From NCBI RefSeq assembly GCF_000011005.1, contig NC_013665.1:186001-250000 (forward strand): a DNA stretch of 64,000 nucleotides, written 5' to 3'. A program made the position numbers and the translations under genes. Below the pieces are notes generated by a model. The model ran no database searches and was not told where the DNA came from. It was given only the letters and a program-made list of their open reading frames with translations. Source of the stretch: Methanocella paludicola SANAE (GTDB lineage Archaea > Halobacteriota > Methanocellia > Methanocellales > Methanocellaceae). Each line of letters starts with the position of its first letter. Position 1 is the stretch's first letter. Shown in pieces: positions 1-64,000 of this stretch.

Positions 1-1
1 C

Positions 2-301
2 ATCCTGGGGATCGTCATCGGAGTGACCATGTCCCGGACGAGCCTCCTGTACGTCCTGGCGGGCACGCTGCCCCACGGGGTCATCGAGCTGCCCATGGTG
101 TTCATCTCGGCCGCCATCGGCCTGAAGCTGGGAGTGCTGGCGCTGAAGGCGCTTTTCGGCAAGAAGGAGGGCCTCCTCGATAAAGTTAAGGAAGCCCTTT
201 TAATTTACTTCATCTGGATCTTTCCATTATTGTTTTTAGCGGCCTTCCTCGAGACATTCGTGACCAGCACTGTCCTGTACCTGCTCTTCGGGTCCGGGTA
301 A
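2..301 (+). CDS. SpoIIM/DUF95-family membrane protein, C-terminal part (cut by window edge)
   Basis: The frame is open to the left edge (Ile-Leu-Gly precede the GTG at 23), so this is the end of a longer gene. The stretch LPHGVIELPMVFISAAIGLKLG is the hallmark C-terminal segment of the stage II sporulation protein M (DUF95) family, multispanning membrane proteins widespread in archaea whose role outside sporulating bacteria is unknown. Two hydrophobic helices are visible, roughly residues 20-42 and 58-90 of the visible part. The gene stops at TAA 299-301. A GC-rich hairpin (GGGCC/GGCCC, 325-337), preceded by a T-run, lies in the gap before nadA. The name rests on this motif only. Confidence 0.7.
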   Translation: MLGIVIGVTMSRTSLLYVLAGTLPHGVIELPMVFISAAIGLKLGVLALKALFGKKEGLLDKVKEALLIYFIWIFPLLFLAAFLETFVTSTVLYLLFGSG

Positions 302-416
302 CGGAGAACAATGCCTTTTTTGCCGGGCCGCGGGCCCTACAGACAAGTATAATTATTAGGAGATGCATGGTAATCCAGAGTCTAAAAAGCCTCAACGTCA
401 TTGTAAAGGTAACAAT

Positions 417-1319
417 ATGACACAGATCGTCGACGAGATCAAGAAGCTTAAGGAAGCGCGCAGGGCCGTCATCTTAGCCCACAACTACCAGCGCGGCGAA
501 GTCCAGGACATCGCCGACTACGTGGGCGATTCGTTCGGGCTGAGCCAGAAGGCCGTCGAGGCCGACGCCGAAGTGATCGTCTTTTGCGGCGTGGACTTCA
601 TGGCAGAGTCCGCGGCCATCCTGAACCCGGGAAGGGCCGTGCTGAACCCGGCCCCGGAGGCCGGCTGCCCCATGGCCCGGATGATCACCGCGGCCGACGT
701 GAGGAAGCTCAAGGAGCAGCACCCCGGCGCCGAGGTGGTCTGCTACGTCAATTCGAGCGCCGAGGTAAAGGCCGAGAGCGACGTGTGCTGCACGTCCTCC
801 AACGCGATCAAGGTGGTCAACTCCTTGAAAGGCGCCGAGGCCGTCTTCGTGCCCGACATGAACCTCGCAGCTTACGCTCAAAAGTTCACCAGTAAAAAAA
901 TAATCCCCTGGCACGGCTACTGCCCGACCCACCACCTCATCACGGCGGGCGACGTGCTCGTGGCCAAAATGGAGCACCCCGGCGCACAGGTGCTCGTCCA
1001 CCCGGAGTGCCGGCCCGAGGTCGTCGACCTCGCCGACGGGGTCTTCTCCACCGACGGCATGATCAAGTACGCCCGAGAGGCTACCGCCGACCTCATCATC
1101 GGCACCGAGTCGGGCCTCATCCACCGCCTGAAAAAGGAGAACCCGCGCATACGGTATTACCCGCTGTCCACGTACGCGGTATGCCCCAACATGAAGATGA
1201 CGTCCCTCGTATCCGTGAGGGACAGCCTGAGGGACATGAAGACGCAGATACGGGTACCGGAAAATATTCGTATACGTGCAAAAAAAGCACTGGATAGAAT
1301 GCTGGAAGTGGGCAGGTAA
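417..1319 (+). CDS. nadA: Quinolinate synthase NadA
   Basis: Condenses iminoaspartate with dihydroxyacetone phosphate to give quinolinate, the first pyridine precursor of de novo NAD synthesis; a cytosolic [4Fe-4S] enzyme. The protein opens with AVILAHNYQ and contains VFCGVDFMAESA, the CCTSSNA region and HPECRPEV, which supply the three conserved cluster cysteines of the family. At 300 residues it has the usual size. An in-frame ATG exists at 363, but AGGAG there abuts it. The ATG at 417 has AAAGGT (405-410) at good spacing and gives the family-typical N-terminus, so it is preferred. hypD starts one base after the stop, so the two are probably cotranscribed. No nadB or nadC is seen nearby. 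Confidence 0.95.
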   Translation: MTQIVDEIKKLKEARRAVILAHNYQRGEVQDIADYVGDSFGLSQKAVEADAEVIVFCGVDFMAESAAILNPGRAVLNPAPEAGCPMARMITAADVRKLKEQHPGAEVVCYVNSSAEVKAESDVCCTSSNAIKVVNSLKGAEAVFVPDMNLAAYAQKFTSKKIIPWHGYCPTHHLITAGDVLVAKMEHPGAQVLVHPECRPEVVDLADGVFSTDGMIKYAREATADLIIGTESGLIHRLKKENPRIRYYPLSTYAVCPNMKMTSLVSVRDSLRDMKTQIRVPENIRIRAKKALDRMLEVGR

Positions 1320-1320
1320 C

Positions 1321-2376
1321 ATGCAAGAGGAACAGATCGCGAAGGGGCTCGCCAAGAAGATAGAGAAGCTGGCGGCGGGCCGTGAGATTAAGATCATGCA
1401 CGTGTGCGGGACGCACGAGTACACGATAACGAAGAGCGGCATCCGGTCGCTCCTCCCGAAGAACGTGAAGGTGGTCATGGGCCCGGGCTGCCCGGTGTGC
1501 GTCACCCCCCAGGCCGAGATCGACGCCATTGTGGAACTGGCGGAGCAGGGCAAGGTCATCTGCACCTACGGCGACCTCCTTAGAGTGCCCGGCTCAAGGA
1601 CGTCGCTGTACGACTCGGTGGGCGAGATCCACATCGTCCAGAGCATCAGCCAGGCCGTCGACTTCGCCCGGGAGCACCCGGACAAGGAGGTCGTGTTCAT
1701 GGCAGTGGGCTTCGAGACCACCGCCCCCACGACGGCTGCCGTCATGCTCGCCAATCCCCCGGATAACTTTTCCATCCTCGTCTCTCACCGCCTGGTGCCG
1801 CCGGCCATGAAGTGGCTCATGCAGCAGGGCGAGGCCAACCTTTCCGGCTTTTTATTGCCGGGCCACGTCTGCGCCATCAGCGGCATCGAGGAGTACGAGC
1901 AATTCCCCGTACCGCAGGTCATCGCGGGCTTCGAGCCCCTGCAGGTCATGTATGGCCTGTACAAGCTGGTCAGGCAGATCGTAGAAAACCGGGCCGAGGT
2001 GGAGAACGCCTACATGAGCGTGGTGAAGCGGGAGGGCAACGTCAAGGCGAAGCACATGATGGCCGAAGTCTTCGACGTCTGCGACATCATGTGGCGAGGC
2101 TTCCCGGTCATTCCCGACAGCGGCTTAAGGCTGAAACCCCAGTTCGAGAAGTACGACGCCCTTAAAAAGTACGGCATCACGCTCAAGCCGGGCATGGAAA
2201 CAAAGGGCTGCCTGTGCAACCAATTATTAAGAGGGATCAAGGAGCCCACCGACTGTAAGCTCTTTGGCAGGGCGTGCACGCCCCTGAAGCCCGTCGGCGC
2301 CTGCATGGTGTCCACCGAGGGCGCCTGCCGCATCTGGTACACGTACGGGCGGGGCGCGAAGCTGGTAAAAGACTGA
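1321..2376 (+). CDS. hypD: Hydrogenase maturation protein HypD
   Basis: HypD is the iron-sulfur scaffold, working with HypC, on which the Fe(CN)2CO group of [NiFe]-hydrogenases is assembled. Diagnostic motifs are visible: HVCGTHE near the N-terminus, GPGCPVC, YGDLLRVPGS, and a C-terminal cysteine-rich segment (CLCNQLLRG...CKLFGRACTPL) that binds the [4Fe-4S] cluster. The 351-residue length fits the family. The frame is open upstream to 1276 inside nadA; the ATG at 1321, one base after the nadA stop, is chosen because it gives the usual start and suggests translational coupling. No other hyp genes are in the window. The nadA-hypD pairing looks like shared transcription rather than one pathway. 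Confidence 0.95.
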   Translation: MQEEQIAKGLAKKIEKLAAGREIKIMHVCGTHEYTITKSGIRSLLPKNVKVVMGPGCPVCVTPQAEIDAIVELAEQGKVICTYGDLLRVPGSRTSLYDSVGEIHIVQSISQAVDFAREHPDKEVVFMAVGFETTAPTTAAVMLANPPDNFSILVSHRLVPPAMKWLMQQGEANLSGFLLPGHVCAISGIEEYEQFPVPQVIAGFEPLQVMYGLYKLVRQIVENRAEVENAYMSVVKREGNVKAKHMMAEVFDVCDIMWRGFPVIPDSGLRLKPQFEKYDALKKYGITLKPGMETKGCLCNQLLRGIKEPTDCKLFGRACTPLKPVGACMVSTEGACRIWYTYGRGAKLVKD

Positions 2377-2397
2377 GCCCTTACCAGCTATTTTCTT

Positions 2398-3414
2398 TTA
2401 TAGTGCGGCCTGATACTTTATAAATCCCCACCTGTAGTACATGTCTTCCAGGCAGAGGGCCATCGTTCCTTTAGCTTCGATGACGATGTAGTCGCCGTAG
2501 ACCTGCGTGTTATAGCTCTCGAAGCCGGACTTCTCCATCATTCCCTGCAACAGCGCCAGGTTCCCCCGCTCGCTGTCCAGCAGCGTCGTGTTGTTGACGT
2601 GCATGATGACCACGTACGAGTACAGGCGGTCCTGCGACTGGTTCGACGGGTCCACGGGGCCGATGGCGGCATAGTACCTGTCCGAATAGCTCAGGTTGCT
2701 CGACAGGCCGACCATCTCAAGCGTCATCCCCTCAATGGGTATCTGCTTGTACTTGAGCTCGGTGAACAGGTCCGAGTAATCCCCGTAGGCGCTCAGGCTC
2801 GTGTTCCCGGAAGACATCACGTAGGCCGTGGGCGCCATGTTCTCGAGCATCCCGCTGACGACCGGGTACGTGGACGGCGTGTAATAGTAATTGTCGTTGA
2901 CCTTCTTGGCCGCGATGTTGTAGTAGCTCAGCAGCTCGTGGTAATAATCGGACCCCGTCGAGTCCGGCCAGCTCTTGTTGTAGGCCGTCCCGAAGTCGGT
3001 CAGGGACACGAACTGGCCGTTGTAATCGCTGAAATATCCTGAGGGATATATGGCGAAGAGGTCTATCTTCGGATCAGCCTTGAAGATAGAGCTGGGCGGC
3101 AGCGACCCCTTGAGCCAGGAGTAGCTGTTCGTGGCATTGCTAAGCAGTGTATCGTTCCTGAGGTCGATATAGCGTGCGTAGCCCGCATCCGCCGGGATGA
3201 GGCGGAGCGCGTCCGATACGCTGCCGAACGCGTTCTTCGTACTCGAGCCCTTACCTCCGTCGGTCTTGCTGCCCCAGTTGCTTCCCCAAACGTAGGCGAC
3301 CGCGGTCCCGAGCATGATGAACACTAAAAACAGCGGTATTATCGTCTTTGCCCAGTTCCTGGGCTCTTTCTTGCTCTTTTTTGAAGCGCCCTTCGTTCCC
3401 TTGTCTTTTGCCAT
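2398..3414 (-). CDS. Membrane-anchored extracytoplasmic protein, function unknown
   Basis: I do not recognise this 338-residue protein. A short Lys-rich cytoplasmic head is followed by one hydrophobic helix (about residues 25-42, IIPLFLVFIMLGTAVAYVWG). The remainder is soluble, Ser/Tyr/Asn-rich and carries several Asn-X-Ser/Thr sequons, consistent with a surface protein anchored by its N-terminus and possibly N-glycosylated. The cleanest start is ATG at 3414; a TTG at 3423 is in frame. It converges on hypD with a 21-bp gap and lies downstream of tRNA-Ala on the same strand. The repeated hydrophobic-aromatic pattern suggests an all-beta or alpha/beta extracytoplasmic fold, but no family could be assigned. 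Confidence 0.6.
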   Translation of the reverse strand: MAKDKGTKGASKKSKKEPRNWAKTIIPLFLVFIMLGTAVAYVWGSNWGSKTDGGKGSSTKNAFGSVSDALRLIPADAGYARYIDLRNDTLLSNATNSYSWLKGSLPPSSIFKADPKIDLFAIYPSGYFSDYNGQFVSLTDFGTAYNKSWPDSTGSDYYHELLSYYNIAAKKVNDNYYYTPSTYPVVSGMLENMAPTAYVMSSGNTSLSAYGDYSDLFTELKYKQIPIEGMTLEMVGLSSNLSYSDRYYAAIGPVDPSNQSQDRLYSYVVIMHVNNTTLLDSERGNLALLQGMMEKSGFESYNTQVYGDYIVIEAKGTMALCLEDMYYRWGFIKYQAAL

Positions 3415-3510
3415 ATTAACCAACGCCTCTAGCCTATAGCCTTAAGATGGCCCTGGTATTTAAACTGTGCGCAAAGCGGCGGTATTTAAAAAAGTTTAAG
3501 AAGTTAGAAG

Positions 3511-3582
3511 TGGACCCTGCGGGAATTGAACCCGCGGCATCTACGTTGCGAACGTAGCACTCTACCCCTGAGTTAAGAGCCC
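3511..3582 (-). tRNA. tRNA-Ala (anticodon CGC)
   Basis: The minus strand folds into a full cloverleaf: a 7-bp acceptor stem that includes the G3-U70 pair diagnostic for alanine, a D arm ACUC/GAGU, an anticodon arm CUACG/CGUAG with loop UUCGCAA (anticodon CGC, reading GCG), and a T arm GCGGG/CCCGC with UUCAAUU. The discriminator base is A. The 3' CCA is not encoded. No intron is present. Confidence 0.95.
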
Positions 3583-3611
3583 GTGATGCAAAACTCAAAT
3601 GTCATTTGTAG

Positions 3612-3619
3612 TATATAAA
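3612..3619 (-). promoter_or_regulatory. TATA box of tRNA-Ala
   Basis: On the minus strand this reads TTTATATA, about 30-37 nt upstream of the first tRNA base (3582), which is the usual archaeal box A distance for a tRNA gene. Confidence 0.6.
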
Positions 3620-3673
3620 CTATTCGCGCAATAAAGAAAAGTGATAAAAGGGCTATATCATTGTCTTTCTCTT

Positions 3674-3890
3674 CGCGGGTCGACGCCTTGCCTGTTGGCA
3701 AGGCTACTCGGCGTTCCGGGTGCTTCGATGTCGGGGCCGGGCTTGCACCCTACTCGCCCGGCCGCTGATGCGGCGGGCTCGTACGCAAGCCCTAAGCAGC
3801 GTTTTATCCTTCGGAAAAAACGCTCATTACCCCGCCATCTTCGCATCGGCCTGATGGCCGACTGATGCCCGGAACGCCTCGACGACCGCG
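3674..3890. ncRNA. Candidate multibranched structured RNA, identity unknown
   Basis: This GC-rich stretch has no convincing gene and contains nested and consecutive inverted repeats. They are an outer CGCGG(G)TCG/CGACCGCG pairing (near 3674-3682 with 3883-3890), a perfect 8-bp hairpin with TGTT loop (3685-3704), and a perfect 11-bp stem GGCGTTCCGGG/CCCGGAACGCC (3710-3720 with 3868-3878). Inside that stem lie GGGCTTGC/GCAAGCCC (3739-3746 with 3785-3792), a GCCGC-TGAT-GCGGC hairpin, AGCGTTTT/AAAACGCT (3798-3824) and TCGGCC-TGAT-GGCCGA (3846-3861). The strand is undetermined. I could not match it to RNase P or SRP RNA. A second cluster of hairpins (3947-3960 and about 3984-4010) follows. Confidence 0.45.
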
Positions 3891-4034
3891 GACTCACGTT
3901 ATAATAGGTTTGCATCGCTACATCTATGGTTCGTTGATTTATTCGTTTGCCATCAGGCAATCATGCTCCGGGGGTCGGCGAGGGGGCGGAGCGAAGCGAA
4001 GTCCCCCTTCAGCCTCAGTAAAAGAAACAAGGGT

Positions 4035-4192
4035 GCCTAACCATCGTTATACTTGTAGGCCTAACCATCGTTATACTTGTAGGCCTAACCATCGTTATAC
4101 TTGTAGGCCTAACCATCGTTATACTTGTAGGCCTAACCATCGTTATACTTGTAGGCCTAACCATCGTTATACTTGTAGGCCTAACCATCGTT
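4035..4192. repeat. 24-bp tandem repeat, six full copies plus a partial seventh
   Basis: The unit begins GCCTAACCATCG and ends TTATACTTGTAG. Six exact copies run head to tail from 4035 to 4178, followed by 14 bases of a seventh. There are no variable spacers, so it is not CRISPR. It lies 3' of the aEF-1beta gene in a gap without genes. Short open frames encoding PNHRYTCR (plus) or MVRPTSIT (minus) octamers are by-products of the 24-bp period. Confidence 0.95.
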
Positions 4193-4286
4193 TTGCTGGC
4201 ATGAAACGTGAAAGAAATTAGTATTATACAAAAAAGGAAGAATGGTAATGTAACCATCCTTATCTAATATAATGATTTAATCGAAT

Positions 4287-4553
4287 TTATACGAGGTCGA
4301 CGTTCTCGACGGTGACGCTCTCCACGCCCGGGACCTTCGCGAAGGCCGCCTCGACCGGCTCGGTGCCGCCCTCGGAATCGCTGACCACGAAAGCTACCAA
4401 AATAGCCTTCAGGCCGAACGCGATGGGCTTCACCTGCATGCCCTTGAACTCGGCGCTCTTCGGGAGAGCATTCTTCAGCTCATCCATGAGCTTATTCACG
4501 TCACGGTCCGCGCTATCCGGCATGACCTTGATGACGGCCATTACCTTTCCCAT
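4287..4553 (-). CDS. Translation elongation factor aEF-1beta (EF1B, nucleotide exchange factor)
   Basis: Archaeal EF-1beta exchanges GDP for GTP on aEF-1alpha during translation elongation. The 88-residue protein matches the small single-domain archaeal family: it begins MGKVMAVIKVMPD, contains the central KPIAFGLKA segment, and ends VPGVESVTVENVDLV. The ATG at 4553 is chosen; a GTG at 4559 is also in frame but overlaps the stop of the upstream zinc-ribbon gene (TGA 4558-4556). The two genes are nearly contiguous, an arrangement well known for archaeal EF-1beta, and surely share a transcript. The tandem repeat at 4035-4192 lies about 95 bp beyond its stop. Confidence 0.93.
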   Translation of the reverse strand: MGKVMAVIKVMPDSADRDVNKLMDELKNALPKSAEFKGMQVKPIAFGLKAILVAFVVSDSEGGTEPVEAAFAKVPGVESVTVENVDLV

Positions 4554-4555
4554 GC

Positions 4556-4723
4556 TCACGGCCCCTTAAAGCCGCAGGACGGGCAAACGTAGGCGTTCGA
4601 CTGCTTTCTGCACTTGCCGCAGCGGCCCAGCTCGGCGCCGCAGCTCGGGCACTTGAACCTGACGGCGCCTGCGCCCTCGAGGCGAACGCCGCATGAGATG
4701 CAATGCTCAATTCTTTCTGCCAT
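4556..4723 (-). CDS. Small zinc-ribbon protein (HVO_2753-like), partner of aEF-1beta
   Basis: This 55-residue gene is read from the minus strand starting at ATG 4723. It has four Cys-X2-Cys knuckles (C8/C11, C25/C28, C35/C38, C47/C50), that is two zinc ribbons, and ends in CGFKGP. Such tiny zinc-ribbon proteins are habitually encoded directly upstream of aEF-1beta in euryarchaea. Its stop lies three bases before the aEF-1beta ATG, so it heads the pair. The likely role is an RNA- or protein-binding accessory of translation, inferred from context; the family member studied in Haloferax is involved in swarming and biofilm formation. A longer open frame on the same strand is a shadow lacking the cysteine pattern. 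Confidence 0.88.
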   Translation of the reverse strand: MAERIEHCISCGVRLEGAGAVRFKCPSCGAELGRCGKCRKQSNAYVCPSCGFKGP

Positions 4724-4766
4724 GAAACATTTCTCCTATTAAATGAAGCTGACCACCGTATATTAG

Positions 4767-5948
4767 CTACTGGTTAATTAATTTTTTGTAAAGCCTCGCC
4801 TGGAATCCGTGGAACTTCGCGAATCCCTCGGCGTCCTTCTGGTCCATCGTCTTGCCGTCGAAGGAGACCAGCTCTTCGCTGTATAGCGCCGTCGGGGATT
4901 CCCGGCCCACGACCATGCAGCAACCCTTGAACAGCTTCACCTTCACGGTGCCGTTGATCCTTTCCTGGGTTTTGTCGATGAACGCGTTCAGGTCCGCATA
5001 CAGGGGCTCGTCCACGAGGCCCATGTAGCCCAGCTCGGCCCATGCCTCGTCCACCCCGGCCTTGAACTTCAGCTCCGCCCTGGACAGGCAGAGCTTCTCG
5101 AGGTCCTTGTGCGCGGTAAGAAGCACCGTAGCCGCCGGGTGCTCATAGTTCTCGCGGGCCTTCAGGCCGAGCACGCGGTCCTCCATCATGTCGGTCCGGC
5201 CAACGCCGTGCTTGCCTGCCAGCTTATGGAGCGCCATGATGAGGTCCACTCCCTTCATTTTTTTGCCGTTCAGGGAGACGGGCACGCCCGCCTCGAACCC
5301 TATCGAGGCGATCTCCGGCTTATCCGGGGCCTTCAGCGGGTCCCGGGTCCACTGGTAGATCTCCTCGGGCGGGACGAACGCCGGATCCTCGAGCTTGCCT
5401 CCCTCGATGCTCCGGGACCAGATGTTCTCGTCCACGCTCCAGGGCTTCGCCTTCGTGACGGGCACCGGTATCTTATGTTTTTTCGCGTACTCGATCTCCC
5501 AGCTCCTGGACAGGTTCATGTCCCTCATCGGGGCGATGACGGGCAGGTCCGTCGTCCTGAACACGGCCTCGAACCTGAGCTGGTCGTTGCCCCTGCCGGT
5601 GCAGCCGTGGGCCAGGGCGTCGGCCTTCTCCTTGAGGGCGACGTCCACGCACTTCTTAGCGATCAATGGCCTCGCCAGGGACGTCCCGATGACGTAGCCT
5701 TCATACATCGCATTGGCCTTGATGGCCGGAAAGATGTAGTCCCTGACGAACTCGTCCTTCGCGTCCATGGTGTAGTGCTTGTCGGCGATGAGCTTCGCCT
5801 TCTTCGACGCGGTCTCGATCTCCCCTGCGGGCTGTCCCACGTCCACCGTGACGGTGATGACCTTATCGAACCCATAGTTCTCCTTAAGTATGGGGATGCA
5901 TACGGAGGTGTCCAGGCCTCCGGAATAGGCAAGAACGACTTTCTTCAT
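4767..5948 (-). CDS. argG: Argininosuccinate synthase
   Basis: Joins citrulline and aspartate at the expense of ATP to form argininosuccinate, the penultimate step of arginine synthesis. The N-terminal P-loop of the N-type ATP pyrophosphatase fold is clear ([12 protein letters not shown]). Further family segments are [21 protein letters not shown], and the C-terminal [19 protein letters not shown]. The length of 393 residues is normal. The ATG at 5948 is the only sensible start. The gene stands alone: argH is not adjacent, and a 1.1-kb non-coding region precedes it. carAB at 7.4-11.7 kb make the carbamoyl phosphate needed upstream in the same pathway and lie on the same strand. Confidence 0.97.
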
Positions 5949-7046
5949 ATGGCTGCTAAACGTCTTTAAGGAATGATAAAGTTTTTTATGCCCCTATTGC
6001 CGGCGCCCGCTGTAAAATCAGTTTCTAACAAGAATTGAACCACGGTATAAAATACTTGCGACTGGCTTGCCTTTAATGTCACTGCTTGAAAAAATTTATA
6101 TAACTTTATTACGAATTATTACCATAAACCTGGACAAAATTCTGCTCAGATAGAAACCTATATATACTAAAAAGTACATTTGGGGGTCACACCCATGCGC
6201 AACGTGGGATATCCTCCCCTTTGAACAACTCCATAGACCAAACCCAAAGGGAAACAAGACACAAATCCTCAAAAAATATACCGCAAACCCCAAAACGTGC
6301 TAAGGGCGAGGCCATTATGGCCCGCACCTGGTCACGTACGGTATTGGCTCCAATATTGTGGGCGGGGAAATCAAGCTCTTACGGCATTTAAGCGCTTGCA
6401 CAGTAAATCGCCATAAGTATCGCCGATTTACCGTAACCCTCCTCCCATATTCGCAAGCAAGGCCCCCCATTCACAACACCGATCCAAGCCCGCCACATTA
6501 TACCTCACCAAAATACGGGCTTAACGAAAAACGCTGAATGACAGACCCACCCGCAATGGAAAAGCCAATGCCCGACTGTTTTACATTCACGTTATGCATA
6601 AGCCCCTCGAAGCTCCATAAGCATGCACGAAGACGATTTCAGCCACGAAGCGACTCAAAGAGTGCCTGAAGTGACTCTAAGATTTTTTTAAATGAATGCC
6701 GTCTATTGGCTCTATTGTTGTGCCTTTTTGGTATCGGTTTTAACACAGAGCGCACAGGGATTTTGTTATAATTTTAAATCCCCCAAAGTCCTGTTCATCG
6801 ATAAAAAGTGCTCAGTGCCCTCTGTGTTGAAAAAACCGTGGGGCTGTATGTCTCTCACAAACAATGCATAAAAATGATGGGCGAACACCAAATAAAAAAT
6901 CATTTATAGAGTCTTAGAGCCCCTTCAAGCCAGCTTCGAGTAACTTCGTGGCTGAATAACGTCTTCGAGCAGCTTCACTCTCTTTGAGTGCCTTGACAGG
7001 TGACGATAAAGCAAGTAAAATTTAAGGTAGAAAAAAGGATTGCCGT
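5949..7046. other. 1.1-kb intergenic region, no convincing gene
   Basis: Apart from the nested palindromic repeat at 6600-6992, this gap shows AT-rich promoter-like stretches (near 6085-6120 and 6160-6175) and local inverted repeats: GTAAATCG/CGATTTAC (6403-6410 with 6424-6431), GGCC-ATTAT-GGCC near 6312, and a GGGG/CCCC-bounded segment near 6181-6218. A 65-codon open frame (6096-6293, minus) has no recognisable features and is not called. An unannotated small RNA is possible but unsupported. Confidence 0.5.
6600..6992. repeat. Large imperfect palindrome of the CACGAAG type with a nested CACAGAG-type palindrome
   Basis: The left arm (from 6600: AAGCCCCTCGAAG..., then GCACGAAGAC, CAGCCACGAAGCGACTC) is mirrored by the right arm (about 6905-6992: AGAGCCCC, CGAGTAACTTCGTGGCTGAAT, GTCTTCGAGC). 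Between them sits a second palindrome, GGTTTTAACACAGAG (6736-6750) against CTCTGTGTTGAAAAAACC (6820-6837). The outer arms resemble the repeat at 27950-28136; the inner words resemble those at 13935 and 18128. Confidence 0.75.
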
Positions 7047-7244
7047 CTAGTGCTTGTAGGCCGGCACGTCGAGGCGGGAGAACAGCACGATAGAGTAGAC
7101 GAGCACGCCGATACAGACGAGCCCCAGGAGCGTGCCGGTGACATAGTCCAGCTTATTAATGTACTCTGTCAGTGCGTACACCGAGCCCACGAACAATATG
7201 GTGGCGAACGGTATTCTCATTAACTCGTAAGTCTTCGTGTCCAT
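7047..7244 (-). CDS. Small two-helix membrane protein, unknown function
   Basis: This 65-residue protein starts at ATG 7244 (MDTKTYELMRIPF). The frame is open further upstream, but that extension overlaps the carB end and is Arg/Lys-rich without sense, so the ATG giving a compact membrane protein is preferred. Two hydrophobic helices are visible, about residues 9-26 and 35-54, joined by a short loop (EYINKLDYVTG), with a short tail ending PAYKH. It lies 112 bp downstream of carB on the same strand and could be read from the carAB transcript or its own promoter. No family is recognised and the function is unknown. Confidence 0.55.
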   Translation of the reverse strand: MDTKTYELMRIPFATILFVGSVYALTEYINKLDYVTGTLLGLVCIGVLVYSIVLFSRLDVPAYKH

Positions 7245-7356
7245 GATGAACAAAATCCTGTATAGCAGCGAATCCGGGATTATATTATCGCAGGTTGTAC
7301 ATATCCTTTCTGATTTATTGGGTAAAAAAGCGGAAAAAAGAATTTTCCGGCGCTTT

Positions 7357-10610
<3,254 letters not shown>

Positions 10611-10611
<1 letters not shown>

Positions 10612-11678
10612 TACCATACACCTGCCTTCTTCACGACGGCGTCGAAGAACCAGTTCGTGTCCCGTGGCCCGGGGCTCGCTTCGGGATGGTACTGGACGCT
10701 CATGATGCGCATCTTATCATTTTTCATTCCCTCGACGGTGCCGTCGTTGGCGTTGGTCTGGGTCATCGTCAGGCCCGTGCCCTCGATGGTGTTCGGGTCG
10801 ACCGCGTAGCCGTGGTTCTGGCTGGTGATGTAGACCTTCTTGTCGATGAGGTCGATGACCGGCTGGTTGGCGCCCCGGTGGCCGAATTTGAGCTTGTACG
10901 TGCTGGCGCCCATGGCCAGCCCGATGATCTGGTGCCCGAGGCAGATGCCGAACACGGGGAGCTGGCCCGCGGCCTGCCTGGCGACGGCGATGCCGTTCTT
11001 CGCGTCCTGCGGGTCGCCGGGGCCGTTGGAGAAGAGTATGGCGTCGGGCTTGTAGTCCTGTATCGCCTGGTAGGACGTGCTCGACGGCACGACCACGACG
11101 TCCGCGTTCCTGCGGGCGAGGCTGTTGATGATGTTCCTCTTGGCGCCGAAGTCCATGACGACGATGCGGGGCCCTGTGCCCTTGACCTCGTAGGGCTGCC
11201 TGCACGTGACCTTCTCGACGAGCGTCGGGTCGGGTTTGGAATTCTTCGCCAGCTCGACGGCCTTCTCCCCGTCGTCGCTTCCCACGATGAGCGCCGACCT
11301 CATCGTCCCGTAAGTCCGGGTCTTGATGGTGAGCATGCGCGTGTCGACCTCGGCGATGCCCGAGACCTTCTCGTCCGTCAGGAAGGCATCCAGGGACCTC
11401 CTGAACCGGGGGTGAGACGGGTGAACGCATTTCTCCCGGATAACGAGGGCTTCGGCCTTGATGCCGTCCGACTGAAAGTTGGCGTCGTTGACGCCGTAAT
11501 TGCCTATCAAAGGATAAGTGAAAAGAAGTATCTGGCCCTTGTATGAGGGATCAGTGAGCGCCTCCTCGTAGCCCGTGTACGGAGTCGCAAAAACCAGTTC
11601 GCCGAGGGTCGTGCCTTCGCGGCCGAACCCTTCCCCGAGCACGCAGGTGCCGTCTTCCAACCCTAATACTGCCTTCAT
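10611..11678 (-). CDS. carA: Carbamoyl-phosphate synthase, small (glutaminase) subunit
   Basis: Hydrolyses glutamine and channels ammonia to CarB. The 355-residue protein has the CarA-specific N-terminal domain (VLGLEDGTCVLGEGFG, FTYPLIGNYGVND) followed by a class I glutamine amidotransferase domain from about residue 170. Catalytic features are the nucleophile elbow FGICLGHQI (Cys near residue 245) and the His-Glu pair in QYHPEASPGP near the end. ATG 11678 is the clear start. An AT-rich TATA-like element lies about 35-45 bp upstream (near 11716-11724), so the carAB promoter is probably here. No attenuator or operator was recognised. Confidence 0.97.
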
Positions 11679-11923
11679 GATTCTCGATACCTGTGCTACA
11701 TATCCGCATTTTAGTTATATATTTTGCGATACTTGCGGATATTAAAATCCGGCCGCCCATCAGCCGGTTTGTTTTTTTCCGCCGCGCATATCGGACGCGT
11801 TTTTTTACCCGGGCGGCATAAAAACATTGTGGCGAGCCAGGCACGAAAGTAGAGGCCTGCCCAAAAAACGATAAATAGCCGGCATTTCATAGACTAATAT
11901 GCAGAGCAATGGAGAACAATCGT

Positions 11924-12847
11924 ATGATATTTGCCACTCTTAAGGAGGTCCTGGAAGCTGCCAGGGCCGGTAAGTATGCCGTCGGTGCGTTCAACATCAA
12001 CGACATGGAGATCGCCAAGGCCATCGGCGGGGCCGCAAAGGAAGAAAAGTCGCCCGTCATACTGGCGGTATCGCCGAGCGCCATCAAGTACGCCGGCATC
12101 GAGTACATTTATGAGATCGCCCGCGTGACGGCCGATAAGTCCGGCGTCCCCACGGTGCTGCACTTAGACCACGGCACGACGTTTAACGACTGCGTCCAGT
12201 GCATCCGGCACGGCTGGTCGTCCGTCATGTTCGACGGCTCGAAGCTGCCGCTGGAGGAGAACATCAAGCAGACCGCCGACATCGTGCGGATCGCGCATGC
12301 GGCGGGCGTGTCCGTAGAGGCCGAGCTCGGTAAATTAGCGGGCGTGGAGGGCCACGTCTCAGTGGCGGAGAAGGACGCCATCTTCACGAACCCGGACGAG
12401 GCGAAGATGTTCGTGGAAAGGACTGGGGTGGACGCCCTCGCAGTGGCCATCGGCACCTCGCACGGCGCGTATAAATTTAAAGGCGAGGCCACCCTGGACT
12501 TCCCGAGGCTGGAGAAGATCGAGAAGCTCGTGAACATACCCATCGTGCTGCACGGCGCATCGGGCGTGCCGAAGGACGTGCTGGACAAGGCCGCGAAGTA
12601 TGGCGCCAAGCTGCCTGGAGCGGCGGGGGTCCCGAACGATGCCATCAAGCAGGCCATCAGCCTGGGCGTGGCCAAGATCAACATCGACACCGACATCCGG
12701 CTGGCGCTTACGGCGGCCATCCGCCAGGTGCTCGCCGAGCATCCCGAGGAGTTCGACCCGCGCAAGATCTTCGGCCCGGCAGAGGACGCCATGAAAGCCG
12801 TGGCGAAGGGCAAGATGCAGCTTTTCGGAAGCTCGGGGAAGGCGTAG
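11924..12847 (+). CDS. fba: Class II fructose-bisphosphate aldolase
   Basis: Interconverts fructose 1,6-bisphosphate with dihydroxyacetone phosphate and glyceraldehyde 3-phosphate using zinc. The 307-residue protein shows the class II pattern: YAVGAFNINDMEI at the N-terminus, zinc-ligand segments LHLDHGTTF and VEAELG, the GTSHGAYKF block, VLHGASGVP, and INIDTDIRLA near the C-terminus. An ATG at 11909 is in frame, but GGAG at 11911-11914 sits nine bases before ATG 11924, which is therefore chosen. It is followed after two bases by a phosphofructokinase, so the pair encodes successive hexose-phosphate steps. Class II aldolase is the bacterial type; many archaea use other aldolases or the bifunctional FBP aldolase/phosphatase. 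Confidence 0.93.
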   Translation: MIFATLKEVLEAARAGKYAVGAFNINDMEIAKAIGGAAKEEKSPVILAVSPSAIKYAGIEYIYEIARVTADKSGVPTVLHLDHGTTFNDCVQCIRHGWSSVMFDGSKLPLEENIKQTADIVRIAHAAGVSVEAELGKLAGVEGHVSVAEKDAIFTNPDEAKMFVERTGVDALAVAIGTSHGAYKFKGEATLDFPRLEKIEKLVNIPIVLHGASGVPKDVLDKAAKYGAKLPGAAGVPNDAIKQAISLGVAKINIDTDIRLALTAAIRQVLAEHPEEFDPRKIFGPAEDAMKAVAKGKMQLFGSSGKA

Positions 12848-12849
12848 GT

Positions 12850-13887
12850 ATGGCGGACATAAAGAAGATCGGGATCTTAACGGGCGGGGGCGACTGCCCC
12901 GGCCTGAACGCCGTCATCCGGGCGGTCGTCTTCAAGGCGGGCGAGTACGGCTGGCAGGTGCTGGGCGTGAAGTACGGCTGGAAGGGCATGCTGAACGCCG
13001 ATGCGATACCTCTCACGAGAAATGACGTAAAGGACATCCTGCCCCTCGGCGGCACGATCCTGAAGACGTCGAGGACCAACCCGTACAAGGTCGAGGGCGG
13101 CGAGGCGAAGGTGCTGGAGAACGCGAAGAAGATGGGCATCGACTGCCTTGTCGCAGTGGGAGGCGAGGATACCCTGGGCGTGGCCAATAAGCTCACGAAG
13201 GCGGGGCTTCGGTGCGTCGGCGTTCCCAAGACCATCGACAACGACCTGGGGGCGACCGACTACACGTTCGGGTACCAGACCGCGGTCCAGATCGCGAGCG
13301 ATGCCATGGACCGGCTGCACACCACGGCGAAGAGCCACGACAGAGTGCTCGTCTGCGAGGTCATGGGCCGGCACGCCGGCTGGATGACCGTGGACGCGGG
13401 CATGTCGGCCAGCGCCCACTGGATATACACGCCTGAGGCGAAGGGCAGCGTCGAAGACTGCTGCAAGATGCTCAAGGAGCGATACGCGAGGGGGGACAAG
13501 TACGGCATCGTCGCCGTGGCCGAGGGCGCCGAGTTCAGCGACCTGGACGTCAAGGCGGCTTCCCAGACCACCGACTCGTTCGGGCACGTGAAGCTCGGGG
13601 GCGTGGCGGAGACCCTGGCGAAGGAGATCGAGAAGCGCACGGGCCTCGAGACCCGGCACGTGGTGCTGGGCCACACTCAGAGGGGCGGTTCGCCTCTGGC
13701 CTATGACCGTATCCTTGGAACGAGGCTCGGCAACAAGGCCGCCGAGATGATCAAGAACGGGCAGTTCGCCATGATGGCGAGCCTGCGGGGCGAGAACGTC
13801 GAGGCGGTGCCCATCGAGGAGGCCGTCAAGACGCTGAAGACCGTGCCGCCGCAGTATTACGATGTCGCTAAGACCTTTTTCGGGTGA
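12850..13887 (+). CDS. 6-phosphofructokinase, PfkA family, likely pyrophosphate-dependent
   Basis: Phosphorylates fructose 6-phosphate to the 1,6-bisphosphate. The 345-residue protein is PfkA-like: GILTGGGDCPGLN at residues 8-20, GGEDTLG at 104-110, PKTIDND at 126-132 (catalytic Asp130), MGRHAGW, and GHTQRGGSP near 275. In the ATP enzymes the corresponding positions read GGDGS and PGTIDND. Asp in place of the second-motif Gly and Lys before TIDND are the substitutions that mark pyrophosphate-using enzymes, so PPi is the probable donor (inference from family knowledge). The start ATG is two bases after the aldolase stop. With the reversible aldolase it could serve both glycolysis and gluconeogenesis. 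Methanosarcinales more often use ADP-dependent kinases, so transfer from bacteria is plausible. Confidence 0.88.
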   Translation: MADIKKIGILTGGGDCPGLNAVIRAVVFKAGEYGWQVLGVKYGWKGMLNADAIPLTRNDVKDILPLGGTILKTSRTNPYKVEGGEAKVLENAKKMGIDCLVAVGGEDTLGVANKLTKAGLRCVGVPKTIDNDLGATDYTFGYQTAVQIASDAMDRLHTTAKSHDRVLVCEVMGRHAGWMTVDAGMSASAHWIYTPEAKGSVEDCCKMLKERYARGDKYGIVAVAEGAEFSDLDVKAASQTTDSFGHVKLGGVAETLAKEIEKRTGLETRHVVLGHTQRGGSPLAYDRILGTRLGNKAAEMIKNGQFAMMASLRGENVEAVPIEEAVKTLKTVPPQYYDVAKTFFG

Positions 13888-13934
13888 TGCTCTGGAGGGC
13901 ATCCCCTTAATCTTTTTGCTCAATATTTTTCCCC

Positions 13935-14252
13935 GTTATGCCGTCTTTGAGTGTACTTAACCACAGAGGCCCGGAGCGCACAGGAGTTTCACAGAGTTCT
14001 TTTTAATAATTTGAGGCACGGAGGCCACGGAGCTCGGTTTATTGGCTTATCTGGGGCACAGAGATTATTGAGGCTCGGTTGACCAATAAACAATTACTGG
14101 TTTATACTCAGCAGTGACTCTAACAATTCTGTGCCCCAGGAAAGTATAAACCCGTTCTCCGTGCACTCTGAGCCTCCATCTTTTAAAAAAACTCTGTGTA
14201 ACTCTGCGTTCTCCGTGTCCCTGTGGTTAAGGACACTCCAAGACGGCATAAC
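13935..14252. repeat. Palindromic repeat element, copy A1 (318 bp)
   Basis: The ends are perfect inverted repeats, GTTATGCCGTC (13935-13945) and GACGGCATAAC (14242-14252). Inside, ACTTAACCACAGAGG mirrors CCCTGTGGTTAAGGA, and CACAGAG-like words recur at short intervals on both arms. Long segments (for example CTCGGTTTATTGGCTTA and GGGGCACAGAG) recur in the copy at 18128-19728. It fills the gap between the phosphofructokinase and the beta-propeller gene. Confidence 0.85.
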
Positions 14253-14307
14253 TGGCAAACCATGCTCTAAATAACATTTATCTATAATTAGCCCGATTTT
14301 TTACTGA

Positions 14308-15438
14308 ATGCTCCCGCAGAGACTGACGGCACTCGCCATTATATCCTTATTCATAATGATGCTCATACCCGTGGCCCTGGCCCAGAGCTCCCTCACGGTC
14401 GAGGAGTACAAGTACCCCAACGGCACGACGGTGGACGCGATGTGCGTGGACAGCCGGGGCAACGTGTGGCTCGCCCAGAGCTCGCCGGCTACGCTGTACA
14501 GGGTCGACCCTTCCGCGGGCACTTTCGATAAGTATGTGATACCCACGAGCTCCGACACCCTGTTCAGGGGCATGAGCGCCGAGGGGAGCTCGTACATATG
14601 GATGGCCGACGAGGGCGGGCAGCAGATCATCGGGTACGACGTGGGCAAGAACAAGTTCTACAACTTCACTTTCCCCCTGGACCTCAACCCGACGGACGTC
14701 ATCGCGCAGGACAACTACCTGTGGGTGGCCTGCAACATGGAGCTCGGCCGGATCAACATGGACACGAACGAGATGAAGGACTACTACGTCGACAGGTACG
14801 ACGCTTCGCTGGCGGACCTCGCCATGGACAGAATGGGCAACGTCTGGTTCGTGGAATACTCGTCGGGAAAGGTCGGCGGGTACTCCCGGATGGACGACCA
14901 GGTGCACATATTCCCGATACCCACTGCCGACTCGAAGCCCACGTGCCTCGGCATCGACTCCCAGGGCCGGCTCTGGTTCCTTGAGAGCGCGTCCAGCAAG
15001 CTCGGCATGTTCGACACGAACCTTAACACCTTCAAGGAGATTGACCTCCCGCAGCTCGACGGGGCGCAGGTATACGCAAAGCGCCTGGCCGTGGACTCGG
15101 ACGATAACGTCTGGCTCACGGATACGGCCAACGGCCGCGTCATTAAATATTATACGGCGAAGGACGCGTTCGTGCCCATAAGCCTGAACGGCACGAAGAG
15201 CTATCCCACGCTCATCGAGGCCGACGGCAACACGATATGGGCCGTCGAGAGCGGCGCCTCGTCGCTGGCGAAGATCAGGGCCGACCCGCTGTACGGCCTG
15301 GACGCGACCCCCACGCCCACGGCGACTCCGTCGCCGACACCGAGCGCCACCCCGACCCCGAAGCCAACGCCCGGGTTCGAAGTCATTGCTGCGCTCTGCG
15401 CGGTATGCATTGTGGCGAGAAAATTTAACAAAAATTAG
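14308..15438 (+). CDS. Secreted beta-propeller (Vgb/SMP-30-like) protein with PGF-CTERM anchor
   Basis: The 376-residue protein is exported and then tethered. An N-terminal signal peptide (LTALAIISLFIMMLIPVALAQ) is followed by about six repeats of the kind VDSRGNVWLAQSS, MDRMGNVWFVEYSSGKVG and IDSQGRLWFLESASSKLG, typical of the virginiamycin B lyase/NHL-type propeller. A Thr-Pro-rich linker (about residues 330-355) leads to PGFE plus a hydrophobic helix and basic tail, the PGF-CTERM signal cut by archaeosortase A in euryarchaea. No catalytic role can be assigned; it is probably a cell-surface binding or structural protein. Its stop overlaps that of the convergent taw2 gene by four bases. Confidence 0.8.
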   Translation: MLPQRLTALAIISLFIMMLIPVALAQSSLTVEEYKYPNGTTVDAMCVDSRGNVWLAQSSPATLYRVDPSAGTFDKYVIPTSSDTLFRGMSAEGSSYIWMADEGGQQIIGYDVGKNKFYNFTFPLDLNPTDVIAQDNYLWVACNMELGRINMDTNEMKDYYVDRYDASLADLAMDRMGNVWFVEYSSGKVGGYSRMDDQVHIFPIPTADSKPTCLGIDSQGRLWFLESASSKLGMFDTNLNTFKEIDLPQLDGAQVYAKRLAVDSDDNVWLTDTANGRVIKYYTAKDAFVPISLNGTKSYPTLIEADGNTIWAVESGASSLAKIRADPLYGLDATPTPTATPSPTPSATPTPKPTPGFEVIAALCAVCIVARKFNKN

Positions 15439-16283
15439 CTGATGCGGGCGTCCACGACGACGTGCCACACGCCCGGCGAGTACTTCTTTACTTTTATCTT
15501 CTCTAATATCTCGGCCTTCCGGCCCTGCTCCTTCGCCGCGTCCTTAATATTCTGTACGGGCCTGTCGAACACGAGCTTATCCGGCGTGGTCTCGTGGTAG
15601 TGCAGTATGCCCCCCCGCTTCAGCGCCCGGATGCCCCAGGGCAGGTACTCCTGCGTTGTCCCCACGTATCCCATGATGGCACGGTCAGCCCACCCTTCGG
15701 GCGCCTTCTCGCGGCAATCCCCCAAAACGGGCTCGACGATGTCCTCCACATGGTTCAGGCGCACGTTCTCGCAGAGATAGCCGTAAGACTCCGGGTTCAG
15801 CTCGATGGCCAGGATCTTCCCGGGCCTGGCGTGGACGGCCATCGGTAAACTAAAGTACCCGATGCCGGCGAACATGTCCACGACCCTCTCGCCCTTGCCA
15901 ACGGTGCCCATCCGCCGCCGCTCGTAGAAATTACCCTGGGAGAACATGATCTTCGCCACGTCCAGCTTGTAGACCACGTAGTTCTCCTTGTGCAGGGTCT
16001 CCGTGCCGTCGCCTGAAATTCGCTCGAACACCGGCTGCCGGTACTCGCCGGCGATGCGGTGGGTCTCCATCACGGTCCTGCACCGGGGATAGAGCGTTAA
16101 TAGCGCCTCTGCTATGAGCGCCTTCTTCGTCTGGAGTACCGGAGGAATATGGATAAGCAAAACCTCCCCGATGATCTGCCATCCCCGGGGAAGTACGGCT
16201 AGTTCTTCTGGCGTCAAACGGTCCTTTAAAAGAGTTGCGAGGGGGTCCGCAGGCACGGGGATGCCTCTCTGCTTATTGAACAT
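15435..16283 (-). CDS. tRNA(Phe) wyosine-pathway aminocarboxypropyltransferase Taw2/Tyw2 (Trm5-like)
   Basis: Transfers the 3-amino-3-carboxypropyl group of S-adenosylmethionine to 4-demethylwyosine at position 37 of tRNA-Phe. The fold is that of Trm5: an N-terminal region (GWQIIGEVLLIHIPP), the segment MFSQGNFYERRRM, and a Rossmann methyltransferase core with VDMFAGIGYFSLP and AIELNPESYGYLCEN. Trm5 methylases carry an N-(L/P)-P motif in the later loop; here it reads MGYVGTTQEYLP, the Tyw2-type version, which favours Taw2. ATG 16283 is chosen; a GTG at 16304, overlapping the nmd3 end, is the alternative. It follows nmd3 directly, so the operon joins tRNA modification to ribosome-related functions. 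Confidence 0.82.
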   Translation of the reverse strand: MFNKQRGIPVPADPLATLLKDRLTPEELAVLPRGWQIIGEVLLIHIPPVLQTKKALIAEALLTLYPRCRTVMETHRIAGEYRQPVFERISGDGTETLHKENYVVYKLDVAKIMFSQGNFYERRRMGTVGKGERVVDMFAGIGYFSLPMAVHARPGKILAIELNPESYGYLCENVRLNHVEDIVEPVLGDCREKAPEGWADRAIMGYVGTTQEYLPWGIRALKRGGILHYHETTPDKLVFDRPVQNIKDAAKEQGRKAEILEKIKVKKYSPGVWHVVVDARIS

Positions 16284-16290
16284 CTTCGAG

Positions 16291-17367
16291 TTATTCTTCC
16301 CCACGGCCGCCCCCCGGCAGCAGGAACACGCCTTCCCTGGTCTTGATGACCTGGACGTCCTCGCCCGGCTTCTTGTTCAGGAACGCGGGCTTCCTGATGG
16401 TGAGCGGGACATAGCTCTCGGGATCCAGTATCTGGATCGAGTTACCGTCCTCGGACACCAGCACGGTGGACGTGCCCTCTCTTGCGCTGGCGGCCTTCGG
16501 GGGCTCCTCCTCCGCCTCGATGGACGTGGAGAAGCCGGTGGCCAGGTCCGTGCCGGAGATGCGCCGCCCGACCTTCTCGACCAGCACTAAGCTGTTATGC
16601 ATGCGCACGATGTCGCCCGGAACGATGCCCGGCAGCCTCACGGCGAACGTGACACGATAAAGGCCTTTGCCCTCCTTCTCGCCCACCAGCTTCGGCGACT
16701 CGATGATGGTGCCCCCCATCTCGTTCACGATGGCCCGGGAGATCTGCCTGGCCGCGGTGGTCGAGCCCATATACAGGTCCGTGCCCTCGGGAAGCTCCAT
16801 GACGTCCGAGACGAATGCAAGCCTGTCGCCCGCCTTCTCCGCCCTGACCATGTTATCGTCCGCGATCTTCATGCACCGGGCAAGCTCCTTCTTGGTGGGC
16901 AGCCGACCGCTGGCCCGTACCTGGATGATGGCCTCGTAATATCCGCCCGCGATGCGGGAGCATATATCGCAGGTCTCCTTCCGGATGCGCACCTCGACCT
17001 CCGCCTCCGTCTTCACGGGCCTTCCCTCGATGGTCCCATCCACGCTGACCCGGGCCTTTAATATGTTAGGATTAATGAAATCAGAGGTTACCAGTATCGC
17101 GGGGTCACGAACCTCCTTATTGACCTTGATGGCCAGCCGGATGTCCTTGCTGGCGGCCTTCTTCGCCAGCTCCTCATACGTCTTCAGCTTCGTCAAGACC
17201 CAGCGCTCTCCCGCCTTGTAAGCGGGGCACTTGGCGCAGATGACGGCCTCCATGACCTGGGGCACCTCGAAGACGACGTACTTATCGGCGAAGCACGCCT
17301 CGCATAGCCCCTCGTGCTGCGTCTCCTTGCCGCAGCGGGGACAGAATAAACTGGAAGTTGTGACCAT
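16291..17367 (-). CDS. NMD3-family ribosomal export/assembly protein homologue
   Basis: Archaeal homologue of eukaryotic NMD3, the adaptor bound to the large ribosomal subunit during late maturation. The 358-residue protein begins with zinc-binding cysteine pairs (LFCPRCG and LCEACF, then ICAKCPAYK) and has a second cysteine pair in ETCDICSR, followed by the conserved central region (GGYYEAIIQVRASGRLPT, DLYMGSTTAARQI). A C-terminal OB-like segment (LPGIVPGDIVRMHNSLVLVEKV) completes it. The start is the ATG at 17367. The end is contiguous with taw2. In archaea without a nucleus the role is presumably in 50S biogenesis or translation initiation (inference). Confidence 0.92.
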   Translation of the reverse strand: MVTTSSLFCPRCGKETQHEGLCEACFADKYVVFEVPQVMEAVICAKCPAYKAGERWVLTKLKTYEELAKKAASKDIRLAIKVNKEVRDPAILVTSDFINPNILKARVSVDGTIEGRPVKTEAEVEVRIRKETCDICSRIAGGYYEAIIQVRASGRLPTKKELARCMKIADDNMVRAEKAGDRLAFVSDVMELPEGTDLYMGSTTAARQISRAIVNEMGGTIIESPKLVGEKEGKGLYRVTFAVRLPGIVPGDIVRMHNSLVLVEKVGRRISGTDLATGFSTSIEAEEEPPKAASAREGTSTVLVSEDGNSIQILDPESYVPLTIRKPAFLNKKPGEDVQVIKTREGVFLLPGGGRGEE

Positions 17368-17448
17368 GACAAACTAAAAGAGTCTATTTTAATACAAATA
17401 TGTGATGGCTGTCGCTGCCGGCAACGCAGACGACCGCCATACCGACGC

Positions 17449-18027
17449 TTAGAAGAGCATCAGGAAGCTTTCACAGGTCTCGGGGCCCGCGCCCTTCAGG
17501 CAGTACTCGCCCTCGATAAATGACAGCTTGAGCTTATCCTTACCCTCAGACTTGAGTGACCGGTCGATGAACGCCCTTACCGAGTTATAGCCGGACGCGA
17601 TGTCGACGAAGACCCGGGCATTGTCCCGTATGGCCGCCAGCAGGGGCTTCAGCGCCGCCGAGTCCGCCTTCGAGATGCCCTCGGCGATCTCGTCGATATC
17701 CTCGTCTCCGAGGAACGACACCATGTAAATATCGTAATCGAACAGCTGTTTCTTAATTTCTGGGAGCAGTGCTGCCGCCGCGGCCTCGCTTAGCAGGACC
17801 GCCTCGGAGAGCGACTCGAACAGCTCGTCGTTGTACACCATCTCGCCCACTTTCCGCGCCTCGACCGCTTTCGCAGGGGTGCTCGTTTTCTTTGCCGTTT
17901 TCGCCTTCACAACAGTTGTCTTTGGCTTCGCCTTAGGCTTTGAAGCCGTAGCCTTTTTTGCAGGCGCCTTCGGCTTCGCCGCCGCTTTCTTCGGGGCAGC
18001 CTTGGGCTTCTTGCTCGCCGTTACCAT
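17449..18027 (-). CDS. Protein with histone H1-like Lys/Ala/Pro tail, function unknown
   Basis: The first ~58 of 192 residues are almost only Lys, Ala, Pro, Thr and Val (SKKPKAAPKKAAAKPKAP and similar), like the basic tails of histone H1 and bacterial Hc1/AlgP-type proteins. The rest (about 62-192) is an acidic folded domain with helices (LFESLSEAVLLSEAAAAALL) and an alpha/beta segment (IYMVSFLGDEDIDEIAEGI). I do not recognise the domain. The natural guess is a nucleic-acid-associated protein whose tail binds DNA or RNA. It lies 81 bp upstream of nmd3 on the same strand, so cotranscription is possible, and next to palindromic repeat copy A2. Confidence 0.65.
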   Translation of the reverse strand: MVTASKKPKAAPKKAAAKPKAPAKKATASKPKAKPKTTVVKAKTAKKTSTPAKAVEARKVGEMVYNDELFESLSEAVLLSEAAAAALLPEIKKQLFDYDIYMVSFLGDEDIDEIAEGISKADSAALKPLLAAIRDNARVFVDIASGYNSVRAFIDRSLKSEGKDKLKLSFIEGEYCLKGAGPETCESFLMLF

Positions 18028-18256
18028 AGGACCATCTCCCTGGAATATTAATTATTGAATTTGGAGGTATTCCTATTTAACTCTTAGTCTCTCCACAGCC
18101 CATTTTTAATTAACTTCGGGTCTGCCCGTTATGCCGTCTGGGCGTGTCCTTAACCACAGAGGCGCAGAGCGCACGGAGTTACACAGAGATTTTTTTTTAA
18201 AAGTTTAAGGCTCAGAGAACACAGAGTGGAGTGCTTCCATAAAAGTAGACAGTTAG

Positions 18257-19120
18257 TTAAGGCACAATGTTCGTATTTAATGTTTTCTCGTATTCGATTG
18301 GTGATTGGTATCCTATTGACGAGTGTAATCGTTTTTGGTTGTACACTTCGTCGATGAACCGTTCGATGTTCTCCATTGCGTCCTTGAACGTCTCGTACTC
18401 GTTCAGGTATACCTCCTCGTACTTCAGGGTCTTCATGAAGCTCTCGGCGAACGCGTTATCATACGGATTGCCACGCCGGCTCATGCTAACCCGGATACCG
18501 TGCTCAAGGAGGCATTCAACGTACTCCTTAGAGGCGTACTGGACTCCCTGATCGCTATGATGAACCAGGCCGCCTAACTCCGTCCTCCTGGTCTCCAGTG
18601 CATTATGCAATGCTCCCAGCGTCAGCCTCGTATCGATACTGTGGCTGAGCTGCCAGCCAACGCACCGTCTGCTGTACACGTCTATCACTACGGCCAGGTA
18701 CACGAACTCCCTGGACAACTGGATGTACGTGATGTCGGCCACCCACAACTGGTTAATACCTGAAACCCTCATGCCCCCGGCCAGGTTCTCGTACACTGGT
18801 TTATCGTGATTCGAGTCAGTGGTGCATACCCGGTACCGTCTTCTCACACACAACAGGTTGTACTGTCTCATCAGCATGTACACCTTTTTCCTACTAACAA
18901 TGAACCCACGGTTGCCCAACTCCACCCAGGCTCGCCTATACCCATACCTCGGATAGTCGAGAGCTATCCGCTGGATCTCTTCAGTGATCAACAAATCAGA
19001 CTCCGTGGGCTGTATCATGTTTCGAGTATGCAACCACCTGTAATACCCGCTCCTGCTGACCCCCATCAATTCCACAGCCCTCGATACCGGAAGACTGCCA
19101 CGGCACTCCAGTATGCTCAT
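18257..19120 (-). CDS. IS3-family transposase OrfB (DDE integrase domain)
   Basis: The catalytic subunit of the insertion sequence, 287 residues. An N-terminal HTH_21-like segment (SRAVELMGVSRSGYYRWLH) precedes a retroviral-integrase-type core with the DDE triad: Asp in WVADITYIQL, Asp in VHHSDQGVQYAS and Glu in DNAFAESFMKTLK, followed by the characteristic YNQKRLHSSIGYQSP ending. ATG 19120 overlaps the OrfA stop (ATGA), so translation is probably by coupling or frameshifting. No stop or deletion is visible, so the element may still be active. Confidence 0.93.
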   Translation of the reverse strand: MSILECRGSLPVSRAVELMGVSRSGYYRWLHTRNMIQPTESDLLITEEIQRIALDYPRYGYRRAWVELGNRGFIVSRKKVYMLMRQYNLLCVRRRYRVCTTDSNHDKPVYENLAGGMRVSGINQLWVADITYIQLSREFVYLAVVIDVYSRRCVGWQLSHSIDTRLTLGALHNALETRRTELGGLVHHSDQGVQYASKEYVECLLEHGIRVSMSRRGNPYDNAFAESFMKTLKYEEVYLNEYETFKDAMENIERFIDEVYNQKRLHSSIGYQSPIEYEKTLNTNIVP

Positions 19121-19431
19121 ATACGATCCCTCCCTCGATCTTCCTCCCGTTTCTTCATGTTGGCCAACGCTCTTTTTAAAAAATCGTTCTCCGCATACAA
19201 CTGGCCCACAAGCCTCTCCAACTCCCTCGTACGATTCTCATCCACGCGAGCCTTACCCTTACCCTGAAACGCGTCAGGATTCTCCTCATGCTCCCTCTTC
19301 CACCTGGCAACAAGAAACCGAGTGAGATCGTACTCCCTGCACACCTCTGCCACGCTCTTACCGCCTTTAAGCTCCCGCAACACCTGAAGCTTGAACTCCC
19401 GCGAAAACCTCCGCCGCTCAACTCTTCCCAT
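19117..19431 (-). CDS. IS3-family transposase OrfA (helix-turn-helix)
   Basis: DNA-binding first protein of the insertion sequence, 104 residues from ATG 19431. GAGGT lies nine bases upstream of this start; an ATG at 19446 is in frame but overlaps that ribosome-binding site. A helix-turn-helix occupies about residues 10-45 (FSREFKLQVLRELKGGKSV, then EVCREYDLTRFLVARWKRE). A leucine-zipper-like coiled coil follows (NRTRELERLVGQLYAENDF), as usual for OrfA. The stop overlaps the orfB start by four bases. In the IS3 family OrfA and OrfB also form a fusion transposase by -1 frameshifting; the A-run after the coiled-coil region (around 19175-19180) is a possible slip site, though none was proven. 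Confidence 0.92.
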   Translation of the reverse strand: MGRVERRRFSREFKLQVLRELKGGKSVAEVCREYDLTRFLVARWKREHEENPDAFQGKGKARVDENRTRELERLVGQLYAENDFLKRALANMKKREEDRGRDRI

Positions 19432-19773
19432 ACAATCATACCTCATAGCAGATGTGCCTTAACTACCTGTCCACAAAAAAGGGAGCAGTCCAGAGCCCGG
19501 TTTATTGGCTTACCTGGGGCACAGAGATGATCGAGGCACGGTTGAGGAATAAACACTTTATTCCTCGTAACCGGTTTATGCTAACCAGTGTCTCTCACGA
19601 CTCCGCGCCTCAGGATAGTTATAAACCCGTCTCCGTGTCCTCTGATCCTCAAACTTTTAAAAAAAATCTCTGTGTAACTCCGTGCGCTCTGCGCCCCTGT
19701 GGTTAAGGACACGCCGAGAATGCATAACGGCAGATAATGCTCTCACAGCACTAAAAATAATTGAATATACGTT

Positions 19774-20496
19774 TTATTCGCGGTGCACGTAGTCGTCGAA
19801 CTTGCTCTCCCCGAGCTTGACGGGCTCGAAGCCGAGCCTCCGCCCCTGGGAGGCCTCGAACAGGTCCCCGTAATACTTAAGCGTCCCGAGTACGCCGTCC
19901 TGCTCCAGCCTCCTGGACGAGGTGACGACCACCCTCCGCGGTAAATATTTCGTCCGGCCCATCTTACGGAGCTTGATGCTCATGTCGAGGTCCTCTAAAT
20001 GGCAGAGCCTGAAGCCCCCGAGCTTCTCGAACGCCTCCCGGCGTATGCATACGTTGAACCCGGGCAGGGTGGCCGCGTGGAACGCGCTCCTCAACACGTA
20101 ATAAGCGTTGGTCACGTACTCCGCCCCGAGGAGCTTCGGGCTCCGGCGGGTGAACTTGAAGGCGCAGGAGGCCGCCAGCAGGCGGGGGTCCTTGAACGCA
20201 CGGGCGACCGTGTCTATGTAATCGGGCGACACGATCGTGTCGGAGTCTATGAATACCAGGATGTCTCCCCCTGCCAGCTTCGCGCCCTCGTTCCTGGCGC
20301 GGGCAGTGCCCTTCTCCTTGCACACCACGACCTTATCCGTGTACTCCCGGGCGATCGAGACAGTACCGTCAGTGCTGCCGGAATCAGAAACGATGAGCTC
20401 ATACGAATGCGCCGTATGCTGAGCCTTAATGGACTCGAGGCAGGCCCGGATACGCTTTTCCTCATTAAAGGCCGGGACGATGATGGAGAAATCCAT
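19774..20496 (-). CDS. Family 2 glycosyltransferase
   Basis: A 240-residue GT-A enzyme of unknown acceptor. It begins FSIIVPAFNEEKRIRACLESI, continues with SDSGSTDGTVSIA, and has the metal-binding DXD-like motif at LVFIDSDTIVSPDYI. The later ED-containing motif, FRLCHLEDLDMSIKLRKMG, is where GT2 enzymes place the catalytic base. No long C-terminal membrane helices are seen, so it is probably soluble or peripheral, like GT2 enzymes acting on lipid-linked or pigment-like substrates. ATG 20496 is the start. It stands between IS-interrupted repeat A2 and the divergent iron operon, with no sugar-biosynthesis genes adjacent. Confidence 0.88.
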   Translation of the reverse strand: MDFSIIVPAFNEEKRIRACLESIKAQHTAHSYELIVSDSGSTDGTVSIAREYTDKVVVCKEKGTARARNEGAKLAGGDILVFIDSDTIVSPDYIDTVARAFKDPRLLAASCAFKFTRRSPKLLGAEYVTNAYYVLRSAFHAATLPGFNVCIRREAFEKLGGFRLCHLEDLDMSIKLRKMGRTKYLPRRVVVTSSRRLEQDGVLGTLKYYGDLFEASQGRRLGFEPVKLGESKFDDYVHRE

Positions 20497-20540
20497 GACT
20501 GCCTCAATCTTACGCCTTTCCTTTCATAAATCTTTGGCGG

Positions 20541-20552
20541 AAAATATATAAA
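20541..20552 (+). promoter_or_regulatory. TATA box of the iron-transport operon
   Basis: An AT-rich AAAATATATAAA stretch lies immediately upstream of the two DtxR-type operators and about 45-55 bp upstream of the regulator start codon, the expected place for an archaeal box A. Confidence 0.65.
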
Positions 20553-20586
20553 GTTAGGCATACCTAACATTATTAGGCATACCTAA
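20553..20586 (+). promoter_or_regulatory. Two tandem DtxR/MntR-type operators
   Basis: TTAGGCATACCTAA occurs twice, at 20554-20567 and 20573-20586, with a 19-bp centre-to-centre distance (about two helical turns, same face). Each is a TTAGG-N4-CCTAA inverted repeat, the half-site geometry known for DtxR/IdeR/MntR metalloregulators. They lie between the TATA box and the ribosome-binding site, so a metal-loaded regulator would block its own promoter. Confidence 0.85.
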
Positions 20587-20597
20587 AGGTGAAGCGC

Positions 20598-21251
20598 ATG
20601 AGGAAGAACATCGCGGAAGAGTACCTCGAGACGATACTTTATTTGACGAAGGGCGGCCGCACGGCAAAGACCAAGGACATCGCCGACGCCATGGGCATCA
20701 AGCCGCCCAGCGTGAGCGAGATGCTGGCCAAGCTGAAGGAGCAGGGATACGTGGAATACCAGCCCTACGTGGGCGCCACGCTCACCGAGAAGGGCCGGGC
20801 CGAGGCCGTCCAGATGGAGCGCAAGCACCAGCTACTGGAGACGTTCCTGGTGGACACGCTGGGCGTGGAGCTCAACAAAGCCCACGAGGAGGCCTGCGAG
20901 ATGGAGCACGCGGTCTCGGACTCCACCGTCTCGAAGATATGCTCCTTCCTCGGGCACCCGAAGTTCTGCCCGGACGACCACCCCATCACGTCGGGCGAGT
21001 GCTGCGAGAAGCACGAGGAGTCCATGCCCCTCACCGAGTTAAAGGAAGGCGAGTGCGCCACCATCAAGATCGTCTGCGCCGACCACCGTACCCGGGATTA
21101 TTTGATCTCGCTGGGATTTCTGCCCGACGTCCTCCTGAGCATTAAAAAGAGGCTGCCTTCCAACTGCCTGCTCGTCCGCATCAAGGGCTCCGAGATCGCC
21201 ATCGGCGGGGACATCGCCGAGAAGATCTTCGTGAGAAAGGCCGCCGCATGA
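20598..21251 (+). CDS. DtxR-family metal-dependent repressor with C-terminal FeoA/SH3-like domain
   Basis: Metal-responsive repressor, 217 residues, almost certainly autoregulating this operon through the two operators just upstream. The N-terminal winged helix (EEYLETILYL, IADAMGIKPPSVSEMLAKL) is followed by a dimerisation/metal-binding domain with candidate ligands in ERKHQLLETF, EEACEMEHAVS and the Cys/His-rich HPKFCPDDHPITSGECC. A C-terminal FeoA-like beta-barrel spans about 145-215 (LTELKEGECATIKIV, DYLISLGFLPDVLLSI). No separate feoA exists, so this domain may supply FeoA function. ATG 20598 is preferred over GTG 20589 because AAAGGTGA precedes it. The stop overlaps the feoB start (ATGA). 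Confidence 0.92.
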   Translation: MRKNIAEEYLETILYLTKGGRTAKTKDIADAMGIKPPSVSEMLAKLKEQGYVEYQPYVGATLTEKGRAEAVQMERKHQLLETFLVDTLGVELNKAHEEACEMEHAVSDSTVSKICSFLGHPKFCPDDHPITSGECCEKHEESMPLTELKEGECATIKIVCADHRTRDYLISLGFLPDVLLSIKKRLPSNCLLVRIKGSEIAIGGDIAEKIFVRKAAA

Positions 21252-23191
21252 AGCCCGTCAAGGTTGCCCGACCCATCAAGGTTGCCCGACCTATCAAGGT
21301 CGCCCTCATCGGGAACCCCACCGTAGGCAAAAGCTCGTTATTCTCAAGGCTCACCGGCATAGGCGTCATCATCTCGAACTATCCCGGCACGACGGTCGAG
21401 GTGGCCCACGGCCGGGTCGCCCACGACGGCGTATCCCTGGACCTTTCGGACCTGCCGGGCGTATACTCGCTGGATACGGCCAGTTCCGAAGAGCGCACGG
21501 TGCTGGATTTTTTAAGGGACGAGAGGCCTGACGTCATCCTCAACGTCGTCGACTCCACCCGCCTCGAGCGCAACCTGTACCTGACCCTGGAAGTCCTGGA
21601 GCTGGGCCTGCCCGTGGTGGTGGCCCTCAACATGGTGGAGGAGGCCCACGCGCAGGGCATGGACATCGACGCCGAAGCGCTCTCCCGCGTGCTGGGCGTC
21701 CCGGTGATACCCACGTACATCCACCGGGGCGCCGGCCTGGAGGAGCTTACGCACGCTCTATTCCACCCGCGGCTCCTGAAGCCCAGGCTGACCCGGTACG
21801 ACCGCCACGTCGAGGCGTTCATCCGGCAGCTTATGGGCATGCAGCTGGGCCTGACCCGGTATGAGGCGATACGCCTTCTATCGAACGCCCCCGAGGCCTC
21901 GAAGTACCCGGAAGGCATACGCACCGCAGCAGAGATGATGCGAAAGGAGGTCGAGCAGAGCCACAACGAGCCCATCGGCGACATCCTTGCGGGCAACCGA
22001 TACGCCGAGGCCGGGCTCATCGCGAAGGGCGTGGCGAGGCAGAGGCAGCCATCGCCAGAGGCCACGCTCCGGGAGCGCATCGATGACCTTCTCATGAGCC
22101 CCCTGTCGGGCTTCCTTATCCTGGCCCTGGCCATCCTGGGCATGCTGCTCATAGTCTTCCTGGTCGGCGGCTTCCTGGAGGATATCATCGTTGGCGCGAT
22201 GGAGACGTACGTCATCTCGCCCGTCTCGGGCGCGCTCGTAACTCACCCGCTCGTCCTCGTCATCGTGAAGTACACGCTCATCGGCATCCAGGCCGGCCTG
22301 GGCATCGTCATCCCCTATATAATGACGTTCTACCTGCTCATGGCCGTCCTTGAGAACTCGGGCTACCTGACCCGCGCGGCGTTCTTGCTGGACGAGGTCA
22401 TGCACAAGTTCCGCCTGCACGGCCGGGCCATGATCCCGCTGATATTAGGCTTTGGGTGTAGCGTGCCCGCCATCATGTCGACGAAGGCCCTTCAGACGAA
22501 GAGGGAGCGCATCGTGACCTCCGCCATGGTGTGCATGGTGCCCTGCTCCGCCCGGAGCGTCGTCATCATGGGCCTGGTGGCCTCGTTCGTGTCCATACCT
22601 GCGGCGCTATCCATTTACCTGCTCATGATTCTCATCACGATCGCCATGGGCTACGTGCTGGGGAGGACTGTCAAGGGCGAGGAGATGGGCTTCGTCATGG
22701 AGATGGTGCCCCTCAGGGTGCCCCAGGTGAAGGACATCCTGGACAAGACGTGGATGCAGATGAAAGAATTTATTTACGTGGCGTTCCCCCTCCTTATCGC
22801 CGGGAGCGCCGTGCTCGGCGTGCTCCAGTACGCCGGCATCCTCGACGTCGTGAACGGCCTGCTGGCCCCCGTGACCACGGGCATCCTGGGCCTGCCGCCC
22901 TACACGGCGACCGCCCTGATATTCGGAGTACTTAGAAAGGAGATGGCGCTTGAGACGCTGGCCGTGCTCGCGGGCACTGCCCAGTTCAACACGGTGTTCA
23001 CGGCCCTGCAGATGTACGTGTTCGGCGTCTTCACCACGATTTACATGCCCTGTATCGCCACCGTGACCATGCTCAACCGGGTCGTGGGCCTGAAGGATAC
23101 CATACTGATCACGGGCCTGACCTTCCTGCTGGCCCTGGTCATAAGCGGGCTGATAGCGAACCTGGTGCCGCTCCTGGCGGCGCTCATTTAA
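21248..23191 (+). CDS. feoB: Ferrous iron transporter FeoB
   Basis: GTP-regulated Fe(II) importer of the cytoplasmic membrane, 647 residues. The N-terminal G domain has G1 (IGNPTVGKSSLF), G2 (SNYPGTTVE) and G3 (SDLPGVYSL). The G4 position reads ALNMVEEA, with Glu where the family has Asp, so guanine specificity deserves a check. The membrane part has the two Gate-type segments (GFGCSVPAIMST, VPCSARSVVIM) and about eight helices. The first residues contain an exact tandem KVARPI duplication from an 18-bp repeat at 21260-21295. It is coupled to the repressor gene by a four-base overlap and ends five bases before the convergent ABCE1 gene. Confidence 0.96.
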   Translation: MKPVKVARPIKVARPIKVALIGNPTVGKSSLFSRLTGIGVIISNYPGTTVEVAHGRVAHDGVSLDLSDLPGVYSLDTASSEERTVLDFLRDERPDVILNVVDSTRLERNLYLTLEVLELGLPVVVALNMVEEAHAQGMDIDAEALSRVLGVPVIPTYIHRGAGLEELTHALFHPRLLKPRLTRYDRHVEAFIRQLMGMQLGLTRYEAIRLLSNAPEASKYPEGIRTAAEMMRKEVEQSHNEPIGDILAGNRYAEAGLIAKGVARQRQPSPEATLRERIDDLLMSPLSGFLILALAILGMLLIVFLVGGFLEDIIVGAMETYVISPVSGALVTHPLVLVIVKYTLIGIQAGLGIVIPYIMTFYLLMAVLENSGYLTRAAFLLDEVMHKFRLHGRAMIPLILGFGCSVPAIMSTKALQTKRERIVTSAMVCMVPCSARSVVIMGLVASFVSIPAALSIYLLMILITIAMGYVLGRTVKGEEMGFVMEMVPLRVPQVKDILDKTWMQMKEFIYVAFPLLIAGSAVLGVLQYAGILDVVNGLLAPVTTGILGLPPYTATALIFGVLRKEMALETLAVLAGTAQFNTVFTALQMYVFGVFTTIYMPCIATVTMLNRVVGLKDTILITGLTFLLALVISGLIANLVPLLAALI

Positions 23192-23196
23192 AAAAA

Positions 23197-24966
23197 CTAC
23201 TCGACCTGGGGCATATAATAGTACTCGCCGATGCTCTTTTGCTCACGGTCAAGGTTTGACTCGGGCTTATTAACGCGGGGCCTGCGGGTCTCCTCGTCCC
23301 GCCTGAACGTGATATCCAGGTTCGAGAGGAACCGGTTCATGCCCTCCCGCATCTCGAAGGGCCCGTGCACCTCGCCGCTCACGCCCGGCTCGCCGTCGAA
23401 CACCAGCAGGCGGTCCGACAGCAGGTCGATCATGTAGATGTCGTGGTCGATGACCAGCATTGTGACGTCGTTGTTCTCGGCAAAGCGCTTGATGACCTTG
23501 GTCGCCATGGTGCGCTGCTCTACGTCCAGGTGAGCGGACGGCTCATCTAAAATGAACATGTCGGCGTCCTTGCCAAGGCACGCCGCTATCGCAACACGCT
23601 GGAGCTCGCCTCCGGACAGCTCGTTAACGTTACAGTCCATGAGGCGCTGGATCTGCATGGGGACGAGGATCTCGCTGTTGTAGTAGCTGGTGTCGAACTT
23701 CTTGTTGATCGAGCCCAGGAGCGCGCCCACGCTCATCTCGGTGTCGGCCTTCACGTACTGGGGCTTATATGATATCTTTACCTTGAAATCGAGCTCGCCC
23801 TTGTCCGGCTTAAGCTCGCCCGCGAGCAGCCGGGCGAAGGTGCTCTTGCCGATGCCGTTGGGGCCCACGACGCCGACGACCTCCCTTTTCCGCAGCTCGC
23901 CGCCCTTGACGTCCAGCCTGAACGTGCCCAGGGTCTTCGTGAGCGCCGGGAATGCCGTGAGGGCCTGGACTTCCTTCTGGGGCCGGGGCGCCTTGACCTC
24001 GAACTCGATGGGCGTCGGCCGGATGCGGATGTTCTCCTCGGGCAGGTAGCCGCGCAGGTATTCGTTAATGCCCACGCGCACACCCTTGGGGTGGGTTATG
24101 ACGCCGTAGCCCCCGGGCTCGCCGTAGGCGACGTGCACCACGTCCGCCAGAAGGTCCAGGATCGCCAGGTCATGCTCTACGACCATGATGTTCTTATCCT
24201 CGCCCATCCGCTTGATCATCCGGGCCATCCGTATCCGCTGGAAGATGTCCAGGTACGGGGTGACCTCGTCGAAGAAGTAGAAGTCGGCCTCGCGCATGGC
24301 GCATGCCGCGATGGCCACTCGCTGGAGCTCGCCGCCCGAGAGCCCGCTGATGTCCCGGTCGAGGATGACGCCGAGGTCGAGCTCCTTGACGACTTCGTCG
24401 AAGATCTTCCTCTCGTCCGTTTTACGTAAAAGGTCTATGACCTTACCCTTGAAGGCTTTAGGAATGAGGTCGATATACTGGGGCTTCTGGGCAGTCTTCA
24501 TCTCCTTTTTAGAGACACGACGCATGTAGTCCTGAAGCTCCGAGCCTGCGAAGAACTTGTAGACGTCCTCCCAGGTGGTGTCGGACTTTCCCAGGTTGGG
24601 CATTATCTGGCCCGACAAGATCTTAACGGCCGTGGTCTTGCCGATGCCGTTGACGCCCAGGATGCCGCTCACGCGGCCGCGGGACGGCACGGGCAGGCCA
24701 TAGAGGGCGAAGCCGTTACCGCCATACCTGTGTGTAAGCTGGCCTGCCAGCTTATCGGGCAGGCCGATGATCATGATGGCCTGGGTGGGGCACTTCTTGA
24801 CGCAAATGCCGCAGCCGACGCACAGTTCCTCGGAGATGACCGCTTTCCCTTCGTCTCCTATTCGGACGGTCTCGTCCCCGGTACGTACCTTGGGGCAGTA
24901 CTTAATGCATTCAGAGCTGCATTTTCTAGGGTGGCAGCGGTCCTTCTCGATGATGGCTATTCTCAT
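23197..24966 (-). CDS. ABCE1/Rli1 ribosome-recycling ATPase
   Basis: Splits post-termination ribosomes into subunits together with aRF1 or Pelota. The 589-residue protein has the defining N-terminal ferredoxin-like domain with two [4Fe-4S] sets (CHPRKCSSECIKYCP and CVGCGICVKKCP). Two ABC nucleotide-binding domains follow, with Walker A GVNGIGKTT and GPNGIGKST, signature SGGELQRVAIAA occurring twice, and Walker B segments FYFFDEVTPYLD and MFILDEPSAHLD, plus hinge regions. Length and order match the universally conserved archaeal/eukaryotic protein. ATG 24966 is the start. A small membrane protein gene lies just upstream on the same strand. Confidence 0.97.
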   Translation of the reverse strand: MRIAIIEKDRCHPRKCSSECIKYCPKVRTGDETVRIGDEGKAVISEELCVGCGICVKKCPTQAIMIIGLPDKLAGQLTHRYGGNGFALYGLPVPSRGRVSGILGVNGIGKTTAVKILSGQIMPNLGKSDTTWEDVYKFFAGSELQDYMRRVSKKEMKTAQKPQYIDLIPKAFKGKVIDLLRKTDERKIFDEVVKELDLGVILDRDISGLSGGELQRVAIAACAMREADFYFFDEVTPYLDIFQRIRMARMIKRMGEDKNIMVVEHDLAILDLLADVVHVAYGEPGGYGVITHPKGVRVGINEYLRGYLPEENIRIRPTPIEFEVKAPRPQKEVQALTAFPALTKTLGTFRLDVKGGELRKREVVGVVGPNGIGKSTFARLLAGELKPDKGELDFKVKISYKPQYVKADTEMSVGALLGSINKKFDTSYYNSEILVPMQIQRLMDCNVNELSGGELQRVAIAACLGKDADMFILDEPSAHLDVEQRTMATKVIKRFAENNDVTMLVIDHDIYMIDLLSDRLLVFDGEPGVSGEVHGPFEMREGMNRFLSNLDITFRRDEETRRPRVNKPESNLDREQKSIGEYYYMPQVE

Positions 24967-24981
24967 AATGATCGCTTTATC

Positions 24982-25323
24982 TTAAAAAAACGGCCCGAAC
25001 TGGGGTCCCGTAGAGGGTATGCCGTTGGCGACGATGGTCCAGGTCACGTACCAGTAGGCGAAGGTCATGAAGCCGACGTAGAACCAGGCCTTGAGGTCGA
25101 ACTTGCCGGACTCGATGCCCCACAGCGGGAAAATGTACTTTTGCGCGTATATCGCGATCGCGAGGATGAGGATCGAGAAGCTGCTATGAGCCCCGCTCAG
25201 CACGTACGGGCTCGAGATGAACCCCGCCAGGACGCCGAGGACCGCCGGTATGAGGGACATCTTGATACCCCTGAGGTGAAACGCGACCCTTTCGTCTTTC
25301 GTAGGCTCCTTAACTTCTACCAT
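24982..25323 (-). CDS. Small three-helix membrane protein, unknown function
   Basis: A 113-residue protein, ATG 25323, with a short charged N-terminus (VEVKEPTKDERVAFHLRG) and three likely membrane helices: about residues 20-42 (MSLIPAVLGVLAGFISSPYV), 47-68 and 84-103. The Gly/Ser-rich first helix and compact size resemble small archaeal membrane proteins sometimes compared with EMC6, but I cannot confirm that. It is placed 15 bp upstream of the ABCE1 gene on the same strand, so the two are probably one transcript. This hints at a membrane- or translation-associated role (inference only). Confidence 0.6.
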   Translation of the reverse strand: MVEVKEPTKDERVAFHLRGIKMSLIPAVLGVLAGFISSPYVLSGAHSSFSILILAIAIYAQKYIFPLWGIESGKFDLKAWFYVGFMTFAYWYVTWTIVANGIPSTGPQFGPFF

Positions 25324-25504
25324 ACATCCTCCGGTTCAAAAGCATAAGCATGTTACTAGCTTAAATTATTTTCTATACGGCGCACGTTTACTTTAATTTA
25401 TATTTTACTTATTATATAAACATATGACTTCTCCGGGGCCGCGAACGTTTTATCATCATAGAAATAATATAGGGATGAAATAAAGTGTTCATTTCGGTGA
25501 TATC

Positions 25505-26158
25505 ATGAAGATAGCGATACTGGGCGGCACTGGGGACATAGGGGAGGGGCTGGCGTTGCGGCTGGCTCAAAAGCACCAGATCATCGTAGGGTCGAGGGAA
25601 GCTGAGAAGGCGCAGGATGCGGCGAATAATTATAACCGGCTCCTTAAAGAGAAAGGTTTGAAGGATGACATCCGGGGCATGACGAACCTGGACGCTACGA
25701 AGAACTCCGACGTGGTCATACTGGCCGTGAAGTACCAGTTCGCCATCCAGACGATCCAGTCGGTCGAGGGGGTGCTGGACGGGAAGGTCGTCGTAACGCC
25801 AATTGTTCCCATGTCCAAGCAGAAGCTGTGCTCCTATACCCCGCCGGAGCAGGGCAGCGCGGCGAAGCACATCTGCTCGGTCATGCCTCCGGAGATCCGG
25901 ACCGTGGTGGCCTTCCAGACGCTCCCGGCGCCCAGGCTGGCCGACCTTAACGACCCGCTGGGCTTCGACGTGATCGTCTGCGCTGACGACGAGGAGGCAA
26001 AGAAGCTTGTCATGGGCCTGGTCTCCGACCTCGGCAACGTGCGCCCGCTGGACGGCGGCGGCCTGGAGGAGGCGAAGCTCGTGGAGTCCCTGACCCCGCT
26101 TCTCATTAACCTGGCCATCAAGAATAAGATGAAGCCTCTTTCGATCAAGTTCGTTTAA
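25505..26158 (+). CDS. npdG: NADPH:F420 oxidoreductase (NpdG/Fno family)
   Basis: Transfers hydride between coenzyme F420H2 and NADP+, supplying NADPH in methanogens. The 217-residue protein begins with a Rossmann dinucleotide motif (KIAILGGTGDIGEGLALRLA) and the NADP-favouring IVGSREAEKA that follows the second strand. Other family blocks are SDVVILAVKYQF, VVTPIVPMSK and the C-terminal LEEAKLVESLTPLLINLA. F420 partners are the obvious context in this organism. ATG 25505 follows a GGTGATATC segment that can serve as ribosome-binding site. It is a single-gene unit, with the divergent membrane-protein/ABCE1 pair behind it. Confidence 0.9.
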   Translation: MKIAILGGTGDIGEGLALRLAQKHQIIVGSREAEKAQDAANNYNRLLKEKGLKDDIRGMTNLDATKNSDVVILAVKYQFAIQTIQSVEGVLDGKVVVTPIVPMSKQKLCSYTPPEQGSAAKHICSVMPPEIRTVVAFQTLPAPRLADLNDPLGFDVIVCADDEEAKKLVMGLVSDLGNVRPLDGGGLEEAKLVESLTPLLINLAIKNKMKPLSIKFV

Positions 26159-26212
26159 TGGCGTTCCACCCGGGACAAAATTTTTATTTTTTCGCCCTTA
26201 TTATTCAGCGTT

Positions 26213-26836
26213 GTGAGACGTGACGAGGCAGCCCTGTTAAAAAAATTGTACGAGCTTTTAGACGACGGTACGGGCTGGGAGGAGTGGTGGCCGGCCGATA
26301 GCGACTTCGAGCGCGTGGTGGGCTCTATTTTAATACAGCGTACCCGCTGGGAGAACGTGGACCGGGCCATAGCGGCGCTTAATAAGGAGGGCCTGCTGAC
26401 GCCCCGGGCCCTGGCATCCTGCCCTTCGGGAAGGCTCGAAGAGCTCATAAGGCCCGCCGGGTTCTACCGCCAGAAGGCAGCCCGCCTCAGGGCGGTTGCC
26501 GGATACTTCTCGAGGTCCGGCGCCGGAAGCATCCCGACGGAAAAGCTGAGAGAAGAACTCCTGAGCCTGCCGGGCGTGGGCAACGAGACTGCGGACGTCA
26601 TCATGCTCTACGTGGCCGGCCGCCCCCGTTTCGTCTTAGACGCCTATGCGAAGCGCATTTTAAAATGTGCCGGGATCATGGATGATCATGACGAGCTCCA
26701 GGCCCTGGCCAGGAAGGCGCTTTGCGATGACCTCGAGGCGCACCGTCGCTGCCACGCCCTGATCGTCGAGCATGGGAAGCGCTACTGTAATAAGAATGAG
26801 TGCGAAATGTGCCTTGTGAAAAGATATTTAGGATAG
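26213..26836 (+). CDS. Endonuclease III-like HhH-GPD DNA glycosylase
   Basis: Base-excision repair enzyme, 207 residues, of the Nth/MutY superfamily. The helix-hairpin-helix and Gly-Pro-Asp region reads LLSLPGVGNETADVIMLYV followed by RPRFVLDAYAKRIL, where Asp of VLDAY is the catalytic carboxylate. The lysine that makes Nth bifunctional is not evident at its usual place in the hairpin, so this may be a monofunctional or divergent (EndoIII-related) glycosylase. Four C-terminal cysteines (CHALIVEHGKRYC...CEMC) could hold a [4Fe-4S] cluster, although their spacing differs slightly from classic Nth. The start is GTG 26213 without a clear ribosome-binding site, so a leaderless message is possible. 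Confidence 0.88.
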   Translation: MRRDEAALLKKLYELLDDGTGWEEWWPADSDFERVVGSILIQRTRWENVDRAIAALNKEGLLTPRALASCPSGRLEELIRPAGFYRQKAARLRAVAGYFSRSGAGSIPTEKLREELLSLPGVGNETADVIMLYVAGRPRFVLDAYAKRILKCAGIMDDHDELQALARKALCDDLEAHRRCHALIVEHGKRYCNKNECEMCLVKRYLG

Positions 26837-26878
26837 GGGCTCAAGATAGAGACAAATCACGATTACGAGTTGAACATC

Positions 26879-27766
26879 ATGTCATCCACCAACGCTACAG
26901 ACGAGGCATGCAACACCTGCAAAGACGGCAAGGGCTCCAGCAAGTGTGATATGTGCCCCTCGAAGGGGAAGCATGGCGACAAGCCCGCATGGGACGAGCG
27001 CATCATGAAGCGCCTGGCGACTATCAAGCACCGCATCGCCATCGTGAGCGGGAAGGGCGGAGTAGGCAAGAGCACCGTGACCGCGGGCCTTGCTCTGAAC
27101 CTGTCCATGATGGGGTTCAAGGTCGGAGTACTGGACGCGGACGTCAGCGGCCCCAACATGCCCCACCTGCTGGGCCTTGAGGGCAAGAAGCTCATGGGCT
27201 CCGAGCTCGGCATCGAGCCGGTGCAGTCGAGGAACGGCATCAAGGTCGTCTCATCGGAGATGGTCCTGACGGGCAGCGACACCCCCATGATCTGGCGGGG
27301 CCCGATGAGGACCACTTTAGTGAACCAGTTCGTAGCAGACGTCAACTGGGGAGACCTCGACTATCTTTTAGTCGACCTGCCCCCCGGCACGGGCGACGAG
27401 CCCCTCAGCGTCATGCAGATGATGCCCCTGGACGGCATCATCATCGTGAGCACCTCGTCCAACCTGTCCACGCTCGACGTGTCCAAGATCATCAACATGG
27501 CGAAGGAGCTTAACGTGACGATCCTGGGCGTCGTGGAGAACATGTCGTACCTCCAGTGCCCGGACTGTAACAAGAAGATCCACCTGTTCGGCGAGAGCAA
27601 GGTAGAGAAGCTCGCGAAGAAGTACGGCGTGCCCCTGATCGGCGAGATCCCCCTGGACCCGCAGAACGCCGGCATCGACGAGCTTCCCGCGGACGGGAGG
27701 TCGCTCATCGTCTCCGCGCTCCGGCCCATCGCCGAGAAAGTCGCGCATGACGTGGAGCACAAATAA
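26879..27766 (+). CDS. Mrp/NBP35-family Fe-S cluster carrier ATPase
   Basis: P-loop ATPase that carries [4Fe-4S] clusters to apoproteins. The 295-residue protein has an N-terminal cysteine cluster (ACNTCKDG...KCDMCPSK) like NBP35, a deviant Walker A (IVSGKGGVGKSTVT, about residues 55-68), the switch segments LDADVSGPNMPHLLG and VDLPPGTGDE, and the C-terminal CPDC bridging cysteines (YLQCPDCNKKIHLFG). ATG 26879 is chosen; a TTG nine bases earlier is in frame. After the stop comes a GC hairpin and T-run (27784-27819), a likely terminator. Methanogens use many Fe-S enzymes, and this family is their principal general carrier. Confidence 0.93.
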   Translation: MSSTNATDEACNTCKDGKGSSKCDMCPSKGKHGDKPAWDERIMKRLATIKHRIAIVSGKGGVGKSTVTAGLALNLSMMGFKVGVLDADVSGPNMPHLLGLEGKKLMGSELGIEPVQSRNGIKVVSSEMVLTGSDTPMIWRGPMRTTLVNQFVADVNWGDLDYLLVDLPPGTGDEPLSVMQMMPLDGIIIVSTSSNLSTLDVSKIINMAKELNVTILGVVENMSYLQCPDCNKKIHLFGESKVEKLAKKYGVPLIGEIPLDPQNAGIDELPADGRSLIVSALRPIAEKVAHDVEHK

Positions 27767-27783
27767 CATTCGCCGCCATTCGC

Positions 27784-27819
27784 GGGCCGGGGCCCGTGTG
27801 GCTGTCTTTTTATTTTTTA
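27784..27819 (+). terminator. Probable terminator of the Mrp gene
   Basis: A GC-rich inverted repeat (GGGCC/GGCCC) eighteen bases after the stop is followed by a T-rich stretch (CTTTTTATTTTTTAG), suitable for archaeal U-tract termination. Confidence 0.5.
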
Positions 27820-27854
27820 GTTAGCTTTTTAAATCGCGCGAGCGAGTATCACTC

Positions 27855-27937
27855 GGGCGAAGATACGGATGATGCCATCGCGCTCAACCGAGCGTGAAGT
27901 TCCGGCGTCATTTAACAACGTTGCCGTACCTTCGCCC
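27855..27937 (+). ncRNA. Candidate small structured RNA
   Basis: Three nested helices are visible: GGGCGAAGATACGG (27855-27868) with CCGTACCTTCGCCC (27924-27937), 14 pairs with one mismatch; ATGATGCC with GGCGTCAT inside, one G-U; and a CGCTC-AACC-GAGCG hairpin at the centre. A TATA-like TTTTTAAAT (about 27825-27833) sits some 25 bp upstream and a T-run (27942-27946) follows directly, as for a short stand-alone transcript. No coding frame fits. The family is unknown; the strand is inferred from the promoter and T-run. Confidence 0.45.
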
Positions 27938-27949
27938 AATCGTTTTTAT

Positions 27950-28136
27950 AAGCCCCTCTAAGCAATATAAGAATGCACGAAGACTTTTTCAGCCACGAAG
28001 CGGCTCAAAGCGGGCCTGAAGCCACACGAAGACATTAAAAATTATTTTTAAAATTCTTAGAGAACTTAGAGCCAGCTTCGTGTCGCTTTGAGGCTGAAAA
28101 AGTCTTCGTGCAATCTTATTAAACTTTGAGGGGCTT
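27950..28136. repeat. Palindromic repeat of the CACGAAG type, copy B1 (187 bp)
   Basis: The arms read AAGCCCCTC...GCACGAAGACTTTTTCAGCC and GGCTGAAAAAGTCTTCGTGC...GAGGGGCTT, an almost perfect long inverted repeat. The centre holds further CACGAAG and AGCTTCGTG words. It lies between the ncRNA candidate and the 3' end of the HMG-CoA reductase gene and shares both arms with the outer part of the element at 6600-6992. Confidence 0.85.
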
Positions 28137-28152
28137 AAATAACAAAAAAGGG

Positions 28153-29424
28153 TTAGTGGGCTTTGGTGAACTGCTCCAGCAGCTCCTTCGCCCTGTCCGC
28201 CCGGACCTTCTTCTCCCTGACCATCGCCTCGGCGACTTTGTCTATCAGGTCGCCGGTGGCTCCCGCATGGATAGCCACGTTCCGGGAGTGAAGCTGCATG
28301 TGGCCCCGCTGGATGCCCTCGGTGGCGAGCGCCCTCAACGCCGCGAAGTTCTGCGCCAGGCCCACGGCAGCCATGACCTCGCCTAACTCGGAGGCCGTCT
28401 TGACGCCCAGTATCTTCACGTTCGCCTTCGCGGTCGGGTGCGATGCGGTCGCGCCGCCCACCAGGCCCACGGCAAGCGGGACCTCGATAGTGCCGACCAG
28501 GTCGCCCCCGGCGCTCTTCTCGTATATCGTGAGGGGAAGGTACGTGCCCGTGATGGAAGCGTAGGCGTGCGCCCCGGCCTCGATAGCCCGTGTGTCGTTG
28601 CCCGTGGCCAGCGTGACGGCGCTGATGCCGTTCATGATGCCCTTGTTATGGGTGGCCGCCCTGTACGGGTCGACGAGCGCGAACTCGTACGCCTTTATTA
28701 TCGCGTCGACGACGTCATCGCCGCCGATGGACTCCTTCGAGAACACGGCGCGGGCGCGCATGAGGCGCTTATCCGCCAGATTAGAGATGATGCGTAAGTA
28801 CACTTTGCCGCCCGTGAGCTTTTCCAGGTATGGGCCCACGGTCTCGGCCATCGTATTCACGGCGTTCGCGCCCATGGCGTCCCTGCAGTCGACGATCAGA
28901 TGTACGACCAGGATTGGGCCGTGGGGGGTGTCCTTCACGTACGCTTCGACGTCCTTGCAGCCTCCGCCGAACTTCACTAAGACGGGGTCCACCGCGTTGG
29001 CCATCTCCATGATGTTGTTTTTCGCGCTCAGGACCGAGAAGCGGGCGCTGTACGGGTCCTTGATGCCCGTGACCTGGATGAGGCCGCGCATGACGGGGCC
29101 GGTGCTGCTCGTGGTGAAACCGCCCTTCTCCCGGGCCATCTTGGCCGCGTTGGAGGCCGCCGCGATGACGGACGGCTCCTCGATGGCCATGGGTATGAGG
29201 TAATCCCTGCCGTTGATCAAAAAGTTCACGGCAACGCCCATGGGGACGGGCATGACGCCGATGACGTTCTCGACCATGCGGTCGATCTGCTCGGGCTTCA
29301 GGGCGCCCGTATTGCCCAGGGTCGCCGCCTCATCGTCCGACAGGCCCGCGTACTGCTTCACCGCGTTGAGCCTTTCCTGCGGCGGCAGCTTGTAGAATCC
29401 CGATATCTTAGAAGTCTTATCCAT
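28153..29424 (-). CDS. Hydroxymethylglutaryl-CoA reductase, class II type
   Basis: Reduces HMG-CoA to mevalonate, the committed step of archaeal isoprenoid lipid synthesis. The 423-residue protein follows the class II (Pseudomonas mevalonii-like) layout: [19 protein letters not shown], the catalytic Glu in [28 protein letters not shown], the catalytic Lys in THNKGIMNG, Asp in [17 protein letters not shown] and His in HMQLHSRN. Most archaea carry class I enzymes, so a bacterial origin is likely. Class II enzymes can be NADH- or NADPH-specific, which cannot be told here. ATG 29424 has a GGAGG-type ribosome-binding site. A perfect palindrome lies upstream at 29486-29520. Confidence 0.95.
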
Positions 29425-29485
29425 CTTGAAGCCTCCACTGTGGTAAAGGTAGCATGGGCCTCTATAGTTAAAAACCTAATCATAA

Positions 29486-29520
29486 CGAGTAGGCCTAATC
29501 ATGGCGATTAGGCCTACTCG
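29486..29520. promoter_or_regulatory. Perfect 15-bp inverted repeat in a divergent promoter region
   Basis: CGAGTAGGCCTAATC (29486-29500) and GATTAGGCCTACTCG (29506-29520) are exact reverse complements around ATGGC. The segment CCTAATCAT also begins a partial tandem unit just to the left (29475-29483). It lies between the starts of the HMG-CoA reductase gene and the divergent winged-helix gene, where an operator would be expected; an RNA hairpin in one leader is the alternative. Confidence 0.7.
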
Positions 29521-29559
29521 TGGTGCGATACTTAGATGCCTTATCGGGGTGATTTTCTT

Positions 29560-30690
29560 ATGATGCTCGAGAAAGAGGCCGTGAATTTTTTTGTTATGGC
29601 GAAGAGCCACCTGACGCCCGATTCGAGGCTGGACAGCGCCGGGGCCGTGCTGCGCGATATGATCGCCCTGGACGCCAACAACCTGGACGACGCCTATTTT
29701 AGCCTGTATCTCCGGGTGAAGCGCTTCGACGTGGTCGCGCTGGAGAAGGGCATGTACAGGGGAACGAGCATGGCCCGCGTGAAGGGGCTCAAGAACTACA
29801 TGCAGGTCATACCTCAGGAGTTTTTGCCGGCGGTCTATGCAGTCTCGAAGAAGGACCGGGAGGCGGCGGCCCGGAACCTGCTGAGCACCTGGGGGATCGC
29901 TGAGGACGAGTACCGGAAGGTGGGGAGCAAGGTCCTTGAATCGCTTGACGGCAAGGAGAAAACCCTGGTGCAGCTTAAGAAGGGCCTGTCTCCGGTCTCC
30001 CGGGATATCGTCCGAAAGAAAAAGGAAAAGGCTACGAACGTCTCGATCGTGGCCCAGGCCATGCAGGACCGGTGGCTGCTTCTCCGGGGTGGCATCGGGA
30101 GGCACCCGGGCGAGAACCCGGGACGTTTCTCCGCCTTTAAAGAGCGTTTTAAGATGAAGCTGGACGTGGGCAGGGACGAGGCGCTCTCGCTTTTGGCGAA
30201 GCGGTACGTCAAAAGTTACGGCCCCGTGGGGGCAGAAGACCTGGCCTGGTGGCTCGGGGTCACTAAGAGCGAGGCCTCCTGGGCTCTCGACTCGCTCGAC
30301 AGCGCCGAGGCCGTGGATGTCGAGGGCGTCCCCGGCCGGCTGTTCATCGATAAAAGGGACGAGAGCCTTATCGATGGCAAATTCATGGAGCCGTCCGTGG
30401 TCTTCCTGCCCAGGGACGACCCGTATGTGAAGGCATACTATAACGACGGGCGGTTCGTGCCCGAAGGCCATGACGCGATGACGAAGTTCGGGGAGTCGAA
30501 GAGCGTTGTCCTCGTTAACGGCACAGTCTGGGGGACGTGGAGCCTGGAAAAGGACCGCATGACATTCGTTTGCCGGGTCGAGTGGTTCGACGGCCATCCC
30601 GAAGTCCCCGCAGAAAGGGTCGAGGCCGCAGCGCTGGACGCTGGCAGGTTCTACACGGGCGGCGAGGTCGAGGTCAAAGGCGATACATAA
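29560..30690 (+). CDS. Winged-helix DNA-binding protein of the AlkZ/YcaQ-like (HTH_42) family
   Basis: A 376-residue protein of the family that includes DNA glycosylases AlkZ and YcaQ, which unhook crosslinks or remove alkylated bases. Tandem winged-helix domains are suggested by LDSAGAVLRDMIAL near the N-terminus and the family-typical LAKRYVKSYGPVGAEDLAWW near residue 215, followed by a C-terminal beta domain (VVLVNGTVWGTWSLEKDRM). The catalytic QxD/QxQ motif of AlkZ is not obvious, so activity is uncertain. ATG 29560 is preferred because GGGGTGAT lies five bases upstream; ATG 29536 is in frame but overlaps no ribosome-binding site. It is divergent from the HMG-CoA reductase gene, with the palindrome between them. 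Confidence 0.78.
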   Translation: MMLEKEAVNFFVMAKSHLTPDSRLDSAGAVLRDMIALDANNLDDAYFSLYLRVKRFDVVALEKGMYRGTSMARVKGLKNYMQVIPQEFLPAVYAVSKKDREAAARNLLSTWGIAEDEYRKVGSKVLESLDGKEKTLVQLKKGLSPVSRDIVRKKKEKATNVSIVAQAMQDRWLLLRGGIGRHPGENPGRFSAFKERFKMKLDVGRDEALSLLAKRYVKSYGPVGAEDLAWWLGVTKSEASWALDSLDSAEAVDVEGVPGRLFIDKRDESLIDGKFMEPSVVFLPRDDPYVKAYYNDGRFVPEGHDAMTKFGESKSVVLVNGTVWGTWSLEKDRMTFVCRVEWFDGHPEVPAERVEAAALDAGRFYTGGEVEVKGDT

Positions 30691-30859
30691 GGTTTAAATA
30701 TTGTACGTGTCATTAACATACGGTGCACTTATGCTAGCGTGGGATCGTTTTATTGGCCGGCATGGCCTTTTTCTGTGATGATCTTAGCTGCGTGGCAAAA
30801 AGCACCGTATCCGATTTATCGAATAGTTTTTCACTATGTAGCGAAGGCGAGGAATAGAC

Positions 30860-33800
30860 GTGATACAGGAAGAGAAGGAGCAGTATAACGGCAAGGTGAT
30901 CGAGGCCCGGGTAGACCAGTTCTGGAACTCGACCGATGCCTACCACAAGACCAGGGCGTTGAGAAAGGGCAACAAAAAGTTCTATTTCGTGGACGGCCCG
31001 CCATATACGACCGGCCGCATCCACCTCGGCACGGCCTGGAACAAGATCATCAAGGATTCGGTGCTCCGCTACCGCAGCATGAACGGCTTCGACCTGATGG
31101 ACAGGGCTGGCTGGGACATGCACGGCCTCCCGATCGAGGTCAAGGTCGAAAGCCTGCTGGGCTTTAAGACCAAGAAGGACATCGAGAACTACGGCGTAGC
31201 CCAGTTCACCGAGAAGTGCAAGGCCTTCGCCATCGAGAATATGCGCGAGATGACCGGCCAGTTCAAGAAGCTCGGCGTCTGGCTGGACTGGGACGACCCG
31301 TACATGACCTTAAAGAACGAGTACATCGAGGCCGCCTGGTGGACAATCAAGCAGGCCCACGAGAAGAAGCTTCTCGAGCGGGGCCTGCGTAACGTGAACT
31401 GGTGCCCCCGCTGTGAGACGGCGATAGCGGATTCGGAGGTCGAGTACGCCGACCGGACCGACGACTCGATATACGTCAAGTTCCCCCTGAAGGACCAGGA
31501 AGGCTTTTTAGTCATATGGACGACCACCCCGTGGACCATCCCCGCCAACATGGGCGTGGCCGCCAACAAGGATTTCACCTACGCTTTAGTCCACGCGCTG
31601 CCGGGACCCGTGCTCGAAGAGGCCTCGCTGGCCGCGGGCCTGGACCCCGCCGCGCTGATGGACAAGCACTCCGACGGCACGCCCAAGCCCATGCGGTTCG
31701 CCGACAAGGTGGCCCGCATGAAGGAGGCCATCGGCCCCGAAAAACTGGAAGAGCTCTACGCCGCGAAGGGCGAGAAGCTCATCATCGCCGTCGACCTGGT
31801 CGAGGGCGTCATGAAGCTCGGCCGCTATGGCGACTATCGCGTCCTCAAGACCATGCAGGGCGAGGAATTGAAGGGCACACAGTACAGGCACCCTCTGGAG
31901 GACCTCGTCCCGTGCCATAAGGGCACGGAGCATAAAGTGTATCTCGCAGACTTCGTGGTGGGCGAGAACACGGGCCTGGTGCACATCGCGCCCGGGCACG
32001 GCCTGGACGATTTCGAGCTGGGCGTGAAGGAGGGCATACCCGTGTTCTGCCCCGTGAAGCCCAACGGCGCCTTCGCGCCCGAGGCGGGCGCATACGCGGG
32101 CATGAACATCCGGGACGCCAACCCGAAGATCCTGGACGACCTGCGCGCCCGGGGACTGCTCCTCGGGGCCACCGAGATCACCCACAGGTACGGCCACTGC
32201 TGGAGGTGCAAGACCCCCATCATATTCATGACCACGGACCAGTGGTTCATCGCCGTGAGCAAGATAAAGGAGCCCATGCTTGCCGAGGTGAGCCGGGTCA
32301 ACTGGTACCCGCCGTGGGCCGGTTCCTCCCGGTTCCACGACTGGGTGAGCGGCGCACGTGACTGGTGCATCTCGAGGCAGCGCTACTGGGGCATACCCAT
32401 ACCCATCTGGAAGTGCGAGAACTGCGGCAGCATGGACGTCATAGGCACGAAAGAGGAGCTGGAGCACAAGACCGGCGTCAGGGTGAACGACCTTCACCGC
32501 CCCTTCGTGGACAGCGTGTACATGGAGTGCGAGTGCGGCGGCCGGATGAAGCGGGTCGAGGACATATTCGACGTATGGTTCGATTCGGCCGTGGCCTCAT
32601 GGGCCACGCTCCGGTTCCCCCAGCGCAAGGACCTCATGGACTGGTGGCCCGCCGATTTCATCGTCGAGGGCCACGACCAGACCCGGGGCTGGTTCTACTC
32701 TCAATTGGGCGCCGGCATGGTGGGCTTCGGCAAAGCGCCATATAACTCGGTCTGCATGCACGGCTTCACCCTCGACGACCAGGGCCGTAAGATGTCAAAG
32801 AGCCTGGGCAACGTCGTCGCCCCCGAGGAAGTGCTGGAAAAGTTCGGCGCCGACGCGCTGAGGCTCTACGTGCTCTCGCAGAGCGCCCCCTGGGAGGACC
32901 TGAGCTTCTCCTGGGACGAGTGCGGCAACGTGTACCGGACGCTCAACATCTTCTGGAACGTCTACCGCTTCCCGCTCCCGTACATGGTGCTCGATAAGTT
33001 CGACCCCACGAAGACCACATACGGGTCGGTCAAGGAGCACCTGAGAGTCGAGGACCGGTGGATATTATCGAGACTGCAGGCGGTCATCAAAGAAGTGAAC
33101 GAAGGGATGGCCACCTACGAGTTGCACCGCTCCACCAGGGCGCTCATAAATTTCATACTTGAGGACCTGTCGCGGTGGTACGTCCAGCTCTCGAGGGAGA
33201 GGACATGGGTCGAGGCCAACGACCCGGACAAGCTTGCCGCCTACTGGGTCCTGTACCATGTGCTCTCCAACACGGTGAAGCTCATGGCTCCATACACGCC
33301 CTACATGGCGGAGCGCATGTACCAGAACCTGGTGAGGAACTCCGAGCCCTCCGCATGGGAGTCGGTCCATATGTGCGAGTGGCCGACCGTGAATGCTTCA
33401 TTGCTCGATGAGCAATTAAATAAGGACATGGACGTGGCCAGGAAGATCGTGGAGGCGTCGTCCAACGCCCGGCAAAAGGCAAAGCGAAAGCTGAGGTGGC
33501 CTGTGAAGAAGATCACCGTCGCCCCCGACACCGAGGAGACGGCGACCGCCGTGAAGGACCTCACGGGCGTCATCCGGGAGCAGACCAACGCAAAAGAGAT
33601 CGTCTTACTGGGCGTAGGCGCCCCGAACCCGGACCTCGGGGTCGAGGTCGTTCCCAACCCGAAGGTAATAGGCCCGGCGTTCAAGGGCGAGGCCGGCAAG
33701 GTCATCGGCGCCTTAAAATCCTCGGACGGCAGGGTGGTGAAGTCGACCGTCGAGAAGGACGGCAGGTTCGTGCTGACGCTTGCCGGCGGCGAGGTCGAGG

Positions 33801-34177
33801 TCACGCCAGACATGGTGAGCTTCCGGGACGTCATACCCGAGACGCTGGCCATGGGCGAGTTCCCGGGAGGCAAGCTCTACGTGGACGTCGAGCTGACCCC
33901 GGAACTGGAGGCGGAAGGCTATACACGAGAGCTCATCCGGCGCATACAGGACATGAGAAAGGACCTGAAGCTGAACGTCGAGGATAAGATAAAGGCCGAA
34001 GTGTACGTCGGTGACGACCGTGTCCGGGGCCTCGTCGCCGGAATGAACGGCCTGATCATGAACGAGGTCAGGGCCTCGGGCCTGGAATTCAAGGGCGATA
34101 AGAGCGTATCGGGCGCCCTCGTGAAGGAATGGGACGTCGAGGGGCTGCCGGTGACCATCGGCATCGAGAAGGCATGA
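30860..34177 (+). CDS. ileS: Isoleucyl-tRNA synthetase
   Basis: Charges tRNA-Ile; class Ia synthetase of 1105 residues. The HIGH motif appears as [11 protein letters not shown] (about residue 53-63) and KMSKS as [10 protein letters not shown] (about 643-652). The CP1 editing domain is recognised by [11 protein letters not shown] and GEDXG-type [18 protein letters not shown]. The RGWF segment ([11 protein letters not shown]) and the tRNA anticodon-binding C-terminal half are also present, as in the archaeal/eukaryotic-like type. The start is GTG 30860, preceded by GCGAGGAAT. The 169-bp gap before it has no gene. The stop overlaps the next gene's ATG by four bases (ATGA). Confidence 0.97.
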
Positions 34178-34809
34178 GATACGAGCAGTGGGAGCCCTAT
34201 TATAGGGCCATCTTACAGGATTTCGGGTGGACCGCCGAGGGGGACGAAAAAGCAGCTGAGCTGCTTTCGTCCATGCTTCCGGAGGATACGCCCTGCCTTG
34301 CGCGCGTTGAAGAGCTGATCCGGGGAAAGGAGGTCATCGTCTGCGGCAAGGCGCCCACGCTCCAGAAGGACATGGCAAAGGTGGACTGGTGGTACAAGTA
34401 CACCGTGATCGCCGCGGACGGCGCCGTCTCCACACTTCTAGACCAGGGCATCGTTCCCGACATCGTCGTGTCCGACCTGGACGGCAGGCACGAGGACCTT
34501 TTAGAGGCCGATTCGCTGGGCTCCATCATCGTAGCGCACGCCCACGCCGACAACGTGGAAGCGGTCAAGTCCCTGGTCCCGAAGCTGAGGCACGTCGTGG
34601 GCACCACCCAGGCGAGGCCCCTGAGGAACGTTTACAACTTCGGGGGGTTCTCCGACGGCGACAGGTGCGTCTTTTTAGCGAAGGAGCTCGGGGCGAAGAG
34701 CATCAAAATAATAGGCTTCGACCTGGACGATACTAAGGTCACGCCTAAAAAGCTTAAAAAATTGAAGTGGGCCCGGCGCCTGCTGGGCGATCTCGGCATT
34801 AATATTTGA
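34174..34809 (+). CDS. mptE: 6-hydroxymethyl-7,8-dihydropterin pyrophosphokinase MptE-type (DUF115)
   Basis: Activates 6-hydroxymethyl-dihydropterin with ATP, a step in tetrahydromethanopterin synthesis that replaces bacterial FolK. The 211-residue protein has the DUF115 signature blocks [14 protein letters not shown], the nucleotide-loop segment [41 protein letters not shown] and IGFDLDD. ATG 34174 overlaps the ileS stop (ATGA), so it is translated from the ileS message. A frame open to 34129 inside ileS is ignored. It is a direct marker of a methanogen-type one-carbon metabolism. Confidence 0.9.
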
Positions 34810-34877
34810 ATTATCGTCTAGTAAAGACTTTAGATACTTGCTCTGTGTCCTTGTTTTTTCTATGCGACACACGTACA

Positions 34878-35209
34878 GTCCTCCGGTCGGTATCACGAAA
34901 ACACGAATTCTTTTTATATCCCACGTAAGGGCACGAAGTACACGAAGGTACATGCTTTGGCGTTCAAAACACGAAACAACCTCTCTAAAAGACGAACCTC
35001 CCTAAAGGATTAAAACTCAAAGGAAAGCATGACTTACCCATTATGAGTAACGTTCGTTCATGCCGTATCTTGTGTTTCATTCTTTAGAGTTTTAGGGCCC
35101 TTAGGGAGGTTGTTTCGTGTTTTAAACACCAGGCATGAGCTTGGTGATTTTGTGCTTTACGTGGGATATAAAAAGTCTTTCGTGGTTTCGTGTTACCGAC
35201 CGGAGGGAC
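34878..35209. repeat. Palindromic repeat of the CACGAA type, copy B2 (332 bp)
   Basis: GTCCTCCGGTCGGT...CACGAAAACACGAA...TTTTTATATCCCACGTAAGG (34878 onward) is mirrored by CTTTACGTGGGATATAAAAAG...CGTGGTTTCGTGTTACCGACCGGAGGGAC (ending 35209). AAACACGAAACAACCTC near 34970 pairs with GAGGTTGTTTCGTGTTTT near 35106. It fills the gap between mptE and the convergent membrane-protein gene; no gene fits inside. Confidence 0.85.
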
Positions 35210-35321
35210 CAACGCCACAGGAATCAAGGCAAAGGATCGATATGCGAGCATCGAACTACTGTATTCATAGCCGCCGGCGTTATAGAAGAAAAAATGATAG
35301 AGAGACTGTCGCCCCCTACAT

Positions 35322-35828
35322 CTATTTTAGATTCAGCTTCACCGAAGCATATATGGCGCCCCCTATGGCAGCCACGACGGCTATTAATATCAGCCCGACC
35401 GGGGCGCAGAGACATGTCATGACACCGCCCGCCCCTCCGAATATGGAACCTAGCGCGATGCCACCCAGGATGTCGGACGAGTCGACAGCCATTCCGAACT
35501 CGATGGCGGGCCTGAGGAAGGCGATGATCACGTTGACGACGCCGTATATGAGGCCGGCCAGCGCGCCGGCGAGGGCGGAGACGATAGCAGCGTCCGAGAG
35601 CTTCGTGAGGTCTTTCGCCCGCATGGCCGCCAGCACGCCCGTGGCGAGCGAGATGATCAGGATGGCGGGCAGGGTCAGACAACCGCAGGCGTTCGACGCC
35701 GTGCCGGCCCCCGGCACCCAGGCGTTCCATGCGGCCAGCTCTAGTATGAAGCTGACGGCAAGGTATCCGGCAAGAAGTACGCCGCCGACGATGCCGGCGG
35801 TTAAGGCAGCAATGTACCTGGATCGCAT
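35322..35828 (-). CDS. Glycine-rich multispanning membrane protein, unknown function
   Basis: A 168-residue, very hydrophobic protein from ATG 35828 (a TTG at 35837 is in frame). Four or five helices are visible: about residues 8-32 (ALTAGIVGGVLLAGYLAVSF), 48-66, 80-105, 118-140 and 143-160. Gly-Gly and small-residue motifs suggest tight helix packing. A Cys-X-Cys (NACGCLTL) lies between the first two helices and another (MTCLC) near the fourth. The family resembles DUF-type archaeal membrane proteins with no assigned role. It is a single gene, convergent with mptE across palindrome B2 and divergent in position from asd. Confidence 0.6.
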   Translation of the reverse strand: MRSRYIAALTAGIVGGVLLAGYLAVSFILELAAWNAWVPGAGTASNACGCLTLPAILIISLATGVLAAMRAKDLTKLSDAAIVSALAGALAGLIYGVVNVIIAFLRPAIEFGMAVDSSDILGGIALGSIFGGAGGVMTCLCAPVGLILIAVVAAIGGAIYASVKLNLK

Positions 35829-35903
35829 AATGAACAAGCACCTGTATGCTAAAATATAGGCGCCTGCACTGATAAATACGTTATTAAAAAGTGATGGAAG
35901 GGC

Positions 35904-36938
35904 TTACAGGTAGCCCTTCTTCTTGAGCACTTCCGCGTTCAGGATGCTCGCGCCCGCGGCGCCCCTGACCGTGTTGTGCCCCATGCACACGTACTGGACG
36001 GCGTTGTCAGCGCCCGCCCTGATGCGGCCGACGGACACGCTCATGCCCCGCCCCTGGTTCCGGTCCATCCTGGGCTGCGGCCTGTCCGGCTCCTCCCTGA
36101 CTATGATGGCCTTCTTCGGCGAGGTCGGCAGGTCCCCGAGCTTCGGGTCGAACTTGAGGAACGCGTTCTTCACCTGCTCAGGCGTGGGGTTCTTCTTCGA
36201 GCGCATCCAGACTGACATGGTGTGCCCGTCCATCACGGGAACCCTGTGGCAGGCGGCGCTCACCCAGAACGGTGCGTCCTTGACTATTTTACCGTCGAAG
36301 GTGCCCAGCAGTTTTTGTGTTTCCGTCTCCATCTTGTGCTCCTCCCCGCCGATGTACGGGATGACGTTGTCCATGATGGCCATCGAGGACACGCCCTCGT
36401 AGCCCGCGCCCGACACGGCCTGCATGGTGGCCACGTGTATGTTCTCGATGCCGAACTTCATGAGGGGCTTGAGCGTCAGGACCATCATGATGGTGCTGCA
36501 GTTGGGGTTGGTGACGATGCACCCGTCCCACTTGCGTTTCTTCTTCTGGACGTCGATAAGCGCCAGGTGCTCCGGGTTGACCTCGGGTATAAGGAGCGGT
36601 ATGTCCTTCTCCATGCGGTGGGAGCTGGCGTTCGACGACACGACGAAGCCCGCCTTCGCGAAGTCCTTCTCGATGGTGATGGCGTCCTCGGCGGGCAGGG
36701 CCGAGAATACGATGTCGGCGTCGACCTCTTTCGGCTTAGTCGAGACCACGGTGATGTCCCTCACGTTTTCAGGGAGGTCGGTATCCAGCCTCCACTTGGC
36801 AACTTCACCGTACTTCTTTCCAGCGCTCCGCTCCGAAGCGGCCAGCGCCGTTATCTCGAACCATGGGTGGTCCGCCAGTAGTTGGACGAACCTCTGTCCC
36901 ACGGCCCCCGTCGCGCCCAGTATTCCGGCCTTGATCAT
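35904..36938 (-). CDS. asd: Aspartate-semialdehyde dehydrogenase
   Basis: Reduces beta-aspartyl phosphate to aspartate semialdehyde, the branch point to lysine, threonine and methionine. The 344-residue protein is the archaeal/fungal subtype: [17 protein letters not shown] (NADP site), the nucleophile Cys in [13 protein letters not shown] (about residue 147), and the later active-site His in [15 protein letters not shown] 36938 is used because AAGGTG precedes it at six-base spacing; a GTG at 36947 is in frame. It is the last gene of the eS17-dapA-dapB-ferredoxin-asd operon, twelve bases after the ferredoxin stop. Confidence 0.96.
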
Positions 36939-36950
36939 AGTGTACACCTT

Positions 36951-37139
36951 TTACTTCGTCTTCTCTTTTTCCAGCTTTATCGCCTCAGTCGGGCATGCAG
37001 CGACGCAGTCGCCGCACTCCTGGCACCTTTCCTCGTCTACCTTCGCGATCTCGTCGACAAGCTCTATTGCCGCCTCGGGGCACGCGTCCACGCACGTCCC
37101 GCAGCCGACACATGCTTCCTTATCCACTTTTGCAACCAT
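36951..37139 (-). CDS. 2[4Fe-4S] ferredoxin
   Basis: Small electron carrier of 62 residues with two classic cluster-binding motifs, CVGCGTCVDACP and CQECGDCVAACP, separated by about 30 residues, and a Lys/Glu-rich tail. ATG 37139 is the start. It lies between dapB and asd on the same strand; 106 bp separate it from dapB, so it may also have its own promoter. None of the lysine enzymes needs a ferredoxin, so its presence in this operon may be simple hitch-hiking, or may mark the operon's link to reductant supply (inference). Confidence 0.93.
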   Translation of the reverse strand: MVAKVDKEACVGCGTCVDACPEAAIELVDEIAKVDEERCQECGDCVAACPTEAIKLEKEKTK

Positions 37140-37245
37140 AGTTATTCACCGGATAAATGTTGTATGTTAGGTTGGGCTTATTACTTAAAATTTTTCTGAC
37201 AAGGGATGGGTACGCGCTTTAAAAAAGGGAAAAAATATCGACGGC

Positions 37246-38013
37246 CTACTGCATGACCATGTCGGACATCGAGTAGAGACCGGGCTTCTGCGAGACGAGC
37301 CACCTGGCGGCCTTGACGGCGCCCGACGCGAACGCGCTCCGGGAGTGGGCCTGGTGCTTTATCTCAATGCGCTCGCCCTCACAGGCGAAAAGCACGGTGT
37401 GGTCGCCCACGATGTCCCCGCCCCTGACGGCGTGGACGCCTATTTCCTTGCCCCTGAGGGCGACGCCCTCACGACCATATACCAGCGGGGGCTTCTCCTT
37501 CAGGGCGCCGGAAATGACCTCGGCGGCCTTTAAGGCCGTGCCGCTGGGGGCGTCCTTCTTCTTGTTGTGGTGCGCCTCGATGATCTCGATATCGCAGCCC
37601 TCGAGGTCTCTCGCCGCCTCGGCCAGCAATTTTAAGAACACCTGTACGCCGACAGAAAAGTTGGGGGAGATGATGGCGGCGACGTTCCCTTTAGCAATGG
37701 CGTCGGCCATCTCCTTCTTCTGGGCCTCGTCGAAGCCAGTGGTGCCGACGACCATGCGGACGCCATTCGCGGCCGCGGCCTTCACGTTGCCGACAGCTGC
37801 CGAGGGCGCCGTAAAATCGATGAGAACGTCGGGCTTTACGGCCTTTAAGACGCTATCGATGTCTTTGGCGCTGGAGACCTTGACGGGGCCGACCTGCTTT
37901 CCTGCCGAGAGGTCGAACCCTGCCACAAGCTCCATGTCGGGCTGGGCGAGGACGATGTCAGAGACCATCGTCCCCATCCTGCCGTTTATGCCCGCTATTG
38001 CTACCCTCACCAT
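37246..38013 (-). CDS. dapB: 4-hydroxy-tetrahydrodipicolinate reductase
   Basis: Second committed step of the diaminopimelate route to lysine: NAD(P)H-dependent reduction of the DapA product. The 255-residue protein has the N-terminal VAIAGINGRMGTMV nucleotide motif, VLIDFTAPSAA, VVGTTGF, the catalytic EAHHNKKKDAPSGTA block and the C-terminal HQAHSRSAFASGAVKAARWL. ATG 38013 is the start, 17 bp after dapA. With dapA upstream and asd downstream, three consecutive lysine-branch enzymes are clustered. Confidence 0.96.
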   Translation of the reverse strand: MVRVAIAGINGRMGTMVSDIVLAQPDMELVAGFDLSAGKQVGPVKVSSAKDIDSVLKAVKPDVLIDFTAPSAAVGNVKAAAANGVRMVVGTTGFDEAQKKEMADAIAKGNVAAIISPNFSVGVQVFLKLLAEAARDLEGCDIEIIEAHHNKKKDAPSGTALKAAEVISGALKEKPPLVYGREGVALRGKEIGVHAVRGGDIVGDHTVLFACEGERIEIKHQAHSRSAFASGAVKAARWLVSQKPGLYSMSDMVMQ

Positions 38014-38030
38014 TCGCTCACCCTTGATCG

Positions 38031-38966
38031 TTATTTCTTCGCCCGGGCCTTCACGGCCACCTTCTTCTTCACGGCGCCCAGCGCCTCCAGCATTGCCTGG
38101 AGCTTCTTCTGGTTCTCTGGCGCCATGGTGGTCAGGGGAGCCCTGAGCGGCCCCGCGGCCAGGCCCATCATGTTCGCAGCGGCCTTGACGGGTATAGGGT
38201 TGGTCTCGATGAACAGGCCCCGCATGATCGGCGCAAGCTTATAGTAGACGTCCAGCGCCTTCTTCTGATCGCCCTTCAGGTAGTAGGCGACCATCTGGCT
38301 GACCTCCTTAGGGAGCACGTTCGCCGCCACGGAGACGACGCCCTTGCCTCCGTAGGACATGATCGGTATGGTCAGGTTGTCGTCGCCCGAGAGCACGGTG
38401 AAGCCCTTTTTGTAGCCCCTCGTGAGCTCGATGATCTCGGCGGTCTGCGCCGGGCTGCCGCTGGCCTCTTTTATCCCGACGATGTTGTCGATCTTCGCCA
38501 GCTCGGCCACGATGGACGGCTTCATGTTGATGCCCGTCCTGGACGGCACGTTGTAGAGAATGATAGGGATATCGACATTTTCGGCGACGGTGCGGTAATG
38601 AAGTAGCTGACCGGCGTCGCCGGGCTTGTTGTAGTAGGGGGTGATGAGCATAGCGGCGGTGGCGCCCGAGTCCATCGCGTACCGGGTGAGCTCGACCGCT
38701 TCCCGGGTGTTATTAGAACCAGAACCGCCGATGACCGGCACACGGCCATTGGCTTGATCCACAGCCGTTTCTAAAAGCCGCTTTTGCTCGTCGAAGCTGA
38801 GGGTGGCCGCCTCGCCCGTGCAGCCGCACGGCACGATGCCCGAAACGCCGCCCTCGATGACGTAGTCAATGTTATTCCTGAAGCCCGCGATGTCTATCTC
38901 GCCATTTTTCTTGAAAGGAGTGATCAGGGCAGGGTAAACGCCCTTTAACTCACCCTTGAGCTTCAT
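38031..38966 (-). CDS. dapA: 4-hydroxy-tetrahydrodipicolinate synthase
   Basis: Condenses pyruvate with aspartate semialdehyde. The 311-residue TIM-barrel protein shows GVYPALITPFKKNG, GCTGEAATLS, the Tyr of YNVPSRTGINM and the Schiff-base Lys in VGIKEASG (about residue 163). The last residues form an unusual basic extension (KKKVAVKARAKK) beyond the normal end. The ATG at 38966 overlaps the eS17 stop by one base (TAATG), coupling an amino-acid enzyme to a ribosomal protein. DapA is normally the lysine-inhibited step; the inhibitor site residues were not examined. Confidence 0.96.
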   Translation of the reverse strand: MKLKGELKGVYPALITPFKKNGEIDIAGFRNNIDYVIEGGVSGIVPCGCTGEAATLSFDEQKRLLETAVDQANGRVPVIGGSGSNNTREAVELTRYAMDSGATAAMLITPYYNKPGDAGQLLHYRTVAENVDIPIILYNVPSRTGINMKPSIVAELAKIDNIVGIKEASGSPAQTAEIIELTRGYKKGFTVLSGDDNLTIPIMSYGGKGVVSVAANVLPKEVSQMVAYYLKGDQKKALDVYYKLAPIMRGLFIETNPIPVKAAANMMGLAAGPLRAPLTTMAPENQKKLQAMLEALGAVKKKVAVKARAKK

Positions 38967-39163
38967 TATTTCCTCCTGCCCTTGGAGCTGACTTTCCTCG
39001 TAACGTAGCCGGCTACTCGGTTCCGGAGCGTTTTGCTGTCGACGCCCGTGAGCTTCTCGACCTGGGCCTTGTTCGCGTTAAAGTCCGTGGTGAACTCGTC
39101 CGGGTGCTGCCTTAGCAGCGCGTGGCCGGTGCTCTTGATATTAGTCTGCTTTATACTTCCCAA
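38966..39163 (-). CDS. rps17e: Ribosomal protein eS17
   Basis: Small-subunit ribosomal protein shared by archaea and eukaryotes, 65 residues: MGSIKQTNIKSTGHALL, FTTDFNANKAQVEKL and SKTLRNRVAGYVTR are characteristic. The start codon is TTG at 39163, backed by a strong GGAGG (39171-39175) seven bases away; no nearby ATG fits. It heads the lysine-biosynthesis operon, with its stop overlapping the dapA ATG. This placement next to dapA is known in several euryarchaea (family knowledge, not verified here). Confidence 0.93.
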   Translation of the reverse strand: MGSIKQTNIKSTGHALLRQHPDEFTTDFNANKAQVEKLTGVDSKTLRNRVAGYVTRKVSSKGRRK

Positions 39164-39449
39164 CGTTCAACCTCCTTTATGGTTTATGCCCTGCATTCCA
39201 TGATGAGAGCATACGTGAGTGTCAATATTGAAGTCAAATATGCGCTCATGGTATTTAACTATGTTTTTTTTGCCTGGAGTGCTCGGGCGTCGTGATTTAG
39301 CGTCTTGCCTGCATTTATAGCTTTGCACGCGTGTATGGCCACACCCGGCATCCCGATATTACACTTTTGTTTGGCATATTACGCCCTGCTATACAACTAA
39401 TGAGCAGATAAATACTTTAATATAAAACCCTGAAAAGGAATAGTTATAT

Positions 39450-40418
39450 ATGGGATACGGTTCATCGAGTAGCACGGGTGCTATCACGAGCTTGCTGAGC
39501 CTTGAAAAGCCGGAGATGAGGGATAAGCCCTTGAAAGTGGCGGTCATCATACCCACGATGAACGAGCCCGCCATCAGCAAAGTGGTAGACGATGCCAGGC
39601 AGGCGCTCAGGCACTTCGACACGGAGGTCATCGTCGTGGATAAGTCCCTGGACGATACCCCGAGGAAGGCAAAAAAGGCCGGCGCAATCGTCGTCACCCA
39701 GAAGGAATCGGGCTACGGTAACGCCTACATGGTAGGCTTCAGCTCCGTGGGGCCCGATGTCGACGTCGTCGTCATGATGGACGGCGACAACACGTACGAC
39801 GCGTACGAGATACCCATGCTCATCGACCCCATCGTGAACGGCCCCACGGACGTGTGCCTGGGCAACCGGTTCGCCCGGATGGAGCCGGGCGCCATGAACG
39901 CCCGCAACCGCTTCGGCAACCGGATGATCACCGGGGTCATCAACGGCCTTTATGGCCTAAAGCTGAAGGACTCCCAGACCGGGTTCCGGGCTCTACGGAA
40001 GAGCGCGCTCGACACCCTGGACCTGGACGAGGACGGCATGCCCTTCGCCAGCGAGATGATCATCGACGCCCGCAAGAAGTCCATGCGCATCGCTGAGGTG
40101 CCCATATCGTACCGCCAGCGCATCGGCGAGGCGAAGCTCAAGGCCTACAAGGACGGCTCGCTCATTTTAAGCCTCATCATCCGCATGGTGAGGGACTATA
40201 ACCCGTTCGCCATTTTTCTCACCATCGGCTCGCTATTCATACTCGGGTCCCTGCTGTCGGGCGGCTACGTCGTATACGAGTGGCTCATGAACGGGGTCAT
40301 TACCCACCTCGCGCTCACGATCCTGTCCGCCATGCTGTTCATGGGCGGCATCCAGGTGATATCCTTCGGGCTGCTGGCAGACATCATAACCAGCGCGCTT
40401 CGTGCGGCGAAGCGCTAG
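39450..40418 (+). CDS. Dolichol-phosphate-mannose synthase-like GT2 with two C-terminal helices
   Basis: A 322-residue membrane-associated family 2 glycosyltransferase, of the type that charges a polyprenyl phosphate with a sugar for N-glycosylation or surface polymers. The GT-A domain includes VAVIIPTMNE, the DXD motif in VMMDGDNTYDAYE, and NGLYGLKLKDSQTGFRAL with acceptor-site residues. Two C-terminal helices (about 252-275 and 285-310) anchor it. It is followed at seven bases by a GT4 gene and then another GT2, suggesting a short glycan-assembly unit just before the peptide cluster. A TATA-like ACTTTAATATAAAA lies about 30 bp upstream. Confidence 0.88.
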   Translation: MGYGSSSSTGAITSLLSLEKPEMRDKPLKVAVIIPTMNEPAISKVVDDARQALRHFDTEVIVVDKSLDDTPRKAKKAGAIVVTQKESGYGNAYMVGFSSVGPDVDVVVMMDGDNTYDAYEIPMLIDPIVNGPTDVCLGNRFARMEPGAMNARNRFGNRMITGVINGLYGLKLKDSQTGFRALRKSALDTLDLDEDGMPFASEMIIDARKKSMRIAEVPISYRQRIGEAKLKAYKDGSLILSLIIRMVRDYNPFAIFLTIGSLFILGSLLSGGYVVYEWLMNGVITHLALTILSAMLFMGGIQVISFGLLADIITSALRAAKR

Positions 40419-40424
40419 ATACGC

Positions 40425-41552
40425 ATGAAGATCGCTTTTGTCTCCGACGTGATCTATCCCTATATCAAGGGCGGTGCCGAGAAGCGCTTTTACGAGTTCG
40501 CCCTCCGCCTCTCGAAGGCGCATGAGGTGCACATCTACGGCATTAAATGGTGGGACGGCCCCCCGGTGCTCGTCAAGGACGGCATCACATACCACGGGGT
40601 CTGCAGGCCCAGGACGCTTTACTCTGCAGAGGGCCGCCGTTCCATCGTGGAGGCGCTGGCGTTCGGGCTGGCCCTCATGTGGCCCCTCCTGAAAGAAAAA
40701 TTCGACATCATCGACTGCAACCAGCACCCCTACTTCTCCATCTTTACCTGTAAGCTGGCCACAATGCTCAGGGGAGGCAGATTTTACGTCACCTGGCACG
40801 AGGCCTGGGGCGACTACTGGTACGAGTACATGGGCTGGATCGGGTTTTTCGGGAAGCTCATCGAGAAGGTCACGGCGCGGCTTGCGGGGCGCATCATCGC
40901 CGTCTCCGAAGGCACGGCCGCAGGCTTAGAGCGCCTGGGCGTTAAAAAGGAGCGCATCATCATCCTGCCTAACGGCATTTCCACCGCCGCCATCGGGGGC
41001 GCCCCTACGGGAGGCGAGGGGGCCGACGTCATGTTCGCGGGGAGGCTCATCCGGGACAAGCACGTGGACGTCCTGCTCAGGGCGTGTGCCGAAGCGTCCC
41101 GAAAAATGCCGCTAAGCGTGCTCATCATCGGCGACGGGCCGGAGAAGGGGTCGCTGGAGGCGCTGGCGGCCGGGCTGCCGCTGAAAGTGAAGTTCGCGGG
41201 CGCAGTGGACGAAATGGCCCTGTACTCTTCCCTCAAGTCGTCCCGCGTGTTCGTCCTCCCCTCCACCCGGGAGGGGTTCAGCATCACCACGCTGGAGGCG
41301 CTGGCCTGCGGCGTGCCCGTAATAACCGTATCCGGCGAAAAAAACTCTGCCAGGGAGCTCGTCGTGGACGGCGTTACCGGGCGAGTGGTGGGCCTGGGGG
41401 AAAAGGAGCTGAGCGATGCAGTCCTTGACGTCCTCGGGGACGAGGCCCGGCGAAAGCGGATGGCCGCCGAGTGCGCCCCTGCAGCTCGCAAATACGACTG
41501 GGACGGGCTTAGCGAGCTGCTGCTCGAGTGCTACGCAAAACAGACAAATTAA
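40425..41552 (+). CDS. Family 4 (GT-B) glycosyltransferase
   Basis: A 375-residue retaining glycosyltransferase of the GT4 type. The N-terminal Rossmann half begins KIAFVSDVIYPYIKGGAEKR. The nucleotide-sugar half has VMFAGRLIRDKHVDVLLRA and the EX7E-type segment PSTREGFSITTLEALACGVPVI with both glutamates. The donor and acceptor cannot be predicted. No membrane helices are present. ATG 40425 lies seven bases after the preceding GT2 gene, and the following GT2 begins 40 bp after its stop, so the three are likely one operon. Confidence 0.9.
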   Translation: MKIAFVSDVIYPYIKGGAEKRFYEFALRLSKAHEVHIYGIKWWDGPPVLVKDGITYHGVCRPRTLYSAEGRRSIVEALAFGLALMWPLLKEKFDIIDCNQHPYFSIFTCKLATMLRGGRFYVTWHEAWGDYWYEYMGWIGFFGKLIEKVTARLAGRIIAVSEGTAAGLERLGVKKERIIILPNGISTAAIGGAPTGGEGADVMFAGRLIRDKHVDVLLRACAEASRKMPLSVLIIGDGPEKGSLEALAAGLPLKVKFAGAVDEMALYSSLKSSRVFVLPSTREGFSITTLEALACGVPVITVSGEKNSARELVVDGVTGRVVGLGEKELSDAVLDVLGDEARRKRMAAECAPAARKYDWDGLSELLLECYAKQTN

Positions 41553-41592
41553 TATACTTCTTTTTGGAATTGTAGTTGCCAGAGGTGCCCAG

Positions 41593-42285
41593 TTGATCAG
41601 CGTCATCGTCCCCGCCTACAACGAGGAAAAGCGCATAGAGCAGACCCTCCGGGACTATAGCGAGGGCCTGAAGGCCTCGGGCAGGGACTTCGAGCTGCTC
41701 ATCGTCTGCGACGGGAACGACCGGACCGCAGAGCTGGCGAAGCCCTACGGGAAGGTGCTCGAGTTCGGCCACCGCCTGGGAAAGGGCGGCGGCGTGCTGG
41801 AGGGCTTCAAGGCCGCCCGCGGCGAGGTCGTGGGCTTCACCGACGCCGATAACTCGCTCAAGGTCGACCAGTTCTTGCGCCTGCTTGATGAAATGGACCG
41901 CACCGGCGCGGGATGCGTAATCGCAGACCGCAAGTCCAAAGAGTCCATGATCATGGAGAGCCAGTATCTTTTCCGCAGGTTCGCCAGCGAGGTCTTTAAC
42001 TTCATGCTGTCCCGGGCCATTTTCGGGCTTCGCATCCGCGACTCGCAGTGCGGCGGCAAGGTCTTTAAAAGGGAGTACATCGACCGGGTGGCGCCCTCCA
42101 TGGCCTGCAAGGGCTTCGAGTTCGACGTGGAGCTTCTGTGGAGGCTGAAGAACGCCGGATGCGACATCAAAGAGGTCCCCGTGGTCTGGAAGGACGACAA
42201 GGCGAGCACTTTTAGCTTCAAGTACGTGCCCTCGATGTTCTTTAATTTGATGAAGGTAAGGCTCGGGCTTTATAAAAAGGCTTGA
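41593..42285 (+). CDS. Family 2 glycosyltransferase, TTG start
   Basis: A 230-residue GT2 enzyme. It begins ISVIVPAYNEEKRIEQTLRDY, has a DXD-like motif in VVGFTDADNSLK and a GLRIRDSQCGGKVFKRE acceptor segment, in which the shortened helix set resembles DPM-like enzymes without membrane anchor. The frame is open upstream into the preceding gene. The best start is TTG 41593, because AGAGGTG (41581-41587) sits at correct spacing and the chain then opens directly with the first beta strand. It ends 100 bp before the peptide cluster's presumed first message. Confidence 0.85.
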   Translation: MISVIVPAYNEEKRIEQTLRDYSEGLKASGRDFELLIVCDGNDRTAELAKPYGKVLEFGHRLGKGGGVLEGFKAARGEVVGFTDADNSLKVDQFLRLLDEMDRTGAGCVIADRKSKESMIMESQYLFRRFASEVFNFMLSRAIFGLRIRDSQCGGKVFKREYIDRVAPSMACKGFEFDVELLWRLKNAGCDIKEVPVVWKDDKASTFSFKYVPSMFFNLMKVRLGLYKKA

Positions 42286-42423
42286 ACAGGCTACAATAAG
42301 TTTAATTACGATGTAAGTCCACCGTCATACGGTTGAGGTTGAGCGGTGGGAAATTTTTGAACATTTCGTGCATAGCGAAATTGTAAAAGGCTACATGGGG
42401 AGGTATCGTTATAGTATTCGTAA

Positions 42424-43256
42424 ATGGTGAAAAGGCCTCGAAGCTGATCGTCCAGCTAGCTCCGACGGGAATGGTTCCGACGCGCAAGGACTCACCCTAT
42501 GTTCCCCTCACCCCTGAAGAGATCGCCGAAGATACTTACAGGGCCTATAAGCTGGGCGTTTCTTCGGTCCACGTCCACGCCAGGGACGAGGCCGGTAACC
42601 CGACCTATAAGAAAGAGGTTTACGGCGAGATATTCTCGGCAATACGGAGGAAGTGCCCGGATATCATCATCTGCGCGTCCACCAGCGGGAGGTCAGACCG
42701 TAGCCTGGAGCACAGGGCCGAAGTCCTGGAGCTGAGGCCGGATATGGCGTCCCTGATGATGGGCACGGTGAACTTCATAAAGAACCCAAGCCCGAACTCC
42801 CAGGAGGACATCGTCGCCCTGGCGAAGAGGATGGAAGAGCATGGCGTGAAGCCGGAGCTGGAGGCTTTTGAACCGGGTTTCGTTAACGTGGCGAAGTACC
42901 TGGCATCAAAGGGCCACCTGCGCCCGCCATTACACTTTAACCTTTTACTGGGCTCGCTGGGCAGCATGCCCGCTGAGGCCCGGGACCTCGTCTTTCTCGC
43001 CGGGTCGGTGCCGCCGGGCAGCACCTGGGCGGCTACTGGCATAGGCAGGTTCCAGCTCCAGGTGAACGTGGCGTCGATGCTCATGGGAGGCCACGTCAGG
43101 GTAGGCCTGGAGGACTCGCTTTATTATTCTTATCCTGAAAAGTCGCTGGCCACGAACGAGCAGCTCGTGGAGCGGGTAGCCCGCATCGCCCGTGAGCTGG
43201 GCAGGGAGATCGCCACTCCGGCGGAGGCCAGGGCGATCCTGGGCCTTGATCATTGA
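42424..43256 (+). CDS. Beta-keto acid cleavage enzyme (BKACE, DUF849), start disturbed by one base
   Basis: BKACE enzymes use a beta-keto acid and acetyl-CoA to give acetoacetate and a new acyl-CoA. The zinc-binding VHVHARD, GTVNF and GLEDSLYY (metal-ligand Glu) motifs are visible. The first ATG in frame (42471) gives 261 residues but discards the conserved segment KLIVQLAPTG. The frame is open back to 42387 without any ATG, GTG or TTG. ATG 42424 (MVK) joins the conserved frame only if the A-run at 42430-42433 had one more base; a -1 slip there would do the same. A GGGGAGGT lies at 42397-42404. It precedes the acyl-ligase gene and may supply acyl groups (inference). Confidence 0.75.
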
Positions 43257-43272
43257 TACTGGGGTGAAAACG

Positions 43273-45030
43273 ATGGCAGAGCTAACGTGTATCCATGAAC
43301 TTCTCCATGGCGGTCAGGATGGGAGGTCACACGCAATCGAGGCCCCCGGCAGGGCTCCTATTACTTACGATCAGCTGCGCATGCACATCTCCGGCATCGC
43401 CGGGGCGCTGTACGGCATGGGATACCGCCGGAACGACCGTATCGCCGTCGTGCTCCCTAACGGCCCCGACATGGCCATCGCCTTTCTCTCCGTGGCCTCG
43501 GGGTTCACCTGCGCTCCGCTCAACCCTCTCTATAGCCGGCCCGAGCTCGAGTTTTATCTTTCTAGCCTGGGGGCTAAGGCGCTAATAACGAATGGGGAGC
43601 CGTCGCCAGCCGAGGAGGCAGCCCGCGGCATGAACATACCCGTCATAAGCCTGAAGTCGCTGTACGAGGCGAAGCCCTTGGGCGCCTCTCAGGAATTTTC
43701 AGAGCCCGAAGATACCGCGCTGGTCCTGCACACGTCAGGCACGACGTCGAAGCCCAAGCGAGTGCCGCTCACGCAGGCCAACATATGCGCCTCCGCCTGT
43801 AACATCGCCGACTCGCTTCGCCTGGGCCCGGGAGACCGGTGCCTGAACGTAATGCCGCTCTTCCACATCCATGGCCTCATAGGGGCGCTCCTTTCCTCGG
43901 TCGCCGCCGGGGCTACGACAGTATGCGCGCAGGGATTCGTCGCCCCGGAGTTCATGGGGTGGCTGCGCGACCTCAAGCCCACCTGGTATACGGCCGTGCC
44001 GACCATCCACCAGAAGGTGCTGGAAATGGCAAAGAGCGACCCGGGCAAATATGACAGTTTACGATTCATACGTTCCGCGTCATCGGCGCTGCCCGTCCCC
44101 ATCATGCGTAGCCTGGAGGAGCGCTTCGGCGTCCCCGTGATAGAGGCGTACGGCATGACCGAGGCGTCCCACCAGATCGCAGTCAATCCGCTGCCACCGC
44201 TCTCACGTAAGCCCGGGAGCGTGGGGCTGCCGTGGGGCACGGAGGCGGCGATACTAGACGGGGCCGGTAACATGCTTACCGCCGGCGAGGCCGGAGAAGT
44301 CGCAATTCGCGGCCCGGGCGTGACCGCCGGGTACGAGAACAACCCTGATGCTAACGCCGCAGCGTTCCACGACGGATGGCTCAGGACCGGCGATAATGGT
44401 TATATTGATGCGAACGGCTACTTGCATCTCCTGGGGCGCCTGAAGGAGATCATCAACCGCGGGGGCGAGAAGGTCTCGCCTTTCGAGGTCGAGGAAGCCC
44501 TGCTTGCTCATCCCGCCGTAAAAGAGGCGGCCGTGTTCCCCGTCCCCGGCGGCCCCCTAGGCGAAGAGGTCGGTGCAGCGGTCGTTTCTAGCGATGGCGT
44601 CACCGCCGAAGCGCTCAAGGAATTCCTGATCCCCCGCATGGCATACTTCAAGGTGCCCTCCCGCATTGTCATCGTCGAGTCCCTACCGAAAGGCCCTACG
44701 GGCAAGGTCCAGAGGATCGGCATGGCCAGAAGGCTCGGGGTGTCGGTAGAGCGCGTGGCGGATCAGGCGCCGGTGAAGACCGCCCCGATGACCCGGACCG
44801 AGGCCGAGCTGGCAAGGATATGGTCCGAAGTGCTTCGCCGGGGAGACATCGGGGCGCTCGACAACTTCCTGGAGCTTGGCGGGGACTCGCTGCTCGCGAC
44901 CCAGGTAATGTCCCGCATACGCAGGTCATTCGACGTCGACGTTCCCATCGTGCGCATCATCGAGTCCGAGAACCTGTCCGGGCTGGGCCGTACGATCGAC
45001 AGGCTAAAAGGTGAGCGTCCCAATGGATGA
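43273..45030 (+). CDS. Acyl-adenylating enzyme fused to a carrier (PCP/ACP) domain; loading module
   Basis: Activates a carboxylic acid as adenylate and loads it onto its own phosphopantetheine arm. Of 585 residues, about 1-505 form an acyl-CoA-ligase-type ANL domain (LVLHTSGTTSKPKRVPLTQ, AYGMTEASHQ, GWLRTGDNGYID, PTGKVQR). About 510-580 is a carrier domain with LGGDSLL, Ser539 being the attachment site. The adenylation domain is closer to fatty-acid or oxalyl-CoA ligases than to amino-acid-activating domains, so an acyl starter is expected (inference). GGGGTGA lies five bases before ATG 43273. The stop overlaps the synthetase ATG by eight bases. Confidence 0.88.
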   Translation: MAELTCIHELLHGGQDGRSHAIEAPGRAPITYDQLRMHISGIAGALYGMGYRRNDRIAVVLPNGPDMAIAFLSVASGFTCAPLNPLYSRPELEFYLSSLGAKALITNGEPSPAEEAARGMNIPVISLKSLYEAKPLGASQEFSEPEDTALVLHTSGTTSKPKRVPLTQANICASACNIADSLRLGPGDRCLNVMPLFHIHGLIGALLSSVAAGATTVCAQGFVAPEFMGWLRDLKPTWYTAVPTIHQKVLEMAKSDPGKYDSLRFIRSASSALPVPIMRSLEERFGVPVIEAYGMTEASHQIAVNPLPPLSRKPGSVGLPWGTEAAILDGAGNMLTAGEAGEVAIRGPGVTAGYENNPDANAAAFHDGWLRTGDNGYIDANGYLHLLGRLKEIINRGGEKVSPFEVEEALLAHPAVKEAAVFPVPGGPLGEEVGAAVVSSDGVTAEALKEFLIPRMAYFKVPSRIVIVESLPKGPTGKVQRIGMARRLGVSVERVADQAPVKTAPMTRTEAELARIWSEVLRRGDIGALDNFLELGGDSLLATQVMSRIRRSFDVDVPIVRIIESENLSGLGRTIDRLKGERPNG

Positions 45031-48000
45031 GCGCCAGCGCATCAAGCCCCGGGTAAAAGACGGGCCCATACTGGCATCGTTCGCCCAGCAGAGGATGTGG
45101 TTCCTCGAGCAGATGGACCCGGACAACGCCATTTATAATCAGCTTAACGCCCTGCTTATCCGTGGCCAGCCAGACATCGGGGTCCTGGGACGGTGCCTCG
45201 ACGAGGTGATGCGCAGGCATGAGGCATTGCGGACCAACCTTATTATCGAAAATGGCCAGGTATTACAGCATATTTCCCCGCCAAAGGCTCTGGACCTGCA
45301 TATAGTCGACCTTTCGGGATTATCACCTGTAGAGGCGATGGCGGAGGCGGAGCGCCTGGCGGTCGTCGAGGCGAAGAGGCCGTTTGACCTGGGTAATGAG
45401 CCGCTGATCCGGGCGCGGCTGTTTAAGCTATCCGATGGGGAACACTTACTTACGTTCGTCACCCACCACGCAATCTTCGACGGCTGGTCGGTCAATATCT
45501 TCATGAGCGAGCTCGCGGTCCTGTACGGGGCCGTCAGGGAGAGCCGCCCGCTCCCGCCGGAGCCCGCGCTCCAGTACGCCGACTATGCGGTTTGGCAGCG
45601 GGAGAGGTATGACCGCGGGGACTTTGATGAGCAGCTTCGATACTGGCAGGATAAGCTCGGCGGAGACCTGCCATTCCTTGAGCTGCCTGCCGACCGTCCT
45701 TGCCCCCCGGCGCAGAGCTTCGACGGGGCGGTCTATACATGCGATATCCCGGGTGACGTCGCCGACGCCCTAAAGGCGCTCGCGAGGAGCGAGAGGGCGA
45801 CCCTGTTCATGGTGCTGCTCGCGGCCTATAACGTCCTACTTTACAGGCACACCGGCCAGAATGACATCGTCGTCGGATGCCCCATCGCTGGCCGCCACTA
45901 CCTGGAAATAGAGGATAACATCGGGCTTTTTGTCAATACCCTGCCCATGCGTAACCGGCTTTCCGGGGACATGCCGTTCATCGAGCTTGCCAGGAGCGTA
46001 CGCAAGACGGCATTAGAGGCTTATAGCAATCAGGACATTCCTTTCGATAAGCTGGTGGAAACGCTGCCCCTGGACAGGCAGCCTTCGCGCCCGCCCGTGT
46101 TCCAGACGCTCTTCCAGATGAGGAACTTTCCGGGCAGGGATATCATGGTCTCGGATATTTTCTTCGAGCGCCACTTCTTCAATTACTCGACGGCAAAAGT
46201 CGATCTCACCTTCGAGGTCACCGAGACGAAGGCCGGGCTGTCCTGCCGGTTAGTATATCCTGTCGCCATCTTCGATGAGCGGACCATCGCCCTGCTGGCG
46301 GACCACTGGCTGGTGCTGCTACGGAGCATCGTACAAGACCCCGGCCAGCCCATCGGCAGGCTAGCCATGCTGACCCCCGGGGAAAGGCGCTTGATCGTTC
46401 ATGAATGGAACGATACAAAGGCCGATTATCCCGTGAAGGCCGTAAGCCGCATCTTCGAGGAACGTGCGAGGGCTTCCCCGGATACTGTGGCGGTCGCACA
46501 CGATAATGAGCGCTTAACGTATGAGGAGCTCAACGCCCGCGCCAACAGGCTGGCCCGGCACATGGACATTAGCCCGGGGGCAACCGTAGTCATATACATG
46601 GAACGCTCGATCGAGATGGTCATCTGCGAGCTGGCCGTGCTCAAGGCGGGCGGCGTCTATGTGCCCGTGGACCCGTCAGACCCCCGGCCCAGGACGGAGC
46701 TCATGCTCAAGGACAGCCATGCCGGCCTCATACTGGTAAAAACGCCGCCCTCCGGGCTTCAATTGCCGGACGAATGCAGGATGATATGCCTTGAGGCGGA
46801 GCGCGAGGCCATCGGACTCCTTCAAGATGGGAACCTGGCGGTAAGCCCGTCCGTAAAAAGCACAGCATACATCATGTACACATCGGGCTCTACCGGGCAG
46901 CCCAAAGGCGTTCGGGTGCCCCACCGGGGCATCTGCAGGCTGGTCATCAATACGAACTACGTACATATGAGCCCCGGCGACACCGTGGCTCATATTTCGA
47001 ACCCCGCATTCGACGCGTCGACGTTTGAGGTGTGGGGCGCATTATTGAACGGGGCCCGGCTGGCGATCTTCGACAGGGATACGGTGCTGACGCCGGACAT
47101 GTTTGCCGCCCACATCGCTGAAGAGCACGTCGATACGCTCTTCGTGACCGCGCAGCTCTTTAACCTTTACTCCCGGGAGGCGCCGGGAGCCTTCAAGAGC
47201 GTCAGGGACCTCCTCGTAGGCGGCGATGTCGTCGAGCCCACTCCCGTGAAACGAGTCCTGGAACATGGCCGGCCCCGGCGGCTGCTCAACGCCTACGGCC
47301 CCACCGAGAACACGACCTTCAGCACCTGGTACCTTATCCGCGAGCCGGTCGAGAACAGCATACCCATCGGAAGGCCGATATCCAATACCACTGCATACGT
47401 GCTGGACGAGTATCTTGAGCCCGTGCCCGTCGGCGTGACCGGGGAAATATACCTGGGCGGCGATGGCGTATCCCAAGGCTACCACGGGCGGCCGGACCTG
47501 AACGCGTCGGCTTTTGTGCCCGACCCGTTCTGCAGCGGCTCAATGCTGTACAGGACCGGGGACCTGGGGCGTTACCTCCCCGATGGCAACATCCGATTCC
47601 TCGGGAGGCGCGACAGCCAGGTAAAGATACGCGGGTTCAGGGTAGAGGCGGGGGAGGTAAATGCCCTTCTAGGGGCACACCCTTCAGTGAAGGCCTCACT
47701 GATCGCTGTTAATGAGGTAAGGGGCGAGAGGCAGCTCGTTGCATATGTTGTGCCCTTGGATGGCCGGGGCATCGAAGAGGGCGATCTAAGGGAACACATG
47801 CGGGCGAAGCTCCCGGAATATATGATACCTGTGGCGTTCATTCCTATCGAAACAATTCCCCTTACCCCTACGGGTAAGGTGGACTACCTGGCGCTGCCAG
47901 TGCCTGGCGACCTGTCTCATGGCAATGGCGGGGAGCTGAGGGACGAGCTCGAATACGAGCTGGCGGAGATATGGGAAGATGTGCTGGGCATCGATAATGC

Positions 48001-49030
48001 AGGCACGGACGACAATTTCTTTGGCCTTGGCGGTCATTCACTTAAAGCCATAACCCTTTGTGCGAGGATCGGCGAGAAGCTTCACGTAAAGCTCCCTGTA
48101 AACACCATATTCCTGGCCCCGACCATCGGCCGTATGGCCCGGGCTATACGGGAATTAAAGACCTTCAACCCCCCTTTATTGATCAAGAATGGTCCCGTAA
48201 GGCCGCCGCTGTTCTGTATTATCGCCATCGGGGGCACGCTCGCCGAGTACGCGCCCATGGCAGCAGAATTTGAGAAAGGCCGGCAGGTATATGCGCTTCA
48301 GATGCCCTGGCATGACGAGGGGCTGGTCCCGGGGAGCATCGAGGAGCTTGCGAGGAGGCTGATCGAGGATGTGAAGGCCGTCCAGCCTCATGGGCCCTAT
48401 AACCTTCTGGGATATTGCGCCGGAGGCGCCGTCGCCTACGAGATGGCCGCCAGGCTCAGGTCCGCCGGTGAGGAGATAGGCTTCCTGGGGCTCATCGACC
48501 TGGTACCGCCGGGTTACCACTACCGTCTCGATAGCCGGTCACTGAAAATTCTGGCCGGCAGATTCCCTATCGTCCTCTCTAATATCGCCCTCGCTCCCCC
48601 CGGCCAGCGGCTGGCCAGAATATGGGGCATACCGGCCATGGCAGGGCAATTCCTTAGTAACCTGGCGCACCGGGAGCCGGGCGACGGCTCCAGGGCTGCT
48701 CGCTCATATCCGGAGTGGCTCATGGCCATGCCAGGGCCATATCATGAAACTACGCTGGCCGCATTTGAGATATATAAAAAATATGTCTTCAGGCCATACG
48801 CGGGGGACGTCGTGTTATTTTTCTCCCGTAAAACGGCGGACAATTTTAAAGACGCCCTCTATGCTGGCCCGGCATTGGGATGGGAAAAATACGTGGACGG
48901 CGCGTTAAAGGTCCACGTAGTACCGGGCGACCACGAGACGATGACCCGGCCGCCATCGGCTAAGGAGCTGGCCCGTGCGGTCGAAGAATACCTGGCCACA
49001 GACAAAAGTCCCGGAGGAGGCGCGACTTGA
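45023..49030 (+). CDS. Nonribosomal peptide synthetase, C-A-PCP-TE
   Basis: A single-module synthetase of 1335 residues. The condensation domain (about 10-430) has ILASFAQQRMWFLEQ and an intact HHxxxDG at 148-154 (HHAIFDG). The adenylation domain (about 440-960) has YTSGSTGQPKG (Thr620 on), NAYGPTEN, YRTGDLGRY and catalytic Lys952. Its ten-residue specificity code by position to PheA reads DAFFLGATFK, close to Ile/Val/Leu codes. The carrier domain has LGGHSLK with Ser1006. The thioesterase (about 1065-1330) has GYCAGG, so Cys1132 replaces the usual Ser, with Asp1159 and His1304 as the likely partners. ATG 45023 follows AGGTGA; GTG 45011 is in frame. Product prediction: acyl-aliphatic amino acid (inference). 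Confidence 0.95.
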   Translation: MDERQRIKPRVKDGPILASFAQQRMWFLEQMDPDNAIYNQLNALLIRGQPDIGVLGRCLDEVMRRHEALRTNLIIENGQVLQHISPPKALDLHIVDLSGLSPVEAMAEAERLAVVEAKRPFDLGNEPLIRARLFKLSDGEHLLTFVTHHAIFDGWSVNIFMSELAVLYGAVRESRPLPPEPALQYADYAVWQRERYDRGDFDEQLRYWQDKLGGDLPFLELPADRPCPPAQSFDGAVYTCDIPGDVADALKALARSERATLFMVLLAAYNVLLYRHTGQNDIVVGCPIAGRHYLEIEDNIGLFVNTLPMRNRLSGDMPFIELARSVRKTALEAYSNQDIPFDKLVETLPLDRQPSRPPVFQTLFQMRNFPGRDIMVSDIFFERHFFNYSTAKVDLTFEVTETKAGLSCRLVYPVAIFDERTIALLADHWLVLLRSIVQDPGQPIGRLAMLTPGERRLIVHEWNDTKADYPVKAVSRIFEERARASPDTVAVAHDNERLTYEELNARANRLARHMDISPGATVVIYMERSIEMVICELAVLKAGGVYVPVDPSDPRPRTELMLKDSHAGLILVKTPPSGLQLPDECRMICLEAEREAIGLLQDGNLAVSPSVKSTAYIMYTSGSTGQPKGVRVPHRGICRLVINTNYVHMSPGDTVAHISNPAFDASTFEVWGALLNGARLAIFDRDTVLTPDMFAAHIAEEHVDTLFVTAQLFNLYSREAPGAFKSVRDLLVGGDVVEPTPVKRVLEHGRPRRLLNAYGPTENTTFSTWYLIREPVENSIPIGRPISNTTAYVLDEYLEPVPVGVTGEIYLGGDGVSQGYHGRPDLNASAFVPDPFCSGSMLYRTGDLGRYLPDGNIRFLGRRDSQVKIRGFRVEAGEVNALLGAHPSVKASLIAVNEVRGERQLVAYVVPLDGRGIEEGDLREHMRAKLPEYMIPVAFIPIETIPLTPTGKVDYLALPVPGDLSHGNGGELRDELEYELAEIWEDVLGIDNAGTDDNFFGLGGHSLKAITLCARIGEKLHVKLPVNTIFLAPTIGRMARAIRELKTFNPPLLIKNGPVRPPLFCIIAIGGTLAEYAPMAAEFEKGRQVYALQMPWHDEGLVPGSIEELARRLIEDVKAVQPHGPYNLLGYCAGGAVAYEMAARLRSAGEEIGFLGLIDLVPPGYHYRLDSRSLKILAGRFPIVLSNIALAPPGQRLARIWGIPAMAGQFLSNLAHREPGDGSRAARSYPEWLMAMPGPYHETTLAAFEIYKKYVFRPYAGDVVLFFSRKTADNFKDALYAGPALGWEKYVDGALKVHVVPGDHETMTRPPSAKELARAVEEYLATDKSPGGGAT

Positions 49031-49671
49031 CGCTGGAAATGCCCGGCCCCGGGGAGGTCCATGTCCGGGTCGTGTCCCTTGAACATTCCACAGGCGAACT
49101 CCCAATGGAATGCCTCGACGAGGGCGAGATGGATACTTTCCGCCGATTCCGCAGAGAGACGGATGCCGGGCGATATTTAGCCGCCCATGAGGCGCTCAGG
49201 CATATCCTGGCATCGTATCTTGGCATCGAGCCGGACGCTATAAGGTATGTCCGGGGGCCCCATGGTAAGCCCTATCTGGAGCCGGCCATCCATGGCGGAC
49301 GCTTGAGGTTTAACCTTTCCCATTCGGGAGGGATTGCGGCGATAGCTGTTACCGATGGCCTCGACGTGGGCGTCGACGTGGAACAGGTCCGCGACATGGA
49401 GTTCGAGGAGCTCGCATCCTGCGCTTTCTCGCGGGATGAGCAGGCTGCACTGGGTAATAATAACATCGATTCTGGAGTATTTTTCAGGCTATGGACCCGG
49501 AAAGAAGCTTATTTGAAGGCAACTGGCCTGGGGCTGAGCGTGCAACCGAACGAGGCTACCATAGGCGAAGGCTGGTCGATCATCGATATCGACCCGGCGC
49601 CCGGCTATGCCGGTGCGGTAGCCGTCGAGGGTCCCATAGCCCGGGTATCCGTCTTTCGGCCACCTGAATAA
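49027..49671 (+). CDS. Sfp-type 4'-phosphopantetheinyl transferase
   Basis: Installs the phosphopantetheine arm on the carrier domains of the two preceding proteins. The 214-residue protein has the pseudo-dimer Sfp features: RFNLSHSGGIAAIAV, GVDVEQVRD (Mg-binding Asp/Glu) and FFRLWTRKEAYLKATG (the WxxKEA motif). Most archaea lack carrier-protein pathways, so the enzyme is there for this cluster. The start is TTG 49027, overlapping the synthetase stop (TTGA), with GGAGGAGG just upstream; ATG 49039 is an alternative. The tight overlap shows the gene belongs to the cluster. Confidence 0.92.
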   Translation: MTLEMPGPGEVHVRVVSLEHSTGELPMECLDEGEMDTFRRFRRETDAGRYLAAHEALRHILASYLGIEPDAIRYVRGPHGKPYLEPAIHGGRLRFNLSHSGGIAAIAVTDGLDVGVDVEQVRDMEFEELASCAFSRDEQAALGNNNIDSGVFFRLWTRKEAYLKATGLGLSVQPNEATIGEGWSIIDIDPAPGYAGAVAVEGPIARVSVFRPPE

Positions 49672-49679
49672 GCTTATTT

Positions 49680-50831
49680 ATGATGTCATCGTTAGGTCAG
49701 GTTGTGGACGCGAGCAGGACCGACATCGTATGCTTTTCTGATATCTTCTGGGATTTCGTCTGGCAGAGGCACCAGAGCCTGCTGACGCGCTTCCCTGAAG
49801 GCTGGAACATACTCTTCGTCGAGCCCACGTCGCTAGTGGTCCTGCTCAAGGAGCCCCGCCGGCTCCTCGCCCGGAAACACGGCAACATTACCGTCATTTC
49901 TTCGCCGGCGCTGCCGTTGACCGATAAGGTCTCGATCCTGCGGCCCGTGAACGATATTTTCATATGGTGCTGGCTCAAGGCGATGTTCCTTAAACATAAT
50001 ATCACGCGCCCGGTGCTGCTGTACTATGCCCCGAGGTTCTCGTCGCTCATCGGGCGGCTCGGGGAAAGGCTGGCCACCTACGACTGCGCGGACGACAGGA
50101 TGGCATTCTCTCGTGAACCTCACTGGATGGGGCCGTACGTGGAAAACTTGTTTAAAAAGTCGGGCATCGTGTTCGTCACCTCGGAGAGCCTCAGGAAAAA
50201 AGCTCTTGGGTACAGGAGCGATAATGTTCATCTCATTGGCAACGGCGTGGATGCCGGCCTGTTCGAAAAAGCCTGGGGTGATGTGCCCGTGCCTGACGAC
50301 ATCAAGTGGCTAAAAAAGCCGATCATAGGGTATTTTGGGGTCATCGACGAGTGGATGGACATCGACCTCATCGTAAGGATGGCCTCGGCATATCCTGAAG
50401 CTTCTATAGTCCTGGTCGGCCCGGCGCTCATTGGCCCGGAGGGGCTGCAAAAATTAAAGAGCCTCCCGAACGTCTATTTACCCGGCCAGAAGCCCCACGA
50501 TGCGCTGCCCGGGTACCTGAAGGCGTTCGATGTCTGTATCATCCCCTTCAGGATTAACGAGCTCACGAAGAGCGTCAATCCAGTCAAGCTATACGAGTAC
50601 CTTGCGGGCGGCAAGAACGTCGTAACTATTACTATGGCCGAGGTGGAGAAGTACGATGGGACCATATACATCGCACGCGACCACGATGATTTCATAAGGA
50701 AGACGGCGGATGCGCTCCGGAATAAGCCGGACGCCGACAGGATGAAAGCTGTGGTTAGCGAGAACACCTGGGATAGTAAGGCAAAGGCCATGGTCGAAAT
50801 AATCCAGAGGTCGATCGATACGCATGGATGA
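49680..50831 (+). CDS. GT-B glycosyltransferase (TuaH-like)
   Basis: A 383-residue glycosyltransferase family 1/4-like protein. It opens with DIVCFSDIFWDFVWQRHQSLL, whose WQRHQ tract is typical of a GT clade with a diverged N-terminal half. The donor half includes GYFGVIDEWMDIDLIVRMA, IVLVGPALIGPEGL, LPGYLKAFDVCIIPF and NPVKLYEYLAGGKNVV. No membrane helix is evident. It begins nine bases after the phosphopantetheinyl transferase stop and overlaps the next glycosyltransferase by eight bases (ATGGATGA), the same junction seen between the ligase and the synthetase. It could decorate the peptide product or belong to the surface-glycan locus. Confidence 0.85.
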   Translation: MMSSLGQVVDASRTDIVCFSDIFWDFVWQRHQSLLTRFPEGWNILFVEPTSLVVLLKEPRRLLARKHGNITVISSPALPLTDKVSILRPVNDIFIWCWLKAMFLKHNITRPVLLYYAPRFSSLIGRLGERLATYDCADDRMAFSREPHWMGPYVENLFKKSGIVFVTSESLRKKALGYRSDNVHLIGNGVDAGLFEKAWGDVPVPDDIKWLKKPIIGYFGVIDEWMDIDLIVRMASAYPEASIVLVGPALIGPEGLQKLKSLPNVYLPGQKPHDALPGYLKAFDVCIIPFRINELTKSVNPVKLYEYLAGGKNVVTITMAEVEKYDGTIYIARDHDDFIRKTADALRNKPDADRMKAVVSENTWDSKAKAMVEIIQRSIDTHG

Positions 50832-52221
50832 GCGGCTGAGTATGGGAGAAGATATGCCACAGGATCAGGATAGTGAGCAGGACATCGAATACCTCAGGGA
50901 CAGGGTACGCGCCCTCGAGCTGCAAATAAAAGATAAGGACCGGCAGATCGAAGACCTGAAGGAGACCGTGAGGCAGAGGGAGAGCTCGGTGGGCTGGAGG
51001 CTGAGCCAGTTTTATGGACGTTTCTTTAGTATGGGCTCACCTCTCACGAAACTGCTTAGCCGTACCTTTAACCGCGTTTCGCCTTCCGGCGAGCCGGCCC
51101 CGAAAAACGTCGAGGCCTATAGAGCAGCGCTCAATGAGATATTGAAGGAGCGCGAGGGAAAGATCAAGGGCATCATTGTATATCCGCCCACCGTGGACTG
51201 GAACATACCCCTGTTTCAGCGTCCTCAGCAACTGGCACTGGAGCTATCAAAGAGCGGGTACCTGTTCTTCTTCTCGACCGGGAAGAACCTGTACGACCGG
51301 GTCGACGGCTTCCGCAAGATCAACGATAACTGCTACGTCACGAATCAATACGATCTTGTCATAAAGGAGCTGCCGAAGTTCATCCTTCTCCTGTCCTCCA
51401 CGAACCTTGGCGTCCTGCTGGAGGACGTGGCCAGAATGAAGGGCAAGGCCACGGTCGTCTACGACTACATCGACGAGATACACCGAGACATATCAAAGGA
51501 AAATGTCGACCACGCATTCAAGCGCCACGAGTACATGAAGAGGCATGCGGACGTCTTCATTGCCACTGCCGATAATCTCTATAATGAAGCTTTAAAGGAC
51601 AGGCCTAAGGATACGTACCTTATTCCCAACGGCGTTGACTACGATCACTTCCACGTCCAGCGGAACCCGGCTAACGTTCCCCTGGACCTGGCCCCAATCC
51701 TGGAAAAGAAGAAGCCTGTTATCGGCTATTATGGCGCGCTGGCCAGCTGGTTCGACTACGAGCTCATCAAGAAGGCGGCTGAAACTCGTACGGACCTCGA
51801 GTTCGTGCTCATCGGATGGGACTATGACGGGAGCCTGTATAAGCAGGGGCTGGATCAGTATAGAAATATCCATTACCTGGGCATCAAGGATTATTCGATC
51901 CTGCCCCAGTATGCCGTGTGGTTCGACGTGGCGACCATACCGTTCGTCCTGAACAAGATCACCGAGTCGACATCGCCCATCAAGGTGTTCGAGTACATGG
52001 CGCTGGGAACGCCCATCGTGACCACGAACCTCCGGGAGTGCCGGAAGTATAGGTCGGTGCTGATCGGTAAGGACCAGGGGGACTTCCTGAGGCAACTTGA
52101 TGAGGCCCTGCGTCTGAGGGATGACACCGGCTATAAGGCTTTGCTCGATAAGGAAGCTAAGGAGAATACGTGGGATAAGAGGGCCGCTGAGATCGTAGAG
52201 CGCATAACGGGAAAACATTAA
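50824..52221 (+). CDS. Glycosyltransferase with N-terminal coiled coil
   Basis: A 465-residue protein. Residues about 18-56 form a charged coiled coil (DIEYLRDRVRALELQIKDK and following), then SSVGWRLSQFYGRF, a WRL motif often found before glycosyltransferase domains. The rest (about 115-465) is a GT-B enzyme: VYPPTVDWNIPLFQRPQQLA at the front, VIGYYGALASWFDYELIKKA, IPFVLNKITESTSPIKVFEY and GTPIVTTNLRECR in the donor half. It parallels the preceding gene, so the two may add successive sugars. ATG 50824 overlaps the previous stop. A similar coiled coil/WRL pair occurs in the large protein at 59323-62166. Confidence 0.85.
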   Translation: MDERLSMGEDMPQDQDSEQDIEYLRDRVRALELQIKDKDRQIEDLKETVRQRESSVGWRLSQFYGRFFSMGSPLTKLLSRTFNRVSPSGEPAPKNVEAYRAALNEILKEREGKIKGIIVYPPTVDWNIPLFQRPQQLALELSKSGYLFFFSTGKNLYDRVDGFRKINDNCYVTNQYDLVIKELPKFILLLSSTNLGVLLEDVARMKGKATVVYDYIDEIHRDISKENVDHAFKRHEYMKRHADVFIATADNLYNEALKDRPKDTYLIPNGVDYDHFHVQRNPANVPLDLAPILEKKKPVIGYYGALASWFDYELIKKAAETRTDLEFVLIGWDYDGSLYKQGLDQYRNIHYLGIKDYSILPQYAVWFDVATIPFVLNKITESTSPIKVFEYMALGTPIVTTNLRECRKYRSVLIGKDQGDFLRQLDEALRLRDDTGYKALLDKEAKENTWDKRAAEIVERITGKH

Positions 52222-52246
52222 CAGGTCATTATAAATAAAGCATCGC

Positions 52247-53097
52247 TCAAATCCTTGCAGTTAGCGGTGGAGAGCAATGCGTTATATGTTCATCGGTCCA
52301 GACTATACCATATTCTTTGTATGATTGGTTGTATTTTTTGATATCTTTAAAGCCGGCTTTTCGGAGTTCATCCCATAACGACGACTCCGAGAACGATCTC
52401 ATTTCGAGCGTGTTGCCCTTCCCTCCGTGAAATGTTAAATTCGTATAAGTCTGACTGACCCCTTCCGCAGTTATATTTTTTAAAATTTTCCCCTGTCTCA
52501 TATTAATTATCTTATACTGATACAAATCCGGAAAATGCTCGACGGTACCGTGGCCTGGCGTAGAAATATACGGGACTGAAAATATCAGCACTCCGCCCCT
52601 TTTTAATAATTTTCCAGTGTTGTAGAAAGCCGTTGATACGGGAGGAACTACGTGCTCGAATACATCCGAGGAAATGATAAAGTCATATTTGCCATTCTGT
52701 ATATCATCTACCGATATGATGTCCAGTTTTGGCTCTTTATGGTAAAATGTGTTCGTATATCCTAATTTTTTTGCCAGGCGCGACGTATACACGTCCCAGT
52801 CGCTCATGCCTATGCCTGTAATGTCCTTTCGGACCGGGAATTCAGAGAGCGGTATGCTCTCGCCAAATAGTTCCATGGATAATAGATGTACGATCGACCC
52901 CATTCGGACCGATGAGCCGCACTTTTTGCAGGTTGGATTTTCTCTGGTCAGGTCCGCTAACTTTGATCTGTAGGCCGCCCCGCATATGTTGCACTGGAAG
53001 GATAGCTGGGTCTCATCGTTCTCCTTGACCAGAACAGGCTGTGTCCGTTTAAATGAGGATGAATATTTATTAAAAAATCAGAGTTAAATATCTTCAT
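52247..53097 (-). CDS. SAM-dependent methyltransferase with zinc-binding N-terminus, frameshifted at a T-run
   Basis: The core has FIISSDVFEHVVPPV, LLKRGGVLIFSVPYIST and HGGKGNTLEMRSFS. The first ATG in its frame is at 52903, but that frame stays open upstream and encodes a clear zinc knuckle domain (QCNICGAAYRSK and TCKKCGSSVRMGS) with no start codon back to a stop near 53080. ATG 53097 (MKIFNSDF) reads naturally into this domain if the six-base run at 53072-53077 (A on the plus strand) had one more base. The repaired protein would be 283 residues. It may be a real mutation, a sequencing error or programmed slippage. It probably methylates a sugar or lipid-linked glycan. It is convergent with the preceding glycosyltransferase. 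Confidence 0.72.
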
Positions 53098-53169
53098 CTT
53101 ATTCGCCACTTTGCTAATAAACGATTAATTATTTCATAAATCTGTTGTACAAATAAATCAACAGGTTAC

Positions 53170-54123
53170 TCAATATTCCCACTCGATATTACTCAAAGGC
53201 AGGGAGCGATTATACGATTTGCGATTTGCTATCCTGGAGAGGTCCCTTCTTCTCGCCTTGAGCGTGCCGATCAAATGGAAACCATTCCAGAAAAGCGCTT
53301 TCATGCGAACGATAAAATCATCGAAACCCTGCCCATGGATTCCATTTATCATCATTTTGTAAGTTTCTTTAGTAAATTCAACAACAAAAACAGGAAGATA
53401 CGACGAATCAAAATTTTTTAAGGCGAACCTGACGCGGTTTCTCATGATATAAGAAAGCTTTGCGCCTGACCCTATAGAGCCGGAAACAACGTGCCAGGCC
53501 TTCGCATCGGGGACGTAGACGAGCCTATATCCTGCCATAATCGCCCTAGCACACCAGTCCGTCTCCTCGAAGTAAAGGAAATAGTCTTCGTCCAGCAGGC
53601 CGACTTCATCCAGGGCTTTTTTCTTTATCAGCATGGCACACCCCGGCAGATAATCGACGTCTGCAGCCGGCCTCTCGTCAAAAAAATTATATGCCAGCGC
53701 TTTACGAGGATCGACCTTGGGCCAGGTGCAAAACACCTTTTTCCTTTCCTGCTCATCCCCCCAATAAAAAATCTTACCGGCAACCGCTGCGATATCATTA
53801 GACGAATTTACGGCCTTCACTAATATTTCCAGCCAGTTCTTATCCGCGACCGCATCCTGATTAAATAGGGCTATGAGCTCGCCCTTCGCCTCTTTTATGC
53901 CCCGGTTAGTTCCGCCGGCGAAGCCGAGGTTGCTGCTGCTCTCGATAACTTTTACCATGGGATAGTTCTTCCTTATAAAATCGGGGGAACCGTCAGTAGA
54001 GGCATTATCGACGAGGATGATCTCCCGGTTAGCGTAGCTCTGGGCGAAAAGAGAATCGAGGCACTCCCTTAGGTACTTGAGGCCGTTCCAGTTGACGATG
54101 ACCACCGATACGAGAGAGCCCAT
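53170..54123 (-). CDS. Family 2 glycosyltransferase (rhamnosyltransferase-like)
   Basis: A 317-residue GT2 enzyme. SVVIVNWNGLKYLRECLDSL and VDNASTDGSPDFI begin the GT-A domain. The NRGIKEAKGELIALFNQDA stretch carries the metal site, where NQD replaces the more common DDD/DXD. The later EETDWCARA motif matches the E(T/D)DW acceptor block of bacterial rhamnosyltransferases in O-antigen loci. A basic C-terminal tail follows. ATG 54123 is the start. It lies upstream of the frameshifted methyltransferase on the same strand and divergent from a DPM-like gene. Confidence 0.88.
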   Translation of the reverse strand: MGSLVSVVIVNWNGLKYLRECLDSLFAQSYANREIILVDNASTDGSPDFIRKNYPMVKVIESSSNLGFAGGTNRGIKEAKGELIALFNQDAVADKNWLEILVKAVNSSNDIAAVAGKIFYWGDEQERKKVFCTWPKVDPRKALAYNFFDERPAADVDYLPGCAMLIKKKALDEVGLLDEDYFLYFEETDWCARAIMAGYRLVYVPDAKAWHVVSGSIGSGAKLSYIMRNRVRFALKNFDSSYLPVFVVEFTKETYKMMINGIHGQGFDDFIVRMKALFWNGFHLIGTLKARRRDLSRIANRKSYNRSLPLSNIEWEY

Positions 54124-54269
54124 CGAGTAACTATCATAAATGTCATACCATATAGCTTATTTGTCTATTGATATGGCCTACACTTTTTCTGTTTGGAGCC
54201 TCGGGGGCATTGAACATAGTATATAAATAGTAAGTTGATAGATGGAATGGTATTGCCTTAGGTGGAAAT

Positions 54270-55175
54270 ATGAAAACGACTCTGGTGGTCCCCGCATATA
54301 ATGAAGAAGAAGCGTTGCCAAAAACGTTTGAAGAGTACATGGAATATGTTGATGAGATCATCATCGTTAATGATGGCTCGCAGGACAATACCGATGGAAT
54401 AGCGCGGGACTATGCTTCAAAGAATGACAAAATTAAGTACATAAAGCATGATACCAATCGGGGCAAACCGGAGGCGCTGAAGACGGGTGTGGAACATTCC
54501 ACTGGCGATATTCTCATTTTCACCGACGCTGACTGCACTTACCCTGCACGGTATATTCCAGAGTTCGTAAAAAGGATTAATATGGGCGCGGATATGGTAC
54601 TGGGCGCCAGGGTGTTTAATACAACTAACATCCCCCGGTTCAACCGAATCGGAAATATAATATTCTCTTTACTAATCACCTACTTCTGCTATACGAGGAT
54701 TATGGATGCACAAACCGGGTACAGGGCAATGCGTACATCTATATTCCCGGAACTCGATGTGACGGCGAAAAATCTGGAATATGAAACGAAGATGACAATG
54801 CGAGCCGCGAAACTAGGGTACAGCGTAGTCGAAGTGCCGATCGAATATAGGAAAAGGGTGGGGAAGTCCAAGCTTAACCCATTCAGGGATGGGTTCCGCA
54901 TGCTCAATTCAATACCCTCTACGATTTGGCAAGAAAGTACGTTCATACTAAAAAGCGTCATCTTGATCAATATCTTGTTATTTTGTCTGGGCTTGTTATT
55001 CGGCCTTTATTCCATATATGAAAAGCTCGCCGTAGGGGTATTGTCGCATGAGTATTACCCCCTCCTGGCTGTCGTACTCATATTGACGGCCATGCAATTG
55101 ATGAGCTTTAGCCTAATCATGGAATTCATCGTGAATAAGCTCAATAAGATTGAGGATTTAGTAAAAAAGTATTGA
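54270..55175 (+). CDS. Polyprenyl-phosphate sugar synthase-like GT2 with C-terminal membrane helices
   Basis: A 301-residue enzyme like dolichol-phosphate mannosyltransferases. It starts KTTLVVPAYNEEEALPKTFE, has DVNDGSQDN-type VNDGSQDNTDGIA, and the DXD segment ILIFTDADCTYPARYIPEF. The TRIMDAQTGYRAM block resembles the acceptor region of the GT2 at 39450-40418. Two helices (about 230-252 and 262-285) anchor the C-terminus. AGGTGG lies just before ATG 54270. It is the only plus-strand gene in this stretch of the surface locus. Confidence 0.88.
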   Translation: MKTTLVVPAYNEEEALPKTFEEYMEYVDEIIIVNDGSQDNTDGIARDYASKNDKIKYIKHDTNRGKPEALKTGVEHSTGDILIFTDADCTYPARYIPEFVKRINMGADMVLGARVFNTTNIPRFNRIGNIIFSLLITYFCYTRIMDAQTGYRAMRTSIFPELDVTAKNLEYETKMTMRAAKLGYSVVEVPIEYRKRVGKSKLNPFRDGFRMLNSIPSTIWQESTFILKSVILINILLFCLGLLFGLYSIYEKLAVGVLSHEYYPLLAVVLILTAMQLMSFSLIMEFIVNKLNKIEDLVKKY

Positions 55176-55180
55176 CGGGT

Positions 55181-55531
55181 CTAATCGAAGGCGACGAGCA
55201 CGCACAGCCCTATGATAATGATGGCGGTGCCAATCATACGGCCTGCGTGGAATGGCTCTTTTAACACGAGAATCGAGAACGCATAGACGACGATGAACGT
55301 TAGCGCGATGAAGGGGTAAACGTAGGACAGGTCGGCCTTCGATAGCGCGATAATCCAGAATACGGACCCGATTGCGTATAATATCAAACCCACGATAATA
55401 TAGACATTAAATAGCTGCAGCAGGTTGGAGAAGCTGATCTCACCGACGTTATTCGCCCCGACCTTAAAGAACAGCTGGCCGAAGGATGCGAACACGATGC
55501 CTATCAGGATGTCGATTATTACTTTATTCAT
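55181..55531 (-). CDS. SMR/EamA-type small membrane transporter (possible lipid-sugar flippase subunit)
   Basis: A 116-residue, four-helix protein: about residues 5-25, 38-60, 68-92 and 97-115. The pattern ASFGQLFFKVGANN and FWIIALSKADLSYVYPFIAL matches the small multidrug resistance/EamA superfamily. In polysaccharide loci, such proteins (ArnE/ArnF-like) move polyprenyl-phosphate sugars across the membrane. The ATG at 55531 overlaps the methyltransferase stop (ATGA), so both are cotranslated. The transported lipid is unknown; an amine-exporting role is the alternative. Confidence 0.8.
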   Translation of the reverse strand: MNKVIIDILIGIVFASFGQLFFKVGANNVGEISFSNLLQLFNVYIIVGLILYAIGSVFWIIALSKADLSYVYPFIALTFIVVYAFSILVLKEPFHAGRMIGTAIIIIGLCVLVAFD

Positions 55532-56082
55532 TGCTTATGACCTATCGCGAAGTTGTTTAGACCGAACTCGAACGATCTTACCTGGACGCCAGTAAAGCCG
55601 CATTCTTCCAGGATTGTCTTTAGCTCGCTCCTGGAATAATAATGCTTATGGTCCCGTATCTCTACAGGGCTCACGATTTTCAGCCGATAGGACAAGAATT
55701 CCAGGATGGGCTTGCTCGCGGGCGATGGCGTAGTAATCAATATTTTGCCCCTATTTTTCACGATCCTGTAGCATTCGCCGAGCACGTCTTCGGGCCTATC
55801 TAGGTGCTCCAGTACCGCTATCAGGGTTACGCAATCCATCGAGCCGGTTTCAAGGGGGACTTTGCCGTCGATGAAAGAATTTTTTATGGTGATATTGCCG
55901 AACGTCTCTTCTTCAGCTTTTTTATCGAAGCCATAGCCGGCCCGGATGTCGCCCGAGACCGACCGGAGAAAAGAGCCGCTGCCGCAGCCAAGGTCGCACA
56001 GCGTCGTATCTTTATCCAGGTGCTGAAGGACCAGGCCAACGCGGAGCTTTCGAAAAAAGGGCTCTAACAGCTCTTCCGGCAT
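55528..56082 (-). CDS. Class I SAM-dependent methyltransferase
   Basis: A 184-residue methyltransferase_11-type protein. Motif I is LCDLGCGSGSFLRSV. The region MDCVTLIAVLEHLDRPEDVL and GKILITTPSPASKP supply the post-I and motif III parts. The C-terminal RDHKHYYSRSELKTILEECGF matches family members acting on polyprenyl or sugar substrates. Its stop overlaps the start of the small transporter. The start ATG 56082 gives a short N-terminus of about 24 residues. The substrate is unknown. Confidence 0.85.
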   Translation of the reverse strand: MPEELLEPFFRKLRVGLVLQHLDKDTTLCDLGCGSGSFLRSVSGDIRAGYGFDKKAEEETFGNITIKNSFIDGKVPLETGSMDCVTLIAVLEHLDRPEDVLGECYRIVKNRGKILITTPSPASKPILEFLSYRLKIVSPVEIRDHKHYYSRSELKTILEECGFTGVQVRSFEFGLNNFAIGHKQ

Positions 56083-56156
56083 ACTGTATTCGCTATTACT
56101 CGGGAATACATAAAGCTATTGCCAAACCCATTTTTATGAAATTGTTTATCGTGTTT

Positions 56157-58139
56157 TCACAGTATGATCGGTAACCCGTTTTTATCATCATACCAGAACA
56201 TATCCGGCAATCCAGTAGAATTCGAGATATGAGATCTCAAACTAGCATTGAAATAGGGAGTATTTGGCAAAGGACCATTCCAAAAAAGCTGATACTGGCC
56301 ACTTGAAATATATATTGTCGTGCCATCGACGGTTTTATAACCATCAAGCTGAATCTGGGGGAAGTTAAATCCGTCCGAACCCCATCCATGTGTATTCGTT
56401 GAATAATATATAGCAATACAGCTACCGTATATTAATATAATGGCCGAGAGTACTATCACAATAATTTTCATTCTTTTTTGCACAACATTCGTTTGCAATT
56501 GCTGTCCTCTTGGCTTACTGAATAAATATATGTATACCGGTATACTGAATGTGAGAAGTACCAGCGAATAAACGAACCCGATGCCGAATCGTAAGTCTGG
56601 GGCCGAATAGAACCAGAACGCGATACCGATGATGGAAATGGCCATGGGGATAATACATGCAGTTTTATTTAGTGATATGTTCGAGAGCCTTTCCTTTTTA
56701 AAAACAATATAGTAGAAGATCAGCAAGAGCCCACTGATAAATATGATAAACGGGACTACTAATTCTGCGATCGGATAAATAAACGAGATAATGATGTTTT
56801 GGGTCAAGGAATAAATAAAATCATCCAGCTCTGTTCCGATTATGATCTGTCTTGAGAGCGGCATGTGGCTCCAGCCGAAGATATTAAAATATCTTTCAAG
56901 CCAGGGCTTGACCCATCCCCATCCTGACAGAGCAGTAAGGGCATCATTACTTGGTAATCGAGCCCATGCTGTAGTCCAGTTTATTTCGCTTGTGCATAGA
57001 AGCGGCGGTACAGCCCATTTTAATCCGGAAAAGTACACGATCCGAAATGGGAAGAATAGACAGCCTGATAATAATAGCCCTCGTATCATCCATGGTAAGG
57101 TTAATAATAGTAATATAGCCAATAAAAGAACATTGAGTATTTCCTTCATTCCATCGTTGAATATGTCAAGGATTTTACCTTTATTTTTAAATGATTCAAT
57201 TGTACCCTGAAACAAGAAAACAGGCAACGAGACGATAAGCGCAATTGAGGACAGCTTAATGGTAATGGCATATGCCACGAGGAGTATGGCAAAGAACAAG
57301 TAAAAATTATCATTTTGTGTCCGCTCCAGCACATAAATGGCCAGATAAATAACAAATAATGTTATTATCATGACGGGTAAATCCGGGGATGACGACGTCA
57401 GCATCATAAGTCCCGGGTAGACCAGGGCGATCGATGAGAATATTAAGAACAGGTCACTTAAGCCAATTTCAATATTTTTGTCTTTGGCGCCCTTATGCCT
57501 TGAAATGTCGCCCGCCTTGTCCAGGCGGGCGGGAAAAATTTTTCTTTTAACGATAAGTAATATTGCGGATGCATAAAAGAACATAATCAACCCGTTCACC
57601 AGGAAAAACGGCTTATTCAGGATAATTACCCATTGGTCAATGCAGGCCGAAAGCATGAACCATGAGCAGTTATAGCCAAAACGCCCGTGCAAGTTCGCAA
57701 GCCCAAGAGGCGCCTGACTCTCGATGATCCATTTAATCGCTGGTAAATGATACATGCCCGTGTCGAACCAAGAAACCCAGGCAAACGGGATTATCATAAA
57801 GATTAGCAGGGCGAGTGTTGATATCAGGACCTTTTCAAACCAGCTTAAATACGTAAGGATCGACTTTCTGTTAAAGAAGAATAAACCTATTCCAAAAAAT
57901 AATAGTACAATCGTTACGGTGAGGCTTATCGGCATAAAAAAATTAATTAAAGTGGCAAGTGTAGTAACTACTGCCATACCTGCAATCCCATAGGTCAGCA
58001 GTGAAAGGTGCTCTCCATCAGAATCGATATGAAAGGTCTTTTTAATAAAATCAACGGATACGCTACCGAAACCAACTAACGCTATGAACCAGCAGACGTA
58101 CGATAGAAAAAAAATACTATAATCGATTATCACAAGCAT
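56157..58139 (-). CDS. Large multispanning membrane protein, GT-C-like (LIC_10190-like)
   Basis: A 660-residue protein with about 12-14 hydrophobic helices over its whole length. The first large loop holds WVSWFDTGMYHLPAIKWI followed by the Gly-rich NLHGRFGYN region: an aspartate after the first or second helix pair followed by a YH motif is typical of GT-C glycosyltransferases using polyprenyl-linked donors, and this arrangement matches the bacterial LIC_10190 membrane family. The final ~65 residues are extracytoplasmic. ATG 58139 is the start. Base composition is visibly richer in A+T than in the core genes. It probably transfers or polymerises sugars outside the membrane (inference). Confidence 0.7.
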   Translation of the reverse strand: MLVIIDYSIFFLSYVCWFIALVGFGSVSVDFIKKTFHIDSDGEHLSLLTYGIAGMAVVTTLATLINFFMPISLTVTIVLLFFGIGLFFFNRKSILTYLSWFEKVLISTLALLIFMIIPFAWVSWFDTGMYHLPAIKWIIESQAPLGLANLHGRFGYNCSWFMLSACIDQWVIILNKPFFLVNGLIMFFYASAILLIVKRKIFPARLDKAGDISRHKGAKDKNIEIGLSDLFLIFSSIALVYPGLMMLTSSSPDLPVMIITLFVIYLAIYVLERTQNDNFYLFFAILLVAYAITIKLSSIALIVSLPVFLFQGTIESFKNKGKILDIFNDGMKEILNVLLLAILLLLTLPWMIRGLLLSGCLFFPFRIVYFSGLKWAVPPLLCTSEINWTTAWARLPSNDALTALSGWGWVKPWLERYFNIFGWSHMPLSRQIIIGTELDDFIYSLTQNIIISFIYPIAELVVPFIIFISGLLLIFYYIVFKKERLSNISLNKTACIIPMAISIIGIAFWFYSAPDLRFGIGFVYSLVLLTFSIPVYIYLFSKPRGQQLQTNVVQKRMKIIVIVLSAIILIYGSCIAIYYSTNTHGWGSDGFNFPQIQLDGYKTVDGTTIYISSGQYQLFWNGPLPNTPYFNASLRSHISNSTGLPDMFWYDDKNGLPIIL

Positions 58140-58185
58140 GCTCCGGTGTGTATTATTTTTAATTAAATACCCATTGACTTTATAT

Positions 58186-59304
58186 TTAAGCTATCTTAGG
58201 CGAAATCTTTTTTATCATTGTTTCGAACAGCAATTGTAGGTCTATCTTTTTTAGTTTAAGGAAATTCGACTCAATCAAATGCCATGATAAGAATGCACAA
58301 ATAAACGTGGCTGGCACTGCCAGGATAAATAGCTCAAGCCAGCTTATACCATTAAAATAATTCATTATCAGCTGCTGGACCGGGAATGCATAGATATATA
58401 GACCATAGCTAAAGTCCCCGTATTTACCAGTATTTTTTATATACCGTGTCGGGACTTGGCTCGCCCAGATTATCATGTAGGGCAGGCAAATTAGGCTTGC
58501 CAGTTGGAAGAAATTTGTTTTGAACGACAGGCATAAGGCAACGAATAGCGTCAGCGATATCCAGCCGTTATAAACAATACTGTCTTTATATAGATAATAG
58601 ATCGCGCCTATCATGAACATGATTGCGATCCCGGTGGATATTGAAGTTAAAAATCCCAGAATACTTATGGCATCGAACAAGTCGACTATGGGCTTTATCG
58701 TCGCGAGCTCGGGAATATTGTTGAAGGCAAATACTATGATTGTACACGAGGCGAGTAATAATAAGAACTCCTTTTTCCGTAGCAGTCCTAAAAGGCCCAG
58801 CGCAAGTATAAGTAGATACATCCCGAACTCTATCGGTAACGACCATAGAGACCCATTAACCGCCACCTGATACGGATTATTAGTAAAGACGCCGGGAAGG
58901 TAAAACGATATGGATAGAAGCGTCGTATTTTTTAAATATAGCCATAAATATTCTGCCTGGGCAAAGTACTCACTTAGTGATAAATTCGTGACCAGCGGCC
59001 CAAGCACTAAAATACAGATAATTGTGACAACGAAAAGACCGGGGAATATTCGCAGGGAACGATTCCATAAAAATCTTATAGCGGATGGGTGCTCCATCCA
59101 GCTTTTTGTTATCAGATACCCACTAATGATGAAAAATATCGCGACACCCAGCGCGCCACAGGTCATGTATCCTGTGATGGCGCCCAGCGGCTCAGTATGT
59201 ATACCGCTTAAAGGAAATGAGTGGGAAAATATGACCAGGAGGGCGGCAAAGACACGCAGAAAGTCAAAATTATTTGATTTATGTGTATCATTTTCTACTG
59301 TCAT
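58186..59304 (-). CDS. Acyltransferase 3 family protein (OafA/YrhL type)
   Basis: Membrane O-acyltransferase of 372 residues that adds acetyl or other acyl groups to sugars at the cell surface. The N-terminus has the family signature NFDFLRVFAALLVIFSHSFPL, with the catalytic His in the first helix, and GVAIFFIISGYLI. The Arg-containing WNRSLRIFPGLFVV and the later SLWSLPIEFGMYL motif are also characteristic. About ten membrane helices are present. ATG 59304 is chosen; a TTG at 59310 is in frame. It sits between the large fusion protein and the GT-C-like gene on the same strand. Confidence 0.93.
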   Translation of the reverse strand: MTVENDTHKSNNFDFLRVFAALLVIFSHSFPLSGIHTEPLGAITGYMTCGALGVAIFFIISGYLITKSWMEHPSAIRFLWNRSLRIFPGLFVVTIICILVLGPLVTNLSLSEYFAQAEYLWLYLKNTTLLSISFYLPGVFTNNPYQVAVNGSLWSLPIEFGMYLLILALGLLGLLRKKEFLLLLASCTIIVFAFNNIPELATIKPIVDLFDAISILGFLTSISTGIAIMFMIGAIYYLYKDSIVYNGWISLTLFVALCLSFKTNFFQLASLICLPYMIIWASQVPTRYIKNTGKYGDFSYGLYIYAFPVQQLIMNYFNGISWLELFILAVPATFICAFLSWHLIESNFLKLKKIDLQLLFETMIKKISPKIA

Positions 59305-59322
59305 TCGCAACTAACCGTCCTA

Positions 59323-62166
59323 TCATTCAAGCTGACCTATCGGTAAATTATACTTTTCTTTAACGATTTTATAGTACTTATCCAGCTTTACCTGCCTTTT
59401 TTCAATATCATTCTCGACAGCCGGGACCCTATACAGTGATGTAATCTTCGGGATTTTAAAAAAATCGGTATGCTGGGAGTACCGTATCCACAGGTCCCAA
59501 TCCTCGAGGGCATCCAGGCTTTCATCGAAACCTCCATAAAGCTCATATAACTCCCGGTCGAAAAGCACGTTCTGGATGGGCATGTAGTTATGGATTGAGA
59601 GTATGTTCCTGTCGAAATTCTGGTCATAGGTGAGCCTGTAATCAAATTCCCGGTACTTGAATGGATCTTCTGATATGATCTCTGTTGGTACTTCGAAGCT
59701 CAAGTCGTACATTAGCCGATGCTCGCCGTCGTCCTTCAGCATGAAACAGACTGCCGTCTCGATGGACGTGGGGTATAGCAGATCGTCGTCATCTAAAAAA
59801 CGTAAATATTCACCTGTACATTTGTTGAGCCCGAAGTTACCGGCGCGGCAGCGCCCATGGTTCTCGCCGAGCGCGAAATATTTAATATCCATTCTACTGA
59901 ATTCTTGGTCTAACATTTCCTTGACCGTGGCCGGTCCATCCTCTACGACGATAGTTTCAATATTACCATATGTCTGATTCCTTATCGACGTCAACGCCTC
60001 ACGGAGGAATCCTTTTCTACCAATCGTACGAACTATTATCGATACTTTAGGCAACAAGCTCGGGTCTTCCATATCAATGTCAGATTTTACGAACGCCCCT
60101 TCACGGCGGAACTCGAAATCGTAATCCATGAACCATGGCTTAAATGATTTAAGAGCTTTCCTGTTTTTTATTCTGAATGCTAGGGCTTTTGGAATCAGTA
60201 AACTATGTTTCACAAATTGTTCAATTAATTTAGAGCGCTCATATGGAAGCTTATTTGGAACATTATTTAGTAGACGGAAATATTCCTTATAATACCACTT
60301 GATATCTTCCCGGTTACCATACTTGTACCTTAGATAAAATTGGTATAAAACAGAATTATAATATTGGGCGCTTTTAACAACATTCGCTTCGGAGTACGTA
60401 TCATGCTGGACCCGTGCAAAAGGCAGGTACATAAGCTTATAACCATTCATTCTTAAGCGCCAGGATAGATCCACATCCTCCATGTAGAGGAAAATGTTTT
60501 CATCAAAACCGCCCACATTCTCAAACGCATCTTTATGAATTAAACAACAGGCGCCTGAACTCCAGGACGTCTCAAGGGTGACCGGCGAATAGTGTTTGGG
60601 GTGCTCATAAGGCATCTGCCGGCACTCCCAGAGACGATAGCCATCCGATATAGTAGCGGAAGCTGCCGATATTAGCTCGGTTAATGTATCTTTATACAGT
60701 TTGCAATCCGGATTGAATAATAATACGTAATCAGCGTTTGGAGAGGCGTTAAGTACGCCAATGTTGACGCCCTTCCCGAATCCATTATTTTTATTCGTTT
60801 CAACGAGCTTGATTTTTATTTTATCATTATACTTTTCCATATATTCATTAACGGTTACCGCCGTCTTATCCCTCGAGTTATTATCCACGACGATGATTTC
60901 AGTCGATGCCGGGGGATAATTCTGTCCGATAATGCTATCAATGGCATTCCCGATAAATCGCTCAGAATTATACGTGACTATAATGATAGATATTAGCGGA
61001 TAATTTTTTATCTGTCTAATACGCTTATATGGCGGAACTGAGTTTTCCACTATTCTGGGGAATTTAGGTTTCGCAGCGATCATTGCCTTATTCTTCTTAT
61101 GATGGCTATACTTTTTTGATAATCCACCAAGTCCCCCATTTACTAATTTTCTAGCGCTAATAAGAATCCTGTCGTATGCTTTTCTGCGCCTCGTATCGTG
61201 AGGTAAAAATCTTTCTACGAACCCATTATGATATGCCATGACCAGCCGCCAGATGGAACTTTGTCTCATATCGGATAGTTCGCGCTTGAGTGTTGAATTT
61301 TGATCATCCAACCTCTCGATGTCTCTTAACAATTCTTGATTCTCAGCGCTTACTTTTAAAATCTCTTCTTTTAATAGTTCGACTCGCTTTTCTAAAGTAC
61401 CTTCTATAGCTGAATTAAATATAGGCGCTAGCTGTATTATCGGTGTCTGTTCATTACCCGTATTATTTTTAATATCACCAGGGATAGCTGTAAAAACATA
61501 TTGGTAAACATCCGAGTCCGGTATGGACTTTATGAAGTTGAACAAATCATCAGGAACCTTATCCTTATCGACTTTTAGCTCTGTGTTTCCAACCGGCACC
61601 CGTACTTTATTTACATTGATTACCATGTAACCGTGATCGTTAAACATATCGAGGATATTTTTCCATCCAAAAAATCGGAGATGGGTTACATCATGTAAGC
61701 CCATCGGTGTATATCGGAAATCACCAAATAATAGATTCAATATGATATCGCCATGGCAACCATTTGGAAGGGATACGACCAAATACCCGTCCGATTTTAG
61801 ATATTTTTTTACTTTTATGAGGATTTGTTCGGGCGATTTTAAATGTTCTAATACATCCCCGAATACTATCACATCAAAATAGGAATCTTTTAGATAAGCA
61901 TCAAGATCGATTATCTCGATGTCCCCGAAAACCATAGTTTCGCAATATTGTTGTGCAATACTTCCTGCCTCACGGTCAATATCGATGCCAGTAACACGAT
62001 TGCCGTTTTCTCTGAAAATTTTACTTAAATAGCCTGTAGAGTTGCCCACCTCGAGAACTGCCTTATTTCTACCCACCAGATCTATGATTAAGCCGTGGCT
62101 AGTATTTTTATTTTCAGGGTCAATGGTATTAGGCTCATATCGTATTGCACGTAAAATATCAGGCAC
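59323..62166 (-). CDS. Methyltransferase - coiled coil - GT2 - GT2 fusion protein
   Basis: A 947-residue multidomain enzyme. Residues about 25-230 form a SAM methyltransferase (AVLEVGNSTGYLSKIF, VFGDVLEHLKSPEQIL). About 254-308 is a coiled coil ending in QSSIWRLV. The first GT2 domain (about 390-640) has PLISIIIVTYNSERF, LLFNPDCKLYKD and FLYMEDVDLSWRLR. The second (about 712-947) has PKVSIIVRTIGRKGF, YLRFLDDDDLLYP and a C-terminal EDWDLWIRYSQ. The start is GTG 62166, with a strong GGAGG eight bases upstream. Such fusions build and cap O-antigen-like chains; the methyl group may end the chain (inference). It follows the ABC exporter genes. Confidence 0.9.
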   Translation of the reverse strand: MPDILRAIRYEPNTIDPENKNTSHGLIIDLVGRNKAVLEVGNSTGYLSKIFRENGNRVTGIDIDREAGSIAQQYCETMVFGDIEIIDLDAYLKDSYFDVIVFGDVLEHLKSPEQILIKVKKYLKSDGYLVVSLPNGCHGDIILNLLFGDFRYTPMGLHDVTHLRFFGWKNILDMFNDHGYMVINVNKVRVPVGNTELKVDKDKVPDDLFNFIKSIPDSDVYQYVFTAIPGDIKNNTGNEQTPIIQLAPIFNSAIEGTLEKRVELLKEEILKVSAENQELLRDIERLDDQNSTLKRELSDMRQSSIWRLVMAYHNGFVERFLPHDTRRRKAYDRILISARKLVNGGLGGLSKKYSHHKKNKAMIAAKPKFPRIVENSVPPYKRIRQIKNYPLISIIIVTYNSERFIGNAIDSIIGQNYPPASTEIIVVDNNSRDKTAVTVNEYMEKYNDKIKIKLVETNKNNGFGKGVNIGVLNASPNADYVLLFNPDCKLYKDTLTELISAASATISDGYRLWECRQMPYEHPKHYSPVTLETSWSSGACCLIHKDAFENVGGFDENIFLYMEDVDLSWRLRMNGYKLMYLPFARVQHDTYSEANVVKSAQYYNSVLYQFYLRYKYGNREDIKWYYKEYFRLLNNVPNKLPYERSKLIEQFVKHSLLIPKALAFRIKNRKALKSFKPWFMDYDFEFRREGAFVKSDIDMEDPSLLPKVSIIVRTIGRKGFLREALTSIRNQTYGNIETIVVEDGPATVKEMLDQEFSRMDIKYFALGENHGRCRAGNFGLNKCTGEYLRFLDDDDLLYPTSIETAVCFMLKDDGEHRLMYDLSFEVPTEIISEDPFKYREFDYRLTYDQNFDRNILSIHNYMPIQNVLFDRELYELYGGFDESLDALEDWDLWIRYSQHTDFFKIPKITSLYRVPAVENDIEKRQVKLDKYYKIVKEKYNLPIGQLE

Positions 62167-62196
62167 TTACGCTGCCTCCTGTAAGGTCTCCAGGCC

Positions 62197-62973
62197 TTAA
62201 ATTTGATTTGCCATTTGCTGATATTTCTGAATTACTTTATTCGTCTCTCCCATTGCCACTATCATACCACTATTGAGCAATAAAGATTTTTGACATAGGC
62301 TATTGACCGAAGGCAAGGAATGGGAAACGAACACAATGGTTTTACCGCTTTTTCTTATATCTTCTATCTTCTCCATACACTTCTTCTGGAAGTGCTCGTC
62401 CCCTACTGCTAAAACCTCGTCGAGTAATAGAATATCTGGATCGGTCTGTATAGCGATTGAAAAGGCAAGCCTCACGTACATTCCCGATGAAAAATTCCTC
62501 AATTTCATATTTTCAAACCGCTTGAGCTCGGCGAAATCGAGAATATCCTCATACTTCCTATCGACCTCTTTTTTCGTGAGCCCCATGATAGCGCCATACA
62601 GGTAAATGTTCTCTTTGGCAGTGAGCTCGTACTGGAACCCGACGCCCAGCTCCAGGAACGGCGCGATTCGCCCATTGACCTTTACCGAGCCGCTGTCCGG
62701 GTACAGCACTCCTGCCAGCATCTTAAGCAGCGTACTCTTCCCGCTCCCATTCGGCCCGATAACTCCGAACGTCTCCCCACGCTTAATGTTGAAGCTAACG
62801 TCCTTCAGGGCCCAGAACTCTTCGTAGCTCTTATTCCCGCTGAACATCCCGATAATGTTCTCATACACCGTTCGCTTCTTTTCCATGGGGATACGGTAGC
62901 ACTTCGAGACATTATTCACCACGATGGCGCTCTCCTCGTCCAGCTTTGACTTTTCCTTAAGCAGTAAAGGCAT
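62197..62973 (-). CDS. Polysaccharide ABC exporter, ATPase subunit (Wzt/TagH type)
   Basis: Drives export of a lipid-linked glycan. The 258-residue protein has Walker A GVIGPNGSGKSTLLKMLAG, the signature in LRNFSSGMYVRLAFSIA, Walker B ILLLDEVLAVGDEHFQKKC and the switch His in VFVSHSLPSVN. The N-terminal ~30 residues and the GRIAPFLELGVGFQ segment are typical of the Wzt/TagH family. It lacks the C-terminal carbohydrate-binding domain found in Wzt proteins that recognise a chain-end modification. The ATG at 62973 lies three bases after the permease stop. Confidence 0.95.
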   Translation of the reverse strand: MPLLLKEKSKLDEESAIVVNNVSKCYRIPMEKKRTVYENIIGMFSGNKSYEEFWALKDVSFNIKRGETFGVIGPNGSGKSTLLKMLAGVLYPDSGSVKVNGRIAPFLELGVGFQYELTAKENIYLYGAIMGLTKKEVDRKYEDILDFAELKRFENMKLRNFSSGMYVRLAFSIAIQTDPDILLLDEVLAVGDEHFQKKCMEKIEDIRKSGKTIVFVSHSLPSVNSLCQKSLLLNSGMIVAMGETNKVIQKYQQMANQI

Positions 62974-62976
62974 GGC

Positions 62977-63744
62977 TCATACCTCCTCGGCGAAGCGCCG
63001 CTGGAGCCTCTTGAAGACTGCGTTCCCGAAGACGACTAACACAACGCCGAAGACGAGGACGATTGCGAAGCTCCATAGGTCGGGGACCGTTCCTTCGAGG
63101 AATATGTCCCGGTACATCTCGATGAGTAAAGTAACCGGGTTCAGCATATAGAGAGTCTTGATCTGCTCGGGCAGCTTCGAAAGCTGCGATAGAGGATACA
63201 TGATAGGGCAGGCAAAGAAACCGACCTGCATGAGCACGTCCCAGATATTATTCAGGTCCCTGAAGTAGACGAAGAGCGAGGAAAGGATGAGCGCCATTCC
63301 ATAGACGATGAGGAAGAACATTGCCAGCAGTACAGGGAAAAGCAGGATTGCCGGTGAGAGCCCGATGCCAAAAATAAATAACAGGGGCACGAGCACGCAA
63401 AACTCGAGCACCGAGCTGATCAGGCTCGACAGGGTAGAGCTCAGGGGCAGTATCTCCCTGGGTATGTATATCTTCGTGACCAGGCTGGGCTTGCCTACCA
63501 CCGAGGCCAGTGCAGCACTCGTACCGATGGAGAAGAACCTCCAGACCAGGAGGCCCGTCAGGATGTAAAGGACGAAGCTACCACCGCTCCCGAAAAAGTT
63601 GCTGAACACAAAGTAGAGCACGAGCATCATCAATAGGGGATTCAGCAGCGACCACGCGAAACCTAACATGGAATTTGCGTACTTCACCTTGAGGTCGCTC
63701 ACGACGAGGTTCTTGATAAGCTCTCGATAATCATATAAAGACAT
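62977..63744 (-). CDS. Polysaccharide ABC exporter, permease subunit (Wzm/ABC-2 type)
   Basis: Membrane partner of the preceding ATPase, 255 residues with six helices. It opens with LYDYRELIKNLVVSDLKVKY, the amphipathic N-terminal segment of ABC-2 glycan exporters, followed by FAWSLLNPLLMMLVLYFVFS. A central loop and the final helices (IMYPLSQLSKLPEQIKTLYM, VLVFGVVLVVFGNAVFKRL) are typical. ATG 63744 is the start. Together with the ATPase it exports the glycan made by the enzymes to its left in this list. Confidence 0.94.
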   Translation of the reverse strand: MSLYDYRELIKNLVVSDLKVKYANSMLGFAWSLLNPLLMMLVLYFVFSNFFGSGGSFVLYILTGLLVWRFFSIGTSAALASVVGKPSLVTKIYIPREILPLSSTLSSLISSVLEFCVLVPLLFIFGIGLSPAILLFPVLLAMFFLIVYGMALILSSLFVYFRDLNNIWDVLMQVGFFACPIMYPLSQLSKLPEQIKTLYMLNPVTLLIEMYRDIFLEGTVPDLWSFAIVLVFGVVLVVFGNAVFKRLQRRFAEEV

Positions 63745-63757
63745 AATGATCGGAAGT

Positions 63758-64000
63758 CTAACTTAACCCCCCTTCGGCCTTAACATAAGCCTCAGGAGGC
63801 TTTTTTATATCAGCCCAGGTCCTTATAAACTTGTTGATGTCGTTCTTCTTCGCTTTCCGCCTCTTCCTCAGCATCTTCGGCGCTCCGGTCAGGGCATCCC
63901 ACTTCGCCCTCAGGATGGTCTTCCCATGGCCTTTCAGCACATAATAGGGGATCACGCCCATGCTACGACCTGCGATGAACGGCAGCGACGTCACAAGCAG
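63758..64000 (-). CDS. C-terminal part of a GT2-type glycosyltransferase (cut by window edge)
   Basis: The frame runs to the right edge without a start, so the beginning lies outside the window. The visible 80 residues contain a hydrophobic segment (SLPFIAGRSMGVIPYYVLKG) followed by a strongly basic tail (GAPKMLRKRRKAKKNDINKF), the usual end of GT2 enzymes of rhamnan/O-antigen type that stay at the membrane. The stop lies 14 bp before the permease start, so it belongs to the same operon as the exporter. The assignment rests on tail resemblance only. Confidence 0.6.
   Translation of the reverse strand: MLVTSLPFIAGRSMGVIPYYVLKGHGKTILRAKWDALTGAPKMLRKRRKAKKNDINKFIRTWADIKKPPEAYVKAEGGLS

Follow-up and report, generated by a model that had tools for sequence, protein, structure and literature searches.

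A compact nonribosomal gene cluster in the methanogen Methanocella paludicola and its predicted acyl-amino-acid product

Nonribosomal assembly lines are rare in archaea, and to our knowledge essentially none of their products is known. The methane-producing rice-paddy soil archaeon Methanocella paludicola SANAE encodes such an assembly line, and a term search of its genome paper gave no mention of the cluster. Which compound might so compact a locus produce, and from which building blocks? The window analysed here comprises 64,000 nucleotides (positions 186,001 to 250,000 of contig NC_013665.1). Its gene content and motifs point, with reasonable but far from complete confidence, to a two-carrier assembly line that would make a small N-acyl-isoleucine (or -valine).

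Gene order and cluster boundaries

An earlier note had described six adjacent genes joined by overlapping or near-touching junctions, and the Pfam searches bear this out: all six are present on the plus strand with the claimed domain families (Table 1), and all junctions are overlaps or gaps of at most 16 bp. Specifically, 16 bp separate the gene of the BKACE-family enzyme from the ligase ATG at 43273, the ligase and synthetase (NRPS) genes overlap by 8-20 bp, and the NRPS and phosphopantetheinyl transferase (PPTase) genes either overlap by 4 bp, with a TTG start, or lie 8 bp apart, with an ATG start. The first downstream glycosyltransferase (GT) gene follows after a gap of 8 bp and overlaps the second by 8 bp. 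The BKACE start at 42387 needs correction: this is the base directly after a stop codon, the conserved first strand has no upstream ATG, GTG or TTG, and the first in-frame ATG, at 42471, already lies inside the conserved fold. The actual start may be non-canonical.

Table 1 Features of the cluster and its flank, in window positions
Feature	Position	Strand	Evidence
GT2-GT4-GT2 triad (flanking context, outside the assembly line)	39450..42285	+	Orthologues in other Methanocellales
BKACE-family (DUF849) TIM-barrel enzyme	42387..43256	+	Pfam PF05853 3e-94
Acyl ligase-PCP, oxalyl-CoA-synthetase (AAE3/Pcs60) type, predicted starter loading	43273..45030	+	Pfam AMP-binding, AMP-binding_C, PP-binding
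NRPS, C-A-PCP-TE	45011..49030 (likely start ATG 45023)	+	Pfam Condensation 8e-109, AMP-binding, PP-binding, Thioesterase 1e-24
Sfp-type 4'-phosphopantetheinyl transferase	49027..49671	+	Pfam ACPS 2e-14
GT-B glycosyltransferase (TuaH-like)	49680..50831	+	Pfam Glycos_transf_1 2e-5 (just below cut-off); NCBIfam TuaH 3e-25
GT-B glycosyltransferase (TuaH-like), charged N-terminal extension	50824..52221	+	Pfam Glyco_trans_1_4 3e-8 (above cut-off)

The whole genome of 2,957,635 bp (PMC3146512) contains one Condensation domain, one ACPS-family gene and one BKACE above the cut-off, so that common genes brought together by chance do not account for the cluster. The single ACPS-family gene is the Sfp-type PPTase of the operon, in agreement with the proposal that the cluster carries its own carrier-activating enzyme. 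Judged from the sequence, the first four genes (BKACE, ligase-PCP, NRPS and PPTase) are a real unit.

Related clusters and the glycan neighbourhood

The linkage of these four genes recurs in a second Methanocellales genome (locus L031) and in a genome of another class (L051), where the BKACE is a deleted relic and, having decayed, is dispensable. The expected conservation of the neighbourhood in Methanocellales is therefore found in one of the three other genomes examined and fails in two, and it extends to a different class. Strain MRE50 lacks the cluster. The synthetases of M. paludicola, L031 and L051 form one clade (support 100/100) that stands apart from other methanogen NRPSs, among bacterial modules, and a search of genome contigs returned ordinary bacterial NRPS relatives only, at 31-39% identity. 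As the earlier note had held, NRPSs are a rarity in these archaea; the limited distribution that it ascribed to them needs qualifying, since several further families of methanogens in the same phylum have them too. Recent import of the cluster is not supported because its G+C content agrees with that of the left flank, although its codon fit is below that of the flanking genes.

The two downstream GTs, previously counted as cluster members, fared less well. Although operonic, they are not conserved with the cluster: they are 31% identical to each other, are absent from the other Methanocellales (the gene at 50824..52221 has no match in any of the other three) and are not conserved beside the L031 and L051 synthetases; any glycosylation of the cluster product is hypothetical. 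Glycan genes of some kind adjoin the cluster in all three genomes, which could point to a role in surface-glycan decoration, with the acyl-amino-acid (or acyl) group moved onto an amino sugar of an S-layer or exported glycan built by the flanking GTs. This arrangement is unlikely. It would fit the adjoining triad and the ABC-2 exporter further downstream in M. paludicola, the gene for the oligosaccharyltransferase AglB that follows the L031 cluster after 63 bp, the GT2 and GT4 beside the L051 cluster, and locus L113, which holds another part of a G002 gene orthologous to the M. paludicola GT4 and carries homologues of the M. paludicola exporter. However, the triad is also conserved in L111 and L112, neither of which has an NRPS (L031 has orthologues of its GT2-GT4 part), the neighbouring GTs differ between loci, and the TE predicts release rather than attachment to a sugar. 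Insertion hot spots are, furthermore, common among glycan loci, and the composition shifts sharply near 52 kb. The nearby IleRS gene (30860-34177) was also considered as a resistance gene and rejected, because this housekeeping gene is the only copy and each Methanocellales genome has one orthologue of it.

Predicted building blocks and chemistry

The NRPS contains the expected core motifs (HHAIFDG, TSGSTGQPKG, NAYGPTENT, PLTPTGKVD and LGGHSL), as does the PPTase (GVDVE and WTRKEA). Homologues of known structure exist for the A domain, the ligase and the BKACE. The ten-residue A-domain code of L031 and L051, DAFFLGVTFK, is identical to that of the cyanopeptolin modules OciB-A5 and OciC-A7, which take mainly isoleucine and sometimes valine (PMC2533009), and the M. 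paludicola code, DAFFLGATFK, departs from this reference at one position, 322, which is Ala. With this one reservation, the code predicts isoleucine or valine as the substrate of the A domain. As its nucleophile, the TE has a cysteine (GYCAGG) in a Cys-Asp-His triad that is invariant in four homologues. This cysteine is common to all three NRPS TEs and the TE of locus L006.

The nature of the acyl group is indicated by the ligase, whose best PDB relatives are 5IE0, 6QJZ and 8AFF (E = 3e-120 to 2e-104; 2e-77 for a truncated copy), with the next distinct PDB family following only at 2e-63. In the tree, it falls into a clade (100/98) with the plant and yeast oxalyl-CoA synthetases, and its pocket motif, PLFHIHGL / FIRSAS / TEASH, fits the family pattern PLFHxHGL / F[IL]RSxS / TEAxH, whose pocket residues we take to act in oxalate binding. 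Outside the plant and yeast enzymes and M. paludicola, a 38-row table contains this combination in just three ligases, L031 ligase 1 and two from proteobacteria. By phylogeny and pocket motif, the ligase is a member of the oxalyl-CoA-synthetase (AAE3/Pcs60) family, and because it retains the family's pocket motif, a very small acid is the probable starter. An aliphatic amino acid bearing a short acyl group, as predicted earlier, accords with both the ligase type and the Ile/Val code. The starter may vary among related clusters, since pocket residues are altered in L031 ligase 2 and in the ligase of L051 despite unchanged A-domain codes. Family kinship and a similar pocket do not prove oxalate use, as the characterised enzymes of the clade are those of plants and yeast.

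The M. paludicola BKACE is 67% identical to the enzyme at the equivalent place in L031, matches ObcA (4NNA) at 1.5e-7, and retains the Zn ligands HVH...E and the catalytic-base Glu (as defined in PMC11961710). At the position of the catalytic Tyr (Tyr145 of CcaKce), it carries Phe (PELEAF), as do L031, four of the five plasmid-borne relatives examined and 3NO5. ObcA, which is BKACE-like, and Obc1 convert oxaloacetate and acetyl-CoA to oxalate and acetoacetate (PMC5028181; PMC12871164). A BKACE in L123, 66% identical to that of M. paludicola, has a 4-bp overlap with an Antibiotic_NAT-type N-acyltransferase gene, and this BKACE subfamily thus adjoins N-acylation elsewhere too. One point against supply of the starter by this enzyme is that a canonical BKACE leaves the shortened acid esterified to CoA, so that hydrolysis is needed before use by the ligase; the acid set free is acetoacetate.

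From domain content and motifs, the PPTase would convert both PCPs to the holo form, upon which the ligase would adenylate a very small carboxylic acid and load it onto its own PCP, while the A domain would place isoleucine on the second PCP. Subsequently, the C domain would form the amide and the cysteine TE would release the product. By analogy to ObcA/Obc1, the BKACE-like enzyme might make the starter from a beta-keto acid, such as oxaloacetate, and acetyl-CoA. Among very small oxo- or dicarboxylic acids, oxalate would be the most probable starter, an assignment that is itself tentative. Release by hydrolysis would then give N-oxalyl-isoleucine (C8H13NO5, [M-H]- 202.0721; 188.0564 for the N-oxalyl-valine counterpart), with cyclisation as the other route. 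The complete scenario of an archaeal oxalyl-NRPS is rather doubtful. In it, central metabolism would provide an oxalyl or 2-oxo-acyl unit through the BKACE-like enzyme, the ligase would load it onto the carrier, a single module would yield N-oxalyl-isoleucine or a cyclised derivative, and the genes would have been transferred between two methanogen classes. If true, the starter chemistry would be new to nonribosomal synthesis and the metabolite new to methanogens.

Could the same enzymes instead build a tetramic acid? Here the ligase would load acetoacetate from the BKACE, or another beta-keto acid, for joining to isoleucine and Dieckmann closure by the Cys-TE. Both this pathway and its product, a tenuazonic-acid-like 3-acyl tetramate ([M-H]- 196.0979 for acetoacetyl-Ile, against 214.1085 for linear N-acetoacetyl-Ile), are improbable, as the ligase is of the oxalyl type and the BKACE is only a relic in L051; acetoacetate-CoA ligases stand nearer to acetyl-CoA synthetases. 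The A domain does read as isoleucine, and tenuazonic acid synthetase reportedly couples acetoacetyl and isoleucine, while pyreudione synthetase is said to form a tetramate with a single C-A-T-TE module. The shared TE cysteine would also suit such closure, but relatives carry Cys or Ser, and AB3403 (4ZXH), among the closest PDB matches, likewise has a Cys-TE; the residue is not diagnostic and was rejected as proof of beta-lactone or tetramate chemistry. BKACEs do release acetoacetate as the free acid (PMC12871164, PMC11961710).

Likewise improbable is a BsfD-like C-acylation, in which the BKACE homologue would acetylate a beta-keto acid (for instance oxaloacetate, which with loss of CO2 would become acetopyruvate), whereupon the ligase would activate the 2,4-dioxo acid. 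An oxalyl-type pocket could take a 2-oxo acid, and BsfD, which acetylates instead of cleaving, has the same Tyr-to-Phe change (PMC12871164). However, most relatives examined carry this Phe, which was thus rejected as proof of BsfD chemistry, and the insertion of about 20 residues after strand 3 of BsfD (with Arg91) is absent from the M. paludicola BKACE. A fatty-acyl starter is rejected in view of the phylogeny and pocket of the ligase, and a role in synthesis of coenzyme B (N-acyl-threonine phosphate) is rejected because the cluster is patchy, though all methanogens need the coenzyme, and its A-domain code differs from the Thr code DFWNIGMVHK (PMC2533009).

Significance and comparison with known systems

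The cluster is unusually simple: it has two carrier domains and a PPTase of its own, and is predicted to use a single amino acid and a single small acid. Its product could therefore be found by in vitro reconstitution of three or four proteins, and the host is a cultured, completely sequenced rice-field methanogen. This would show whether methanogens produce small acyl-amino acids as signals, in competition or to modify their surface, and whether the fold of the oxalyl-CoA synthetases was recruited as a loading module.

As predicted for M. paludicola, the pyreudione and tenuazonic-acid synthetases use a single C-A-T module to join one amino acid to an acyl group, which in their case is a beta-keto acyl; we know of no oxalyl-type loading ligase or BKACE in those systems. 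The cyanopeptolin synthetase, in contrast to this single module, is a large multimodular bacterial assembly line. The Methanobrevibacter ruminantium NRPSs (mru0068 and mru0351; PMC2812497) share a methanogen host, an inferred bacterial origin and a PPTase in the genome, but they are two- and four-modular, lie beside MatE exporters and are described without an oxalyl-type ligase or BKACE, both of which are present here, a distinction drawn from their description. ObcA/Obc1 and the BKACE (Kce) family, which perform acetyl-CoA-dependent chemistry on beta-keto acids, share the TIM barrel, Zn ligands and base Glu with the M. paludicola enzyme, which differs in having Phe in place of Tyr145/322 and in its location in an NRPS operon. 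In turn, the plant and yeast oxalyl-CoA synthetases share their clade and pocket motif with the M. paludicola ligase, and the oxalyl groups that LsAAE3 supplies are joined to an amino acid in the amide beta-L-ODAP (PMC9935904). These enzymes end at CoA; in M. paludicola, the ligase has a carrier domain fused to it, and a condensation module comes next.

Conservation and ancestry of the cluster

The window occupies positions 186001-250000 of a single 2,957,635-bp contig. The six genes joined into one cluster by the earlier note (BKACE, ligase-PCP, NRPS, PPTase and two glycosyltransferases) are indeed real, lie on one strand and are tightly packed. As a conserved unit, the first four stand; the two TuaH-like glycosyltransferases downstream, which share 31% identity, do not, with no counterpart in the other Methanocellales examined or beside the synthetase of L051, a locus from another class (probably Methanomicrobiales). 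In L031, from a second Methanocellales genome, identity to the window proteins is 46% (NRPS), 53% and 52% (two ligase copies), 67% (BKACE) and 41% (PPTase), and in L051 it is 42% (NRPS), 50% (ligase) and 33% (PPTase). A BKACE relic in L051 (residues 19-68 and about 233-267 kept, the middle gone) lies immediately 5' of the ligase, indicating that BKACE belonged to the ancestral cluster and is no chance neighbour. The cluster is absent from the remaining two Methanocellales genomes examined.

Positions and gene orders of the features compared
Locus	Position	Features
Window	39450-42285	GT2-GT4-GT2 triad
Window	42387-42471	5' stretch of BKACE
Window	52247-63744	AT-rich surface-glycan island
Window	62197-63744	ABC-2 glycan exporter
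L031 (G002:C11)		PPTase - BKACE - ligase-PCP - ligase-PCP - (C-A-PCP-TE) - AglB - PQQ-type beta-propeller - GT2 - GT4
L051 (G067:C18)		ligase-PCP - (C-A-PCP-TE) - PPTase - GT2 - GT4
L123 (G171:C11)	2885-12294	BKACE-acyltransferase pair, divergent from adjoining lasso-peptide cluster
L072, Streptomyces camelliae plasmid	735-8688	BKACE near rosB and riboflavin genes
L098	3132-8766	two ligase-PCP-TE proteins in tandem
L006	908-3604	ligase-PCP-TE protein
L096	5483-8386	ligase-PCP-TE protein
L096	11045-16800	stand-alone oxalyl-CoA-synthetase-type ligase

Within the window genome, the cluster holds the only Condensation domain (in its NRPS), the sole ACPS-family gene (its Sfp-type PPTase) and the only BKACE above the family cut-off. 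A survey of Sfp-type enzymes in archaea lists the M. paludicola PPTase (PMC4103896), and the terms nonribosomal, peptide synthetase, secondary metabolite and phosphopantetheinyl are absent from the genome paper. Full-length Condensation domains (E < 1e-50) occurred in five of 394 genomes sampled from the phylum (the window genome G000, G002, G067, G242 and G119), and strong matches in 232 genomes from the order of G067 and 238 from the class of G119 added a few more. Across the genome sets searched, only the window, L031 and L051 clusters combine an NRPS of this type with an oxalyl-type ligase-PCP.

In a maximum-likelihood tree of 39 distinct synthetase sequences, whose relatives were picked by similarity so that the exact bacterial donor is not indicated, those of the three clusters form one clade (100/100) amid bacterial modules, and all other methanogen sequences fall into a separate supported group. 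Contrary to taxonomy, L031 and L051 are sisters within the clade (100/99), which suggests transfer among methanogen lineages or differential loss. The cluster has the G+C content of its left flank, and its codon fit is intermediate between that flank and the glycan island starting near 52 kb; judging from sequence, its acquisition is not very recent. Other methanogens (L052, L053, L057-L059 and L081) carry multi-module NRPSs in a clade of their own; the L052 and L053 enzymes resemble terminal reductases at their C-termini and are encoded beside apparent MFS and MATE exporter genes.

Ligase, synthetase and the proposed product

The window ligase is neither an NRPS A domain nor a fatty-acyl ligase. 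The solved structures closest to it belong to oxalyl-CoA synthetases of plants and yeast (3e-120, 2e-118 and 2e-104), with other families starting only at 2e-63, and in the tree it shares one clade (100/98) with those three enzymes. Its pocket motifs PLFHIHGL, FIRSASSAL and TEASHQ, whose residues we take to be oxalate-binding in oxalyl-type ligases, correspond to PLFHVHGL, FIRSCSSAL and TEASHQ in yeast Pcs60. In a 38-row table, the full combination recurs elsewhere only in AAE3, LsOCS, L031 ligase 1 and two proteobacterial ligases. The pockets of L031 ligase 2 (PLYYVGGL, LIRTSAAAM) and the L051 ligase (PLFHIQAL, TEAPH) deviate, and the starter may therefore differ there. Plant LsAAE3 provides the oxalyl groups of beta-L-ODAP, where they form an amide with an amino acid (PMC9935904); this is a precedent for the chemistry, not for the cluster. 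Related archaeal ligase-PCP-TE proteins (L098, L006 and L096) belong to this ligase family as single-module enzymes and lack a condensation domain. In L096, a methanogen locus, an Iso_dh (isopropylmalate/isocitrate dehydrogenase) gene lies close to the stand-alone ligase, as do two genes resembling isopropylmalate isomerase subunits.

The window A domain has the specificity code DAFFLGATFK; L031 and L051 read DAFFLGVTFK, the code of cyanopeptolin modules taking mainly Ile and sometimes Val (PMC2533009). The window C domain carries HHAIFDG, and both PCPs have the carrier serine. The Cys-Asp-His triad of the TE is intact and unchanged across four archaeal homologues; several bacterial relatives likewise have Cys as the nucleophile, and others have Ser. 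The domain is compatible with hydrolysis or cyclisation.

We consider it reasonably likely that the product is a small N-acyl-isoleucine. Specifically, the PPTase would activate two carriers, the ligase would load a very small acid and the A domain Ile, the C domain would join the two and the TE would release the product. Oxalate as the starter is a more tentative proposal, its probability already included in that of the general scheme. We infer which acid is loaded, what BKACE contributes, how the product is released and what biological use it has. The rival readings are not all mutually exclusive with this scheme: glycan decoration departs from it in the product's fate, tetramate formation and C-acylation in starter and release step.

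The role of BKACE

The window BKACE retains the Zn ligands and base Glu; its identity to plasmid-borne relatives does not exceed 48%. It carries Phe in place of a Tyr considered catalytic, as does BsfD, which C-acetylates instead of cleaving (PMC12871164). Since most plasmid-borne relatives examined (four of five) and 3NO5 share this Phe, we do not rely on it as an argument. From oxaloacetate and acetyl-CoA, Obc1 and ObcA, the latter a structural relative, form oxalate, acetoacetate and CoA (PMC5028181; ObcA, PMC12871164), which makes a role from oxaloacetate to oxalyl plausible by analogy.

No in-frame ATG, GTG or TTG lies 5' of the conserved first strand KLIVQLAPTG, and the L031 orthologue likewise lacks such a start; the L051 relic and the BKACE of L123, from another methanogen, have ATG. 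Compared with L031, this 5' stretch shows five synonymous codon changes and a single non-synonymous one and is therefore coding; GGAGGT lies 6 bases ahead of an ATA codon.

The L123 BKACE, 66% identical to that of the window, overlaps by 4 bp with an AAC(3)/Antibiotic_NAT-like acyltransferase gene. The arrangement suggests that BKACEs of this subfamily provide acyl groups to N-acylating steps in biosynthetic clusters of at least two types. The adjoining cluster encodes a lasso cyclase (NF033535, 754 bits; cut-off 525), a PqqD-like protein, an HPr-kinase-like protein, NTP_transf_5 and an ABC exporter, and its product is possibly an acylated archaeal lasso peptide. The L072 BKACE, 48% identical to that of the window, is flanked by GTP cyclohydrolase II and methyltransferase genes.

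Glycan surroundings and comparison with known systems

The triad immediately upstream is kept in two other Methanocellales loci (L111 and L112), both without an NRPS, and the cluster lies on one side of it in the window and on the opposite side in L031, with AglB between. Downstream, G+C changes sharply from 60% to 39-49% in the island, which contains GT2s, methyltransferases, an acyltransferase and the exporter. Homologues of the exporter occur in L113, a G002 contig ending in a partial gene that matches the window GT4. Given triad, exporter and unconserved glycosyltransferases, the cluster could serve a surface glycan or merely sit in a variable glycan island; functional coupling to the glycan genes seems unlikely.

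By every testable feature the cluster is an NRPS and so does not represent a new type of system. BKACE, an oxalyl-type ligase-PCP and a single Ile-type module are common to three genomes from two methanogen classes, and this combination is, to our knowledge, an undescribed variant.
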